Assembly (NCBI GenBank): GCA_963971285.1
Contig: OZ020250.1
Span: 10,524,499 to 10,588,498 of the forward strand
Length of the DNA stretch: 64,000 nucleotides
Reading direction: 5' to 3'
Origin: Astropecten irregularis
Lineage: Eukaryota > Echinodermata > Asteroidea > Paxillosida > Astropectinidae
A program made the position numbers and the translations under genes. Of this stretch, positions 1 through 64,000 are shown piece by piece. The notes below the pieces were generated by a model. The model was given only the letters and a program-made list of their open reading frames with translations. It was not told the origin of the DNA and did no database searches. Each line of letters begins with the position of its first letter. Within the stretch, counting starts at the first letter, position 1.

Positions 1-888
1 GGGACTTAAGTCAATGATATGATGATTTTGTTTTGGGAGCTTTTGCTATGATGTATGCATGTACTATTATGCATATCATAATGAAACACATTTTGATAAT
101 TGAGATTTTATTGAAATGGAGAAAGATCTCTGAAGTATTTCAAAGATAGCATACTAGTTGTATTGCATGGTTTCTTTGGCTCTCACTCTCAGGTGTCAGT
201 CACAGGTGTCAGCCTCTGGTCTCAGGTGCTACCTATATGATGAGACTTGGCTAGCATCAGTTGTTACCGTGGTTACAGTCGTCAGTCCAGATTGTAATTC
301 AATGGAGAGTGCGGAGATCCATGCAGCTCTGGTGGATGTTTGAGCAGTACCATTCATTGGAGTGAGTTGCAGCCTGCAGGTGGTGTGAACACTACCCACA
401 ATCAGACTGTTTACTGAGGTGCCTGGAGTTGGAGTCATCCTCGGGCCACGATACGGAGACAGTCTGTGGATTTCAGTCGGCAACTGTTACAGTAACAGCA
501 CAGGAACTCTGAACTAAATTGTGAGCTGTGACTGGAATGCTCACACGCGTTTGGAACTGTCGGTTCATTACACGGAAGTGATCTGAGAAAATCCAGGATC
601 CTGGTAGAGTAGACGTACATGTACATGTTTATGATATAATTGAGCGCTCATATTGTTCATTGCCAATCTTATTTACTTTTTTCACTTTATTCAACTTTGT
701 TATTGCTGTTGAACCTTGTGTTCAAGGAATTACAAACGTTTATTACATTTAACAGAACTGAGTTGTGTTTTGACAGGTTGTGTTGAATTAAAAGTGTTGA
801 AATCTAAAGAATGAAAGTTTTGTGAATGTGAGTTACATTTCTGGGTTACACAAAGTCTATGGGCCACAGCACAAACTCAAAAAAAATA
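1..888. other. Flank upstream of giant element A, no gene seen
   Basis: No convincing coding region or RNA gene is visible; the open frames are short and lack recognisable domains. The last 40 bases (about 849-888) match 53240-53279, the tail directly before another left terminus. Element A was therefore probably inserted into the A-rich tail of an older family member that lies mostly outside the window. The remaining roughly 840 bases are unlike anything else in the window and could be host intergenic or UTR sequence. Confidence 0.5.
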
Positions 889-931
889 CTAGAGGTTGTG
901 TCTGTTGAAAACAGAACACAAGGCTTTTCCG
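889..931 (+). repeat. Left terminus of the element family
   Basis: It consists of CTAGA, then a hairpin (arms GTGTCTGTT and AACAGAACAC, loop GAA, one bulged A), then the subterminal inverted repeat GGCTTTTCCG, which is complementary to CGGAAAAGCC at the right ends. Near-identical termini start at 20043, 21414, 24730, 26149, 27326, 46702, 48034, 50751, 51934, 53280 and 56507, with a variant at 49469. All are preceded by A. Read on the minus strand this is a hairpin followed by CTAG then T, the arrangement of a classical Helitron 3' end. Confidence 0.8.
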
Positions 932-1187
932 TTTTATGTCTACTCTTGATATACTATTACTTGTTCATGTGTGTCACAAAGAAAGACAGTGCCTAACATT
1001 AACTTTTGGTGATAGAATCATGATCATAGTTCATTTAGTATAGAGGACAGAGGTCAATCAATGCATCATAAAAAGATCTTCCCTAACAATGACAGTTGCC
1101 AAAAGAATAAAGTTCATAGATGATTTTGGTTTGATTGTGAAATATTTTTGTTAATTGTGAGATGATGTCATCGAGATGTTATATTAA

Positions 1188-1613
1188 AGGTTCACTGTAA
1201 TAAAATGTGGGAAAGAGATGAAAGTGCTTTAAAATTATTGCTTAATACATAATTAATGAAAATATAAATTATATTTGTATGTAAGTGCTTCTTTTTGGCG
1301 AAACAATTACAAAATCGATATATGTATGCCCCGCCCCTCAAAAAAGTCCCTCTTGGAACCGACCCACGCAACAATAGCTTGTGACGTCACCTACAGAACT
1401 AGTATAGGCTCGCACCGCAGTATACTGTGTGGCGTTCTGCATGTGACGTAAGCAAGGTTTTTCGTCTCGGAAAGTGGGGTGCTCAATTATGGGTATAAAG
1501 TACCTCCTTTTTCTATATACAATATTTTTTAGCATAAACAAAGATAGACAGGTTGAGTTTTATAACAGTACAGATGTATTAAACTTCAGATGTGTTTTTA
1601 TTACAGTGAACCT
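1188..1613. mobile_element. MITE with 18-bp perfect TIRs and TTAA duplication
   Basis: The ends are perfect inverted repeats (AGGTTCACTGTAATAAAA and its complement at 1596-1613). TTAA occurs on both sides (1184-1187 and 1614-1617). Copies F and M have an uninterrupted sequence with a single TTAA at this point, so this is a clean insertion into copy A. A TA duplication would fit equally well. No ORF of note is inside. TTAA duplications suit piggyBac- or Kolobok-type mobilisation, but the superfamily is not established. Confidence 0.85.
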
Positions 1614-2070
1614 TTAATATTGGTTGCCGTTTTTGGATTTGTTGGAGAATTAAGGAAGCATGTAGGAATTTGTTCCATTTTGCAAAGATGTACGTTTTGG
1701 CTGAATTTGGTACTTAATCAGAAGTGAAGGTCTTGAACTTAGACTTTTTGTTTCATGTACATGTTCACGCTAATTTGTTCACTCAACTGGATAGCAGAAA
1801 TGCGGCAGAAATAGTCTTGCCCTCCAGTCCCGAATCCCTCACGGTGGTTACACCGCACATTTCGAAATGCTACTGAACGAAATTATTATAGCGCCCTCTC
1901 ACATAAATTGTCGATCACATGCGGTCGATCGCTTTTTTGCGTAGATACATTACAGTCATGTACATGTACATATAGTTAGTTTGTTTTTCTCATGATGATG
2001 TGTGACTGGAAACGAGTCTAAGACCTTTCTTTAGCATGCAACGTCACAGACCAAGTTTTTGCCAACCAGC

Positions 2071-2118
2071 ATGGCGGAAACTATGGCGAGCCGTCGAAAG
2101 CCACGCATAAAAAAATAA
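2071..2118 (+). other. Short leader ORF (uORF), copy A
   Basis: A 15-codon ORF (MAETMASRRKPRIKK) starts in the leader well before the giant ORF. Copies F (28042-28122) and M (57245-57325) retain the same start but encode 26 residues, because copy A differs by a short deletion in the A-run. It lies upstream of the likely splice donor, so it could be in the mature 5' leader and affect translation. There is no evidence for a functional peptide. Confidence 0.25.
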
Positions 2119-2363
2119 TCACAATTTTAAACACAACGTTTCATAAACATGGAAAGATATTGCTTTGCTAAATGTCATGGAAACAACACAAACAATGATG
2201 GTATGCATTTTGTATGCTATGGAAATTTGGTAAACATGTTGAATTTGGTCACGCCGTCTGTCAAGAAGATGAAATGATTTGCAACATTAGGCTGCCCATA
2301 CCACGTATTGCCAACCAGCGCGTCCGTCCGTGTAAAATGTAAACAAATAAAAGCAAGGTCTAT

Positions 2364-2523
2364 CGTCTGTGTGTAGGTGACCTGGTTTCCGCCTCATTGT
2401 AAGGGAAAATCTCGACTGAAGCTGCATGGAGCGGAAACCCGACTGTCTGTGTGTAGGTGACCTGGTTTCCGCCTCATTGTAAATGAAAATCTCGACTGAA
2501 GCTGCATGGATCGGAAACCAGAC
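2364..2523 (+). repeat. Two 80-bp tandem units in the leader
   Basis: Two 80-bp units each begin GTCTGTGTGTAGGTGACC and end near the putative splice donor. Copy F has the same duplication (28342-28501); copy M has only one unit (from about 57541). They precede the GTAAGT at 2540. Confidence 0.8.
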
Positions 2524-3252
2524 TGTCTGCAGCGATACCGTAAGTGAAGGTTTGAGGCGATTTATTACAAGCAGAAATGGGTTAAATTTCCTTGGTTAGG
2601 CATAGTTGTTTATGATTTAATGTCATTTTATGAAATTGTTGAATACTTAAGATTACAAATGTTATTGTTGTGTTAGGTATACTTGGTAAATTTATGACGT
2701 TTTTCATTGCTGGATCCGTGGACATGACGGATGGCTAGTTGACTCATGAATGCATGTGACGTACGTGCGCTATGCATGACCACGATGGCATTTTGTACAT
2801 CGTAGGCCTACCACGAACAGAATATAAAACCTTTTTACATTATTTAATGATTGTTTGGTATGTGAATTGTGAAAGAATATGCTCTGAAGAATAGTTATGA
2901 ATATGCTGAAATAGATAAAGTACTATTAAATATTTATTTGCATGATACACATTTCATCGAAATTCTTGGTCTAACGTTAGACTAGGCCTAGGGCCGGGGC
3001 TCTAGCCGCTAGGCCCTAATTTGAAATAGCGTTCCGCACTAATGACGTCACACCGTGCATGCACGCGCACACATACCTCCACTCACCACACGTTTGCATG
3101 GCCGGTTGCAATGTTTGTCTGAGGTTCGGTGCTATTTTTAGCTCAAGTGCGCAGCGCTATTGAAGAATTTGTTTGATTTGAGCTTGCTATGTTTATGCTT
3201 GCCCATTTTCCGGACAGTGGCTACACAAACCTTTGACTTAATCTAACTAAAG

Positions 3253-3568
3253 TGAAAGAATTCCACTGGTGGCCATTACGGAAAAAGGGTTATATCCTCG
3301 CTAATTCCATAGATTATATTAAACCATTAGTCATTATGTTAAAAAGATTATCCTCCAAGAGTTAACTTATTGGATACAAATTATTATGAATTTCAATCTC
3401 AGGTGTATACAGCTTTGGTAGCATGTCTGAAAAAGGAATATTACAGGTTTTAATTTTACCTACATTAATTAATACTCTTAATGCAGCGTGAGTGATTTTT
3501 TTGCAAAATGCCCTCTGTCGGTTCAATGGATTTATGCACAAGTGATGATCGTCAATTGAATTCTTCCC
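3253..3568. mobile_element. Old degraded MITE in the leader (family of 57934-58189)
   Basis: It starts GAAAGAATTCCACTGG and ends with a decayed complement (TTGAATTCTTCCC). Read on the other strand, the internal sequence around the AGAGTTAACTTATTGGAT motif matches the fresh MITE at 57934-58189. It is present in all three giant copies (29234-29548 and 58611-58925), so it was carried by their common ancestor. Confidence 0.6.
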
Positions 3569-4436
3569 TTATGTTTTTCCAATACATTAATTTAAAACAT
3601 GGAGAAATATATGTGTCTTATTTCTCCATGCTTAAACCAAGAAGAAGGAAATTTCCTTCCTCCATGCTTAAACAAGGTTTCTAAAAAAGAAAGACAATTA
3701 GATTAGGGCCTAAAGTAGTCAATTATTGTCATTTGCAAAAAAAGAAATGAAATGAAATAAAAATATTTAGTACATGAACTAGTTTGGGCAACTATTAATT
3801 ATCCACTTCTGTATCATACAGGATTTTTTTAAATAAAAAAATAACAATACCTCCAAAGCACTTTGTATGAAAATGGAAATGGTTGAATTTAAATAATTGA
3901 AAAACATGGTAAAACAAGAAGGGAAATAGAGACAAAATAATTTGGGCTAAAAGTTGTTTTCATTTAGTGATTTAAATCAAACAACCCTGTCTGTAAAGTT
4001 ATGTCTCTTGTGGGCTGGTATTGGTATCAGTAATGTTGTTGATTTTGTTTAGAACAGCTCTCTGCTCTTAATAAGAAATTTTGTTTTTTTGAGTACTTTA
4101 TTATCACTACAGTAGTTAGTAGGCCCTCAGCCTGAGGGCCTATTAGTACACATGTACGTGGGTCAGGCATGATTGTAGAGTAGAATTCTTTTTGAGGACC
4201 TATTTTAATTTCTGAATGTAAAAACAGACGGGTCCCAAGTTACACAATCGCTTATCTTTCACCCTATTGTATAGAAATTAAAATGGGACTCAATAAAACA
4301 GCTGCGCTATGTTAGGGTACACAATCCATTGATTCATAAAAGTATAAGGAACAAAAATTTGCTATTATTTCACATATTTGCTTTGAAAGGTACATGTAGA
4401 TTGCGGATAGTAGGCCCTATGTGTTATATCATTTTT

Positions 4437-4860
4437 AAAGGTATATGTAGTATCATACTTTGGTAAGAGACCATAACAGAAATGTAGTAGTAGAAACCTC
4501 CTGTTAAGATTTGTCCGCCTGAAATGGTGTATTTATCAAGAAATGAGTAAAACAATGACAAAAAAATCTTTTTGATCTTTTAAAAGATCAATAAAAGAGA
4601 AAAGACTTAAGAAATACTGTGGCCGTTTTTCACGATTTTCTCAAAAAGTGGGCACGGTATGGAATTGAAATTTTTACAGATGACTGTGAACACAGTCCCT
4701 AACTACGCAATCACAAAATGTACTTGCCTGCAATTTTAGCACACCACTGTTTGCAAGAAGTACAGATTCATGGGCAATAATATCAAGGAAGATTGCTTGA
4801 TATATTTTCCCATGAATCTGTACTTTTTTGACAAAAACCAAAGTATGATACTAACTTTGA
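4437..4860. mobile_element. MITE-like repeat just upstream of the coding start
   Basis: It is bounded by inverted repeats built around GTATCATACTTTGG and CCAAAGTATGATAC. It contains a 17-bp inverted repeat (4758-4774 with 4809-4825), able to form a strong hairpin. It is present in all three giant copies, with a diverged relative at 44758-45092 in copy F. It ends about 20 bases before the T-rich tract of the putative splice acceptor, so it may contribute branch-point sequence. Confidence 0.55.
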
Positions 4861-4913
4861 AGATGTTTTCTTGCTGGTGACAATTTTTTTTTATTTTCTT
4901 TTATTTTTTACAG

Positions 4914-7900
4914 ATGGCTCTGGACTGTATGAAGATGGCAGAGAGTATTTCATCTATCAAAAATCCTGGCATGTGCCAGGTACCTGGTGTATGCCAGGTA
5001 CCTGCGGTGTGCCAGGTACCTGTGATGTGCCAGGTTGATAACATGAAAAATCCTGGGGTGTGCCAGGTACCTGGGGTGTGCCAGGTTCAAAATCCTGGGG
5101 TGTGCCAGGTGCCTGGGGTGTGCCAGGTTCAAAATCCTGGGGTGTGCCAGGTGCCTGGGGTGTGCCAGGTTCAAAATCCTGGGGTGTGCCAGGTACCTGG
5201 GGTGTGCCAGGTTAATAACAAGAAAAATCCTGGGGTGTGCCAGGTACCTGGGGTGTGCCAGGTTAATAACAAGAAAAATCCTGGGGTGTGCCAGGTACCT
5301 GGGGTGTGCCAGGTTAATAACAAGAAAAATCCTGGGATGTGCCAGGTACCTGGGGTGTGCCAGGTTAATAATAACAAGAAAAATCCTGGGGTGTGCCAGG
5401 TACCTGGGGTGTGCCAGGTTATGAGAACAAGCGTAACAAAACCTGAGAACCAAATGAGAACAATAAAAAATGAACAAATCATGAGAAAAAATGAAGTTGA
5501 GAACATGATGATGACAAAAGACAGTGTTGTCTGTAAAATGCATGAAATGAAAACTGACATAATTGATTTGTGTGGAATCAGTTGTCAGACGTCAAGCTCC
5601 AGTAAAGCAAAAGTTATCAATGGAAATCATGTGATGAAATGCTATCTTTTACAGATTGTGAGACCTAAGAAATTGCAGTTGAAGAAACTACAGAAGGAAT
5701 ATGAGAGGAAGATACAACATGACAGACAAAACAAAGTGAGTAATCTGAGACAAGAAAGGAAGAAACGATTGTCACATTCTAGTAATTTGCACGGTGTGCA
5801 ATGGCTGAAGAAGTATGGTTGGACAAAGCATAGTGGTGGGGGATGTGTTTTGAATTGTGTTGAAGAGATATATGAACGAAAAGGAAGAAAGAGACCATCA
5901 CGACGGTACAAGAAGAAAGTGAGAAAACAGGTATTCAGGCAAACTCACAATATCAGGAAAGGAGGAATGGAAATAGAGAGTCGTATGACCAAGAAGGATA
6001 GAAAGGCATATAAAGATGAACAGACACAGATCTGGAAGCATACAAATGGAAGTATAAGTACAGTTTTGAAGAAGATGAAGTTCTTGAAAGACGAAGCAAA
6101 TGAAATGAGGAAGAGACAGAGGTGCATTCATAAGATGAGCAAACAGGTTTCTGATAAGAGGATAAAACAGATCAAAGAGCAAGATAAAAGTGGTAGCAAA
6201 TGTGCTGGGAAAGTGGATACTGAAGACAGAAATGGTAATGCTAATGTAGATGGACAGTGTTGGATTTGTGATGAGATGATCAAGCCATGGGACTTCAAAT
6301 TACAGTGTGATTGTGGGTTATGGTATCATGTTGATTGTATGGGAGTTACAAGTTGTATTGGAAATCATGTCTTGCTAAACAAGTCAATTGTATGGATATG
6401 TTGCAAATGTCGAGGGAGTAACTACTGTAAATATTTATATGACTGTTCTGATATTTCTGCAGATTTCACTGTATTTGATGTGATGTTGACTAGTTTTGAA
6501 GAGGGTGTTGATGAACAAACGGAAGAGAATTTTGACAGTCAGGCAATGAACAGAAATGTTGAAGGTATATATGCATGTGGTAACAAAAAAGAAACAGTAC
6601 CAGAGCAATCAGGAGGATATACATTGAGGAATAGAAAGAAATCAGAATCTAATAAAGGCAAACAAGATGCTGAGGGTGTATCTTTGACGGATGGTAATGA
6701 GAAATCTAATGATAGTAAAACTTGCAGAAGTCATGGAAAATCAAAACAATGTTCAAAGAGTGATCAGGGTGAATCATGTACAGTGAAGCAAAATACCAAG
6801 TATGCTCTGAGAAGTAGAAAGAACTCAGTGTCACCCCATAGTAATAAGAATGGAGATGAGAAGATGCCAAAGGTCACAAGTAATGACAGTATGAATAGAC
6901 AATGTTCAAGGAGTGATCAGGGTGAATCATGTAGAGTGAAGCAAAATACTAAGTATGCTCTGAGAAGTAGAAAGAGATCAGTGTCACCCCATAGTAACAA
7001 GAATGGAGATGAGAAGATGCTAAAGGTCACAGGTAATGACAGTTTTAATAGCACCAAACATATTAAGATACAGCAGGACATAAAGAAGCCCCAAAACATG
7101 CAAAGTGATTCATATGAAGACAGTGGAAATAGTGAAGTTGTAAGTGCATCAGGTAACATGATTGTACAGGGTAGTTTCCATCAAGGTGATTTTAGATTTG
7201 GAAATAATACTGGTAAACAGTGTGTTGCTAATAGTCTGTGTGCTATAATGTATAGCAGAATTAAGAAGTTAGATAAATGGTGCTCTAATGAAATGGACTT
7301 TGTCTTGAATACTGGAAATGAATTGTATGGTTTTTTATCACATAGTTCTACAGTAGAGAATGAGTATTTGTTGATCAGTGAGTTGCCAGAGGAAATAGAT
7401 GTTTTCAGTCAGCATTTCTGTGTTCAATTCCATGAAGCTGTGTCTGGTACCTTTGAAGAAAATACAAATCTGTCAGATTTCAATATGATTTCATTGAATC
7501 ATGCTCTGCAGCAGACACTTCACAAGTATACAGCATGTTTTATCTGTTTCCATATGAACACATTTTCAGTCATTGCTCAGGATGGATTGTATTATATTTT
7601 TGATTCCCATTCTAGAAATCATAATGGCAGACAAGACTGTAACGGCAGAAGTCTTCTGAAACGTGTAGCTTCATGGCAAGGTGTTTACAGTTATTGTATT
7701 GAACTTGGAAATTCTATGAATGTGTCTGAATCCGAGCAGTTTGAAATTACAGGAGTCAGTGTTGAGATTAAAAATGAGCAGAATATTTGTAATCATGAAC
7801 CTACAGGCAATAATGAAAGTGTTTGCACCGAGTGTAATGTTAAAGATGTAGCATCTGAATGTTTACTTGAGATATCAAAATCAAATGAAGTGCAGGGAAA

Positions 7901-10900
7901 TGTTGATGCACATGTCATAAGCAGTTGCAAGAGTGGTGATGATGTAGAAATAGTGCAAGTTATAGAACCTGCCAAATTAAGATTTATGTTACTAAGTAAT
8001 GATAGTAAAACCCAATTGTGTCAGAAATTTGGATTGAGAAGGGTATCTCTAGATGTTGATGAGAATGCTAGAAGATGTGATAACATGGGAAGTCCCAACA
8101 GAATAAAAAGGATCAAAGGTGATGGAAACTGTTTCTTCAGAGCTATTTCTTGTGCTATATCTGGAACTGAAGAAAATCATATGCATGTTAGAACAATAGT
8201 TATAAATCACTTGTTGAATAATGCTGGTAAATTTAACTGTTTTTTAAGAGAAGGTTTTTCTACAATGGAAGATTATGTGGTTAGGCAGAGGCTGTTTCAT
8301 AGTGGTACATGGGCAACAGAAGTAGAAATCATAGCAATGGCTGACATGTTGGGTGTAGATATATATACATATAGTGATGCAAGTAGGTGGTATGTGTTTT
8401 CACGTTCATTCACCAATACTGACAGATTATCAGATTGTGGAATTTATTTGTATCATAGAAATGAAGTTCATTATGATTTAGTCATGAATGTTCATGAACT
8501 TGTTCCAAGTAGTCATGCTGACAGTAATGAAAACTACTGTAACAGAGATTTGATGTCTGAAAGTACCTGTACTAGAGACCCAGTCAGTAATGTTGATGTA
8601 AGTCAATGTGATGATAGAAAGGAAGATAAGACAAAGCATTCTCAGGTAAAGCGAAAGAGGCGTACTCGTGTAAATGTGGCATTAAAACGAAAATTAGCCA
8701 GAGAGAAAGCAAAAGAAAGATACAATAAAAGAAATGTAAAAGTTGTAGAAAAGACTAGTACATACAAGGAAAGACAGAATTATGCAAAAAGACAGAAATA
8801 TGCTGATTTTACGGATTTCAGAAAGAATGTTCTTGAATATGAGAAGAAAAAATATGCAGAAAATTGTGAAAAGAAGAAGGAATTGTTAAAGTTAAAATAT
8901 CAACAGAATGCTTTTTATAAGGATATTAAAATAAAAAAATCAATGAAGAAGTATCATGAGGATTGTATACACAGACAAAGAAAGATCAATAGTGAGAAAA
9001 GGAAGTACCACTCAGAGGATAGTATACACAGACAAAGAAAGGTCAATAGTGAGAAAAGAAGGTATCTTGAGGATAGTATACACAGACAAAGAAAGGTCAA
9101 TAGTGAGAAAAGGAAGTACCACTCAGAGGATAGTATACACAGACAAAGAAAGGTCAATAGTGAGAAAAGAAGGTACCATGAGGATAATGACTTTAGAGAA
9201 GAAAAGATTAATAGAATTAAAGCCAGAATTAAAGCCAAATATAATGTGGACGCTGCATATAGACAGAAAACAATTAACCGTGTAAAGAAAATGTATCATA
9301 GTAATCAAGTATACAGAAATGCTGTCATTAACTCTATAAAGAAAAAGTATTGGAGTAATCATGTGTACAGAGTGAATTTGATAAAAAATCTGAAATATAA
9401 GTATCGCCAAGATGCAAATTATCGTAAGAAAATAAAACAGAGGAATATAAGACAAAAAAAGAAAAGAAATCAACATGCACGGAAAATAAGGAATGTTATC
9501 ACAAATTGGAAAAAAGAAGTATCATCAGGACCTGAGTATGTTTGTGCAGTTTGTTGTAAACTTTTGTTTAAAAAACAAGTTATTAAATGTAATAAAGATA
9601 AATACAGGTTTATCAGTTGTATATCTGAGAAATATTTACATACATGTATATGTACAAAAGAGTGTGGAAATGAATGTCTTGTATCAAAATCTAGCAGGTC
9701 AAGATTATGGATATGTTACACATGTCATAGAAAGTTACTCCAGAAGAAGGTACCAGCAGAAGCATGTACAAATAATCTAGAAGTGATAGACATTCCACAG
9801 GAATTGGATTGTTTGAATATATTAGAGGAACATCTCATAGGAATTAATGTACCTTTCATGAAGCTCATAGCGTTACCCAAGGGAAAGCAAAATGCAGTTC
9901 ACGGACCAGTTGTATGTGTTCCATCTAATATTACAGACACAGTGACAGCATTGCCGAGATGCAGAAATGAAAATCAATTAATTAGAATCAAGCTGAAGAG
10001 AAAATTATCTTACAAAGGATATTATCAATATCAATTTGTGACTAGGGAACATGTGGAAAATGCATTAAGATATCTTAAGGAAAATAATGTATGGTACAAA
10101 GATATTGAAATCAATTGTGATTGGAATGATCCCCTGTTAGATGAGGAACATGATGAGGAACATGAAGATGAAGTGATACATGCTAGTGATGATTCCAGTG
10201 TAAGTGATGAAGAAACAGATGAAGATCGTTTGTGTGGTATTCCACTTGATACATGTCTACAGCCTATAGATATTGGACAAGAAGTGCTTGATCAATATTT
10301 TGATGATGTACTTTGTGTTGCACCTTGTGAAGGAAATAATCCAGTTAGAGTATTAATGGAGGAAGGTAATGAGGCCAAATGTTTTCCAGCATTATTTCCA
10401 GTAGGCTCACCTATATTTGATGATAAACGTGATGGAAAGCTGACACGCTTGAGATATTTTCATAATAGGTTGATGAATGCAGATAACAGATTTGCCAAAT
10501 GTACTCAATATATCTTTTATGCCCAGTATTTATCAGAAATTGAAAAGGTGATGTCTGGTGTATCAATTGCTATGCGTCAAAGTTCAGGGAAAATGCATTA
10601 TGGTAAAAGTGTGAATTCTAGCATGATAAAGGATAGAGATCAATTGAATGATATTTTACAGTCAGATAGTGGGTATAGATTTTTGAAACCAATTAGAGGT
10701 ACACCGTCATATTGGCAATCAACTCAGAGAGATGTCATGGCTATGATTAGACAACTTGGAATACCAACATGGTTTTGCTCATTTTCTGCAGCTGATATGA
10801 GATGGCCTGAAGTTATTAATACAATATTGAGACAACAAGGGGATTTCAGAACAATTGAAGATTTGGATTGGAATGATAAATGTACAGTATTGAGAAGCAA

Positions 10901-13900
10901 TCCAGTGACTGTGGCAAGAATGTTTGACAATCGATTTCACACATTTTTGAAAGATGTTATCATGTCAAGTGCAGCACCCATTGGGAAAGTGAAGGACTAT
11001 TTTTACCGAGTAGAATTTCAACAAAGAGGATCTCCACACACACATTGTCTGTTTTGGATTGAGAATGCTCCATATTTGGAAAAAGATGATGATGCTGACG
11101 TAATAAAATTTATTGATTCATATATCAGTTGCAAGTTACCAACACAGGAAGAAGATGAGGAATTGAATGAAATAATCAGTCATGTGCAGCAACATAGTAG
11201 GAAACATACCAAGTCTTGTAAGAAGAAGGGTTCTGAATGTAGATTTAATTTTCCCAGACCACCATCTAATAGAACATTTATTGCCAGTCGTGATCCAGCT
11301 GATGATTGTAATGATAAAGATAGTGAGGATGATGAATATAATCATGAAGAAAGTACTTCCATTAGTAATGATGAAAAGAAACATACAGCAGCCAAGGAAT
11401 TATTGCAATCAGTATGGAATGCAATCAAGGATGAGAATAATCAACACATGTCCACATCTGAATTATTTCAAAGCATTAATATTACACAGTCTGATTTTGA
11501 AAAGGCTAATGATGTTTTGAGCAGGAAACCTACTATTGTTTTAAAGAGAGAGCCTCAACATGTATGGGTGAATCTGTATAATCCTGATTTAATTAGAGCC
11601 TGGAATGCTAATATGGATATTCAATATATCACTGATGCATATGCCTGTGCAGCATACGTTGTATCATACATGTCAAAGTCAGAACGAGAATTGGGAAATC
11701 TGTTAGCAAATGCACAGAATGAGGCGAAAAAGGGCAATTTAGATGCTAGACAGAGTATGAAGGAAATTGGATGCGTGTATTTACACAATAGAGAATTATC
11801 AGCTCAGGAAGCAGTGTTTCGCGTTTGTGGTCTCAGGTTGAAAGAAGGTTCTAGAAAAGTGGAGTTTATACCTGTTGGTGAAAATCCTGTACGTATGAGT
11901 TTGCCATTGACTGTAATTCAGAATAAATGTGAAGATGATGATGATATTTTCATGACTAGTAGAGTTGATCGTTATAAAGCAAGGCCAGATGTTGATGAAT
12001 TTAATGACATGTGTCTGGCTACATTTTGTTCAAAGTACAGAATTATTTATAATGCAGGTACATGTAATATATCAAGAAAGTCACCAGTGTATGCATTGAA
12101 ACATGGTCTGGGCCACATACAGAAACGTAGAAGAACTGAACCAGCAGTCATAAGATATCCAAGGTTTTCAGTGACTAAATATCCTGAGAAATATTACCAC
12201 AGTATATTACAACTGTTTCTTCCATATCGTGTTGATGCTCAACTGAAGCCATCACAGTTTGATAATTATGAACAATTTTATAGGAATGGTTCTGTTAGTG
12301 TAAATGACCAGATTGAATCTGTAAGTGTTGTTGTTGAAAGTAATCGGTCTAGATATGAGAAGAATGCTGAGGCTCTTGAAGCAGCTAAACAATATGTAGA
12401 AAAACATGGTATGCAGGAAGATGCTTGGGCTATGATCTCCCCAATATCTGAGCAAGAAAGACTTGAATGCGAAGCTGAACGTGAGCTAGTATTACCAGAA
12501 GATGATGATTTGGATATTCCTGACCTACAATCTGACAAAAAAGACAAAGTGTGTAATATTGAACCACATTCAGTGAAAATATCAAAGCAAGATGCACTAA
12601 GTTTACTGAGGTCATTGAATGCACAACAAAGGGAAGTGTTTAATAAGATTCGAGACTGGTGTTTACAGAAGGTACAAGGCAAAAACCCTGAACCATTTCA
12701 TGTGTTTATCACTGGTGGAGCTGGAACTGGGAAAAGTCATTTGGTTAAATCAATACATTATGAAGCAACAAGACTGTTTACAAGAATGGTTCAGAATCCT
12801 GATAATGTGTCTGTAATGATAACTGCACCTACTGGAGTTGCCGCTTTTAATATCAATGGAAGTACAATTCACAGTGCATTGTCAATTCCCACTGATGCAC
12901 GTTTGCCATATCAACCTCTAGGTGAGGAGAAATTGAATACTTTGAGGAATGAATTGCAAGATCTTCAGATTGTTATTATTGATGAAATATCAATGGTTGA
13001 TCATAAAATGTTGTGTTACATTCATGGACGGCTGCGACAGATTAAGCAAACACGTGATCTCAAGCCATTTGGAAAAGTGAGCATTTTAGCTGTTGGTGAT
13101 TTTTATCAACTACCCCCAGTCAAGGGAAAATCATTGTATCATATGGACATGGCACTAGATCTGTGGAATGATTGTTTTAAGAAAGTAGAGTTGAGGGAGA
13201 TTATGAGACAAAAGGATGATATGCAGTTTGCTGAAACTTTGAATAGAATACGTGTCAGAGCTAAGCAGGATAAGTTATTGGATGAAGATGTGGCAATGTT
13301 ACAATCACGAGAAACTGGAGAAGATTGGGATGATGCTTTACATATATTTCCATGTAATAAACAGGTTGATGAATACAATCAGAAGATACTGTTTGCAAAG
13401 TGCAGTGATTATTTCTGTATTTTAGCAAATGACTTTCAGAAAGATTTCCATAAAAAGACAAGCCTAAAGAAAATACCCAAGAAATCAATGCATACAACTT
13501 TGCCTGAATCATTATGGCTTGGTACTGGTGCTAGAGTAATGCTGTGTAAAAATATTGATGTTTCTGATGGTCTTGTTAATGGAGTACTTGGAACTGTTTG
13601 TGAAATCATTCTGTCACATGATGAATCTACCCCTGAATACATACATATTATATTTGATAGTAAAAGTGTAGGATCCAAAGTGAAAAGGAAAAGTGCAACA
13701 AATGATGGATTTGTTAGAATTCAGAGGGAAGAAGAATATATAAGCAAACAGTGGATAAGACGACAATTTCCATTGAAATTAGCATGGGCCTGTACAGTAC
13801 ATAAAGTACAAGGAGTGACTACAGACAGAGCAGTGGTATGTCTTGAACGTACATTTTCTGCAGGTCAAGCATATGTAGCACTTAGCAGAGTAACATCTCT

Positions 13901-14687
13901 AAATGGACTTGTGGTTGAAGGGTTTAATGAAAAGTTTGTTTATTGCAATAAATCAGTCAAGGATTCATTGAGTAATATGATGGAATTTATTGAAGAATCT
14001 AATGTAAGAACACTATCATCAAATGGTGCTGTAATCATGATGCATAATATCCAAGGATTGAAAGAACACTTTAAAGACCTAGAATGTAATAATGATATGA
14101 TGACATCAGATTTCATTTGTCTGACGGAAACATGGAATGAGAATGCTTTTGATTGTGAGACAGAATTAAGTGAATTTAAATGCTACCACCAGGTCAGAAG
14201 CGCTTCATATGACAATTCATGCAGTGTTACTCAGATGTTAAGTAAACAGTGTCATGGAGGTGTTGCTGTGTATGGTAGAAGGAACAAGACATTCAGTAGA
14301 CTGATGTTACCTGTACACAACTTGGAGTATATTGCAATACAAGTAATTTGTGAAGTGTCATATTCTGTGGTGACAATTTATCGTCCTGCATCATATTCCA
14401 TGATTGAGTTTATTACCAACATGAAACATTTACTTGATGAACTTCATAAAGTATCTAACAGATGTATTGTAATGGGTGATTTTAATGAAGATATTTTGAA
14501 ACAACATCCGCAAATTGAGAAATTAATGTGTGAGCATGGATATAAACAATGTGTGACAGATGCAACAACAGAGAATGGGACATTGATTGATCATGTATAT
14601 GTGAGAAATATAGAATCAGTATGTGCAAGTGTAATTCCTACTTATTACAGTTATCATGAAGGTGTGTGTATCAATATCAATATGTGA
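4914..14687 (+). CDS. Giant Helentron Rep/helicase polyprotein with PHD, C76-like, OTU and endonuclease domains (copy A)
   Basis: This is an intact 3257-residue ORF. Residues 17-170 hold about 20 CQV repeats. C449 to C499 form a C4HC3 PHD finger. C770 with D897-x-H899 (FDSHS) resembles C76-type ubiquitin peptidases. D1070-GN-C1073 with H1186 is an OTU catalytic set. Lys/Arg/Tyr-rich repeats follow at about 1240-1530, then a Cys-rich DUF6570-like region (about 1541-1740). The Helitron N/Rep region has HTH at 2042-2044 (the HUH motif) and Y2248/Y2252. The Pif1-type helicase has Walker A GGAGTGKS at 2601-2608 and Walker B DE at 2690-2691. The C-terminal AP-endonuclease-like domain has HNIQ at 3044, TETW at 3071 and GDFNED at 3188. 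Rep nicks and rejoins single strands in rolling-circle transposition and the helicase unwinds. The endonuclease is typical of Helentrons. The ATG was chosen because homology starts there, directly after a splice-acceptor-like ACAG. Every catalytic motif looks intact, so activity is plausible. Confidence 0.9.
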   Translation: MALDCMKMAESISSIKNPGMCQVPGVCQVPAVCQVPVMCQVDNMKNPGVCQVPGVCQVQNPGVCQVPGVCQVQNPGVCQVPGVCQVQNPGVCQVPGVCQVNNKKNPGVCQVPGVCQVNNKKNPGVCQVPGVCQVNNKKNPGMCQVPGVCQVNNNKKNPGVCQVPGVCQVMRTSVTKPENQMRTIKNEQIMRKNEVENMMMTKDSVVCKMHEMKTDIIDLCGISCQTSSSSKAKVINGNHVMKCYLLQIVRPKKLQLKKLQKEYERKIQHDRQNKVSNLRQERKKRLSHSSNLHGVQWLKKYGWTKHSGGGCVLNCVEEIYERKGRKRPSRRYKKKVRKQVFRQTHNIRKGGMEIESRMTKKDRKAYKDEQTQIWKHTNGSISTVLKKMKFLKDEANEMRKRQRCIHKMSKQVSDKRIKQIKEQDKSGSKCAGKVDTEDRNGNANVDGQCWICDEMIKPWDFKLQCDCGLWYHVDCMGVTSCIGNHVLLNKSIVWICCKCRGSNYCKYLYDCSDISADFTVFDVMLTSFEEGVDEQTEENFDSQAMNRNVEGIYACGNKKETVPEQSGGYTLRNRKKSESNKGKQDAEGVSLTDGNEKSNDSKTCRSHGKSKQCSKSDQGESCTVKQNTKYALRSRKNSVSPHSNKNGDEKMPKVTSNDSMNRQCSRSDQGESCRVKQNTKYALRSRKRSVSPHSNKNGDEKMLKVTGNDSFNSTKHIKIQQDIKKPQNMQSDSYEDSGNSEVVSASGNMIVQGSFHQGDFRFGNNTGKQCVANSLCAIMYSRIKKLDKWCSNEMDFVLNTGNELYGFLSHSSTVENEYLLISELPEEIDVFSQHFCVQFHEAVSGTFEENTNLSDFNMISLNHALQQTLHKYTACFICFHMNTFSVIAQDGLYYIFDSHSRNHNGRQDCNGRSLLKRVASWQGVYSYCIELGNSMNVSESEQFEITGVSVEIKNEQNICNHEPTGNNESVCTECNVKDVASECLLEISKSNEVQGNVDAHVISSCKSGDDVEIVQVIEPAKLRFMLLSNDSKTQLCQKFGLRRVSLDVDENARRCDNMGSPNRIKRIKGDGNCFFRAISCAISGTEENHMHVRTIVINHLLNNAGKFNCFLREGFSTMEDYVVRQRLFHSGTWATEVEIIAMADMLGVDIYTYSDASRWYVFSRSFTNTDRLSDCGIYLYHRNEVHYDLVMNVHELVPSSHADSNENYCNRDLMSESTCTRDPVSNVDVSQCDDRKEDKTKHSQVKRKRRTRVNVALKRKLAREKAKERYNKRNVKVVEKTSTYKERQNYAKRQKYADFTDFRKNVLEYEKKKYAENCEKKKELLKLKYQQNAFYKDIKIKKSMKKYHEDCIHRQRKINSEKRKYHSEDSIHRQRKVNSEKRRYLEDSIHRQRKVNSEKRKYHSEDSIHRQRKVNSEKRRYHEDNDFREEKINRIKARIKAKYNVDAAYRQKTINRVKKMYHSNQVYRNAVINSIKKKYWSNHVYRVNLIKNLKYKYRQDANYRKKIKQRNIRQKKKRNQHARKIRNVITNWKKEVSSGPEYVCAVCCKLLFKKQVIKCNKDKYRFISCISEKYLHTCICTKECGNECLVSKSSRSRLWICYTCHRKLLQKKVPAEACTNNLEVIDIPQELDCLNILEEHLIGINVPFMKLIALPKGKQNAVHGPVVCVPSNITDTVTALPRCRNENQLIRIKLKRKLSYKGYYQYQFVTREHVENALRYLKENNVWYKDIEINCDWNDPLLDEEHDEEHEDEVIHASDDSSVSDEETDEDRLCGIPLDTCLQPIDIGQEVLDQYFDDVLCVAPCEGNNPVRVLMEEGNEAKCFPALFPVGSPIFDDKRDGKLTRLRYFHNRLMNADNRFAKCTQYIFYAQYLSEIEKVMSGVSIAMRQSSGKMHYGKSVNSSMIKDRDQLNDILQSDSGYRFLKPIRGTPSYWQSTQRDVMAMIRQLGIPTWFCSFSAADMRWPEVINTILRQQGDFRTIEDLDWNDKCTVLRSNPVTVARMFDNRFHTFLKDVIMSSAAPIGKVKDYFYRVEFQQRGSPHTHCLFWIENAPYLEKDDDADVIKFIDSYISCKLPTQEEDEELNEIISHVQQHSRKHTKSCKKKGSECRFNFPRPPSNRTFIASRDPADDCNDKDSEDDEYNHEESTSISNDEKKHTAAKELLQSVWNAIKDENNQHMSTSELFQSINITQSDFEKANDVLSRKPTIVLKREPQHVWVNLYNPDLIRAWNANMDIQYITDAYACAAYVVSYMSKSERELGNLLANAQNEAKKGNLDARQSMKEIGCVYLHNRELSAQEAVFRVCGLRLKEGSRKVEFIPVGENPVRMSLPLTVIQNKCEDDDDIFMTSRVDRYKARPDVDEFNDMCLATFCSKYRIIYNAGTCNISRKSPVYALKHGLGHIQKRRRTEPAVIRYPRFSVTKYPEKYYHSILQLFLPYRVDAQLKPSQFDNYEQFYRNGSVSVNDQIESVSVVVESNRSRYEKNAEALEAAKQYVEKHGMQEDAWAMISPISEQERLECEAERELVLPEDDDLDIPDLQSDKKDKVCNIEPHSVKISKQDALSLLRSLNAQQREVFNKIRDWCLQKVQGKNPEPFHVFITGGAGTGKSHLVKSIHYEATRLFTRMVQNPDNVSVMITAPTGVAAFNINGSTIHSALSIPTDARLPYQPLGEEKLNTLRNELQDLQIVIIDEISMVDHKMLCYIHGRLRQIKQTRDLKPFGKVSILAVGDFYQLPPVKGKSLYHMDMALDLWNDCFKKVELREIMRQKDDMQFAETLNRIRVRAKQDKLLDEDVAMLQSRETGEDWDDALHIFPCNKQVDEYNQKILFAKCSDYFCILANDFQKDFHKKTSLKKIPKKSMHTTLPESLWLGTGARVMLCKNIDVSDGLVNGVLGTVCEIILSHDESTPEYIHIIFDSKSVGSKVKRKSATNDGFVRIQREEEYISKQWIRRQFPLKLAWACTVHKVQGVTTDRAVVCLERTFSAGQAYVALSRVTSLNGLVVEGFNEKFVYCNKSVKDSLSNMMEFIEESNVRTLSSNGAVIMMHNIQGLKEHFKDLECNNDMMTSDFICLTETWNENAFDCETELSEFKCYHQVRSASYDNSCSVTQMLSKQCHGGVAVYGRRNKTFSRLMLPVHNLEYIAIQVICEVSYSVVTIYRPASYSMIEFITNMKHLLDELHKVSNRCIVMGDFNEDILKQHPQIEKLMCEHGYKQCVTDATTENGTLIDHVYVRNIESVCASVIPTYYSYHEGVCININM
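4965..5419 (+). repeat. CQV tandem repeat inside the giant ORF, copy A
   Basis: The unit reads AATCCTGGGGTGTGCCAGG, paired through the 12-bp palindrome CCAGGTACCTGG, and encodes NPGVCQVPGVCQV. There are 20 CQV half-units here. Copies F (30927-31468) and M (60317-60858) carry 87 bp (29 residues) more. Most of the array is free of stops in several frames on both strands, a consequence of its composition. Regular Cys spacing (C-x5-C) hints at metal binding or disulfides, but this is inference. Confidence 0.85.
6747..7052 (+). repeat. 51-residue in-frame tandem duplication in the giant ORF
   Basis: Two 153-bp units encode the same 51 residues, with the core motif KYALRSRK followed by SVSPHSNKNGDEKM. 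A related YTLRNRK motif occurs upstream near residue 570. The basic Y-x-LR-x-RK motif between the PHD finger and the peptidase could be a nuclear-localisation or chromatin-contact element. No family was recognised. Confidence 0.7.
8945..9185 (+). repeat. Lys/Arg-rich coding tandem repeat, expanded in copy A
   Basis: Units of about 19-20 codons encode DSIHRQRKVNSEKR with a YH or YL linker, and five are seen in copy A. Copy F has fewer and more diverged units (34980-35115). The region is strongly basic and probably coiled or disordered. It could bind nucleic acid. The expansion stays in frame. Confidence 0.75.
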
Positions 14688-15803
14688 TGTTTTCTGTGTA
14701 AATGAATTTACTTGAAATATTATTTAAAGATGAAAATGGAATATACATGGCGTGATTGACTTTTATCATAAGACTTATTTAATGTCAAGAGATATGCATT
14801 GAACATCTAATTGAAAGAATACATAGTAAGGAAATACATTATAGTAAGGTGTTTATAAAATTATCAATATGTGATGTTTTATACACAAATTGCTATATTA
14901 TGTCAATGAATTGGTATTAAAAGATGAACGTATTTAGAGATTTAGAGATACAAGGAATCGAAATCGAACATGGAATTGAAAGAAGTTACAGTATATAATA
15001 ATGTGTTTGTATCACTATGATATGCATTTTGCAGAGGTTGTCATACATGTTAATGAATTAAATCAAAGTAGCAATATAAAGTGCATGTACATGTATATTT
15101 ACAGCTTGCGTTGTCTCTTAAAAGAGGTTTCAATACTGATAGGTTGGACACAGTTTAGCATCAATAATGGTTATTTGAAAGAATGAAGGTTTATTTTGAT
15201 ATACTTCACAGATGTATGTCAAACCATGCACGATCATCAGATGGTCATCACAATGAGCCTCAGCAGAGCCATCAAACCATGCATGGCCGCTGCCGGGCCA
15301 TGTGAAAACATGGCAACTACTCACCAGATGGTCATCTAGTCATCGGAATACACGGTGACTGACACACTCAGCAGGGTGATGTCAACCCATGACTACTCTC
15401 AATTGCATGGTCATCTATCTTGGCTGTGGCAGATACTCTTACAGAGGACATAATAATGTCAGGTATGTTGGCTGTTGATGGTTTGTGTTTTGTAAGAATA
15501 GGGCCTCTCTGTTGACCTTTATTGAAATAATAAATGTAACAAAATTGTTTTACCCTTTGAGAAAGAATCTGCTAGGATCGAAATCAGCCAGGCCCTCCCT
15601 ACTCCAATCATTTAATATATTTCAGGTCATCTTGGATGATGAGCAGTTTGCTGCAGTTAATTACTTGTATTAATATTACAAAAGAATTGCTGTAAAACAG
15701 TTGAAAACAAATGTCATTTACTAAATGTATTTTTTCCCTCAAATGTCTGCTTGTTAATACATCAATACCAATATTCTCTTCATTAACTGTGATTACTCAC
15801 CAG
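14688..15803 (+). other. 3' untranslated region of copy A up to the minisatellite
   Basis: Homologous to 40605-42120 in copy F with many small indels, so it belongs to the element. It holds short CATGGCC-rich motifs (about 15220-15310) that are expanded to a tandem array in F (41123-41280), and an AATAAA at about 15526 that could serve for polyadenylation. No coding region was recognised. Confidence 0.6.
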
Positions 15804-17240
15804 GACATGTCAACACATGAGCATTCTTCACTGCATGGTCAACATGTCATCAGGGTAGTGACTGATACACTCAGCAGGGACATGTCAACACATGACCATT
15901 CTTCACTGCGTGGTCAATTTGTCATCAGGATACTGACTGATACACTCAGCAGGGACATGTCAACACATAACCATTCTTCACTGCATGGTCAACATGTGAT
16001 CAGGGTAGTGACTGATACACTCAGCAGGGGCATGTCAACACATAACCATTCTTCACTGCATGGTCAACATGTGATCACGATTGTGACTGATACACTCAGC
16101 AGGGGCATGTCAACACATGACCATTCTCCACTGCATGGTCAACATGTCATCAGGATAGTGACTGATACACTCAGCAGGGACATGTCAACACATGACCATT
16201 CTCCACTGCATGGTCAACATGTGATCAGGATAGTGACTGATACACTCAGCAGGGGCATGTCAACACATGACCATTCTTCACTGCATGGTCAACATGTCAT
16301 CAGGGTAGTGACTGATACACTCAGCAGGGACATGTCAACACATGACCATTCTCCACTGCATGGTCAACATGTCATCAGGGTAGTGACTGATACACTCAGC
16401 AGGGGCATGTCAACACATGACCATTCTTCACTGTGCGGTCAATATGTGATCAGGATAGTGACTGATACACTCAGCAGTGTCTTATCAACACATGACCATT
16501 CTCCACTGCATGGTCAACATGCCATCAGGGTAGTGACTGATACACTCAGCAAGGACATGTCAACACATGACCATTCTCCACTGCATGGTCAACATGTCAT
16601 CACGGTAGTGACTGATACACTCAGCAGGGACATGTCAACACATGACCATTCTTCACTGCATGGTCAACATGTGATCAGGATAGTGACTGATACACTCAGC
16701 AGGGACATGTCAACACATGACCATTCTTCACTCTGTGGTCAACATGTCATCAGGATAGTGACTGATACACTCAGCAGGGACATGTCAACACATAACCATT
16801 CTTCACTGCATGGTCAACATGTGATCAGGATAGTGACTGATACACTCAGCAGGGACATGTCAACACATGACCATTCTTCACTGCGTGGTCAACATGTGAT
16901 CAGGATAGTGACTGATACACTCAGCAGGGGCATGTCAACACATGACCATTCTTCACTGCATGGTCAACATGTGATCAGGATAGTGACTGATACACTCAGC
17001 AGGGGCATGTCAACACATGACCATTCTTCACTGCATGGTCAACATGTGATCAGGATAGTGACTGATACACTCAGCATTGTCATGTCAACACATGACCATT
17101 CTTCACTGTGCGGTCAATTTTGATCAGGATATTGACTGATACATTCAGCAGGGACATGTCAACCCATAACCATTCTCCACTACGCTGTCAAATTTTGATC
17201 AGGATAGTGACTGATACACTAAGCAGGATATGTCAAACCA
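15804..17240 (+). repeat. 75-bp minisatellite in the 3' region, copy A
   Basis: Seventeen full 75-bp units run 15804-17078, followed by decayed units to about 17240. The unit includes GACATGTCAACACATGACC and GTGACTGATACACTCAGCAG. Because 75 is divisible by three and the unit has no stop in one frame, an ORF of 470 codons (15711-17123) results, repeating a 25-residue peptide (DMSTHDHSSLHGQHVI, then VVTDTLSR). In copy F the same frame is broken repeatedly, so translation is doubtful. Tandem repeats near the ends are common in Helentron-group elements. Confidence 0.85.
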
Positions 17241-18740
17241 TGGCGAATTTGTAGTCATGTTTGAAAGCCATAATTATTCTTGAAAGCAAAATGTATTCTT
17301 AAAGGTACATTACATGATTGGTAAAGGTCACATGACAGCACTCATACTTTGTCTGATCAAACAGGTACATGAACCTGATGAAAATAATAAACCTGTGAAA
17401 ATTTGACCTCAATTGGACATCTGAGTCTGAGAATAGCGATAACACGATAAATTGTTCTCATAAAACATGAAGAATGGTTTTGTTCTTACCCCGAGATCAA
17501 AAGTGTTTTTGATTTTCGTTTTACTAATTTCTTGATAAGTACAGTATTTCAGGTTGAAATATTTTATATGTATGTTTCTACCAGCACCATATTCATAACT
17601 TGAGTGAAAGGGGATAACTAAGACAACTCATATGTGTGTGTCCTTTATGTTTGTTCCAAAAATCGTTCGGACGAACAATCTTTGGAAAAAACACTAATAT
17701 AGATTTCCTTGAACACTTAATATTGATTTCTTTGAAAAACCCAGCATCTGATGAACCATGGAGGTAGAAATTTCTACCTCCATGGATGAACCAAGATTTC
17801 TGGACAAATACAGTATTTCAGGTTGAAATATTTTATATGTATGTTTCTACCAGCACCATCTTCATACCTTGAGTGAAAGGGGATAACTAAGACAACTCAT
17901 ATGTGTGTGTCCTTTATGTTTGTTCCAAAAATCGTTTGGACGAACGATCTTTGGAAAAAACACTAATATAGATTTCCTTGAACACTAAATATTGATTTCT
18001 TTGAAAAACCCAGCATCTGATGAACCATGGAGGTAGAAATTGAACCAAGATTTCCCATGGTGACTGTTTGCACTGTGCATTTTCTGTCTCAAACTCAATT
18101 ATTTGTTTTGGAGGCCTTGCAAATCCTACATTGAATATGCTCCCTTTAAATGTACCACTATGATTCTTGTGTAAAGTACTCAAGTGTCACAAATATCATC
18201 CGTCTAAAATTTTAAGAAGAAAGCTAGCTTACAAATGAATTTAATTCAATGTGAGTTCCTGTGTTCTGCAATTTACACTTTTTTATGCAGTTCTTCCCAG
18301 CCAAAATAACTTATATTCTTGGTGATTGTGATAATTGAAAGTGGTAATATAGTCTGAGTTTTGCAATAAAACAAAAAAGTCATTTACAAAAAAATGAAAA
18401 GAGTATACATTTCTTGTATGTTTTGGGGTTTCGTCCTGATCAGAATAATATTAGTCCTGTGCTTATAATATGATGCAAACCAAAAAGAAATAAGGTGCTG
18501 TGTATCCAAAATGGTCGTTGTTGATTTTCTGCATTTTGCGATCAGATGATGAATCATATTTTGGAACAGAATATTTAATTGTCCCCGCCTTTCATAATTA
18601 TAACAACTCATCATGACATAAACTATATAAATACAGCTTTGGCAGTATATGCATTCCACAAGTAATGCATGTGTATTATAACGTATGCATGGTCACATGA
18701 GGGCGCACTTTACAATTCGTACGTTCTCACAACATACAAC
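17241..18740 (+). other. Element A 3' region with a 269-bp tandem duplication
   Basis: A 269-bp unit is duplicated (17541-17809 and from 17810 to about 18046). At the end of the first unit is a perfect 30-bp palindrome (17756-17785; half-site CCATGGAGGTAGAAA), which the second unit lacks. From about 18160 to 18740 the sequence matches copy F 44690-45756. No gene was seen. Confidence 0.6.
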
Positions 18741-19260
18741 TGTTGAAAAACCTCTATTTCACCAACCTTCCAATTTTCTTAGTGAAATCATTTTGCGAAT
18801 ACAAAATTGTTTCTAAAACACGATGGCATGAAACATATTTGCTTCCATGTTCTGAAGTCTGAACTTCAGTCTTCATTAAGATGCCCACAAAGTCTATAGG
18901 ACGTGACTTAAATTTGTTCATATTTATAGGACGTGACTTAAATTTGTTCATATTTAAAACGTCAAATTGCCACGTGCAAAAAGACTATGGATATTCCCAA
19001 GTATTAAGTTGCATAAAATGACGTACGTACAATACTCCGCAAGCTACATCGATAGCATTCCTATTATGATGGTGGTGCTGATATTTAATATAAAAAAAAT
19101 TTCCGTCTTCCCAGATTTCAATAAAAGATGATTGGCGGTGTACACCACAGCAGATTCGTTTTAATAAAAAAGATCAAGGGCTCCCGACCACTCAAAACCG
19201 TGTGCTCGATTCATGCATTAGCCTACTTCAAAGTGCATAATTATGGTATAGGTAGATGTT

Positions 19261-19342
19261 ACGCATGCGTACTTGTCTTGTCAAAACAGTATTTACGATG
19301 GCAACTATGATAAGGGAATGAAGGAGAATACGGCATATATAA
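19261..19342 (+). promoter_or_regulatory. Possible core promoter: ACGCATGCGT plus TATATAA
   Basis: The palindrome ACGCATGCGT, resembling an NRF-1 site, lies 66 bases before TATATAA. The same pair at the same spacing occurs at 25364-25445 and 48682-48763. TATATAA without the clean palindrome recurs at 22325 and 52729. Conservation may simply reflect shared ancestry of the modules. Promoter activity is inferred only. Confidence 0.3.
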
Positions 19343-19576
19343 CACAGGCAGTCAACCAAGTGCCCGCGCCTTGCATTAAATGACCAATATTTTTACGTAC
19401 AAGTCACGTCAATGGGCTAGCGTGAAAAATATTTTTAAAAATCATAAAAAATAAACAAATGACGCTGTCTTGACGTAACTTCATAATTACGATCCCGAAC
19501 CTCCATTTTACTAACCTACCAATTTTCAAGGCGATCGGCCGTTCCTGATCATGCGTTATAAAAATCGCATTTTTTA

Positions 19577-19762
19577 TGACGTCATGATGACGTCACCAAA
19601 TTTTTGTCTATGCAGTGTTCATCTATGATGTATGCTGAAGAATTATCAAAAAGAAATTCAAAGATATCTTGTTTCGTTTACTAGATATCGTTAAAAGAAC
19701 TTTAATGACCCAAAATTTCAATAAATCATTAAAAAACAGGGAATGACGTCATGATGACGTCA
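19577..19762. promoter_or_regulatory. Paired CRE palindromes (TGACGTCA)
   Basis: TGACGTCA occurs in pairs 11 bases apart (TGACGTCATGATGACGTCA) at 19577 and 19744, with a weaker set near 19890. The same two or three pairs recur in nearly every short element, for example near 20738, 24128, 25843, 26846, 48996, 51450, 55275 and 56189. The octamer is the CREB/ATF consensus. Whether it is bound, or is only structurally required by the element, cannot be told. Confidence 0.5.
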
Positions 19763-20042
19763 TTGCAATTTTTCGATATAACACTTCCCGACTTACATAC
19801 ATACCAAGTTTCAACTCAATGAGACTAAGGGTTCGTTCATAAATGATGTCTGAAGTTTGCCCCTTTAAGACACTGTCACGTGACACCTGATGACGTCATG
19901 ATGACGTAAATGTTGCGCATACAACTACCCTACAGGGACTTTGTTTTGACCAAGTTTGGTCAAAATCGGCACTTTAAAAGTAGCCAAAGTGCCACCTAGA
20001 AAAAACGACGACAAGAAGAAGAAGAAGAAGAAGAAAGTAAAA

Positions 20043-21227
20043 CTAGAAATTGTGTCTGTTGAAAACAGAACACAAGGCTTTTCCGCTTTATAGAAAAATC
20101 AAAATAACCTTATACACACAAAGACATTTGATTAAGATCTTAAGTTTTATACTTTTTAAGTATGCACCTTTAATCATACACTCACGTGACTTGGTCATAT
20201 TTCTATCACAAAGAAAGACCTTGCCTAACATTGACTTTTGGCGAAAGAATCATGATCATAGCCCTTATAACTTTTAAATCAGAAGCTACTTCCTGTTTGA
20301 CCGGAAGTAGAGGTCGTAGAGGTCAAGCAATTTATCACAAATGAAAGACCTTGCCTAACATTGTCTATTGGTGAAAGAATCATGATCATACCTCTTACCA
20401 CTTTTAAATAAGGAGCTACTTCCTGTTTGACCGGTTGTAGAGGTCACAGAGGTCAAGCAATGTGTCACAATGAAAGACCTTGCCTAACATTGACTTTTGG
20501 TGAAAGAATCATGATCACATCTCTCACCACTTTTAAACGAGGAGCTACTTCCTGTTTGCCCTGTACAAGTCAATGGGCTATAGCGTGAAAAATATTTTTA
20601 AAAATCATAAAAAAATAAAAAAAGGCGCAGTCTTGACGTAACTTCAGAATTACAATCCCGAACCTCCAATCCACCAATGTACCAATTTTCAAGGCGATCG
20701 GCCGTCCCTACTATGTGTTATAAAAATCGCAATTTTTATGACGTCATGATGACGTCACCGAATTTTTGTCTATGCAGTGTTCATCTATGGTGTATGCTGA
20801 AGAATTATCAAAAAGAAATTCAAAGATATCTTGTTTCGTTTACAAGAAATCGTTAAAAGAACTTTAATGACCCAAAATTTCAATAAATCATAAAAAATCA
20901 AGGAATGACGTCATGATGACGTCATTGCAATTTTCCGATATAACACTTCCCAACTTAGATACATACCAAGTTTCAACTCAATCAGTCTTAGGGTTCGTTC
21001 ATAATTGATGTCTGAAGTTTGCCCCTTTAAGACACTGTCACGTGACACCTGATGACGTCATGATGACGTAAATGTTGCGCATACAACTACCCTACAGGGA
21101 CTTTGTTTTGACCAAGTTTGGTCAAAATCGGCACTTTAAAAGTAGCCAAAGTGCCACCTAGAAAAAACGACGACAAGAAGAAGAAGAAGAAGAAGAAAGT
21201 AAAAAAAAAATCAGAACAAAAATAATA
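20043..21227 (+). mobile_element. Short non-autonomous element B
   Basis: Left terminus CTAGAAATTGTG at 20043. It contains three roughly 130-bp units with ETS-like and DR3-like motifs (20200-20560; perfect DR3 at 20441-20455), CRE pairs, and an AAG-repeat tail at about 21175-21200. There is no coding capacity. Its ends match those of the giant element, so it is probably mobilised by that element's Rep/helicase. Confidence 0.75.
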
Positions 21228-21408
21228 CCTTTTCCGTTGAACACGGAAAAGCCAAAAAAAATCAGAACAAAAACAATACCTTTTCCGTTGAACACGGAAA
21301 AGCCAAAAAAAATCAGAACAAAAATAATACCTTTTCCGTTGAACACGGAAAAGCCAAAAAAAAAATCAGAACAAAAACAATACCTTTTCCATTGAACATG
21401 GAAAAGCC
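21228..21408 (+). repeat. Four stacked right-end hairpins
   Basis: Four roughly 51-bp units end in hairpins at 21228-21253, 21279-21304, 21330-21355 and 21383-21408 (arms CTTTTCCGT and ACGGAAAAG, loop TGAAC). Each is preceded by an A-run and ATCAGAACAAAAA. The fourth has a compensated base pair (CCAT with ATGG). They are best read as right ends of successively nested elements. Confidence 0.75.
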
Positions 21409-21413
21409 AAAAA

Positions 21414-24400
21414 CTAGAGGTTGTGTCTGTTGAAAACAGAACACATGGCTTTTCCGCATAATGATATAAAATATTTCTCAAATTAAATACACATCGCTGA
21501 TTTTGTTTGATTAAGACATATTTATGTTTCAATTTAGAAAACATAGGTATTAACCATTTACTTGCAGGGTTTATGGAGCCCCTGATTGAAGACATTGTCA
21601 TTGCAATGGACATACGATGATATCATGATGCGAATATTAAACCAGTTGCGAATACAAAATCATTAGCGAATACAAAATAATTTTCTGTATTCGCAAATTA
21701 ATGATATCGTCTTCGCAAATGATTTATTGAAGATGATATCATTTGAAAATATAAAATCGGTTGCGAATATAAAATCATTTGCGAATTTGAAATCATTTTG
21801 TTAATACTGAACATCAGTCTTATAATGATTGCCACGTATAGAACAAGATTAGATGCCTTCAAAGTCCAGGGGAAAGGACGTGACTTTAATTTGTTCATAA
21901 ACGTCAAATTGCCACTTGAAAAAAAGACAAAGTCTATGGATCATTGCTGTTTTTCCATAAATAGTATAACTATTACCAAGTATTAAGTTGCACATGTATA
22001 AGCTTAACACGACCCATAAAATGATGTACAATACTCTGCAACCTACATCGATATTATTCCTATTAAGATGGTGGTGCTGGTATTTAATATAAAAGACTTT
22101 CCGTCTTCCCAGATTTCAATAAAAGATGATGATAGGCGGTGTACAACATCATAAATTATACTGACACCACCGCAGAATCTCGTTTTAATCAAAAGAGGGC
22201 GCAATTCAAAACCGTGCGCTCCGAACACGGAATCATGCATTAGTGCGCGTGTATAAATTGTCGTCAAAATCAGCATTTATGCTGCTAACTTAACTATGAT
22301 ATGGAAGTAAATGAAAAAACGGCATATATAATCCAGGCAATATCAACCATCCCAGCGCGCCTTGCATTTATGTTGTTTTGCATTTATGTTGTTTTAATCG
22401 TATGTTAAATGACCAATATTTTCACGTACTCAGAGCAACCCTACATCAATAGCATTTCGATTAAGATTTGGTGCTGGTATTTAATGAAAAAGACTAACGT
22501 AAAAATTTGTATGGCGACATGAAAACGAGTCACGCACTCGGACATTACATGTGCATGTACATGTACATACACACATACATGTATGTCATACACAGTGAAA
22601 TACATACATGTACGTACAGTGAGTGGGGAATTGAGCGTCGATATGTTTTAATTTGTACATGACCATCTCAATGTAGAAATTGGTTTAACCCATTTTAGTT
22701 GCAGGGTTATAATAGAGCCCCTGTCATTCAGTTGGACATACGATGACATCATTATGTTGACGTTGGAGAACCTGAGTGCTTTTGAGGATACATCATTATG
22801 CAAATGACACGAAATCATTTTGCGAATACAAAAACATAAGCGTAACATCATTAGCGAATACAACATCATTAGCCAATACAAAATCATTTGCGAATACAAA
22901 TTCATTTGCAAATACAAAATCATTAGCGAATACAAAATCATTTGCGAATACAAAATCATTAGCGAATACAAAATCATTTGCGAATACAAAATCATTTAAT
23001 GCGACTACGTAATCATTTTGCGTATTCATTTGTTGAAGACGATATCATTTGCTATTACGCAAAATGATTTTGTAGTCGTTATAATGATATCGATGATCTT
23101 CTAAGACTTTCTTGAAGGCGATATCACGATGCGAATACAAAATTGTTTGCGAATACGAATATGCGAATACAAAATCATTTACGAATACAAAATAATTTTG
23201 CGTAATCGCATATCGTCTACGACAAATGATCATGCAGGAAGACGATATCTTTTGTGAATACGAAATCATTTGCGAATACAAATCATTTGGAGAACATGAT
23301 TGCATGAAACATATTTGCTTCCATAATGAAATTCAGTCTTAAACTGATTGCCACGTATAGAAAGAGGCGCCTACAAAGTCTAGGGCAAAGGACGTGACAT
23401 TTACTTGTTTCATGTGTAAAACTGCGCTGACCAAATTGCCACGTACAAAAAGACAAACTCGATGGATCATTCCAGTTTTTCCATCTAACTCTTCCCAAGT
23501 ATTATAGTTCGATACTTAATACGACCAATCGATAGCATTTCGATTAAGATTTGGTGCTGGTATTTAATTATATATAAAAGGACTTACGTGAAAACTACAT
23601 GTATGGCAAGTTGTAAACGACGTTTTGTGTCACGCAATCGGACATGTGCATTGTATGTTATACACGTACGTAGGCCTACATGTACACTGTACATAGTGTA
23701 TGGGAAATTGATCGAGCTTCATTTTGTACAACGGCCATGTTCACGTAATCTGTGTACAAAGTGAACGGGCTATAACATATTTTTAAAAAATCATATAAAA
23801 TCAAGTTTTGAAGTCATGATGATGAAAAGTTTTGGAAGACAACAACCCTATATGGACTTCATTCAGACCAAGTTTGGTTAAGATCGGCTGTTTAAAAGTA
23901 ACCAAAGTGCCGCGGACAAAAATCTGTGTACAAAGTCTATGGGCACATTTTTACGTACAAGTCAATGGGCTAGCGTGAAAAAATTAAAAAAAATCATAAA
24001 AAATCAAATAATGACGCTGTCTTGGCGTAACTTCATAATTACAATCCCGAACCACCATTTTACCAACCTACCAATTTTCAAGGCGATCGGCCGTTCCTGA
24101 CTATGCGTTATAAAAATCGCATTTTTTATGACGTCATGATGACGTCACCGAATTTTTGTCTATGTAGTGTTCATCTATGGTGTATGCTGAAGAATTATCA
24201 AAAAGAAATTCAAAGATATCTTGTTTCGTTTACTAGATATCGTTAAAAGAACTTTAATGACCCAAAATTTCAATAAATCATAAAAAATCAGGGAATGACG
24301 TCATGATGACGTCATTGCAATTTTTCGATATAACACTTCCCGACTTAGATACATACCAAGTTTCAACTTTATCAGACTTAGGGTTCGTTCATAATTGATG

Positions 24401-24697
24401 TCTGAAGTTTGCCCCTTTAAGACACTGTCACGTGACACCTGATGACGTCATGATAGCGAAAAGTTTCGGGAGACAACTACCCTATATGGACTTCCTTCAG
24501 ACCAAGTTTGATGAAAATCGGCAGTTTAAAAGTAGCCAAAGTGCCACCGAGAAAAAGTCTATGGTAACTCAAGCGACAAGAAGAAGAGGGAAGAAAAAAA
24601 AAAATCAGAACAAAAGCAATACCTTTTCCGATTAAAATCGGAAAAGCCAAAAATCAGAACAAAAACAATACCTTTTCCGATTAAAATCGGAAAAGCC
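21414..24697 (+). mobile_element. Composite non-autonomous element C
   Basis: Left terminus at 21414; right-end hairpins of a variant type at 24622-24648 and 24671-24697 (arms CTTTTCCGAT and ATCGGAAAAG). Inside are 18-bp minisatellites (21638-21800 and 22835-23290), a TATATAA at 22325, two homologous blocks with similar order (about 21800-22500 and 23300-23750), and tail modules with CRE pairs near 24128 and 24296. The repeated internal blocks suggest duplication or nesting. No gene was seen. Confidence 0.6.
22835..23290. repeat. 18-bp minisatellite GCGAATACAAAATCATTT
   Basis: Units of 18 bp (GCGAATACAAAATCATTT, with ATTA variants) are arrayed at 22835-23000 and, scattered and partly inverted, to 23290. 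Related arrays lie at 21638-21800 and 53545-53960. Fortuitous ORFs with ANTKSF or NDFVFA repeats result and are not considered genes. Confidence 0.8.
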
Positions 24698-24729
24698 AAA
24701 AACAAAAAAAAAAGAAAGAAAAAAAAAAA

Positions 24730-26148
24730 CTAGATATTGTGTCTGTTGAAAACAGAACACATGGCTTTTCCGTTTTATAATATTAAAAATTGTCCAAACA
24801 TTATACATAAAAAAACATTTGATTAAGATATTAAGCTTTATACTTTTGAAGATTGCACCTTTAATCTGAAGTCACTTGACTTGATCATGTTTGTGTCACA
24901 GGGAAAGACCTTGCCTAACATTTACTTTTGGCGGAAGGATCATTAACCTAGCTCTGACCACTTTTGAATAAAGAACCTCTTCCTGTTTGACCGGAAGTAG
25001 AGATCACAGAGGTCAAGCAATGCGCCACAAAGAATGACCTTGCCTAACATTGAGTTTTGGTGAAAGAATCATGATCACAGCTCTTACCACTTTTAAATGA
25101 GGAGCTACTTCCTGTTTGACCGGAAGTAGAGGTCACAGAGGTCAAGCAATGTGTCACAAAGAAAGACCCTGCCTAACAATCACGTTTGTTGAAAGAATCA
25201 ACTTAATATCTCAAACCGTTGATTTTTTGTTGATTTTCAAATAACATACTGACTCCACCGCAGTTTCTTGTAATGCATGAGGGGGCACCAATCCAAAGGG
25301 GGCACCATTCAAAACTGTGTGCTCGATATATGCATTACTTGAAAGTGGTCTAGGTAGATTGTTACGCATGCGTAGTTGTCTTGTCAAAACAGTATTTACG
25401 CTGGTAACTATGATAAGGGAATGAAGGAGAATATGGCATATATAACACAGGCAATCAACCATGTGCCCGCGCCTTGCATTTAATTACCAATATTTTTACG
25501 TACAAGTCAATGGGCTAGCGTGAAAAATATTTTTAAAAATCATAAAAAATAAACAAATAACGCCATCTCGACGTAACTTCATAATTACGATCCCGAACCT
25601 CCATTCTACCAACCTACCAATTTTCAAGGCGATCGGCCGTTCCTGCTATGCGTTATAAAAATCGCATTTTTTATGACATCATGATGACGTCACCAAATTT
25701 GTGTCTATGCAGTGTTCATCTATGGTGTATGCTGAAGAATGATCAAAAAGAAATTCAAAGATATCTTGTTTCGTTTACTAGATATCGTTAAAAGAACTTT
25801 AATGACCCAAAATTTCAATAAATCATTAAAAATCAGGGAATGACGTCATGATGACGTCATTGCAATTTTTCGATATAACACTTCCCGACTTAGATACATA
25901 CCAAGTTTCAACTCAATCGGACTTAGGGTTCGTTCACAAATGATGTCTGAAGTTTGCCCCTTTAAGACACTGTCACGTGACACCTGATGACGTCATGATG
26001 ACGTAAATGTTGCGCATACAACTACCCTACAGGGACTTTGTTTTGACCAAGTTTGGTCAAAATCGGCACTTTAAAAGTAGCCAAAGTGCCACCTAGAAAA
26101 AACGACGACAAGAAGAAGAAGAAAGTAAAAAAAAAATCAGAACAAAAA
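24730..26148 (+). mobile_element. Short non-autonomous element D
   Basis: Left terminus CTAGATATTGTG at 24730. It contains ETS/DR3 units (perfect DR3 at 25130-25144), the ACGCATGCGT/TATATAA segment, CRE pairs, and an AAG tail. The tail is cut within its A-run by element E (TCAGAACAAAA at 26138-26148), and its own terminal hairpin is not seen directly downstream. Confidence 0.7.
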
Positions 26149-27325
26149 CTAGAGATTGTGTCTGTTGAAAACGAAACACATGGCTTTTCCGTTTTATGAT
26201 ATTAAAAAATTGTCAAAACATTATACACACAAAAACATTTGATTAAGATATTAAGCTTTATACTTTTGAAGAGTGCACCTTTAATCTGAAGTCACTTGAC
26301 TTGGTCATGTTTGTGTCACAGGGAAAGACCTTGCCTAACATTTACTTTTGCTGAAAGAATCATGATCCTAGCTCTTACAACTTTTAAATGAGGAGCTACT
26401 TCCTGTTTGACCGGAAGTAGAGGTCACAGAGGTCAAGCAATGTGACACAAATGAAGGAACTTGCCTAACATTCACTTTTGGTGAAAGAATCATGATCATA
26501 GCTGTAACCACTTTTAAATGAGGAGCTACTTCCTGTTTGACCGGAAGTAGAGGTCACAGAGGTCAAGCAATGTGTCACAAAGAAAGACCTTGCCTAACAT
26601 TGATATTTGGTGAAAGAATCATGATCCTAGCTCTTACCACTTTTAAATGAGGAGCTACTTCCTGTTTGCCCTGTACAAGTCAATGGGCTATAGCGTGAAA
26701 AATATTCAAAAAATCATAAAAAATAAAAAAATGACGCTGTCTTGACGTAACTTCATAATTACAATCCCGAACCTCCAATTCACCAATGTACCAATTTTCA
26801 AGGCCATCGGCCGTTCCTACTATGTGTTATAAAAATCGCATTTTTTATGACGTCATGATGACGTCACTGAATTTTTGTCTATGCAGTGTTCATCTATGGT
26901 GTATGCTGAAGAATTATCAAAAAGAAATTCAAAGATATCTTATTTCGTTTACTAGATATCGTTAAAAGAACTTTAATGACCCAAAATTTCAATAAATCAT
27001 TAAAAATCAGGGAATGACGTCATGATGACGTCATTGCAATTTTTTGATATAACACTTCCCGACTTAGATACATACCAAGTTTCAACTCAATCGGACTTAG
27101 GGTTCGTTCATAATTGATGTCTGAAGTTTGCCCCTTTAAGACACTGTCACGTGACACCTGATGACGTCATGATGATGTAAAGTTTCGGCAACCAACTACG
27201 CTGTAGGGACTTTGTTTTGACTAAGTTTGATTAAAACCGGCAGTTTAAAAGTGGCCAAAGTGCCACCTAGAATGCACATGTGCAAAGTCAATAGGAATTC
27301 CAATCGACAAGAAGAAGAAAAAAAA
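26149..27325 (+). mobile_element. Short non-autonomous element E
   Basis: Left terminus CTAGAGATTGTG at 26149, with a one-base change in the hairpin arm (AACGAAACAC). Perfect DR3 sites lie at 26421-26435 and 26551-26565, and CRE pairs at about 26846 and 27016. The AAG tail ends at the start of giant copy F. No hairpin is retained at the junction. Confidence 0.7.
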
Positions 27326-30300
27326 CTAGAGGTTGTGTCTGTTGAAAACAGAACACAAGGCTTTTCCGTTTAATGTCTACTCTTGATATACTATTACTTG
27401 TTCATGTGTGTCACAAAGAAAGATAGTGCCTAACATTAACTTTTGGTGATAGAATCATGATCATAGCTCTTATAGTATAGAGGACAGAGGTCAATCAATG
27501 CATCATAAAAAGATCTTCCCTAACAATGACTGTTATGATATGAGAGATGATTTTGGTTTGATTGTGAAATATTTTTGTAAATTGTGAGATGATGTCATCG
27601 AGATGTTATATTAATATTGGTTGCTTTTTTTTGGATTTGTTGGAGAATTAAGGAAGCATGTAGGAATTTGTTCCATTTTGCAAAGATGTACGTTTTGGCT
27701 GAATTTGGTACTTAATCAGAAGTGAAGGTCTTAAACTTAGACGTTGTTTCATGTACATGTTCACGCTAATTTGTTCACTCAACTGGATAGCAGAAATGCG
27801 GCAGAAATAGTCTTGCCCTCCCGAAAGTGGTTACACCACACATTTCGAAATGCTACTGAACGAAATTATTATAGCGCCCTCTCACATAAATTCAATCACA
27901 TGCGGTCGATCGCTTTTGTGCGTAGATACATTACATGTACATGTAGTAAGTTTGTTTTTCTCATGATGATGTGGGACTGAAAACGAGTCTAAGACCTTTC
28001 TTTAGCATGCAACGTCACAGACCAAGTTTTTGCCAACCAGCATGGCGGAAACTATGGCGAGCCGTCGAAAGCCACGCATATTAAAAAAAAATAATCACAA
28101 TTTTAAACACAACGTTTCATAAACATGGAAAGATATTGCTTTGCTAAATGTCATGGAAACAACACAAACAATGATGGTATGCATTTTGTATGCTATGGAA
28201 ATTTGGTAAACATGTTGAATTTGGTCACGCCGTCTGTCAAGAAGATGAAATGATTTGCAACATTAGGCTGCCCATACCACGTATTGCCAACCAGCGCGTC
28301 CGTCCGTGTAAAATGTACACAAATAAAAGCAAGGTCTATCCGTCTGTGTGTAGGTGACCTGGTTTCCGCCTCATTGTAAATGAAAATCTCGACTGAAGCT
28401 GCATGGAGCGGAAACCCGACTGTCTGTGTGTAGGTGACCTGGTTTCCGCCTCATTGTAAATGAAAATCTCGACTGAAGCTGCATGGATCGGAAACCAGAC
28501 TGTCTGCAGCGATACCGTAAGTGAAGGTTTGAGGCGATTTATTACAAGCAGAAATGGGTTAAATTTCCTTGGTTAGGCATAGTTGTTTATGATTTAATGT
28601 CATTTAATGAAATTGTTGAATACTTAAGATTACAAATGTTATTGTTGTGTTAGGTATACTTGGTAAATTTATGACGTTTTTCATTGCTGGATCCGTGGAC
28701 ATGACGGATGGCTAGTTGACTCATGAATGCATGTGACGTACATGTACGTGCGCTATGCATGACCACGATGGCATTTTGTACATCGTAGGCCTACCACGAA
28801 AAGAATACAAAACCTTTTTACATTATTTAATGATTGTTTGGTATGTGAATTGTGAAAGAATATGCTCTATAGAATAGTAAGGAATATGCTGAAATAGATA
28901 AAGTATTAAATATTTATTTGCATGATACACATTTCATTGAAATTCTTGGTCTAACGTTAGACTAGGCCTAGGGCCGGGGCTCTAGCCGCTAGGCCCTAAT
29001 TTGAAATAGCGTTCCGCACTAATGACGTCACACCGTGCATGCACGCGCACACATACCTCCACTCACCACATGTTTGCATGGCCGGTTGCAATGTTTGTCT
29101 GAGGTTCGGTGCTATTTTTAGCTCAAGTGCGCAGCGCTATTGAAGAATTTGTTTGATTTGAGCTTGCTATGTTTATGCTTGCCCATTTTCCGGACAGTGG
29201 CTACTCAAACCTTTGACTTAATCTAACTAAAGTGAAAGAATTCCACTGATGGCCATTACGGAAAAAGGGTTATATCCTCGCTAATTCCATAGATTATATT
29301 AAACCATTAGTCATTATGTTAAAAAGATTATCCTCCAAGAGTTAACTTATTGGATACAAATTATTATGAATTTCAATCTCAGGTGTATACAACTTTGGTA
29401 GCATGTCTGAAAAAGGAATATTACAGGTTTTAATTTTACCTACATTAATTAATACTCTTAATGCAGCGTGAGTGATTTTTTTGTAAAATGCCCTCTGTCG
29501 GTTCAATAGATTTATGCACAAGTGATGATCGTCAATGGAATTCTTCCCTTATGTTTTTCCAATACATTAACTTAAAACATGGAGAAATATGTTTCTTATT
29601 TCTCCATGCTTAAACCAAGAAGAAGGAAATTTCCTTCCTCCATGCTTAAACAAGGGCTTTTAAAGAAAGGCAATTAGATTAGGGCCTAAAGTAGTCAATT
29701 ATTGTCATTTGCAATAAAAGAAATGAAATGAAATAAAAATATTTAGTACATGAACTAGTTTGGGCAACTATTAATTATCCACTTCTGTATCATACAGGAT
29801 TTTTTTTAATAAAAAAATAACAATACCTCCAAAGCACTTTGTATGAAAATGGAAATGGTTGAATTTAAATAATTGAAAAACATGGTAAAACAAGAAGGGC
29901 AAATAGAGACAAAATAATTTGGGCTTTTTTTTTTGATGTTTTCATTTAGTGATTTAAATCAAACAACCCTGTCTGTAAAGTTATGTCTCTTGTGGGCTGG
30001 TATTGGTATCAGTAATGTTGTTGATTTTGTTTAGAACAGCTGTCTGCTCTTAATAAGAAATTTTTTTTTTTTCAGTACTTTATTATCACTACAGTAGTTA
30101 GTAGGCCCTCATCCTACTAGTACACATGTACGTGGGTCAGGCATGATTGTAGAGTAGAATTCTTTTTGAGGACCCATTTTAATTTCTGAATGTAAAAACA
30201 GACGGGTCCCAAGTTACACAATCACTCATCTTTCACCCTATTGTATAGAAATTATAATGGGACTCAATAAAACAGCTGCGCTATGTTAGGGTACACAATA

Positions 30301-30875
30301 AAAGTATAAGGAACAAAAATTTGCTATTATTTCACATATTTGCTTTGAAAGGTACATGTAGATTGCGGATAGTAGGCCCTATGTGTTATATCATTTTTAA
30401 AGGTATATGTAGTATCATACTTTGGTAAGAGACCAAAACAGAAATGTAGTAGTAGAAACCTCCTGTTAAGATTTGTCCGCCTGAAATGGTGTATTTATCC
30501 AGAAATGAGTAAAACAATGACAAAAAAATCTTTTTGATCTTTTAAAAGACCAATAAAAGAGAACAGACTTAAGAAATACTGTGGCCGTTTTTCACGATTT
30601 TCTCAAAAAGTGGGCACCGTATGGAATTGAAATTGTTTACAGATGACTGTGAACGCAGTCCCTAACTACGCAATCACAAAATGTACTTGCCTGCAATTTT
30701 AGCACACCACTGTTTGCAAGAAGTACAGATTCATGGGCAATAATATCAAGGAAGATTGCTTGATATATTTTCCCATGAATCTGTACTTCTTTGACAAAAA
30801 CCAAAGTATGATACAACCTTTGAAGATGTTTTCTAGCTGGTGACAATTGTTTTTTGTTTTTGTTTTTTTTTACAG
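27326..30875 (+). other. Leader and probable 5'UTR intron of copy F
   Basis: It aligns with 889-4913 minus the MITE at 1188-1613. It has the short leader ORF (28042-28122), two 80-bp units (28342-28501), the donor GTAAGT at 28517, the old MITE (29234-29548), the hairpin-bearing MITE (about 30398-30828) and the acceptor ACAG at 30872-30875. The interval 29950-30880 carries homopolymer length differences from the other copies. Confidence 0.55.
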
Positions 30876-33800
30876 ATGGCTCTGGACTGTATGAAGATGG
30901 CAGAGAGTATTTCATCTATCAAAAATCCTGGCATGTGCCAGGTACCTGGTGTATGCCAGGTACCTGCGGTGTGCCAGGTACCTGTGATGTGCCAGGTTGA
31001 TAACAATAAAAATCCTGGCGTGTGCCAGGTACTTGGTGTATGCCAGGTACCTGCGGTGCGCCAGGTACCTGTGATGTGCCAGGTTGATAACAATAAAAAT
31101 CCTGGGGTGTGCCAGGTACCTGGGGTGTGCCAGGTTCAAAATCCTGGGGTGTGCCAGGTGCCTGGGGTGTGCCAGGTTCAAAATCCTGGGGTGTGCCAGG
31201 TACCTGGGGTGTGCCAGGTTCAAAATCCTGGGGTGTGCCAGGTACCTGGGGTGTGCCAGGTTAATAACAAGAAAAATCCTGGGGTGTGCCAGGTACCTGG
31301 GGTGTGCCAGGTTAATAACAAGAAAAATCCTGGGGTGTGCCAGGTACCTGGGGTGTGCCAGGTTAATAACAAGAAAAATCCTGGGGTGTGCCAGGTACCT
31401 GGGGTGTGCCAGGTTAATAATAACAAGAAAAATCCTGGGGTGTGCCAGGTACCTGGGGTGTGCCAGGTTATGAGAACAAACATAACAAAACCTGAGAACC
31501 AAATGAGATTAATGAAAAATGAACAAATCATGAAAACAAATGAAGTTGAGAACATGATGATGACAAAAGACAGTGTTGTCTGTAAAATGCATGAAATGAA
31601 AACTGACATAATTGATTTGTGTGGAATCAGTTGTCAGACCTCAAGTAAAGCAAAAGTTATCAATGGAAATCATGTGATGAAATGCTATCTTTTACAGATT
31701 GTGAGACCTAAGAAATTGCAGTTGAAGAAACTACAGAAGGAATATGAGAGGAAGATACAACATGACAGACAAAACAAAGTGAGTAATCTGAGACAAGAAA
31801 GGAAGAAACGATTGTCACATTCTAGTAATTTGCACGGTGTGCAATGGCTGAAGAAGTATGGTTGGACAAAGCATAGTGGTGGGGGATGTGTTTTGAATTG
31901 TGTTGAAGAGATATATGAACGAAAAGGAAGAAAGAGACCATCACGACGGTACAAGAAGAAAGTGAGAAAACAGGTATTCAGGCAAACTCACAATATCAGG
32001 AAAGGAGGAATGGTAATAGAGAGTCGCATGACCAAGAAGGATAGAAAGGCACATAAAGATGAACAGACACTTATCTGGAAGCATACAAATGGAAGTATAA
32101 GTACAGTTTTTAAGAAGATGAAGTTCTTGAAAGACAAAGCAAATGAAATGAGGAAGAGACAGAGATGTATTCATAAGATGAGCAAACAGGTTTCTGATAA
32201 GAGGATAAAACAGATCAAAGAGCAAGATAAAAGTGGTAGCAAATGTGCTGGGAAAGTGGATACTGAAGACAGAAATAGTAATGATAATGTAGATGGACAG
32301 TGTTGGATTTGTGATGAGATGATCAAGCCATGGGACTTCAAATTACAGTGTTATTGTGGGTTATGGTATCATGTTGATTGTATGGGAGTTACAAGTTGTA
32401 TTGGAAATCATGTATTGCTAAACAAGTCAATTGTATGGATATGTTGCAAATGTCGAGGGAGTAACTACTGTAAATATTTATATGACTGTTCTGACATTTC
32501 TGCAGATTTGACTGTATTTGATGTGATGTTGACTAGTTTAGAAGAGGATGTTGACGAACAAACAGAAGAGGATTTTGACAGTCAGGCAATGAACAGAAAA
32601 GTTGAAGGTATATATGCATGTGGTAACAAAAAACAAACAGTACCAGAGCAATCAGGAGGATATACATTGAGGAATAGAAAGAAATTAGAATCTGATAAAG
32701 GCAAACAAGATGCTGAGGGTGTATCTTTGATGGATGGTAATGAGAAATCTAATGATAGTAAAACTTGCAGAAGTCATGGAAAATCAAAACAATGTTCAAA
32801 GAGTGATCAGGGTGAATCATGTAGAGTGAAGCAAAATACCAAGTATGCTCTGAGAAGTAGAAAGAACTCAGTGTCACCCCATAGTAATAAGAATGGAGAT
32901 GAGAAGATGCCAAAGGTCACAAGTAATGACAGTATGAATAGACAATGTTCAAGGAGTGATCAGGGTGAATCATGTAGAGTGAAGCAAAATACTAAGTATG
33001 CTCTGAGAAGTAGAAAGAGATCAGTGTCACCCCATAGTAACAAGAATGGAGATGAGAAGATGCCAAAGGTCACAGGTAATGACAGTTTTAATAGCACCAA
33101 ATATATTAAGATACAGCAGGACATAAAGAAGCCCCAAAACATGCAAAGTGATTCATATGAAGACAGTGGAAATAGTGAAGTTGTAAGTGCATCAGGTAAC
33201 ATGATTGTACAGGGTAGTTTCCATCAAGGTGATTTTAGATTTGGAAATAATACTGGTAAACAGTGTGTTGCTAATAGTCTGTGTGCTATAATGTATAGCA
33301 GAATTAAGAAGTTAGATAAATGGTGCTCTAATGAAATGGACTTTGTCTTGAATACTGGAAATGAATTGTATGGTTTTTTATCACATAGTTCTACAGTAGA
33401 GAATGACTATTTGTTGATCAGTGAGTTGCCAGAGGAAATAGATGTTTTCAGTCAGCATTTCTGTGTTCAATTCCATGAAGCTGTGTCTGGTACCTTTGAA
33501 GAAAATACAAATCTGTCAGATTTCAATATGATTTCATTGAATCATGCTCTGCAGCAGACACTTCACAAGTATACAGCATGTTTTATCTGTTTCCATATGA
33601 ACACATTTTCAGTCATTGCTCAGGATGGATTGTATTATATTTTTGATTCCCATTCTAGAAATCATAATGGCAGACAAGACTGTAACGGCAGAAGTCTTCT
33701 GAAACGTGTAGCTTCATGGCAAGGTGTGTACAGTTATTGTATTGAACTTGGAAATTCTATGAATGTGTCTGAATCCGAGCAGTTTGAAATTACAGGAGTC

Positions 33801-36800
33801 AGTGTTGAGATTAAAAATGAGCAGAATATTTGTAATCATGAACCTACAGGCAATAATGAAAGTGTTTGCACCGAGTGTAATGTTAAAGATGTAGCATCTG
33901 AATGTTTACTTGAGATATCAAAATCAAATGAAGTGCAGGGAAATGATGATGCACATGTCATAAGCAGTTGCAAGAGTGGTGATGATGTAGAAATAGTGCA
34001 AGTTATAGAACCTGCCAAATTAAGATTTATGTTACTAAGTAATGATAGTAAAACCCAATTGTGTCAGAAATTTGGATTGAGAAGGGTATCTCTAGATGTT
34101 GATGAGAATGCTAGAAGATGTGATAACATGGGAAGTCCCAACAGAATAAAGAGGATCAAAGGTGATGGAAACTGTTTCTTCAGAGCTATTTCTTGTGCTA
34201 TATCTGGAACTGAAGAAAATCATATGCATGTTAGAACAATAGTTATAAATCACTTGTTGAATAATGCTGGTAAATTTAACTGTTTTTTAAGAGAAGGTTT
34301 TTCTACAATGGAAGATTATGTGGTTAGGCAGAGGCTGTTTCATAGTGGTACATGGGCAACAGAAGTAGAAATCATAGCAATGGCTGACATGTTGGGTGTA
34401 GATATATATACATATAGTGATGCAAGTAGGTGGTATGTGTTTTCACGTTCATTCACCAATACTGACAGATTATCAGATTGTGGAATTTATTTGTATCATA
34501 GAAATGAAGTTCATTATGATTTAGTCATGACTGTTCATGAGCTTGTTTCAAGTAATTCAGGTGACAATTTGGAAAGCCATTGTAAGAGAGATTTTTTGTC
34601 TGAAGGTAGTTCTGCAGAACCACTCAGTAATGTTCATGCAAGTCAACGTGATGCTAGAAAGGAAGACATGCCAACACATTCTCAGCCTAAGAGAAAGAGA
34701 CGTAAACGTGTTAATGTGGCATTGAAACGGAAATTAAAGAGAGATAAAGCAAGAGAAAGTTACAATATAACAAGAAATGCAAAAATTGTAGAAGAGAACA
34801 GGGAATACAAGGAAAGACAGAATTATGCAAAAAGACAGAAATATGCTGATTGTAAGGATTTCAGAAAGAATGTTCTTGAATATGAGAAGAACAAATATGC
34901 AGACAATTGTGAAAAGAAGAAGACATTTTTTAAGTTAAAATATCAACAGAATGCTTTGTATAAGGAGATAAAAATAAAAAAATCAATGAAGAAGTATCAT
35001 GATGATAGTGTACACAGAGAAAAAAAGATTAATAGTGAAAAAGGGAAGTATCACAAAGATAGTGCACACAGACTAAGAAAGGTCAATAATGAAAATAGAA
35101 AGTATCATGAGGATAATTGCTTTAGACAACAAAAGATTAATAGAACAAAAGCCAAGTATAATACAGATGCTGCATATAGACAGAAAACAATTAACCGGGC
35201 CAAAAAAATATATCATAGTAATCAAGTATACAGAAATGCTGTCATTAACTCTATAAAGAAAAAGTATTGGAGTAATCATGTGTACAGAGTGAATTTAATA
35301 AAAAATCTTAAATATAAGTATCGCCAAGATGTAAATTATCGTAAAAAAATAAAACAGAGGAACATAAGACGAAGAAAGAAAAGAAATGAACATGCACGCA
35401 ACATGAGGAATGTAATCACAAATTGGAAGAAAGAAGTATCATCAGGACCTGAATATGTTTGTGCAGTCTGTTGCAAACTTTTGTTTAAAAAACAAGTTAT
35501 TAAATGCAATAAAGATAAATACAGGAGTATTAGTTGTATATCTGACAAATATTTACATAAATGTATATGTACAAAAGAATGTGGAAATGAATGTCTCGTA
35601 TCAAAATCTAGCAGGTCTAGATTATGGATATGTTACACATGTCATAGGACATTACTGCAGAAGAAAGTACCAGTAGAAGCAAGTACAAATAATTTGGAAT
35701 TGATAGATATTCCACAGGAATTGAATTGTTTGAACATTTTAGAAGAGCATCTCATTGCAATTAATATACCATTCATGAAGCTCATAGCGTTACCCAAGGG
35801 AAAGCAAAATGCAGTTCATGGACCAGTTGTATGTGTGCCATCCAACATTACAGACACTGTGACAGCATTGCCAAGATGTAGAAATGAAAATCAGTTAATT
35901 AGAATCAAGCTGAAGAGGAAATTATCTTACAAAGGATATTATCAATATCAATTTGTGACTAGGGAACATGTGGAAACTGCATTAAGTTATCTTAAGCAGA
36001 ACAATGCATGGTATAAATATATTGAAATCAATTGTGATTGGAATGATCCCCTGTTAGATGATGTGAACGATGAGGAACATGACGAAGATGAAGTGGCACA
36101 TGAATCTGATGAATCTAGTGTAAGTGATGAAGAAACAGATGAGGATCGTTTGTGTGGTATTCCACTTGATACATGCTTACAGCCTATAGATATTGGACAA
36201 GAAGTACTTGATCAATACTTTGATGATGTATTTTGTGTTGCACCTTGTGAAGGAAACAATCCAGTTAGAGTATTAATGGAGGAAGGTAATGAGGCTAAAT
36301 GTTTTCCAGCATTATTCCCAGCAGGCTCACCTATATTTGATGATAAACGTGATGGAAAGCTGACACGCTTGAGATATTTTCATAATAGATTGATGAATGC
36401 AGATAACAGATTTGCCAAATGTACTCAGTATATCTTTTATGCCCAGTATTTATCAGAAATTGAAAAGGTGATGTCTGGTGTATCAATTGCTATGCGTCAA
36501 AGTTCAGGGAAAATGCATCGTGGTCAAAGTGTTAATTCTAGCATGATTAAGGATAGAGATCAATTAAATGATATATTACAGTCCGATAGTGGGTATAGAT
36601 TTTTAAAACCAATAAGAGGTACACCGTCATATTGGCAATCAACTCAGAGAGATGTCATGGCTATGATTAGACAACTTGGAATACCAACATGGTTTTGCTC
36701 ATTTTCTGCTGCTGATATGAGATGGCCTGAGGTTATTAATACAATATTGAGACAACAAGGGGATTCCAGAAAAATTGAAGACTTGGATTGGAATGATAAG

Positions 36801-39800
36801 TGTACAGTATTGAGAAGCAATCCAGTGACTGTGGCTAGAATGTTTGAGAATCGATTTCACACATTTTTGAAAGATGTTATCATGTCAAGTGCAGCACCCA
36901 TTGGGAGAGTCAAGGATTATTTTTACCGAGTAGAATTTCAGCAAAGAGGTTCTCCACACACACATTGTCTGTTTTGGATTGAGAATGCTCCAAAATTGGA
37001 AGAAGATGATGATGCTGACGTAATAAAATTTATTGATTCATATATCAGTTGCAAGTTACCAACACAGGAAGAAGATGAGGAATTGAATGAAATAATCAGT
37101 CATGTACAGCAACATAGTAGGAAACATACCAAGTCTTGTAAGAAGAAGGGTTCTGAATGTAGATTTAATTTTCCAAGACCCCCATCTAATAGAACATTTA
37201 TTGCCAGTCGTGATCCAGCTGATGAATGTAATGATAAAGATAGTGAGGATGATGAATATAATCATGAAGAAAGTACTTCCATTAGTAATGATGAAAAGAA
37301 ACATACAGCAGCCAAGGAATTATTGCAATCAGTATGGAATGCAATCCAGGATGAGAAGAATCAACACATGTCAACGTCTAAATTATTTCAAAGTATTAAT
37401 ATTACACAGACTGATTTTGAAAAGGCTAATGATGTTTTAAGCAGGAAATCTACTATTATTTTAAAGAGAGAGCCTCAAGATGTATGGGTGAATCTGTATA
37501 ATCCTGATTTAATAAGAGCCTGGAATGCTAATATGGATATTCAATATATCACTGATGCATATGCCTGTGCAGCATACGTAGTGTCATACATGTCAAAGTC
37601 AGAACGAGAATTGGGACAGTTATTAGGACATGCACAGAGCGAGGCCAAAAAGGGCAATTTAGATGCTAGACAGAGTATGAAGGAAATTGGATGCGTGTAT
37701 TTACACAATAGAGAATTATCAGCTCAGGAAGCAGTGTTCCGTGTTTGTGGTCTGAGGTTGAAAGAGGGTTCTAGAAAAGTGGAGTTTATACCTGTAGGTG
37801 AAAATCCTGTACGAATGAGTTTGCCATTGACTGTAATTCAGAACAAATGTGAAGATGATGATGATATTTTCATGACTAGTAGAGTTGATCGTTATAAAGC
37901 AAGGCCAGATATTGATGAATTTAATGACATGTGCCTGGCAACATTTTGTTCAAAGTACAGAATTATTTATAATGGAGGTACATGTAATAAATCAAGAAAG
38001 TCACCAGTATATGCATTGAAACATGGTTTGGGTCACGTACAGAAACGAACAAGAACTGAACCAGCAGTCATAAGATATCCAAGGTTTTCAGTGACAAAAT
38101 ATCCAGAGAAATATTACCACAGTATATTGCAGTTGTTTCTTCCATATCATGTTGATGCTCAACTGAAGCCATCACAATTTGATAATTACGAACAATTTTA
38201 TAGGAATGGTTCTGTTTGTGTAAATAATCAAATGAAATGTGTAAGTGTTGTTGTTGAAAGTAATCGGTCTAAATATGAGAAGAATGCTGAGGCTCTTGAA
38301 GCAGCTAGACAATATGTAGAAAAACATGGTATGCAGGAAGATGCATGGGCTATGATCTCCCCAATATCTGAGCAGGAAAGACTAGAATGTGAAGCAGAAC
38401 GTGAGCCAGTATTATCAGAAGATGATGATTTGAATATTCCTGACCTACAATCTCACAAGAAAGACAAAGTGTGTAATATTGAGCCACATTCAGTGAAAAT
38501 ATCAAAGCAAGATGCACTAAGTTTATTGAGGTCATTGAATACACAGCAAAGGGAAGTGTTTAATAAGATTCGAGACTGGTGTTTACAGAAGGTACAAGGC
38601 AAAAACCCTGAACCATTTCATGTGTTTATCACTGGTGGAGCTGGAACTGGGAAAAGTCATTTGGTTAAATCAATACATTATGAAGCAACAAGACTCTTTA
38701 CAAGAATGGTTCATAATCCTGATAATGTGTCTGTTATGATAACTGCACCTACTGGAGTAGCAGCTTTTAATATCAATGGAAGTACTATTCATAGTGCATT
38801 GTCAATTCCCACTGATGCACGTTTGCCATATCAACCTCTAGGTGAGGAGAAATTGAATACTTTGAGGAATGAATTACAAGATCTTCAGATTGTTATTATT
38901 GATGAAATATCAATGGTTGATCATAAAATGTTGTGTTATATTCATGGACGTCTGCGTCAGATTAAGCAAACGCATGATCACAAGCCATTTGGAAAAGTGA
39001 GCATTTTAGCTGTTGGTGATTTTTATCAATTACCTCCAGTCAAAGGGAAATCATTGTATCAGCGAGATATTACAGTAGATCTGTGGAATGACTGTTTTAA
39101 GAAAGTAGAGTTGATTGAAATTATGAGACAAAAGGATGATATGCAGTTTGCTGAATCTTTGAATAGAATACGTGTCAGAGCTAAGCAGGATAAATTATTG
39201 GATGAAGATGCGGCAATTTTACAATCACGAGAAACTGGAGAAGAGTGGGATGATGCTTTACATATATTTCCATGTAATAAACAGGTTGATGAATACAATA
39301 GGAAGATACTGTTTGCAAAGTGCAGTGATTATTTCTGTATTTTAGCAAATGACTTTCAGAAAGATTCCCATAAAAAGACAAGCCTAAAAAAAATACCCAA
39401 TAAATCAATGCAGACCACTTTGCCTGAATCATTATGGCTAGGAACTGGTGCTAGAGTAATGTTGACAAAAAATATTGATGTTTCTGATGGACTTGTTAAT
39501 GGAGTATTTGGAACTGTTTGTGAAATAATTTTGTCACCTGATGAATCTACACCTGAATACATACATATTGTATTTGACAGCAAAAGTGTAGGAACCAAAG
39601 TGAAAAGGAAAACCACAACAAATGATGGATATATTCGAATTAAAAGGGAAGAAGAACATATAAGCAAACAGTGGATAAGACGACAATTTCCTTTGAAATT
39701 AGCTTGGGCATGTACAGTTCATAAAGTACAAGGACTTACTACAGACAGAGCAGTGGTATCACTTGAACGGACATTTTCAGCAGGTCAAGCATATGTTGCA

Positions 39801-40604
39801 TTAAGCAGAGTAACATCTCTAAATGGACTTGTGATTGAAGGGTTTAATGAAAAGTTTGTTTATTGCAATAAAACGGTGAAGGATTCGTTGAATAATATGA
39901 TGCAATTTATTGAGGAACCTAATGTAAGAACACTACCATCAAATGGTACTGTTATCATGATGCATAATATCCAAGGATTAAAAGAACACTTTAAAGACTT
40001 AGAATGTAATATTGATATGATGTCAGCAGATTTCATTTGTCTGACAGAAACATGGAGTGAGAATGAGTTTGACTGTGAGACAGAATTAAGTGAATTCAAA
40101 TGCTACCATCAAATCAGAAGTGCTTCATATGATAATTCCTGTAGTATTACTCAGATTTTAAGCAAACAGTGTCATGGAGGTGTTGCTGTGTATGGTAGAA
40201 GGAACAAGACATTCAGTAGACTGATCTTACCTGTACACAACTTGGAGTATATTGCAGTACAAGTAATTTGTGAAGTGTCATATTCTGTGGTGACAATTTA
40301 TCGTCCAGCATCATATTCCATGATTGAGTTTATTACCAACATGAAACATCTACTTCATGAACTTCATAAAGTATCTAACAGATGTATTGTAATGGGCGAT
40401 TTTAATGAAGATATTTTGAAACATACACAAATTGAGAAATTATTGTCTGAGCATGGATATAAACAATGTGTGACAGATGCAACAACAGAGAATGGGACAT
40501 TGATCGATCATGTATATGTAAGAAATATAGAATCAGTATGTGCAACTGTAGTTCCTACTTATTACAGTTATCATGAAGTTGTTTGTGTCACTATCAATAT
40601 GTGA
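30876..40604 (+). CDS. Giant Helentron Rep/helicase polyprotein, copy F
   Basis: This is an intact ORF of 3242 residues with the same architecture as copy A: an expanded CQV repeat, the PHD finger, C76-like catalytic C797, OTU D1097 and C1100, basic repeats (fewer than in A), a DUF6570-like Cys region, HUH as HTH at 2028-2030, Walker A GGAGTGKS at 2587-2594, and the AP-endonuclease-like C-terminus. An in-frame GTG at 30840 lies in the T-rich tract of the putative intron, so the ATG at 30876 is preferred. Compared with copy A, residues up to the end of the OTU domain differ very little. From about 34527 the protein diverges abruptly (VSSNSGDNLESHC against VPSSHADSNENYC) and keeps frequent substitutions to the C-terminus. 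With no stops or frameshifts it was probably under selection for function recently. Confidence 0.9.
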   Translation: MALDCMKMAESISSIKNPGMCQVPGVCQVPAVCQVPVMCQVDNNKNPGVCQVLGVCQVPAVRQVPVMCQVDNNKNPGVCQVPGVCQVQNPGVCQVPGVCQVQNPGVCQVPGVCQVQNPGVCQVPGVCQVNNKKNPGVCQVPGVCQVNNKKNPGVCQVPGVCQVNNKKNPGVCQVPGVCQVNNNKKNPGVCQVPGVCQVMRTNITKPENQMRLMKNEQIMKTNEVENMMMTKDSVVCKMHEMKTDIIDLCGISCQTSSKAKVINGNHVMKCYLLQIVRPKKLQLKKLQKEYERKIQHDRQNKVSNLRQERKKRLSHSSNLHGVQWLKKYGWTKHSGGGCVLNCVEEIYERKGRKRPSRRYKKKVRKQVFRQTHNIRKGGMVIESRMTKKDRKAHKDEQTLIWKHTNGSISTVFKKMKFLKDKANEMRKRQRCIHKMSKQVSDKRIKQIKEQDKSGSKCAGKVDTEDRNSNDNVDGQCWICDEMIKPWDFKLQCYCGLWYHVDCMGVTSCIGNHVLLNKSIVWICCKCRGSNYCKYLYDCSDISADLTVFDVMLTSLEEDVDEQTEEDFDSQAMNRKVEGIYACGNKKQTVPEQSGGYTLRNRKKLESDKGKQDAEGVSLMDGNEKSNDSKTCRSHGKSKQCSKSDQGESCRVKQNTKYALRSRKNSVSPHSNKNGDEKMPKVTSNDSMNRQCSRSDQGESCRVKQNTKYALRSRKRSVSPHSNKNGDEKMPKVTGNDSFNSTKYIKIQQDIKKPQNMQSDSYEDSGNSEVVSASGNMIVQGSFHQGDFRFGNNTGKQCVANSLCAIMYSRIKKLDKWCSNEMDFVLNTGNELYGFLSHSSTVENDYLLISELPEEIDVFSQHFCVQFHEAVSGTFEENTNLSDFNMISLNHALQQTLHKYTACFICFHMNTFSVIAQDGLYYIFDSHSRNHNGRQDCNGRSLLKRVASWQGVYSYCIELGNSMNVSESEQFEITGVSVEIKNEQNICNHEPTGNNESVCTECNVKDVASECLLEISKSNEVQGNDDAHVISSCKSGDDVEIVQVIEPAKLRFMLLSNDSKTQLCQKFGLRRVSLDVDENARRCDNMGSPNRIKRIKGDGNCFFRAISCAISGTEENHMHVRTIVINHLLNNAGKFNCFLREGFSTMEDYVVRQRLFHSGTWATEVEIIAMADMLGVDIYTYSDASRWYVFSRSFTNTDRLSDCGIYLYHRNEVHYDLVMTVHELVSSNSGDNLESHCKRDFLSEGSSAEPLSNVHASQRDARKEDMPTHSQPKRKRRKRVNVALKRKLKRDKARESYNITRNAKIVEENREYKERQNYAKRQKYADCKDFRKNVLEYEKNKYADNCEKKKTFFKLKYQQNALYKEIKIKKSMKKYHDDSVHREKKINSEKGKYHKDSAHRLRKVNNENRKYHEDNCFRQQKINRTKAKYNTDAAYRQKTINRAKKIYHSNQVYRNAVINSIKKKYWSNHVYRVNLIKNLKYKYRQDVNYRKKIKQRNIRRRKKRNEHARNMRNVITNWKKEVSSGPEYVCAVCCKLLFKKQVIKCNKDKYRSISCISDKYLHKCICTKECGNECLVSKSSRSRLWICYTCHRTLLQKKVPVEASTNNLELIDIPQELNCLNILEEHLIAINIPFMKLIALPKGKQNAVHGPVVCVPSNITDTVTALPRCRNENQLIRIKLKRKLSYKGYYQYQFVTREHVETALSYLKQNNAWYKYIEINCDWNDPLLDDVNDEEHDEDEVAHESDESSVSDEETDEDRLCGIPLDTCLQPIDIGQEVLDQYFDDVFCVAPCEGNNPVRVLMEEGNEAKCFPALFPAGSPIFDDKRDGKLTRLRYFHNRLMNADNRFAKCTQYIFYAQYLSEIEKVMSGVSIAMRQSSGKMHRGQSVNSSMIKDRDQLNDILQSDSGYRFLKPIRGTPSYWQSTQRDVMAMIRQLGIPTWFCSFSAADMRWPEVINTILRQQGDSRKIEDLDWNDKCTVLRSNPVTVARMFENRFHTFLKDVIMSSAAPIGRVKDYFYRVEFQQRGSPHTHCLFWIENAPKLEEDDDADVIKFIDSYISCKLPTQEEDEELNEIISHVQQHSRKHTKSCKKKGSECRFNFPRPPSNRTFIASRDPADECNDKDSEDDEYNHEESTSISNDEKKHTAAKELLQSVWNAIQDEKNQHMSTSKLFQSINITQTDFEKANDVLSRKSTIILKREPQDVWVNLYNPDLIRAWNANMDIQYITDAYACAAYVVSYMSKSERELGQLLGHAQSEAKKGNLDARQSMKEIGCVYLHNRELSAQEAVFRVCGLRLKEGSRKVEFIPVGENPVRMSLPLTVIQNKCEDDDDIFMTSRVDRYKARPDIDEFNDMCLATFCSKYRIIYNGGTCNKSRKSPVYALKHGLGHVQKRTRTEPAVIRYPRFSVTKYPEKYYHSILQLFLPYHVDAQLKPSQFDNYEQFYRNGSVCVNNQMKCVSVVVESNRSKYEKNAEALEAARQYVEKHGMQEDAWAMISPISEQERLECEAEREPVLSEDDDLNIPDLQSHKKDKVCNIEPHSVKISKQDALSLLRSLNTQQREVFNKIRDWCLQKVQGKNPEPFHVFITGGAGTGKSHLVKSIHYEATRLFTRMVHNPDNVSVMITAPTGVAAFNINGSTIHSALSIPTDARLPYQPLGEEKLNTLRNELQDLQIVIIDEISMVDHKMLCYIHGRLRQIKQTHDHKPFGKVSILAVGDFYQLPPVKGKSLYQRDITVDLWNDCFKKVELIEIMRQKDDMQFAESLNRIRVRAKQDKLLDEDAAILQSRETGEEWDDALHIFPCNKQVDEYNRKILFAKCSDYFCILANDFQKDSHKKTSLKKIPNKSMQTTLPESLWLGTGARVMLTKNIDVSDGLVNGVFGTVCEIILSPDESTPEYIHIVFDSKSVGTKVKRKTTTNDGYIRIKREEEHISKQWIRRQFPLKLAWACTVHKVQGLTTDRAVVSLERTFSAGQAYVALSRVTSLNGLVIEGFNEKFVYCNKTVKDSLNNMMQFIEEPNVRTLPSNGTVIMMHNIQGLKEHFKDLECNIDMMSADFICLTETWSENEFDCETELSEFKCYHQIRSASYDNSCSITQILSKQCHGGVAVYGRRNKTFSRLILPVHNLEYIAVQVICEVSYSVVTIYRPASYSMIEFITNMKHLLHELHKVSNRCIVMGDFNEDILKHTQIEKLLSEHGYKQCVTDATTENGTLIDHVYVRNIESVCATVVPTYYSYHEVVCVTINM

Positions 40605-42120
40605 TGTTTTCTATGTAAATCAATTAACTTAAAATAATATTTAAAGATGAAAATGGAATGTACATGGCATGATTGACTTTTACCATTAGTAAGTATATTT
40701 ATCAAGAGATATGCATTGAAAATGAAATTGATAGAATACATAGTAAGGCAATACATAGTAAGGTGCTTATATCAATATATGATGTTTTTTATGCAATATA
40801 TTTAGAGATTTAGAGATACGAATTGAACATGGAATTGAAAGAAGTTACAGTATAATAAGGTGTTTGTATCACTATGGTATGCATTTTGCAGAGGTTGTCA
40901 TACATGTCAATGAATTAAACGAAAGTTTCAATATAAAGTGCATGTATATTTACAGCTTGCGTTGTACTTAAAAAGAGGTTTCAATACTGATAGGTTGGAC
41001 ACAGTTTGTCAATAACAGTAATTTTAAAGAATGAAGGTTTATTTTAATATACTTCACAGATATGATGTATTTCAAACCATGCACAATCATCATGCATTCA
41101 TCACAATGACCTTCAGCAGAGCCATCAAACCATGCATTGCCACTGCCTGGCCATGTCAAGATGTGCATGGCCACTGCCAGGCCATGTCAAGATGTGCATG
41201 GCCACTGCCAGGCCATGTCAAGCTGTGCATGGCCACTGACGGCCATGTCAAACAATTGCATGGTCACTGCCGGCCATGTGAAAACATGGCAACTACTCAC
41301 CAGATGGTCATCTAGTCATTGGGATACACAGTGACTGACACACTCAGCAGGGCTATGCCAACCCATGACTACTCTCAATTGTATGGTGATCATAATATTG
41401 TACGGACATAATACTTTCAGGTATGTTGGCTGTTAATGGTTCATGTTTTGTATTGGGCTTCTCTGTTTATTCTATAATCAATGTAAGAATATTATTGTAG
41501 CCTTTGATAAAGAATCTGATTCGATCAAAAAATTCCAGGACCTCCCAAATCCAAGCATTTGATATATTCCAGGTCATTTTGGTTTATGAGCAGTTTGTAG
41601 CAGTTAATTACTTGTATTAATATTGCAAAAGAATTGCTATTAAAAAAAACAGTTGAAAAAAATGTCATTTACTAAGTGTATTTTTTACTCAAATGTGTGC
41701 TTGTACATACGTGTACATCAATACCAATATTGTAGTTTGTGATGACAAAATTAAATCGCAATATTTTGCCAACATCACTGTTATTTTGACATGTATGTCC
41801 CTATTTATTTACTTGTCTCATTTTGCATTTTTTAACACTTTAGAATACCACACTTGCTTCAGAGCAACAATCACCAGCAAAAGGACTGACCCTCACCGGC
41901 AATGGTACACAACATAGTGCTGCATCATCGAATTAATTTGAGTGTTTGGCTACTATGATTGTTGCTCATGACCGTCACAAAGCCGCCTTGCTATTCAGAG
42001 AAGACATGCACCCTCTTCATCAACTAGCCTTGATTACCTTGTGGGTACCAAGTCATCGGAGGATGATGAGTTACCACTTAACATCCATCTCCTCATTTAA
42101 TTTCTTCATCAACTGTGATT
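40605..42120 (+). other. 3' untranslated region of copy F
   Basis: Homologous to 14688-15803 of copy A. It includes a short array of about 34-bp units at 41123-41280 (core GTGCATGGCCACTGCCAGGCC), where copy A has roughly one unit. About 250 bases at 41750-42100 are F-specific (CATCACTGTTATTTTGACATG onward). No gene was recognised. Confidence 0.55.
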
Positions 42121-42126
42121 ACTCAG

Positions 42127-43960
42127 CTTCTTCACTGCATGGGCAACTTGTCATTAGGATAGTGACTGATACACTCAGCAGGGACATGTCAACACATGAC
42201 CATTTTCCTCTTCGTGGTCAACATGTGATCACAATAGTGACTGATACACTCAGCAGGGACATGTCAACACATGACCATTTTCCACTGCGTGGTCAACATG
42301 TGATCAGCATAGTGACTGATACACTCAGCAGGGACATGTCAACACATGACCATTTTCCACTGCGTGGTCAACATGTGATCAGCATAGTGACTGATACACT
42401 CAGCAGGGACATGTCAACACATGACCATTTTCCTCTTCGTGGTCAACATGTGATCACAATAGTAACTGATACACTCAGCAAGGACATGTCAAACCATGGC
42501 CAGTGTATACTGCTTGGTCAATTTGTAGTCACATTTGAAAGCCATATTCTTGAAAGCAAAATGTATTCTTAAATGTGTAGCATTTTCATTATTGTGATAC
42601 AGACAGTTCATTAATTTTACATTCTGGACTGATGAAGACGGTTTACACATTAACTTGACCATTCTCCACTATGTGGTCAACATGTGATCAGGATAGTGAC
42701 TGATACACTCAGCAGCGACATGTCAACACATGACCATTCTCCACTGCGTGGTCAACATGTGATCACGATAGTGACTGATACACTCAGCAGGGACATGTCA
42801 ACACATGACCATTCTGCACTAGCTGTGTGGTCAACATGTGATCACGATAGTGACTGATACACTCAGCAGGGACATGTCAACACATGACCATTCTCCACTG
42901 CGTGGTCAACATGTGATCATGATAGTGACTGATACACTCACCAGGGACATGTCAACACATGACCATTCTCCACTGCGTGGTCAACATGTGATCACGATAG
43001 TGACTGATACACTCAGCAGGGACATGTCAACACATGACCATTCTGCACTGTGTGGTCAACATGTGATCACGATAGTGACTGATACACTCAGCAGGGACAT
43101 GTCAACACATGCATGACCATTCTCCACTGCGTGGTCAACATGTGATCATGATAGTGACTGATACACTCACCAGGGACATGTCAACACATGACCATTCTCC
43201 ACTGCGTGGTCAACATGTGATCACGATAGTGACTGATACACTCAGCAGGGACATGTCAACACATGACCATTCTGCACTGTGTGGTCAACATGTGATCACG
43301 ATAGTGACTGATACACTCAGCAGGGACATGTCAACACATGACCATTTTCCACTGTGTGGTCAACATGTGATCACAATAGTGACTGATACACTCAGCAGGG
43401 ACATGTCAACACATGACCATTTTCCACTGCGTGGTCAACATGTGATCAGGATAGTGACTGATACACTCAGCAGGGACATGTCAACACATGACCATTCTGC
43501 ACTGTGTGGTCAACATGTGATCACAATAGTGACTGATACACTCAGCAGGGACATGTCAACACATGACCATTCTGCACTGTGTGGTCAACATGTGATCACG
43601 ATAGTGACTGATACACTCAGCATGGACATGTTAACACATGACCATTTTCCACTGCGTGGTCAACATGTGATCATGATAGTGACTGATACACTCAGCAGGG
43701 ACATGTCAACACATGACCATTTTCCACTGCGTGGTCAACATGTGATCAGGATAGTGACTGATACACTCAGCAGGGACATGTCAACACATGACCATTGTGC
43801 ACTAGCTGTGTGGTCAACATGTGATCACGATAGTGACTGATACACTCAGCAGGGACATGTCAACACATGACCATTCTCCACTGCGTGGTCAACATGTGAT
43901 CATGATAGTGACTGATACACTCAGCAGGGACATGTCAAATCATAGCCATTCTATTGCGTG
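42127..43960 (+). repeat. 75-bp minisatellite of copy F, two blocks
   Basis: Block 1 (42127-42505) has about five units. Block 2 (42655-43960) has about seventeen. Each block is followed by the same trailer (GAAAGCAAAATGTATTCTT, then an ATTGTGATACA stretch), so the whole block was duplicated at a larger scale. Inside block 2 a three-unit set is repeated (before and after about 43110). Small indels shift the frame at about 42830, 43110 and 43800, breaking the ORF that is continuous in copy A. Confidence 0.85.
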
Positions 43961-44012
43961 GTCAATTTGTAGTTTGAAAGCCATATTTTTTGAAAGCAAA
44001 ATGTATTCTTAA

Positions 44013-46701
44013 ATGTGTAGCATTTTCATTATTGTGATACAAACAGTTCATTAATTTCACATTCTGGACTGATGAAGACTGCTTACACATTATAAACTTT
44101 TTATCTGTAATATTTCTACTATTTTACTATTTTGTCTTATATGGCCTACATGTAAAGTGATTGATAACCATAAATATTCACTATGGTATTGACCTATAGC
44201 CTTATTTCATCATATATTTGTTTTGCCATATGTGGGCAGCATCTAAGAAATGATAAAGCCTTCTTTCCATCCTTATTTCCAAGAACAATTATTGTTGTCA
44301 CATACTTTCACTTTGTGATATTGATTGACACCAGGTTGACCAGTGACCTTGAGTGACTTGGTGTTCTGTCTTGATTCTTAGTATTACTGTAACTCCTCAG
44401 TATGAATCATTCCTTGGAAATTAACTTCCTTCAGTTGTTTTATGCCTCAGCATCTGTTTATAAAAAGGCTGCTGAGGGTATGTTAGTACAGTCTTACTGC
44501 TAGCCATCATTGAAGCATAATTGCTTTTCTAGTGCCACATGTTCCCGAACATATGTACTTGAGTTTTTAAACTCAGAGCAGCACATTGTACTCATCATTA
44601 TGTGTATTCCACAATAGAAATAATATTTATCTCTTAAATCAACCTGAGTAATTCTGCTTTGCACATTAAAAATGTACAACTAAGATTCTTGTGCCTTGTA
44701 TCACAAAAATTATCCATCTAAACTTTTAAGAAGAAAGTTTGCTTACAAATGAATTAAAGGTAGTATCATATTGGTGAGAAACCAAAACAGACCTTTTTAC
44801 AGATTTAATATAACTTACAGTTGGTAAGTTGGTGCTGGTAGAAACCTACCGTTAAAATATTTCTGCCCTAAATGGTGTATTTACCCAGAAATTAGTAAAA
44901 CAACAACCGAAAAAGATAAAAAATAAAAGAGAAAAGACATAATTAATACTGCTGCCGTTTTTCACGATTTTCTAAAAAACTGGACACTGTATGGGACTGA
45001 AATTTTCACAGATGACTGTGACTGTATCTTCCTTGATATTTTTGCCCATGAATCTGTACTTCTTTGACAAAGACCAAAGTATGATATTACCTTTAAATTC
45101 AATGTGTATTCCTCTGTGTTCTGCAGATACATTTTTACGCAGTTGTTCCCAGCCATGGTTTACAAATAACGTATTCTTGTTTAAATTGTGAATACAAAAC
45201 CAATTGTTAAAAAAGTGGTAATATAATCTGAGTTTTGCAATAAAATAAAAGTCATTTACAAAAAAATGAAAAGAATCTTCATTTCATATATAACTGTTGT
45301 TTTGGGGTTTCGTCCAAATCGAAATAATATCACTGTCCTAATATTTGTGATGCAAACCAAGAGGAAATAAGCTGTTGTGTAACTGATTCAAAGTCATTGT
45401 CCAAATTCAGTATCCAAAATGGGTTGTTGATTTTCTGCATTTTGTGCTCAGATGACGAAAGACACATAAGCTAATAATTATCATGCGGCAACACATCATA
45501 AAATGATCAGAATTCGAAACGGAATATTTATTTGTCCTCGCCTTCCTGTTCCATAATTATTAAAAATCATCATGCCATTATAAACTGTATACAAATAGGC
45601 CTACAGCTCCGGCAAAACATTCCCCAAGTAACTCGAATGCATAATATGCATGATTATAACGTATGCATGCATAGTATTCAGTATACGTTATACGATAATG
45701 GTAATTTTCTCACATGAGGGCGCACTTTACAATTCGTACGTTCTCACAGCATACAACTATCGAAGAATTAATTGTTTTGTATACCGGTTTAAAACAACAT
45801 CGTACCATGTAAACATCGGGTGGTTTTGCAATTTTTATTTCATCATTATAATGCGACAGTCAATTCTGTGCAACAATTTATATTTATTATCTCATATAAA
45901 AACAATACACGTAAACATGACATCAAGGTATTTTAATCTTTACAGTATTCATCTACAATGTATGTTGTATAATGCTTAAGATTTATCAAAAGCAATTCAA
46001 TTAAGATATTAAGCCTACTTTTAATATACTTGGTCTTGTTTGTGTCTTTTGGGGAAAGAATCATGATCAAAGCTCTTACCACTTTTAAATGACATGATGA
46101 GCTACTTCCTGTTTGACCGGAAGTAGAGGTCACAGAGGTCAAGCAATGAAACACAAATGAAAGACCTTGCCTAACATTGTCTATTGGTGAAAGAATCAAG
46201 ATCATAGCTCTTACCACTTTTAAATGAGGAGCTACTTCCTGTTTGACCGGAAGTTGAGGTCACAGAGGTCAAGCAATGTAACACAAATGAAAGACCTTGC
46301 CTAACATTGTCTATTGGTGAAAGAATCAAGATCATAGCTCTTACCACTTTTAAATGAGGAGCTACTTCCTGTTTGACCGGAAGTAGAGGTCACAGAGGTC
46401 AAGCAGTGTGTCACAAAGAAAGACCCTGCCTAACAATCACTTTTGGTGAAAGAATGAACTTAATATCTTAAACCGTTGATTTTTTGTTGATTTTTGAAGA
46501 TTTTGATTATTAAATTTAAATTGCTTGTCACATGACACCTGATGACGTCACAATGACGAAAAGTTTCGGGAGACAACTACCCTATATGGACTTTCTTCAG
46601 ACCAAGTTTGGTTAAAATCGGCAATTTAAAAGTAGCCAAAGTGCCATCCAGAAAAAGTCTATGGTAACTCAAACGACAAGAAGAAGAAGAAGAAAAAAAA
46701 A
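44013..46701 (+). other. Distal 3' region of copy F
   Basis: The stretch 44100-44690 is F-specific and of unknown nature. The stretches 44690-44757 and 45093-45756 match copy A 18160-18740. From 46037 to 46440 there are three ETS/DR3 units with perfect DR3 at 46127-46141, 46257-46271 and 46387-46401. The stretch 46530-46701 is the AAG-type tail. No coding region was seen. Confidence 0.5.
44758..45092. mobile_element. 335-bp MITE with TTAA duplication, absent from copy A
   Basis: The ends are AGGTAGTATCATA and its near complement TATGATATTACCT, flanked by TTAA at 44754-44757 and 45093-45096. Copy A has an unoccupied site with a single TTAA at about 18243-18246. The interior is a relative of the repeat upstream of the coding start (4437-4860), sharing the CCCATGAATCTGTACTTCTT segment in part. 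Confidence 0.8.
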
Positions 46702-47981
46702 CTAGAAATTGTGTCTGTTGAAAACAGAACACAAGGCTTTTCCGTTTTATAGAAAAATCAACATAACCTTATACACACAAAGACATTTGATTAAGATCTT
46801 ATGTTTTATACTTTTGAAGTATGCACCTTTAATCATACACTCACGTGACTTGGTCATATTTCTGTCACAGAAAAAGACCTTGCCTAAGATTGATATTTGG
46901 TGAAAGAATCATGATCCTAGCTCTTACCACTTTTAAATGAGGAGCTACTTCCTGTTTGACCGGAAGTAGAGGTCACAGAGGTCAAACAATGTGTTACAAA
47001 GAAAGAGCTTGGCTTACATTGATATTTGGTGAAAGAATCATGATCATAGCTCTTACCACTTTTAAATGAGGAGCTACTTCCTGTTTGACCGGAAGTAGAG
47101 GTCACAGAGGTCAAGCAATGTGTCACAAATGGAAGACCTTGCCTAACATTGTCTATTGGTGAAAGAATCATGATCATAGCTATTACCACTTTTAAATGAG
47201 GAGCTACTTCCTGTTTGACCGGAAGTAGAGGTCACAGAGGTCAAGCAATGTGTAACAAATGAAAGACCTTGCCTAACATTGTCTATTGGTGAAAGAATCA
47301 TGATCTTAGCTCTTACCACTTTTAAATGAGGAGCTACTTCCTGTTTGACCGGAAGTAGAGGTCACAGAGGTCAAGCAATGTGTCACAAATGGAAGACCTT
47401 GCCTAACATTGTCTATTGGTGAAAGAATCATGATCATAGCTATTACCACTTTTAAATGAGGAGCTACTTCCTGTTTGACCGGAAGTAGAGGTCACAGAGG
47501 TCAAGCAATGTGTAACAAATGAAAGACCTTGCCTAACATTGTCTATTGGTGAAAGAATCATGATCTTAGCTCTTACCACTTTTAAATGAGGAGCTACTTC
47601 CTGTTTGACCGGAAGTAGAGGTCACAGAGGTCAAGCAATGTGTCACAAAGTAAGACCCTGCCTAATAATCACTATTGGTGAAAGAATGAACTTAATATCT
47701 CAAACCGTTGATTTTTGGTTGATTTTTGAAGATTTTGATTATTAAATTTGAATTGCTTGTCACATGACACCTGATGACGTCACAATGACGAAAAGTTTCG
47801 GGAGACAACTACCCTATATAGACTTCCTTCAGACCAAGTTTGGTTAAAATCGGCAATTTAAAAGTAGCCAAAGTGCCATCCAGAAAAAGTCTATGGTAAC
47901 TCAAACGACAAGAAGAAGAAGAAGAAAAAAAAAAAAAATCAGAACAAAAACAATACCTTTTCCGTTGAACACGGAAAAGCC
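46702..47981 (+). mobile_element. Short non-autonomous element G
   Basis: Left terminus CTAGAAATTGTG at 46702; hairpin at 47956-47981, followed by a second hairpin at 48006-48031 that may be the displaced end of copy F. It contains six ETS/DR3 units arranged partly as a 260-bp dimer repeated twice, then a CRE-bearing tail. It has no coding capacity. Confidence 0.75.
46870..47660 (+). repeat. 130-bp tandem repeat with DR3 and ETS-like motifs
   Basis: Each unit contains ACTTCC, TGTTTGACC, GGAAGT (an ETS-like inverted repeat), then AGGTCACAGAGGTCA (AGGTCA twice with a 3-base spacer, a perfect DR3). Perfect DR3 copies start at 46970, 47099, 47229, 47359, 47489 and 47619. DR3 is the binding geometry of VDR/PXR-type nuclear receptors. 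Binding here is an inference. Confidence 0.8.
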
Positions 47982-48033
47982 AAAAAAATCAGAACAAAAA
48001 CAATACCTTTTCCGTTGAACACGGAAAAGCCAA

Positions 48034-50748
48034 CTAGAGGTTGTGTCTGTTGAAAACAGAACACATGGCTTTTCCGCATATGATTCATAAAAAAAACTGT
48101 CAAATTAATTCATATTACCTATTTTGTTTGATTAAGACATGGTTTAATAGAATCCATATTTCAATGTAGAAAACTAAACATTTAACCCATTTGTTGCAGG
48201 GTTGATGAAACAAATTGCTTGTCAATTAGAATTGTGTCACAGAGAAAGACCTTGCATAACATTGACTTATGGTGAAAGAATCATGATCATAGCTCTTACC
48301 ACTTTCAAATGATATGTTACTTCCTTTTTGACCGGAAGTAGAGGTCACAGGGGTCAACCAATGTGTCACATAGAAAGACCTTGCCTAACATTCATTTTTG
48401 GTGAAAGAATTATGATCATAGCTTTTACCACTTTTAAATCAGAAGCTACTTCCTGTTTGACCGGAAGTAGAGGTCACAGAGGTCAAGCAATGTATCACAA
48501 AGAAAGACCCTGCCTAACAATCACGTTTGGTGAAAGAATCAACTTAATATCTCAATCCGTTGATTTTCTGTTGATTTTCAAATAAAATACTGACACCACC
48601 GCAGTTTCTTGTTTTAATCCAAAGAGGGCGCCATTCAAAACCGTGTGCTCGATTCATGCATTACTTGAAAGGTAGATTTTTACGCATGCGTAGTTTTCTT
48701 GTCAAAACAGTATTTACGCTGGCAACTATGATAAGGAAATGAAGGAGAATACGGCATATATATAACACAGGCAATCAACCACATGCCCGCGCCTTGCATT
48801 TAATGACCAATATTTTTACGTACAAGTCAATGGGCTAACGTGAAAAATATTTTTTAAAAATCATAAAAAATAAAGAAATGACGCTGTCTTGACGTAACTT
48901 CATAATTACTATTCCGAACCTCCATTTTACCAACCTACCAATTTTCAAGGCGATCGGCCGTTCCTACTATGCGTTATAAAAATCGCATTTTTTATGACGT
49001 CATGATGACGTCACCGAATTTTTGTCTATGCAGTGTTCATCTATGGTGTATGCTGAAGAATTATCAAAAGGAAATTCAAAAAAATCTTCTTTCGTTTACT
49101 AGATATCGTTAAAAGAACTTTAATGACCCAAAATTTCAATAAATCATAAAAAATCAGGGAATGACGTCATGATGACGTCATTGACATTTTTCGATATAAC
49201 ACTTCCCGACTTAGATACATACCAAGTTTCAACTCAATCGGACTTAGGGTTCGCTCATAATTGATGTCTGAAGTTTGCCCCTTTAAGACACTGTCACGTG
49301 ACACCTGATGACGTCATGACGATGTAAAGTTTCGGCAACCAACTACGCGGTGGGGACTTTGTTTTGACCAAGTTTGATTAAAATCGGCAATTTAAAAGTG
49401 GCCAAAGTGGCACCGAGAATGCACATGTGCTTTGTCTATAGGAATTCCAACGACAAGAAGAAGAAGAACTAGACCTGTGTTTGTTGGTAACAAACACTGA
49501 GCTGTTTCGCGTTTGTTTTAATAAAAAAAATGAACTTGTACACAATTGGCCCAGAGAAAAAGCAGTGTCTTTATTGTCGTAAACAACTATCACGAGCGTC
49601 GTCACTCGTCCATCAATACACGTATACACATACACACGACCATGAGAAACACAGAAATGGCCGAGTCTACTTTAGTATGTATATTATGTACATACATATA
49701 GTATGTACGGTTGTGCTTATGGGCGGTGGAAACAGCTATATGACTGATTTTCTAGCTCATCGTGCTACGTCTACGTGTACACAATTGGCTTACTAGTATT
49801 GATAGCCATATCAGCGGTCTAAAAAGTTCCAAAGCCCGTGTTTTGTGTTATGTTTGGACTCTAAATTGCAAAATTAATTATTAAAAAAATCAATAAAAAT
49901 CAGGCGATGACGTCAACATGACGTCACTTCACATTAGGGATACTTTTACCATTTCCTACCAACCCATTAAGTTTCATTATGATTGGATATTCGCTTATAT
50001 GTGTTTCCTGGAAAAAATGGCAAAATTAAATATTCAAAAATCGATAAAAAATCAGCCAATGACGTCATCGTAACGTCACTTCACATTTATAATACTAGTA
50101 CCATTCCCCACCTACCCTCCAAATTTCATCACCATCGGATATTCCCTTATATGTGAATCTGAAAATCGGCTTTTTGATGACGTCATCATGACGTCACACC
50201 TTTTTGGTATTTTGTGGCATGTGCCTATAGCCTAACAAACATTTTGCCGAAAGAATTTCGAAAATACGATTTGTCGTTCATGAGATATAAAGAAAAGGTC
50301 CAAAAATTGAATAATTCATATAAAATCACACGATGACGTTATCAACACGTGACTGCATTTTTTGTCTGTAACACGTCCCCATATACTTACATACCAAGTT
50401 TGAGTTGCATCGGACTTGCCGTTCCGGAGAAAAAGAGCTCTGAAATTTGCACGTTTAGAATGACGTCATGGTGCACGTGATGACGTCATGATGACGAAAT
50501 TGTTCGGCATGCGATTCGGGGTGGTGGTCTAACTATGTGCCAAGTATGAAGTTGATCGGAATTAACGTAAGGGTAGAAGTGACTTGTAGAAAAAAAAATG
50601 TGCATTGTCTATGGGAAAAAAGTGGAAAAAAAAAAATAAGAAAAAAAAAAATAAGAAAAACAAAAGCTGTTCCGCTGCATGCGAAACAGCTAAAAAAAAA
50701 AAAAATCAGAACAAAAACAATACCTTTTCCGTTGAACACGGAAAAGCC
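48034..50748 (+). mobile_element. Short non-autonomous element H, interrupted by element I
   Basis: Left terminus CTAGAGGTTGTG at 48034; matching right-end hairpin at 50723-50748. Between them the AAG tail (about 49454-49468) is split by variant element I (49469-50691), after which the A-run, ATCAGAACAAAAAC and hairpin of H resume. It contains ETS/DR3 units (perfect DR3 at 48471-48485), the ACGCATGCGT/TATATAA segment and CRE pairs. Confidence 0.8.
49469..50691 (+). mobile_element. Variant-family non-autonomous element I nested in H
   Basis: Left terminus CTAGACC, with hairpin arms GTGTTTGTT and AACAAACAC and subterminal repeat AGCTGTTTCGC. The right-end hairpin at 50665-50691 ends GCGAAACAGCT, complementary to that subterminal repeat. 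Its interior differs from the main family but also carries TGACGTCA-like sites (about 49907, 50059, 50177). It has no coding capacity. It is a related but distinct subfamily with compensated changes at both ends. Confidence 0.8.
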
Positions 50749-50750
50749 AA

Positions 50751-51933
50751 CTAGAAATTGTGTCTGTTGAAAACAGAACACAAGGCTTTTCCGTTTTATA
50801 GAAAAATCAACATAACCTTATACACACAAAGACATTTGATTAAGATCTTAAGTTTTATACTTTTGAAGTATGCACCTTTAATCATACACTCACGTGACTT
50901 GGTCATATTTCTGTCACAAAGAAAGACCTTGCCTAACATTGACTTTTGGCGAAAGAATCATGATCATAGCCCTTACAACTTTTAAATCAGAAGCTACTTC
51001 CTGTTTGACCGGAAGTAGAGGTCGTAGAGGTCAAGCAATGTATCACAAATGAAAGACCTTGCCTAAAATTGTCTATTGGTGAAAGAATCATGATCATCAT
51101 CATCTTACCACTTTTAAATAAGGAGCTACTTCCTGTTTGACCGGATGTAGAGGTCACAGAGGTCAAGCAATGTGTCACAATGAAAGACCTTGCCTAACAT
51201 TGACTTTTGGTGAAAGAATCATGATCACATCTCTTACCACTTTTAAATGAGGAGCTACTTCATGTTTGCCCTGTACAAGTCAATGGGCTATAACGTGAAA
51301 AATATTTTTAAAAATCATAAAAAATTAAAAAATGACGCTGTCTTGACGTAACTTCAGAATTACAATCCCGAACCTCCAATCCACCAATGTACCAATTTTC
51401 AAGGCGATCGGCCGTTCCTGCTATGTGTTATAAAAATCGCATTTTTTTATGACGTCATGATGATGTCACCGAATTTTTGTCTATGCAGTGTTCATCTATG
51501 GTGTATGCTGAAGAATTATCAAAAAGAAATTCAAAGATATCTTGTTTCGTTTACAAGATATCGTTAAAAGAACTTTAATGACCCAAAATTTCAATAAATC
51601 ATAAAAAATCGAGGAATGACGTAATGATGACGTCATTGCAATTTTTCGATATAACACTTCCCAACTTAGATACATACCAAGTTTCAACTCAATCGGACTT
51701 AGGGTTCATTCATAATTGATGTCTGAAGTTTGCCCCTTTAAGACACTGTCACGTGACACCTGATGACGTCATGATGACGAAAAGTTTCGATGCACATTGA
51801 CGCTATTGGGACTTTGTTTTGACCAAGTTTGGTTAAGATCGGCTGTTTAAAAATGGCCAAAGTGGGGTCTAGAATGCCCCTGTGCTTTGTCTATAGGAAT
51901 TCCAACGACAAGAAGAAGAAGAAGAAGAAAAAA
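50751..51933 (+). mobile_element. Short non-autonomous element J
   Basis: Left terminus at 50751 directly follows the GCCAA end of H. It closely resembles element B in order: ETS/DR3 units (perfect DR3 at 51151-51165), CRE pairs, AAG tail (about 51905-51930). Its tail is followed by element K without a hairpin. Confidence 0.7.
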
Positions 51934-53279
51934 CTAGAGGTTGTGTCTGTTGAAAACAGAACACATGGCTTTTCCGCATATAGAATATTTCTCAAATTAA
52001 ATACACTTCGCTGATGTTGTTTGATTCAGCAAATAAATGATATCGTCTTCGGGAAATGATTTCTCGTTTTAATCAAAAGAGGGCGTTATTCAAAACCGTG
52101 CGCTCGGAAAATACGGGTGCAGCCAAGTAAATACATGTAGTGGCCAAATGGGTCCGCCGAGCTCATGAATAAAAGTTAAGCACTCAATATATTTGAAATA
52201 AGAGAGTTGTGAGAGCTATGAAAATGAAGGATTGAAGAAATATGGCACTGGACCTCCTGCCCGGTCTCTGGGCTTCCATTTGTGACCATTTTTGATGCAA
52301 TTGGGTGAGAAAGTGGGTCTATTTCAGCCGCTTTGCAGAGGGATGTTTTTTTTTTAATGGCTCCTTTGACTGGAGTGATCCGTACCTTGTTTTAGGGGTG
52401 GTCAGCTGAGAATGAGTATAACTCAAAAATTCAACCGTCACCCTACCATAAAATGAAAAGAAAATGAAAGGTTACATGTTCATCATCATTTTTCTGTGCA
52501 ACTTGAAAAGCTGTGAGAGTTCTGTATATTTTTTAACGATTTTTGAAGTTTGGGGATTTATCACTGTTGTCCACGGGAGTTTATTTACTTGGGTGCAACC
52601 TTACGTACTGAAAACGGTATAAGTAGATTGCTGCGCGTGCGTGGTTGTCTGGTCAAAACACGGGTCCAAATCAGCATTTACGCATCTTTGCTGGCAACTA
52701 TGATAAGGAAGTAAATAAAAAAACGGCATATATAATCCAGGCAATCAAACATCTGGACGCGCCTTGTATTTATGTTGTTTAAATCGTGGGTTTTATTTAA
52801 TGACCAATATTTTCACGTACAGAGCAACCTACATCGACTATAATTTCGATTAAGATTTGGTGCTGGTATTTAATGATATATAAAAGGAATTACGTGCAAA
52901 CTATGGCAAGTGTAAACGACGTTTTGTGTCACGGAATCGGACATGTGCATTGTATGTTATACACAGTGAATTGCGTGCGTAGGCCTACATGTACACTGTA
53001 CATAGTGCATGAGAAATTGATCGAGCTTTATGTTTTGTACAACGACCACGTTCACGTAATCTGTGTACAAAGTGAACGGGCTATAAAATATTTTTAAAAA
53101 ATCATATAAAATCAAGTTTTGACGTCATGATGGTGAAAAGTTTCGGGGCACAACTACCCTATATGGACTTCATTCAGACCAAGTTTGGTTAAGATCGGCT
53201 GTTTTAAAGTAACCAAAGTGCCGCGCAGAAAAATCTGTGTACAAATTCTATGGGCCACAGAACAAACTCAAAAAAAATA
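51934..53279 (+). mobile_element. Short non-autonomous element K, carrying a TIR insertion
   Basis: Left terminus CTAGAGG at 51934. It contains a TATATAA segment at 52729 and a tail with AAGTTTGGTTAAGATCGGC, ending in the A-rich stretch used by the next element. Its tail end matches the flank of copy A (849-888). A 486-bp inverted-repeat insertion interrupts it. Confidence 0.65.
52115..52600. mobile_element. MITE-like insertion with about 19-bp TIRs
   Basis: GGGTGCAGCCAAGTAAATA at the left and its near complement (TATTTACTTGGGTGCAACC) at the right, with two mismatches. Related elements (48660, 25320) lack this sequence at the corresponding place. The target duplication is unclear (perhaps TAC). 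No ORF of note was seen. Confidence 0.65.
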
Positions 53280-54440
53280 CTAGAGGTTGTGTCTGTTGAA
53301 AACAGAACACATGGCTTTTCCGCATATGATATAAAATATTTCAAAAATTAATACACATCGCGTATTTTGTTTTTGATTTAAAAGTGACCATGTCTCAATG
53401 TTGTTTAACCCATTATAGTCGCATGGTTAATGGATCTAGTCCCTAATTGAAGACACTGTCATTCAGTTGGACATATACCATGACATCATTATGATGACGT
53501 TGGAGGACCTGGGTGCTTTTGAGGATACATCATTATGCAAATGACACAAAATCATTTTGCGAGTACAAAATAGTTAGCGTATACAACATCATTAACAAAT
53601 ACAACATCATTAGCCAATACAAATTCATTTGTGAATACAAATTCATTTGCAAATAGAAAATCATTGGCGAACACAAAATCATTTGCGAATACAAAATCAT
53701 TTATTGCCAGTACGTAATCATTTTGTGTATTCATTTGTCGAAGACGATATCATATGCGAATTCGGAAAATTATTTTGTATTCGTTAATAATGATCTTCTT
53801 CGACATTCTTGAAGGCGATATCAGATGCGAATAGAAAACATTTGCAAATACTAATTCATATGTGAATACAAAATCATTTTGCGTATTCGCATATCGTCTA
53901 CGACAAATGATTGCGTGAAGATGACATCTTTTGCGAATACGAAATCAATATCGAATACCAATCATTTGGAGAACATGATTGCATGAAACGAATTTGCTTC
54001 CATGTAATGAACTTCAGTATTAAACTGATTGCCACGTATAGAAAAACACGCCTACAAGGTCTAGGGGAAAGGACGTGACATTTACTTGTTCATGTGTAAA
54101 ACTGTATCATCAAATTGCCACGTACAAAAAGACAAAGTCTATGGATCTTTGCAGTTTTCCAATACAACTCTTTCCAAGTATTATATTATAAAGTTGTACA
54201 TGAATTTACTTAACACGACCCATAAAATGACGTACAATACTCCTCAACCTACATTGAAAACATTTAGATTAAGATTTTGGATGCTGGTATACGTACGTGC
54301 ATTGGCAAGATGAAATACGAGTTGTAAGTCACGACATTGTTTTACACAGGGAAAGATTGACGTAGGTACAGTGTATGAGAATTCCCGAATTCGAGCAACA
54401 TAATGTTTTGCACATGACCATTAATTTCACGTAAACTGTG
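53280..54440 (+). mobile_element. Short non-autonomous element L (right end unclear)
   Basis: Left terminus CTAGAGG at 53280. It contains an 18-bp-type minisatellite (53545-53960) and a block homologous to 23290-23750 of element C. Its AAG tail and hairpin are not seen, so the right end may be truncated. Confidence 0.5.
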
Positions 54441-54670
54441 TACAAAGTTACAGACCAGTAAATAGGTTCAAATCAGTCCGCAATTTTTTGTATACCCTCA
54501 AAATTTTTCTTTATAAGAACATTTTCTGAACCTTACATGGGAATTCCTGTAGAACACAATTAAACAACTTGGTCACTAGAGTTTGGACTTTTACTTTTAA
54601 GTTGTTTGGATGAATTCCGACCCTAAATTCGCTCTACTTTTGCATGCAGTGGAGGGATAATCCAGACAAG
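54441..54670. other. Unassigned spacer
   Basis: Unique within the window, with no coding region, repeat or motif that I can identify. It leads into the 914-bp duplicated tail. Confidence 0.4.
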
Positions 54671-56504
54671 CCAAAAATACAAGTTTTCGAACGTTAGAGG
54701 GCGTCTTACCATTTCTTTTATACGCAGTCGGAAAATTCGAAAGGCTTGCGGCGTGCATTTTCTGGACAAGTCATGCAACGCAGGGCTCCCCAAATGCCTT
54801 GAAATGAAATATTTTTAGGGTATACACAAAATGTATGAGCTGGCGAACAGAATTGGGCCTATATGCAAGTCTTGTCCCGGTAATGAAGATGCGCGCATAC
54901 CGTAAAGTTAGAATTTGCTAGAGATAAAGAAAGCTTACAATTTTCATAAAATCGTAAAAAATTCAATCAAGATGCCGTCGTGTCGCCGTTTCACATTTAG
55001 CATCCCGGACACACATACTTAATACCCACAAATTTTCATGACGATCGGACAATGTCTTCATGACGATCGGCCTATCGGCTATTGTGTTACCAAAATCTCA
55101 TTTTGATGACGTAATGATGACGTCACAGTATTTTGCTCCGAAAATGTTGATCTCTGTTGCACATTTAAGAATTACAAAAAGAATTTTAAAGATACCATCT
55201 TTCGTTCACTAGTTATCGTTAAAATAACTTTAATGACCCAAATATTCAATAAATCATAAGAAATCGGAGGATGACGTCATGATGACGTCATTGCAATTTT
55301 TTGATATAACACTTCCCGACTTAGACAGGTACCAAGTTTCCACTCAGTCGAACCAAGGGTTCGCTCATAATTGGCATGCGAAGTTTGGCCATTTATGGCA
55401 CTGTCACGTGACCCATGATGACGTCATGATGACGAAATTGTTCGGCACACATCCGCACTATAGGGACTTTGTTTTGACCAAGTTTGGCTGATATTGGCTG
55501 TTTAAAACTAAACAAAGTGGGGTGTAGAAAGTCTGTGCACAAGCCTATGACCGAACAAAAAGAAAAGCTTTTCGCTTCCGCGAAAAAGCCAAAAATACAA
55601 GTTTTCGAACGTTGAGGGCGTCTTACCAATTTTCGTTTGCAGAAAAGACGGAGAAGACTTGCCGGCGTGCATTTTCTGGACAAGTCATGCAACGCAGGGC
55701 TCCCCAAATGCCTTGAAATGAAATATTTTTAGGGTATACACAAAATGTATGAGCTGGCGAACAGAATTGGGCCTATATGCAAGTCTTGTCCCGGTAATGA
55801 AGATGCGCGCATACCGTAAAGTTAGAATTTGCTAGAGATAAAGAAAGCTTACAATTTTCATAAAATCGTAAAAAATTCAATCAAGATGCCGTCGTGTCGC
55901 CGTTTCACATTTAGCATCCCGGACACACATACTTAATACCCACAAATTTTCATGACGATCGGACAATGTCTTCATGACGATCGGCCTATCGGCTATTGTG
56001 TTACCAAAATCTCATTTTGATGACGTAATGATGACGTCACAGTATTTTGCTCCGAAAATGTTGATCTCTGTTGCACATTTAAGAATTACAAAAAGAATTT
56101 TAAAGATACCATCTTTCGTTCACTAGTTATCGTTAAAATAACTTTAATGACCCAAATATTCAATAAATCATAAGAAATCGGAGGATGACGTCATGATGAC
56201 GTCATTGCAATTTTTTGATATAACACTTCCCGACTTAGACAGGTACCAAGTTTCCACTCAGTCGAACCAAGGGTTCGCTCATAATTGGCATGCGAAGTTT
56301 GGCCATTTATGGCACTGTCACGTGACCCATGATGACGTCATGATGACGAAATTGTTCGGCACACATCCGCACTATAGGGACTTTGTTTTGACCAAGTTTG
56401 GCTGATATTGGCTGTTTAAAACTAAACAAAGTGGGGTGTAGAAAGTCTGTGCACAAGCCTATGACCGAACAAAAAGAAAAGCTTTTCGCTTCCGCGAAAA
56501 AGCC
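54671..56504 (+). repeat. Tandem duplication (about 914 bp) of a third-subfamily tail
   Basis: The two units (about 54671-55590 and 55591-56504) are nearly identical except for about 45 bases near their start. Each ends in a hairpin (55567-55590 and 56481-56504; arms GCTTTTCGC and GCGAAAAAGC) and contains CRE pairs. An identical 70-codon ORF in each (55279 and 56193) is a by-product. No left terminus for this subfamily was found in the window. Confidence 0.8.
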
Positions 56505-56506
56505 AA

Positions 56507-59500
56507 CTAGAGGTTGTGTCTGTTGAAAACAGAACACAAGGCTTTTCCGTTTTATGTCTACTCTTGATATATACTATTACTTGTTCATGTGTGTCACAAA
56601 GAAAGATAGTGCCTAACATTAACTTTTGGTGATAGAATCATGATCATAGCTCTTATTAGTATAGAGGACAGAGGTCAATCAATGCATCATAAAAAGATCT
56701 TCCCTAACAATGACAGTTGCCAAAAGAATGAAGTTCATAGATGATTTTGGTTTGATTGTGAAATATTTTTGTAAATTGTGAGATGATGTCATCGAGATGT
56801 TATATTAATATTGGTTGCTTTTTTTTTTGATTTGTTGGAGAATTAAGGAAGCGTGTAGGAATTTGTTCCATTTTGCAAAGATGTACGTTTTTGCTGAATT
56901 TGGTACTTAATCAGAAGTGAAGGTCTTGAACTTAGACGTTGTTTCATGTACATGTTCACGCTAATTTGTTCACTCAACTGGATAGCAGAAATGCGGCAGA
57001 AATAGTCTTGCCCTCCCGAATCCCTCACGGTGGTTACACCACACATTTCGAAATGCTACTGAACGAAATTATTATAGCGCCCTCTCACATAAATTCAATC
57101 ACATGCGGTCGATCGCTTTTGTGCGTAGATACATTACATGTACATGTAGTTAGTTTGTTTTTCTCATGATGATGTGGGACTGGAAACGAGTCTAAGACCT
57201 TTCTTTAGCATGCAACGTCACAGACCAAGTTTTTGCCAACCAGCATGGCGGAAACTATGGCGAGCCGTCGAAAGCCACGCATATTAAAAAAAAATAATCA
57301 CAATTTTAAACACAACGTTTCATAAACATGGAAAGATATTGCTTTGCTAAATGTCATGGAAACAACACAAACAATGATGGTATGCATTTTGTATGCTATG
57401 GAAATTTGGTAAACATGTTGAATTTGGTCACGCCGTCTGTCAAGAAGATGAAATGATTTGCAACATTAGGCTGCCCATACCACGTATTGCCAACCAGCGC
57501 GTCCGTCCGTGTAAAATGTACACAAAAAGCAAGGTCTATCGTCTGTGTGTAGGTGACCTGGTTTCCGCCTCATTATAAATGAAAATCTCGACAGAAGCTG
57601 CATGGAGCGGAAACCAGACTGTCTGCAGCGATACCGTAAGTGAAGGTTTGAGGCGATTTATTACAAACAGAACTGGGTTAAATTTCCTTGGTTAGGCATA
57701 GTTGTTTATGATTTAATGTCATTTAATGAAATTGTTGAATACTTAAGATTACAAATGTTATTGTTGTGTTAGGTATACTTGGTAAATTTATGACGTTTTT
57801 CATTGCTGGATCCGTGGACATGACGGATGGCTAGTTGACTCATGAATGCATGTGACGTACGTGCGCTATGCATGACCACGATGGCATTTTGTACATTGTA
57901 GGCCTACCACGAAAAGAATACAAAACCTTTTTAGGAAAGAATTCCACTGACGGCCATCACTTGTGCACAAACCTATGGGACCAACAGAGGGCGTTTTGAT
58001 AAAAATAGATAACCGCTGCATTCGAAGTGTATAATTGTAGGTCAAAAAAACCCTGAAAATCTCACTTTTTAGATAAGCTACACCAGTTTTCACTCCTGAG
58101 ATTGAAGTTCATCATGACTTGCATCCAATAAGTTAACTCTTGGAGGAAATAACCCTGTTTCCGTCAAGGCCGTCAGTGGAATTCTTTCCCCTTTTTACAT
58201 TATTTAATGATTGTTTGGTATGTGAATTGTGAAAGAATATGCTCTATAGAATAGTAAGGAATATGCTGAAATAGATAAAGTATTAAATATTTATTTGCAT
58301 GATACACATTTCATTGAAATTCTTGGTCTAACGTTAGACTAGGCCTAGGACCGGGGCTCTAGCCGATAGGCCCTAATTTGAAATAGCGTTCCGCACTAAT
58401 GACGTCACACCGTGCATGCACGCGCACACATACCTCCACTCACCACACGTTTGCATGGCCGGTTGCAATGTTTGTCTGAGGTTCGGTGCTATTTTTAGCT
58501 CAAGTGCGCAGCGCTATTGAAGAATTTGTTTGATTTGAGCTTGCTATGTTTATGCTTGCCCATTTTCCAGACAGTGGCTACTCAAACCTTTGACTTAATC
58601 TAACTAAAATGAAAGAATTCCACTGGTGGCCATTACGGAAAAAGGGTTATATCCTCGCTAATTGCATAGATTATATTAAACCATTAGTCATTATGTTAAA
58701 AAGATTATCCTCCAAGAGTTAACTTATTGGATACAAATTATTATGAATTTCAATCTCAGGTGTATACAACTTTGGTAGCATGTCTGAAAAAGGAATATTA
58801 CAGGTTTTAATTTTACCTACATTAATTAATACTCTTAATGCAGCGTGAGTGATTTTTTTGTAAAATGCCCTCTGTCGGTTCAATAGATTTATGCACAAGT
58901 GATGATCGTCAATGGAATTCTTCCCTTATGTTTTTCCAATACATTAACTTAAAACATGGAGAAATATGTGTCTTATTTCTCCATGCTTAAACCAATAAGA
59001 AGGAAATTTCCTTCCTCCATGCTTAAACAAGGTTTCTAAAAAAAGAAAGGCAATTAGATTAGGGCCTAAAGTAGTCAATTATTGTCATATGCAATAAAAG
59101 AAATGAAATGAAATAAAAATATTTAGTACATGAACTAGTTTGGGCAACTATTAATTATCCACTTCTGTATCATACAGGATTTTTTTTAATAAAAAAATAA
59201 CAATACCTCCAAAGCACTTTGTATGAAAATGGAAATGGTTGAATTTAAATAATTGAAAAACATGGTAAAACAAGAAGGGCAAATAGAGACAAAATAATTT
59301 GGGCTTTTTTTTTATGTTTTCATTTAGTGATTTAAATCAAACAACCCTGTCTGTAAAGTTATGTCTCTTGTGGGCTGGTATTGGTATCAGTAATGTTGTT
59401 GATTTTGTTTAGAACAGCTGTCTGCTCTTAATAAGAAATTGTGTTTTTTTCAGTACTTTATTATCACTACAGTAGTTAGTAGGCCCTCAGCCTACTAGTA

Positions 59501-60265
59501 CACATGTACGTGGGTCAGGCATGATTGTAGAGTAGAATTCTTTTTGAGGACCCATTTTAATTTCTGAATGTAAAAACAGACGGGTCCCAAGTTACACAAT
59601 CACTCATCTTTCACCCTATTGTATAGAAATTATAATGGGACTCAATAAAACAGCTGCGCTATGTTAGGGTACACAATCCATTGATTCATAAAAGTATAAG
59701 GAACAAAAATTTGCTATTATTTCACATATTTGCTTTGAAAGGTATATGTAGATTGCTGATAGTAGGCCCTATGTGTTATATCATTTTTAAAGGTACATGT
59801 AGTATCATACATTGGTAAGAGACCAAAACAGAAATGTAGTAGTAGAAACCTCCTGTTAAGATTTGTCCGCCTGAAATGGTGTATTTATCCAGAAATGAGT
59901 AAAACAATGACAAAAAAATCTTTTTGATCTTTTAAAAGATCAATAAAAGAGAAAAGACTTAAGAAATACTGTGGCCGTTTTTCACGATTTTCTCAAAAAG
60001 TGGGCACCGTATGGAATTGAAATTTTTACAGATGACTGTGAACGCAGTCCCTAACTGCGCAATCACAAAATGTACTTGCCTGCAATTTTAGCACACCACT
60101 GTTTGCAAGAAGTACAGATTCATGGGCAATAATATCAAGGAAGATTGCTTGATATATTTTCCCATGAATCTGTACTTCTTTGACAAAAACCAAAGTATGA
60201 TACTACCTTTGAAGATGTTTTCTAGCTGGTGACAATTTTTTTTATTTTTTTTTTATTTTTTACAG
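56507..60265 (+). other. Leader and probable 5'UTR intron of copy M
   Basis: It aligns with the leaders of A and F but has a single 80-bp unit (from about 57541). The donor GTAAGT is at 57636 and the acceptor ACAG ends at 60265. The leader ORF (57245-57325) is present. The old MITE (58611-58925) and the hairpin-bearing MITE (about 59790-60212) are shared with the other copies. Confidence 0.55.
57934..58189. mobile_element. 256-bp MITE with 22-bp perfect TIRs and 8-bp target duplication
   Basis: The ends are perfect 22-bp inverted repeats beginning GGAAAGAATTCCACT. CCTTTTTA is duplicated at 57926-57933 and 58190-58197. Copies A and F have a single CCTTTTTA and no insertion. An 8-bp duplication fits hAT- or Merlin-type transposases; the GG start leans to Merlin, but this is not proven. 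Confidence 0.9.
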
Positions 60266-63200
60266 ATGGCTCTGGACTGTATGAAGATGGCAGAGAGTAT
60301 TTCATCTATCAAAAATCCTGGCATGTGCCAGGTACCTGGTGTATGCCAGGTACCTGCGGTGTGCCAGGTACCTGTGATGTGCCAGGTTGATAACAATAAA
60401 AATCCTGGCGTGTGCCAGGTACTTGGTGTATGCCAGGTACCTGCGGTGCGCCAGGTACCTGTGATGTGCCAGGTTGATAACAATAAAAATCCTGGGGTGT
60501 GCCAGGTACCTGGGGTGTGCCAGGTTCAAAATCCTGGGGTGTGCCAGGTGCCTGGGGTGTGCCAGGTTCAAAATCCTGGGGTGTGCCAGGTACCTGGGGT
60601 GTGCCAGGTTCAAAATCCTGGGGTGTGCCAGGTACCTGGGGTGTGCCAGGTTAATAACAAGAAAAATCCTGGGGTGTGCCAGGTACCTGGGGTGTGCCAG
60701 GTTAATAACAAGAAAAATCCTGGGGTGTGCCAGGTACCTGGGGTGTGCCAGGTTAATAACAAGAAAAATCCTGGGGTGTGCCAGGTACCTGGGGTGTGCC
60801 AGGTTAATAATAACAAGAAAAATCCTGGGGTGTGCCAGGTACCTGGGGTGTGCCAGGTTATGAGAACAAGCGTAACAAAACCTGAGAACCAAATGAGAAC
60901 AATAAAAAATGAACAAATCATGAGAACAAATGAAGTTGAGAACATGATGATGACAAAAGACAGTGTTGTCTGTAAAATGCATGAAATGAAAACTGACATA
61001 ATTGATTTGTGTGGAATCAGTTGTCAGACATCAAGCTCCAGTAAAGCAAAAGTTATCAATGGAAATCATGTGATGAAATGCTATCTTTTACAGATTGTGA
61101 GACCTAAGAAATTGCAGTTGAAGAAACTACAGAAGGAATATGAGAGGAAGATACAACATGACAGACAAAACAAAGTGAGTAATCTGAGACAAGAAAGGAA
61201 GAAACGATTGTCACGTTCTAGTAATTTGCATGGTGTGCAATGGCTGAAGAAGTATGGTTGGACAAAGCACAGTGGTGGGGGATGTGTTTTGAATTGTGTT
61301 GAAGAGATATATGAACGAAAAGGAAGAAAGAGACCATCACGACGGTACAAGAAGAAAGTGAGAAAACAGGTATTCAGGCAAACTCACAATATCAGGAAAG
61401 GAGGAAGAGTAATAGAGAGTCGCATGACCAAGAAGGATAGAAAGGCACATAAAGATGAACAAACACAGATCTGGAAGCATACAAATGGAAGTATAAGTAC
61501 AGTTTTTAAGAAGATGAAGTTCTTGAAAGACAAAGCAAATGAAATGAGGAAGAGACAGAGATGTATTCATAAGATGAGCAAGCAGGTTTCTGATAAGAGG
61601 ATAAAACAGATCATAGAGCAAGATAAAAGTGGTAGCAAATGTGCTGGGAAAGTGGATACTGGAGACAGAAATAGTAATGCTAATGTAGATGGACAGTGTT
61701 GGATTTGTGATGAGATGATCGAGCCATGGGACTTCAAATTACAGTGTTATTGTGGGTTATGGTATCATGTTGATTGTATGGGAGTTACAAGTTGTATTGG
61801 AAATCATGTCTTGCTAAACAAGTCAATTGTATGGATATGTTGCAAATGTCGAGGGAGTAACTACTGTAAATATTTATATGACTGTTCTGACATTTCTGCA
61901 GATTTGACTGTATTTGATGTGATGTTGACTAGTTTTGAAGAGGATGTTGACGAACAAACGGAAGAGGATTTTGACAGTCAGGCAATGAACAGAAATGTTG
62001 AAGGTAAATATGCATGTGGTAACAAAAAACAAACAGTACCAGAGCAATCAGGAGGATATACATTGAGGAATAGAAAGAAATCAGAATCTAATACAGGCAA
62101 ACAAGATGCTGAGGGTGTATCTTTGACGGATGGTAATGAGAAATCTAATGATGGTAAAACTTGCAGAAGTCATGAAAAATCAAAACAATGTTCAAAGAGT
62201 GATCAGGGTGAATCATGTAGAGTGAAGCAAAATACCAAGTATGCTCTGAGAAGTAGAAAGAGATCAGTGTCACCCCATAGTAATAAGAATGGAGATGAGA
62301 AGATGCAAAAGGTCACAAGTAATGACAGTATGAATAGACAATGTTCAAAGAGTGATCAGGGTGAATCATGTAGAGTGAAGCAAAATACCAAGTATGCTCT
62401 GAGAAGTAGAATGAGATCAGTGTCACCTCATAGTAATAAGAAGGGAGATGAGAAGATGCCAAAGGTCACAAGTAATGACAGTATTAATAGCACCAAATAT
62501 ATTAACACACAGCAGGACATAAAGAAGCCCCAAAACATGCAAAGTGATACATATGAAAACAGTGGAAATAGTGGAGTTGTAAGTGCATCAGATAATATGA
62601 TTGTACAGGGTAGTTTCCATCAAGGTGATTTTAGATTTGGAAATAATACTGGTAAACAGTGTGTTGCTAATAGTCTGTGTGCTATAATGTATAGCAGAAT
62701 TAAGAAGTTAGACAAATGGTGCTCTAATGAAATGGACTTTGTGTTGAATACTGGAAATGAATTGTATGGTTTTTTATCACATAGTTCTACAGTAGAGAAT
62801 GACTATTTGTTGATCAGTGAGTTGCCCGAGGAAATAGATGTTTTCAGTCAGCATTTCTGTGTTCAATTCCATGAAGCTGTGTCTGGTACCTTTGGAGAAA
62901 ATACAAATCTGTCAGATTTCAATATGATTTCATTGAATAATGCTCTGCAGCAGACACTTCACAAGTATGCAGCATGTTTTATCTGTTTCCATATGAACAC
63001 ATTTTCAGTCATTGCTCAGGATGGATTGTATTATATTTTTGATTCCCATTCTAGAAATCATAATGGCAGACAAGACTGTAACGGCAGAAGTCTTCTGAAA
63101 CGTGTAGCTTCATGGCAAGGTGTGTACAGTTATTGTATTGAACTTGGAAATTCTATGAATGTGTCTGAATCCGAGCAGTTTGAAATTACTGGAGTCAGTG

Positions 63201-64000
63201 TTGAGATTAAAAATGAGCAGAATATTTATAATCATGAACCTACAGGCAATAATGAAAGTGTTTGCACCGAGTGTAATGTTGGAGATGTAGAATCTGAATG
63301 TTTACTTGAGATATCAAAATCAAATGAAGTGCAGGGAAATGTTGATGCACATGTCATAAGCAGTTGCAAGAGTGGTGATGATGTAGAAATAGTGGAAGTT
63401 ATAGAACCTGCCAAATTAAGATTTGTGTTACTAAGTTATGATAGTAAAAACCAATTGTGTCAGAAATTTGGATTGAGGAGGGTATCTCTAGATGTTGATG
63501 AGAGTGCTAGAAGATGTGATAACATGGGAAGTCCAGACAGAATAAAGAGGATCAAAGGTGATGGAAACTGTTTCTTCAGAGCTATTTCTTGTGCTATATC
63601 TGGAACTGAAGAAAATCATATGCATGTCAGAAGAATAGTTATAAATCACTTGTTGAAAAATGCTGGTAAATTTAACTGTTTTGTAAGAGAAGGTTTTTCT
63701 ACAGTGGAAGATTATGTGGTTAGGCAGAGGCTATTTCATAATGGTACATGGGCAACAGAAGTTGAAATCATAGCAATGGCTGACATGTTGGGTGTTGATA
63801 TATATACATATAGTGATGCAAGTAGGTGGTATGTGTTTTCACGTTCATTCACCAACACTGACAGATTATCAGATTGTGGAATTTATTTGTATCATAGAAA
63901 TGAAGTTCATTATGATTTAGTCATGAATGTTCATGAACTTGTTCCAATTAATCATGCTGACAGTAATGAAAACTACTGTAACAGAGATTTGATGTCTGAA
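60266..64000 (+). CDS. Giant Helentron polyprotein, copy M, 5' part
   Basis: It is open from the ATG at 60266 to the window end (1245 codons) with no stop. The N-terminus matches copy F in the longer CQV array. It has the PHD finger, the C76-like catalytic C799, and the OTU motif D1099-GN-C1102. Downstream of the OTU domain the last visible residues follow copy A (HADSNENYCNRDLMSE) and not copy F, which helps place the recombination in F. Several private substitutions lie between the PHD finger and the OTU domain. Rep, helicase and endonuclease regions would lie outside the window. Confidence 0.85.
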   Translation, partial: MALDCMKMAESISSIKNPGMCQVPGVCQVPAVCQVPVMCQVDNNKNPGVCQVLGVCQVPAVRQVPVMCQVDNNKNPGVCQVPGVCQVQNPGVCQVPGVCQVQNPGVCQVPGVCQVQNPGVCQVPGVCQVNNKKNPGVCQVPGVCQVNNKKNPGVCQVPGVCQVNNKKNPGVCQVPGVCQVNNNKKNPGVCQVPGVCQVMRTSVTKPENQMRTIKNEQIMRTNEVENMMMTKDSVVCKMHEMKTDIIDLCGISCQTSSSSKAKVINGNHVMKCYLLQIVRPKKLQLKKLQKEYERKIQHDRQNKVSNLRQERKKRLSRSSNLHGVQWLKKYGWTKHSGGGCVLNCVEEIYERKGRKRPSRRYKKKVRKQVFRQTHNIRKGGRVIESRMTKKDRKAHKDEQTQIWKHTNGSISTVFKKMKFLKDKANEMRKRQRCIHKMSKQVSDKRIKQIIEQDKSGSKCAGKVDTGDRNSNANVDGQCWICDEMIEPWDFKLQCYCGLWYHVDCMGVTSCIGNHVLLNKSIVWICCKCRGSNYCKYLYDCSDISADLTVFDVMLTSFEEDVDEQTEEDFDSQAMNRNVEGKYACGNKKQTVPEQSGGYTLRNRKKSESNTGKQDAEGVSLTDGNEKSNDGKTCRSHEKSKQCSKSDQGESCRVKQNTKYALRSRKRSVSPHSNKNGDEKMQKVTSNDSMNRQCSKSDQGESCRVKQNTKYALRSRMRSVSPHSNKKGDEKMPKVTSNDSINSTKYINTQQDIKKPQNMQSDTYENSGNSGVVSASDNMIVQGSFHQGDFRFGNNTGKQCVANSLCAIMYSRIKKLDKWCSNEMDFVLNTGNELYGFLSHSSTVENDYLLISELPEEIDVFSQHFCVQFHEAVSGTFGENTNLSDFNMISLNNALQQTLHKYAACFICFHMNTFSVIAQDGLYYIFDSHSRNHNGRQDCNGRSLLKRVASWQGVYSYCIELGNSMNVSESEQFEITGVSVEIKNEQNIYNHEPTGNNESVCTECNVGDVESECLLEISKSNEVQGNVDAHVISSCKSGDDVEIVEVIEPAKLRFVLLSYDSKNQLCQKFGLRRVSLDVDESARRCDNMGSPDRIKRIKGDGNCFFRAISCAISGTEENHMHVRRIVINHLLKNAGKFNCFVREGFSTVEDYVVRQRLFHNGTWATEVEIIAMADMLGVDIYTYSDASRWYVFSRSFTNTDRLSDCGIYLYHRNEVHYDLVMNVHELVPINHADSNENYCNRDLMSE

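Follow-up and report, generated by a model that had tools for sequence, protein, structure and literature searches.

The closest described systems include the Helentrons and HINEs. In the accessible part of their description (Thomas et al. 2014, PMC4067079), they share with the locus analyzed here a Rep-helicase-endonuclease protein, subterminal palindromic repeats, an OTU domain in some elements and tandem repeats in some of the non-autonomous partners, and clustering is discussed as well, but the words 'tegument' and 'PHD' are absent from that text. The zebrafish Helitrons DrT1 and DrT2 (PMC9741609; PDB 8add) also contain VTD domains, and DrT2 additionally contains an OTU domain. The portions of that paper available to us (Erven et al. 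2022) count 121 cases of VTD and OTU in one Helitron, report that both K48- and K63-linked ubiquitin are cut by the VTDs of zebrafish Helitrons, and propose that VTDs protect transposition-required proteins from degradation; in the same portions, the word PHD is absent and exchange of front parts is unmentioned.

Three other systems show partial similarity. Ginger1-9_HM of Hydra, according to the accessible text (PMC2836005), encodes a transposase in which a ubiquitin-like protease domain, Ulp1, occurs along with a PHD finger, but it is not a rolling-circle element: its transposase is Gypsy-integrase-like, and Ulp1 replaces VTD and OTU. The herpesvirus large tegument protein deubiquitinase (M48, PDB 2j7q) is part of a viral tegument protein, not of a Rep-helicase, and its sequence-profile match to the Helentron VTD is weak (E 0.099). 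Cg_HINE elements of the Pacific oyster are non-autonomous Helentron relatives with satellite-like tandem repeats, a likeness at the level of description; the autonomous partner is unresolved in the part of the paper that is available (PMC7492417).

The window, that is, the whole stretch of 64,000 nucleotides of Astropecten irregularis DNA that was analyzed, contains two complete copies of a very long gene and the start of a third (Table 1). The best overall explanation, which we consider likely, is that this gene encodes the Rep-helicase-endonuclease protein of an autonomous Helentron, with putative host-interacting domains and a recombined front part.

Table 1. Coordinates of the features in the window; residue numbers refer to the unit 1 protein
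Feature	Position	Strand	Details
Helentron unit 1	889..20042	+	5' terminus to next 5' terminus; 19,154 bp, upper bound
5' terminus	889..931	+	CTAGA, hairpin, GGCTTTTCCG
Conserved 5'-region stretch	~2046-2340, 28017-28316, 57220-57519		units 1, 2 and 3
Pyrimidine-rich tract	4870..4913	+	ends in ACAG directly before ATG; common to all three units
ORF PHD-VTD-OTU-DUF6570-Rep-Pif1-endonuclease	4914..14687	+	3,257 codons
N-terminal tandem repeats	5001..5421	+	NPGVCQVPGVCQV
C4HC3 PHD finger	6258..6410	+	residues 449-499
VTD (Herpes_teg_N, C76-like)	7134..7673	+	residues 741-920; Q757, C770, D897, H899
OTU region	8049..8513	+	residues 1046-1200; D1070, C1073, H1186
Approximate break, units 1 vs 2	8511..8574	+	~1% to ~14% different; ~residue 1200
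DUF6570	9744..10121	+	residues 1611-1736; Pfam
Helitron_like_N with HUH motif	10458..11051	+	residues 1849-2046; H2042, H2044
Y-x3-Y	11655..11669	+	Y2248, Y2252; lines up with Helraiser (7lcc), weak second match
Pif1-type helicase	12615..13226	+	Pfam residues 2568-2771 (2B part 2865-2897)
EEP (AP-endonuclease-like)	14046..14612	+	residues 3045-3233; Exo_endo_phos
75-bp tandem repeat array	15795..17236	+	3' of ORF
Four non-autonomous elements	20043-21413, 21414-24729, 24730-26148, 26149-27325	+	head to tail
Helentron unit 2	27326..46701	+	up to 19,376 bp; ORF 30876 (ATG) to 40604
Five non-autonomous elements	46702..56506	+	head to tail; starts 46702, 48034, 50751, 51934, 53280
Helentron unit 3	56507..64000	+	window end cuts unit; ORF from 60266

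The Helentron array and its copies in the genome

All 12 of the 5' termini in the window consist of CTAGA, a hairpin and GGCTTTTCC on the plus strand. The elements that they mark out lie head to tail: two contain a complete ORF, a third is represented by its beginning, and the other nine, 1.2-3.3 kb long, are non-autonomous. The lengths of the complete units (19.2 and 19.4 kb) are upper bounds because the 3' end is not defined independently. Hairpins are present within the last 45 nt before 21414, 48034, 50751 and 56507, and no clear hairpin was detected over the same distance ahead of 20043 and 46702, where the complete autonomous units presumably end. When followed through the adjoining 10 kb of the contig, the truncated ORF of unit 3 comprises 3,315 codons. 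The pyrimidine-rich tract ahead of the ATG is likely to be a 3' splice site and, with its ACAG found in all three units, makes an upstream exon likely. By its sequence organization, the element is an autonomous animal Helentron, in agreement with the published Helentron and HINE description.

Several lesser features of the array were also examined. About 295 bp of the 5' region are base-identical among the three units, except for a 5-base gap in unit 1; a known domain was considered for this stretch and dropped, as it contains a short Cys-containing frame of 42 aa with no Pfam match. Unit 1 alone carries extra sequence (1188-1613), splitting 5'-region parts that are adjacent in units 2 and 3. 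Unit starts at 1614, 27611 and 56805 are rejected, because a search with the presumed 3' end gave matches located upstream of other copies; the 5' termini of the three units are at 889, 27326 and 56507. Tandem repeats of ~130 bp occur in several of the nine non-autonomous elements. A 470-aa frame (15711-17123) looks fortuitous as a gene: it covers the 75-bp repeats and has one Pfam match, below the cut-off. Among the six-frame stretches of at least 90 codons in 17300-27600 and 44000-56800, some of which are repeats, the longest has 154 codons.

A search of the genome assembly (475.7 Mb in 168 contigs) with the HUH region yielded at least 113 copies by the main match, a lower bound because 113 of the 175 candidates were scored. 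Of the 113 scored copies, 87 have a stop-free match within an open frame 3,000 or more codons long; PHD, VTD and OTU are all found in 105, and VTD together with OTU in 112. The PHD finger was undetected in 7 of the 39 core-II copies, where it may have been missed because the PHD query represented form A only, and one fragment lacks PHD, VTD and OTU. The domains, each searched for separately, were paired with the HUH matches by place and strand, with 129 of the 134 PHD rows, 136 of the 150 VTD rows and 145 of the 151 OTU rows typed, the omitted ones being mainly short or weak. Many of the listed copies whose open frames are short are located on contig C1, at ~6-13 Mb. A Rep-profile scan of viral contigs found no relative.

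The ratios of nonsynonymous to synonymous changes, obtained from pooled counts for eight non-overlapping pairs that are partly related by descent, are 0.45 for PHD, 0.35 for VTD, 0.34 for OTU, 0.20 for HUH, 0.20 for PIF1 and 0.34 for the endonuclease, so that all six domains are evidently subject to purifying selection; the N-terminal repeat region is near neutral (0.94). Long open frames under purifying selection, together with the grouping of 40 of the 113 copies in 12 same-strand runs (gaps under 60 kb), would also fit a domesticated host gene family that is not a mobile element. This is, however, hardly credible because the copies are spread over many contigs, non-autonomous elements with the same 5' terminus sit between the genes, and the terminus itself is highly repeated, its first 36 bases having 1,360 matches in the genome at up to 3 mismatches compared with 0 for the reversed control. 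Furthermore, near-identical copies are found on contigs C14 and C20. Between unit 3 and L023, a copy on a different contig, ten segments differ by 0.0-0.7%, which points to recent movement or transfer.

Domains of the protein

The earlier note, made from the sequence alone, had described a single intact ORF of about 3.2k residues at 4914..14687; the coordinates are exact and the frame is uninterrupted. The order of domains it proposed is borne out, except for PHD, by Pfam matches above the respective cut-offs, namely, in sequence order, Herpes_teg_N, OTU, DUF6570, Helitron_like_N, PIF1 and Exo_endo_phos. Residue conservation was counted over 21 long frames, those of units 1-3 and of 18 of the 20 additional loci fetched (L014 and L018, with shorter frames, were dropped; L001-L010 are outside the set, L001-L008 being 3.6-kb pieces and L009 and L010 halves of one copy). 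The HUH histidines, the two tyrosines of Y-x3-Y, the four VTD residues and the three OTU residues given in Table 1, along with the Walker A K2607 and all eight zinc ligands of the PHD finger, are invariant in 21 of the 21 aligned copies, which do not amount to 21 independent tests because several are near-copies of each other.

The replication core thus has the composition anticipated in the earlier note, with an HUH motif and Y-x3-Y, a Pif1 helicase fused to Rep and an AP-endonuclease at the C-terminus (Exo_endo_phos, 31.2 bits against the Pfam cut-off of 24.5). One reservation about this domain is its last motif (14652-14657), which reads S-Y-H in each of the 11 aligned rows long enough to include it, whereas S-D-H is usual in the superfamily. 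A PDB sequence search with the endonuclease region gave a single, unrelated-looking match (E 0.6). DUF6570 is immediately preceded by a Cys-rich stretch that extends into its start.

The two cysteine protease domains were correctly anticipated as well. The Cys and D-x-H pair taken for a C76-like peptidase belongs to a Herpes_teg_N domain (residues 754-904, 41.1 bits, cut-off 25), and the region of residues ~740-920, proposed to have a cysteine peptidase structure, indeed matches the VTD fold of 8add, with correspondence in profile, fold and catalytic columns; C770, D897 and H899 align with 8add and M48, and Josephin and YopT-like chains are far below the top two in the list of fold matches. 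The Cys/His set ascribed to OTU likewise lies in an OTU domain (residues 1068-1183, 40.4 bits, cut-off 23.3), with the catalytic Asp, Cys and His all retained. By analogy with the zebrafish enzymes, the VTD of the Helentron would deubiquitinate, and its OTU domain may do so too. The polyprotein is very long, and in the available text of PMC4067079, Helentron OTU proteases are proposed to cleave the Rep, helicase and endonuclease subunits, so both proteases might instead process the element's own polyprotein, with no action on host ubiquitin. This appears improbable given that all three of the zebrafish Helitron VTDs assayed are reactive towards ubiquitin, and two of them also towards NEDD8 (PMC9741609, in the portions available), and that the Helentron VTD matches the fold of these ubiquitin-reactive enzymes.

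The PHD finger was not reported in the Pfam search with the full-length protein, and the PHD sub-region of the unit 1 ORF scores 13.8 bits, below the cut-off of 24. Among the 21 copies, 15 match Pfam PHD at E<=1 (best 1.3e-6), and a profile of all 21 matches the PHD chains of Pygopus (E 5.3e-6), in support of the C4HC3 pattern recognized in the earlier note. By profile and fold, the finger resembles H3K4me readers and, by this resemblance, may bind histone H3 tails. Between PHD and VTD, the motif Y-x-L-R-[NS]-R occurs three times (6618-6635, 6801-6818 and 6954-6971). The suggestion that this combination of domains is undescribed stands in part: the C76-like and OTU pair is published, with the 121 cases cited above, and among the papers listed from open PubMed Central text, none describes a Helentron that combines PHD with VTD and OTU.

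Divergent front parts and a common Rep-helicase core

The 17 other core-I copies are 90-96% identical to unit 1 in the HUH region, whereas VTD identity to unit 1 is either 92-99% (n=8) or 54-57% (n=9), and PHD identity is either 85-95% or 39-57%. The synonymous divergence (dS) between unit 1 and L024 is 1.00 for PHD, 1.77 for VTD, 0.21 for OTU, 0.13 for HUH and 0.14 for the endonuclease, compared with 0.03, 0.00, 0.02, 0.13 and 0.18, respectively, between units 1 and 2. Because the contrast is seen in synonymous divergence, it reflects more than protein selection alone. By these comparisons, the front part (N-terminal region, PHD and VTD) evidently exists in several old, divergent forms that are attached to a common, young Rep-helicase core.

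The same divergence could, in principle, stem from faster evolution of the front part under relaxed constraint or positive selection, without recombination: in the front part, the nonsynonymous-to-synonymous ratio is 0.56-0.94 for segments other than PHD and VTD, and residues 511-740 reach 0.97, 1.13 and 1.28 in three pairs. This explanation is very unlikely, however, because the synonymous contrast between VTD and HUH runs both ways (1.77/0.13 for unit 1 and L024, 0.00/0.13 for units 1 and 2), and the segments do not fit one tree with even synonymous rates. Moreover, in form D (L016 and L020), the dS of VTD (0.09) is not raised compared with that of HUH (0.08), and therefore VTD is no synonymous hot spot there.

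The positions of the switches differ among the pairs. The third-position profile changes near residues 480-800, 880-1120 or 1200, depending on the pair. L024 and L019 have a PHD form of their own (identity 54-57% with form A, 39-41% with form B), and their VTD is close to form B (91-93% identity, compared with 54-55% for form A); dS between L024 and L013 is 1.70 for PHD and 0.10 for VTD. With the break between units 1 and 2 at ~residue 1200, exchange is therefore not limited to one boundary between core and front. On this evidence, the PHD-VTD front and the Rep-helicase core have evidently recombined, with breaks at more than one place. Gene conversion that homogenized the Rep-helicase core among old lineages, with the front too divergent to be converted and no transfer of cassettes, has a considerable, if minority, chance of being the correct account: the HUH dS between unit 1 and five other core-I copies is 0.13-0.20 whether the front is the same or different, and arrays favor conversion. 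Against it stand the combination of an own PHD form with a form-B-like VTD in L024 and L019 and the break between units 1 and 2.

The trees support the mosaic in part. The VTD tree groups forms A, B+C and D with good support, whereas the core tree mixes A, B and C together and sets D apart. In AU tests, with the groups named after the identities were known, the core rejects B (p 0.0074), A+C (0.0098), C (0.027) and U1+U2 (0.036) but not A (0.099) or B+C (0.104), while A+C is not rejected on VTD (0.087) and B+C is not rejected on PHD (0.122).

Genome-wide, the 74 core-I copies include 36 with VTD form A, 37 with another form and one in which none was found, and form A occurs beside another form in 8 of the 12 same-strand runs. 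The same front forms are found at several separate loci, so assembly joins are a less likely cause. Among the papers listed from open PubMed Central text, nothing was found on Helentron copies exchanging their front modules, which is thin evidence of novelty.

Possible functions and biological meaning

From what is known of the respective families, Rep would nick and join the ends of the element, the Pif1 helicase would unwind DNA, and the endonuclease would assist cutting. The part of the other domains is less certain. VTD may strip ubiquitin from the transposase or from host factors at the donor or target site, thereby sparing the transposition complex from proteasomal removal; OTU could be another deubiquitinating domain, and the PHD finger could tether that complex to histone H3 tails. 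By analogy with the zebrafish elements, sparing transposition proteins from degradation is the most likely role of VTD here, and the Helentron domains may play a part in host evasion. Where an array places different forms next to each other, the exchange of front parts would have an easy route. Tentatively, and with rather less than even confidence, exchangeable front cassettes on a shared replication core can be envisaged to keep divergent host-interaction modules in circulation, allowing escape from host silencing or protein-turnover defenses, which would be akin to the swapping of host-interaction genes in modular viruses.

For the question of what leads transposons to carry deubiquitinases, the at least 113 copies in this genome, with divergent PHD-VTD forms on one core and with proteases under purifying selection, provide natural replicates for the study of domain function, and the same copies are suited to asking whether host defense drives the diversity of the domains. 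They also provide a specific example of modules being exchanged within a transposase gene.
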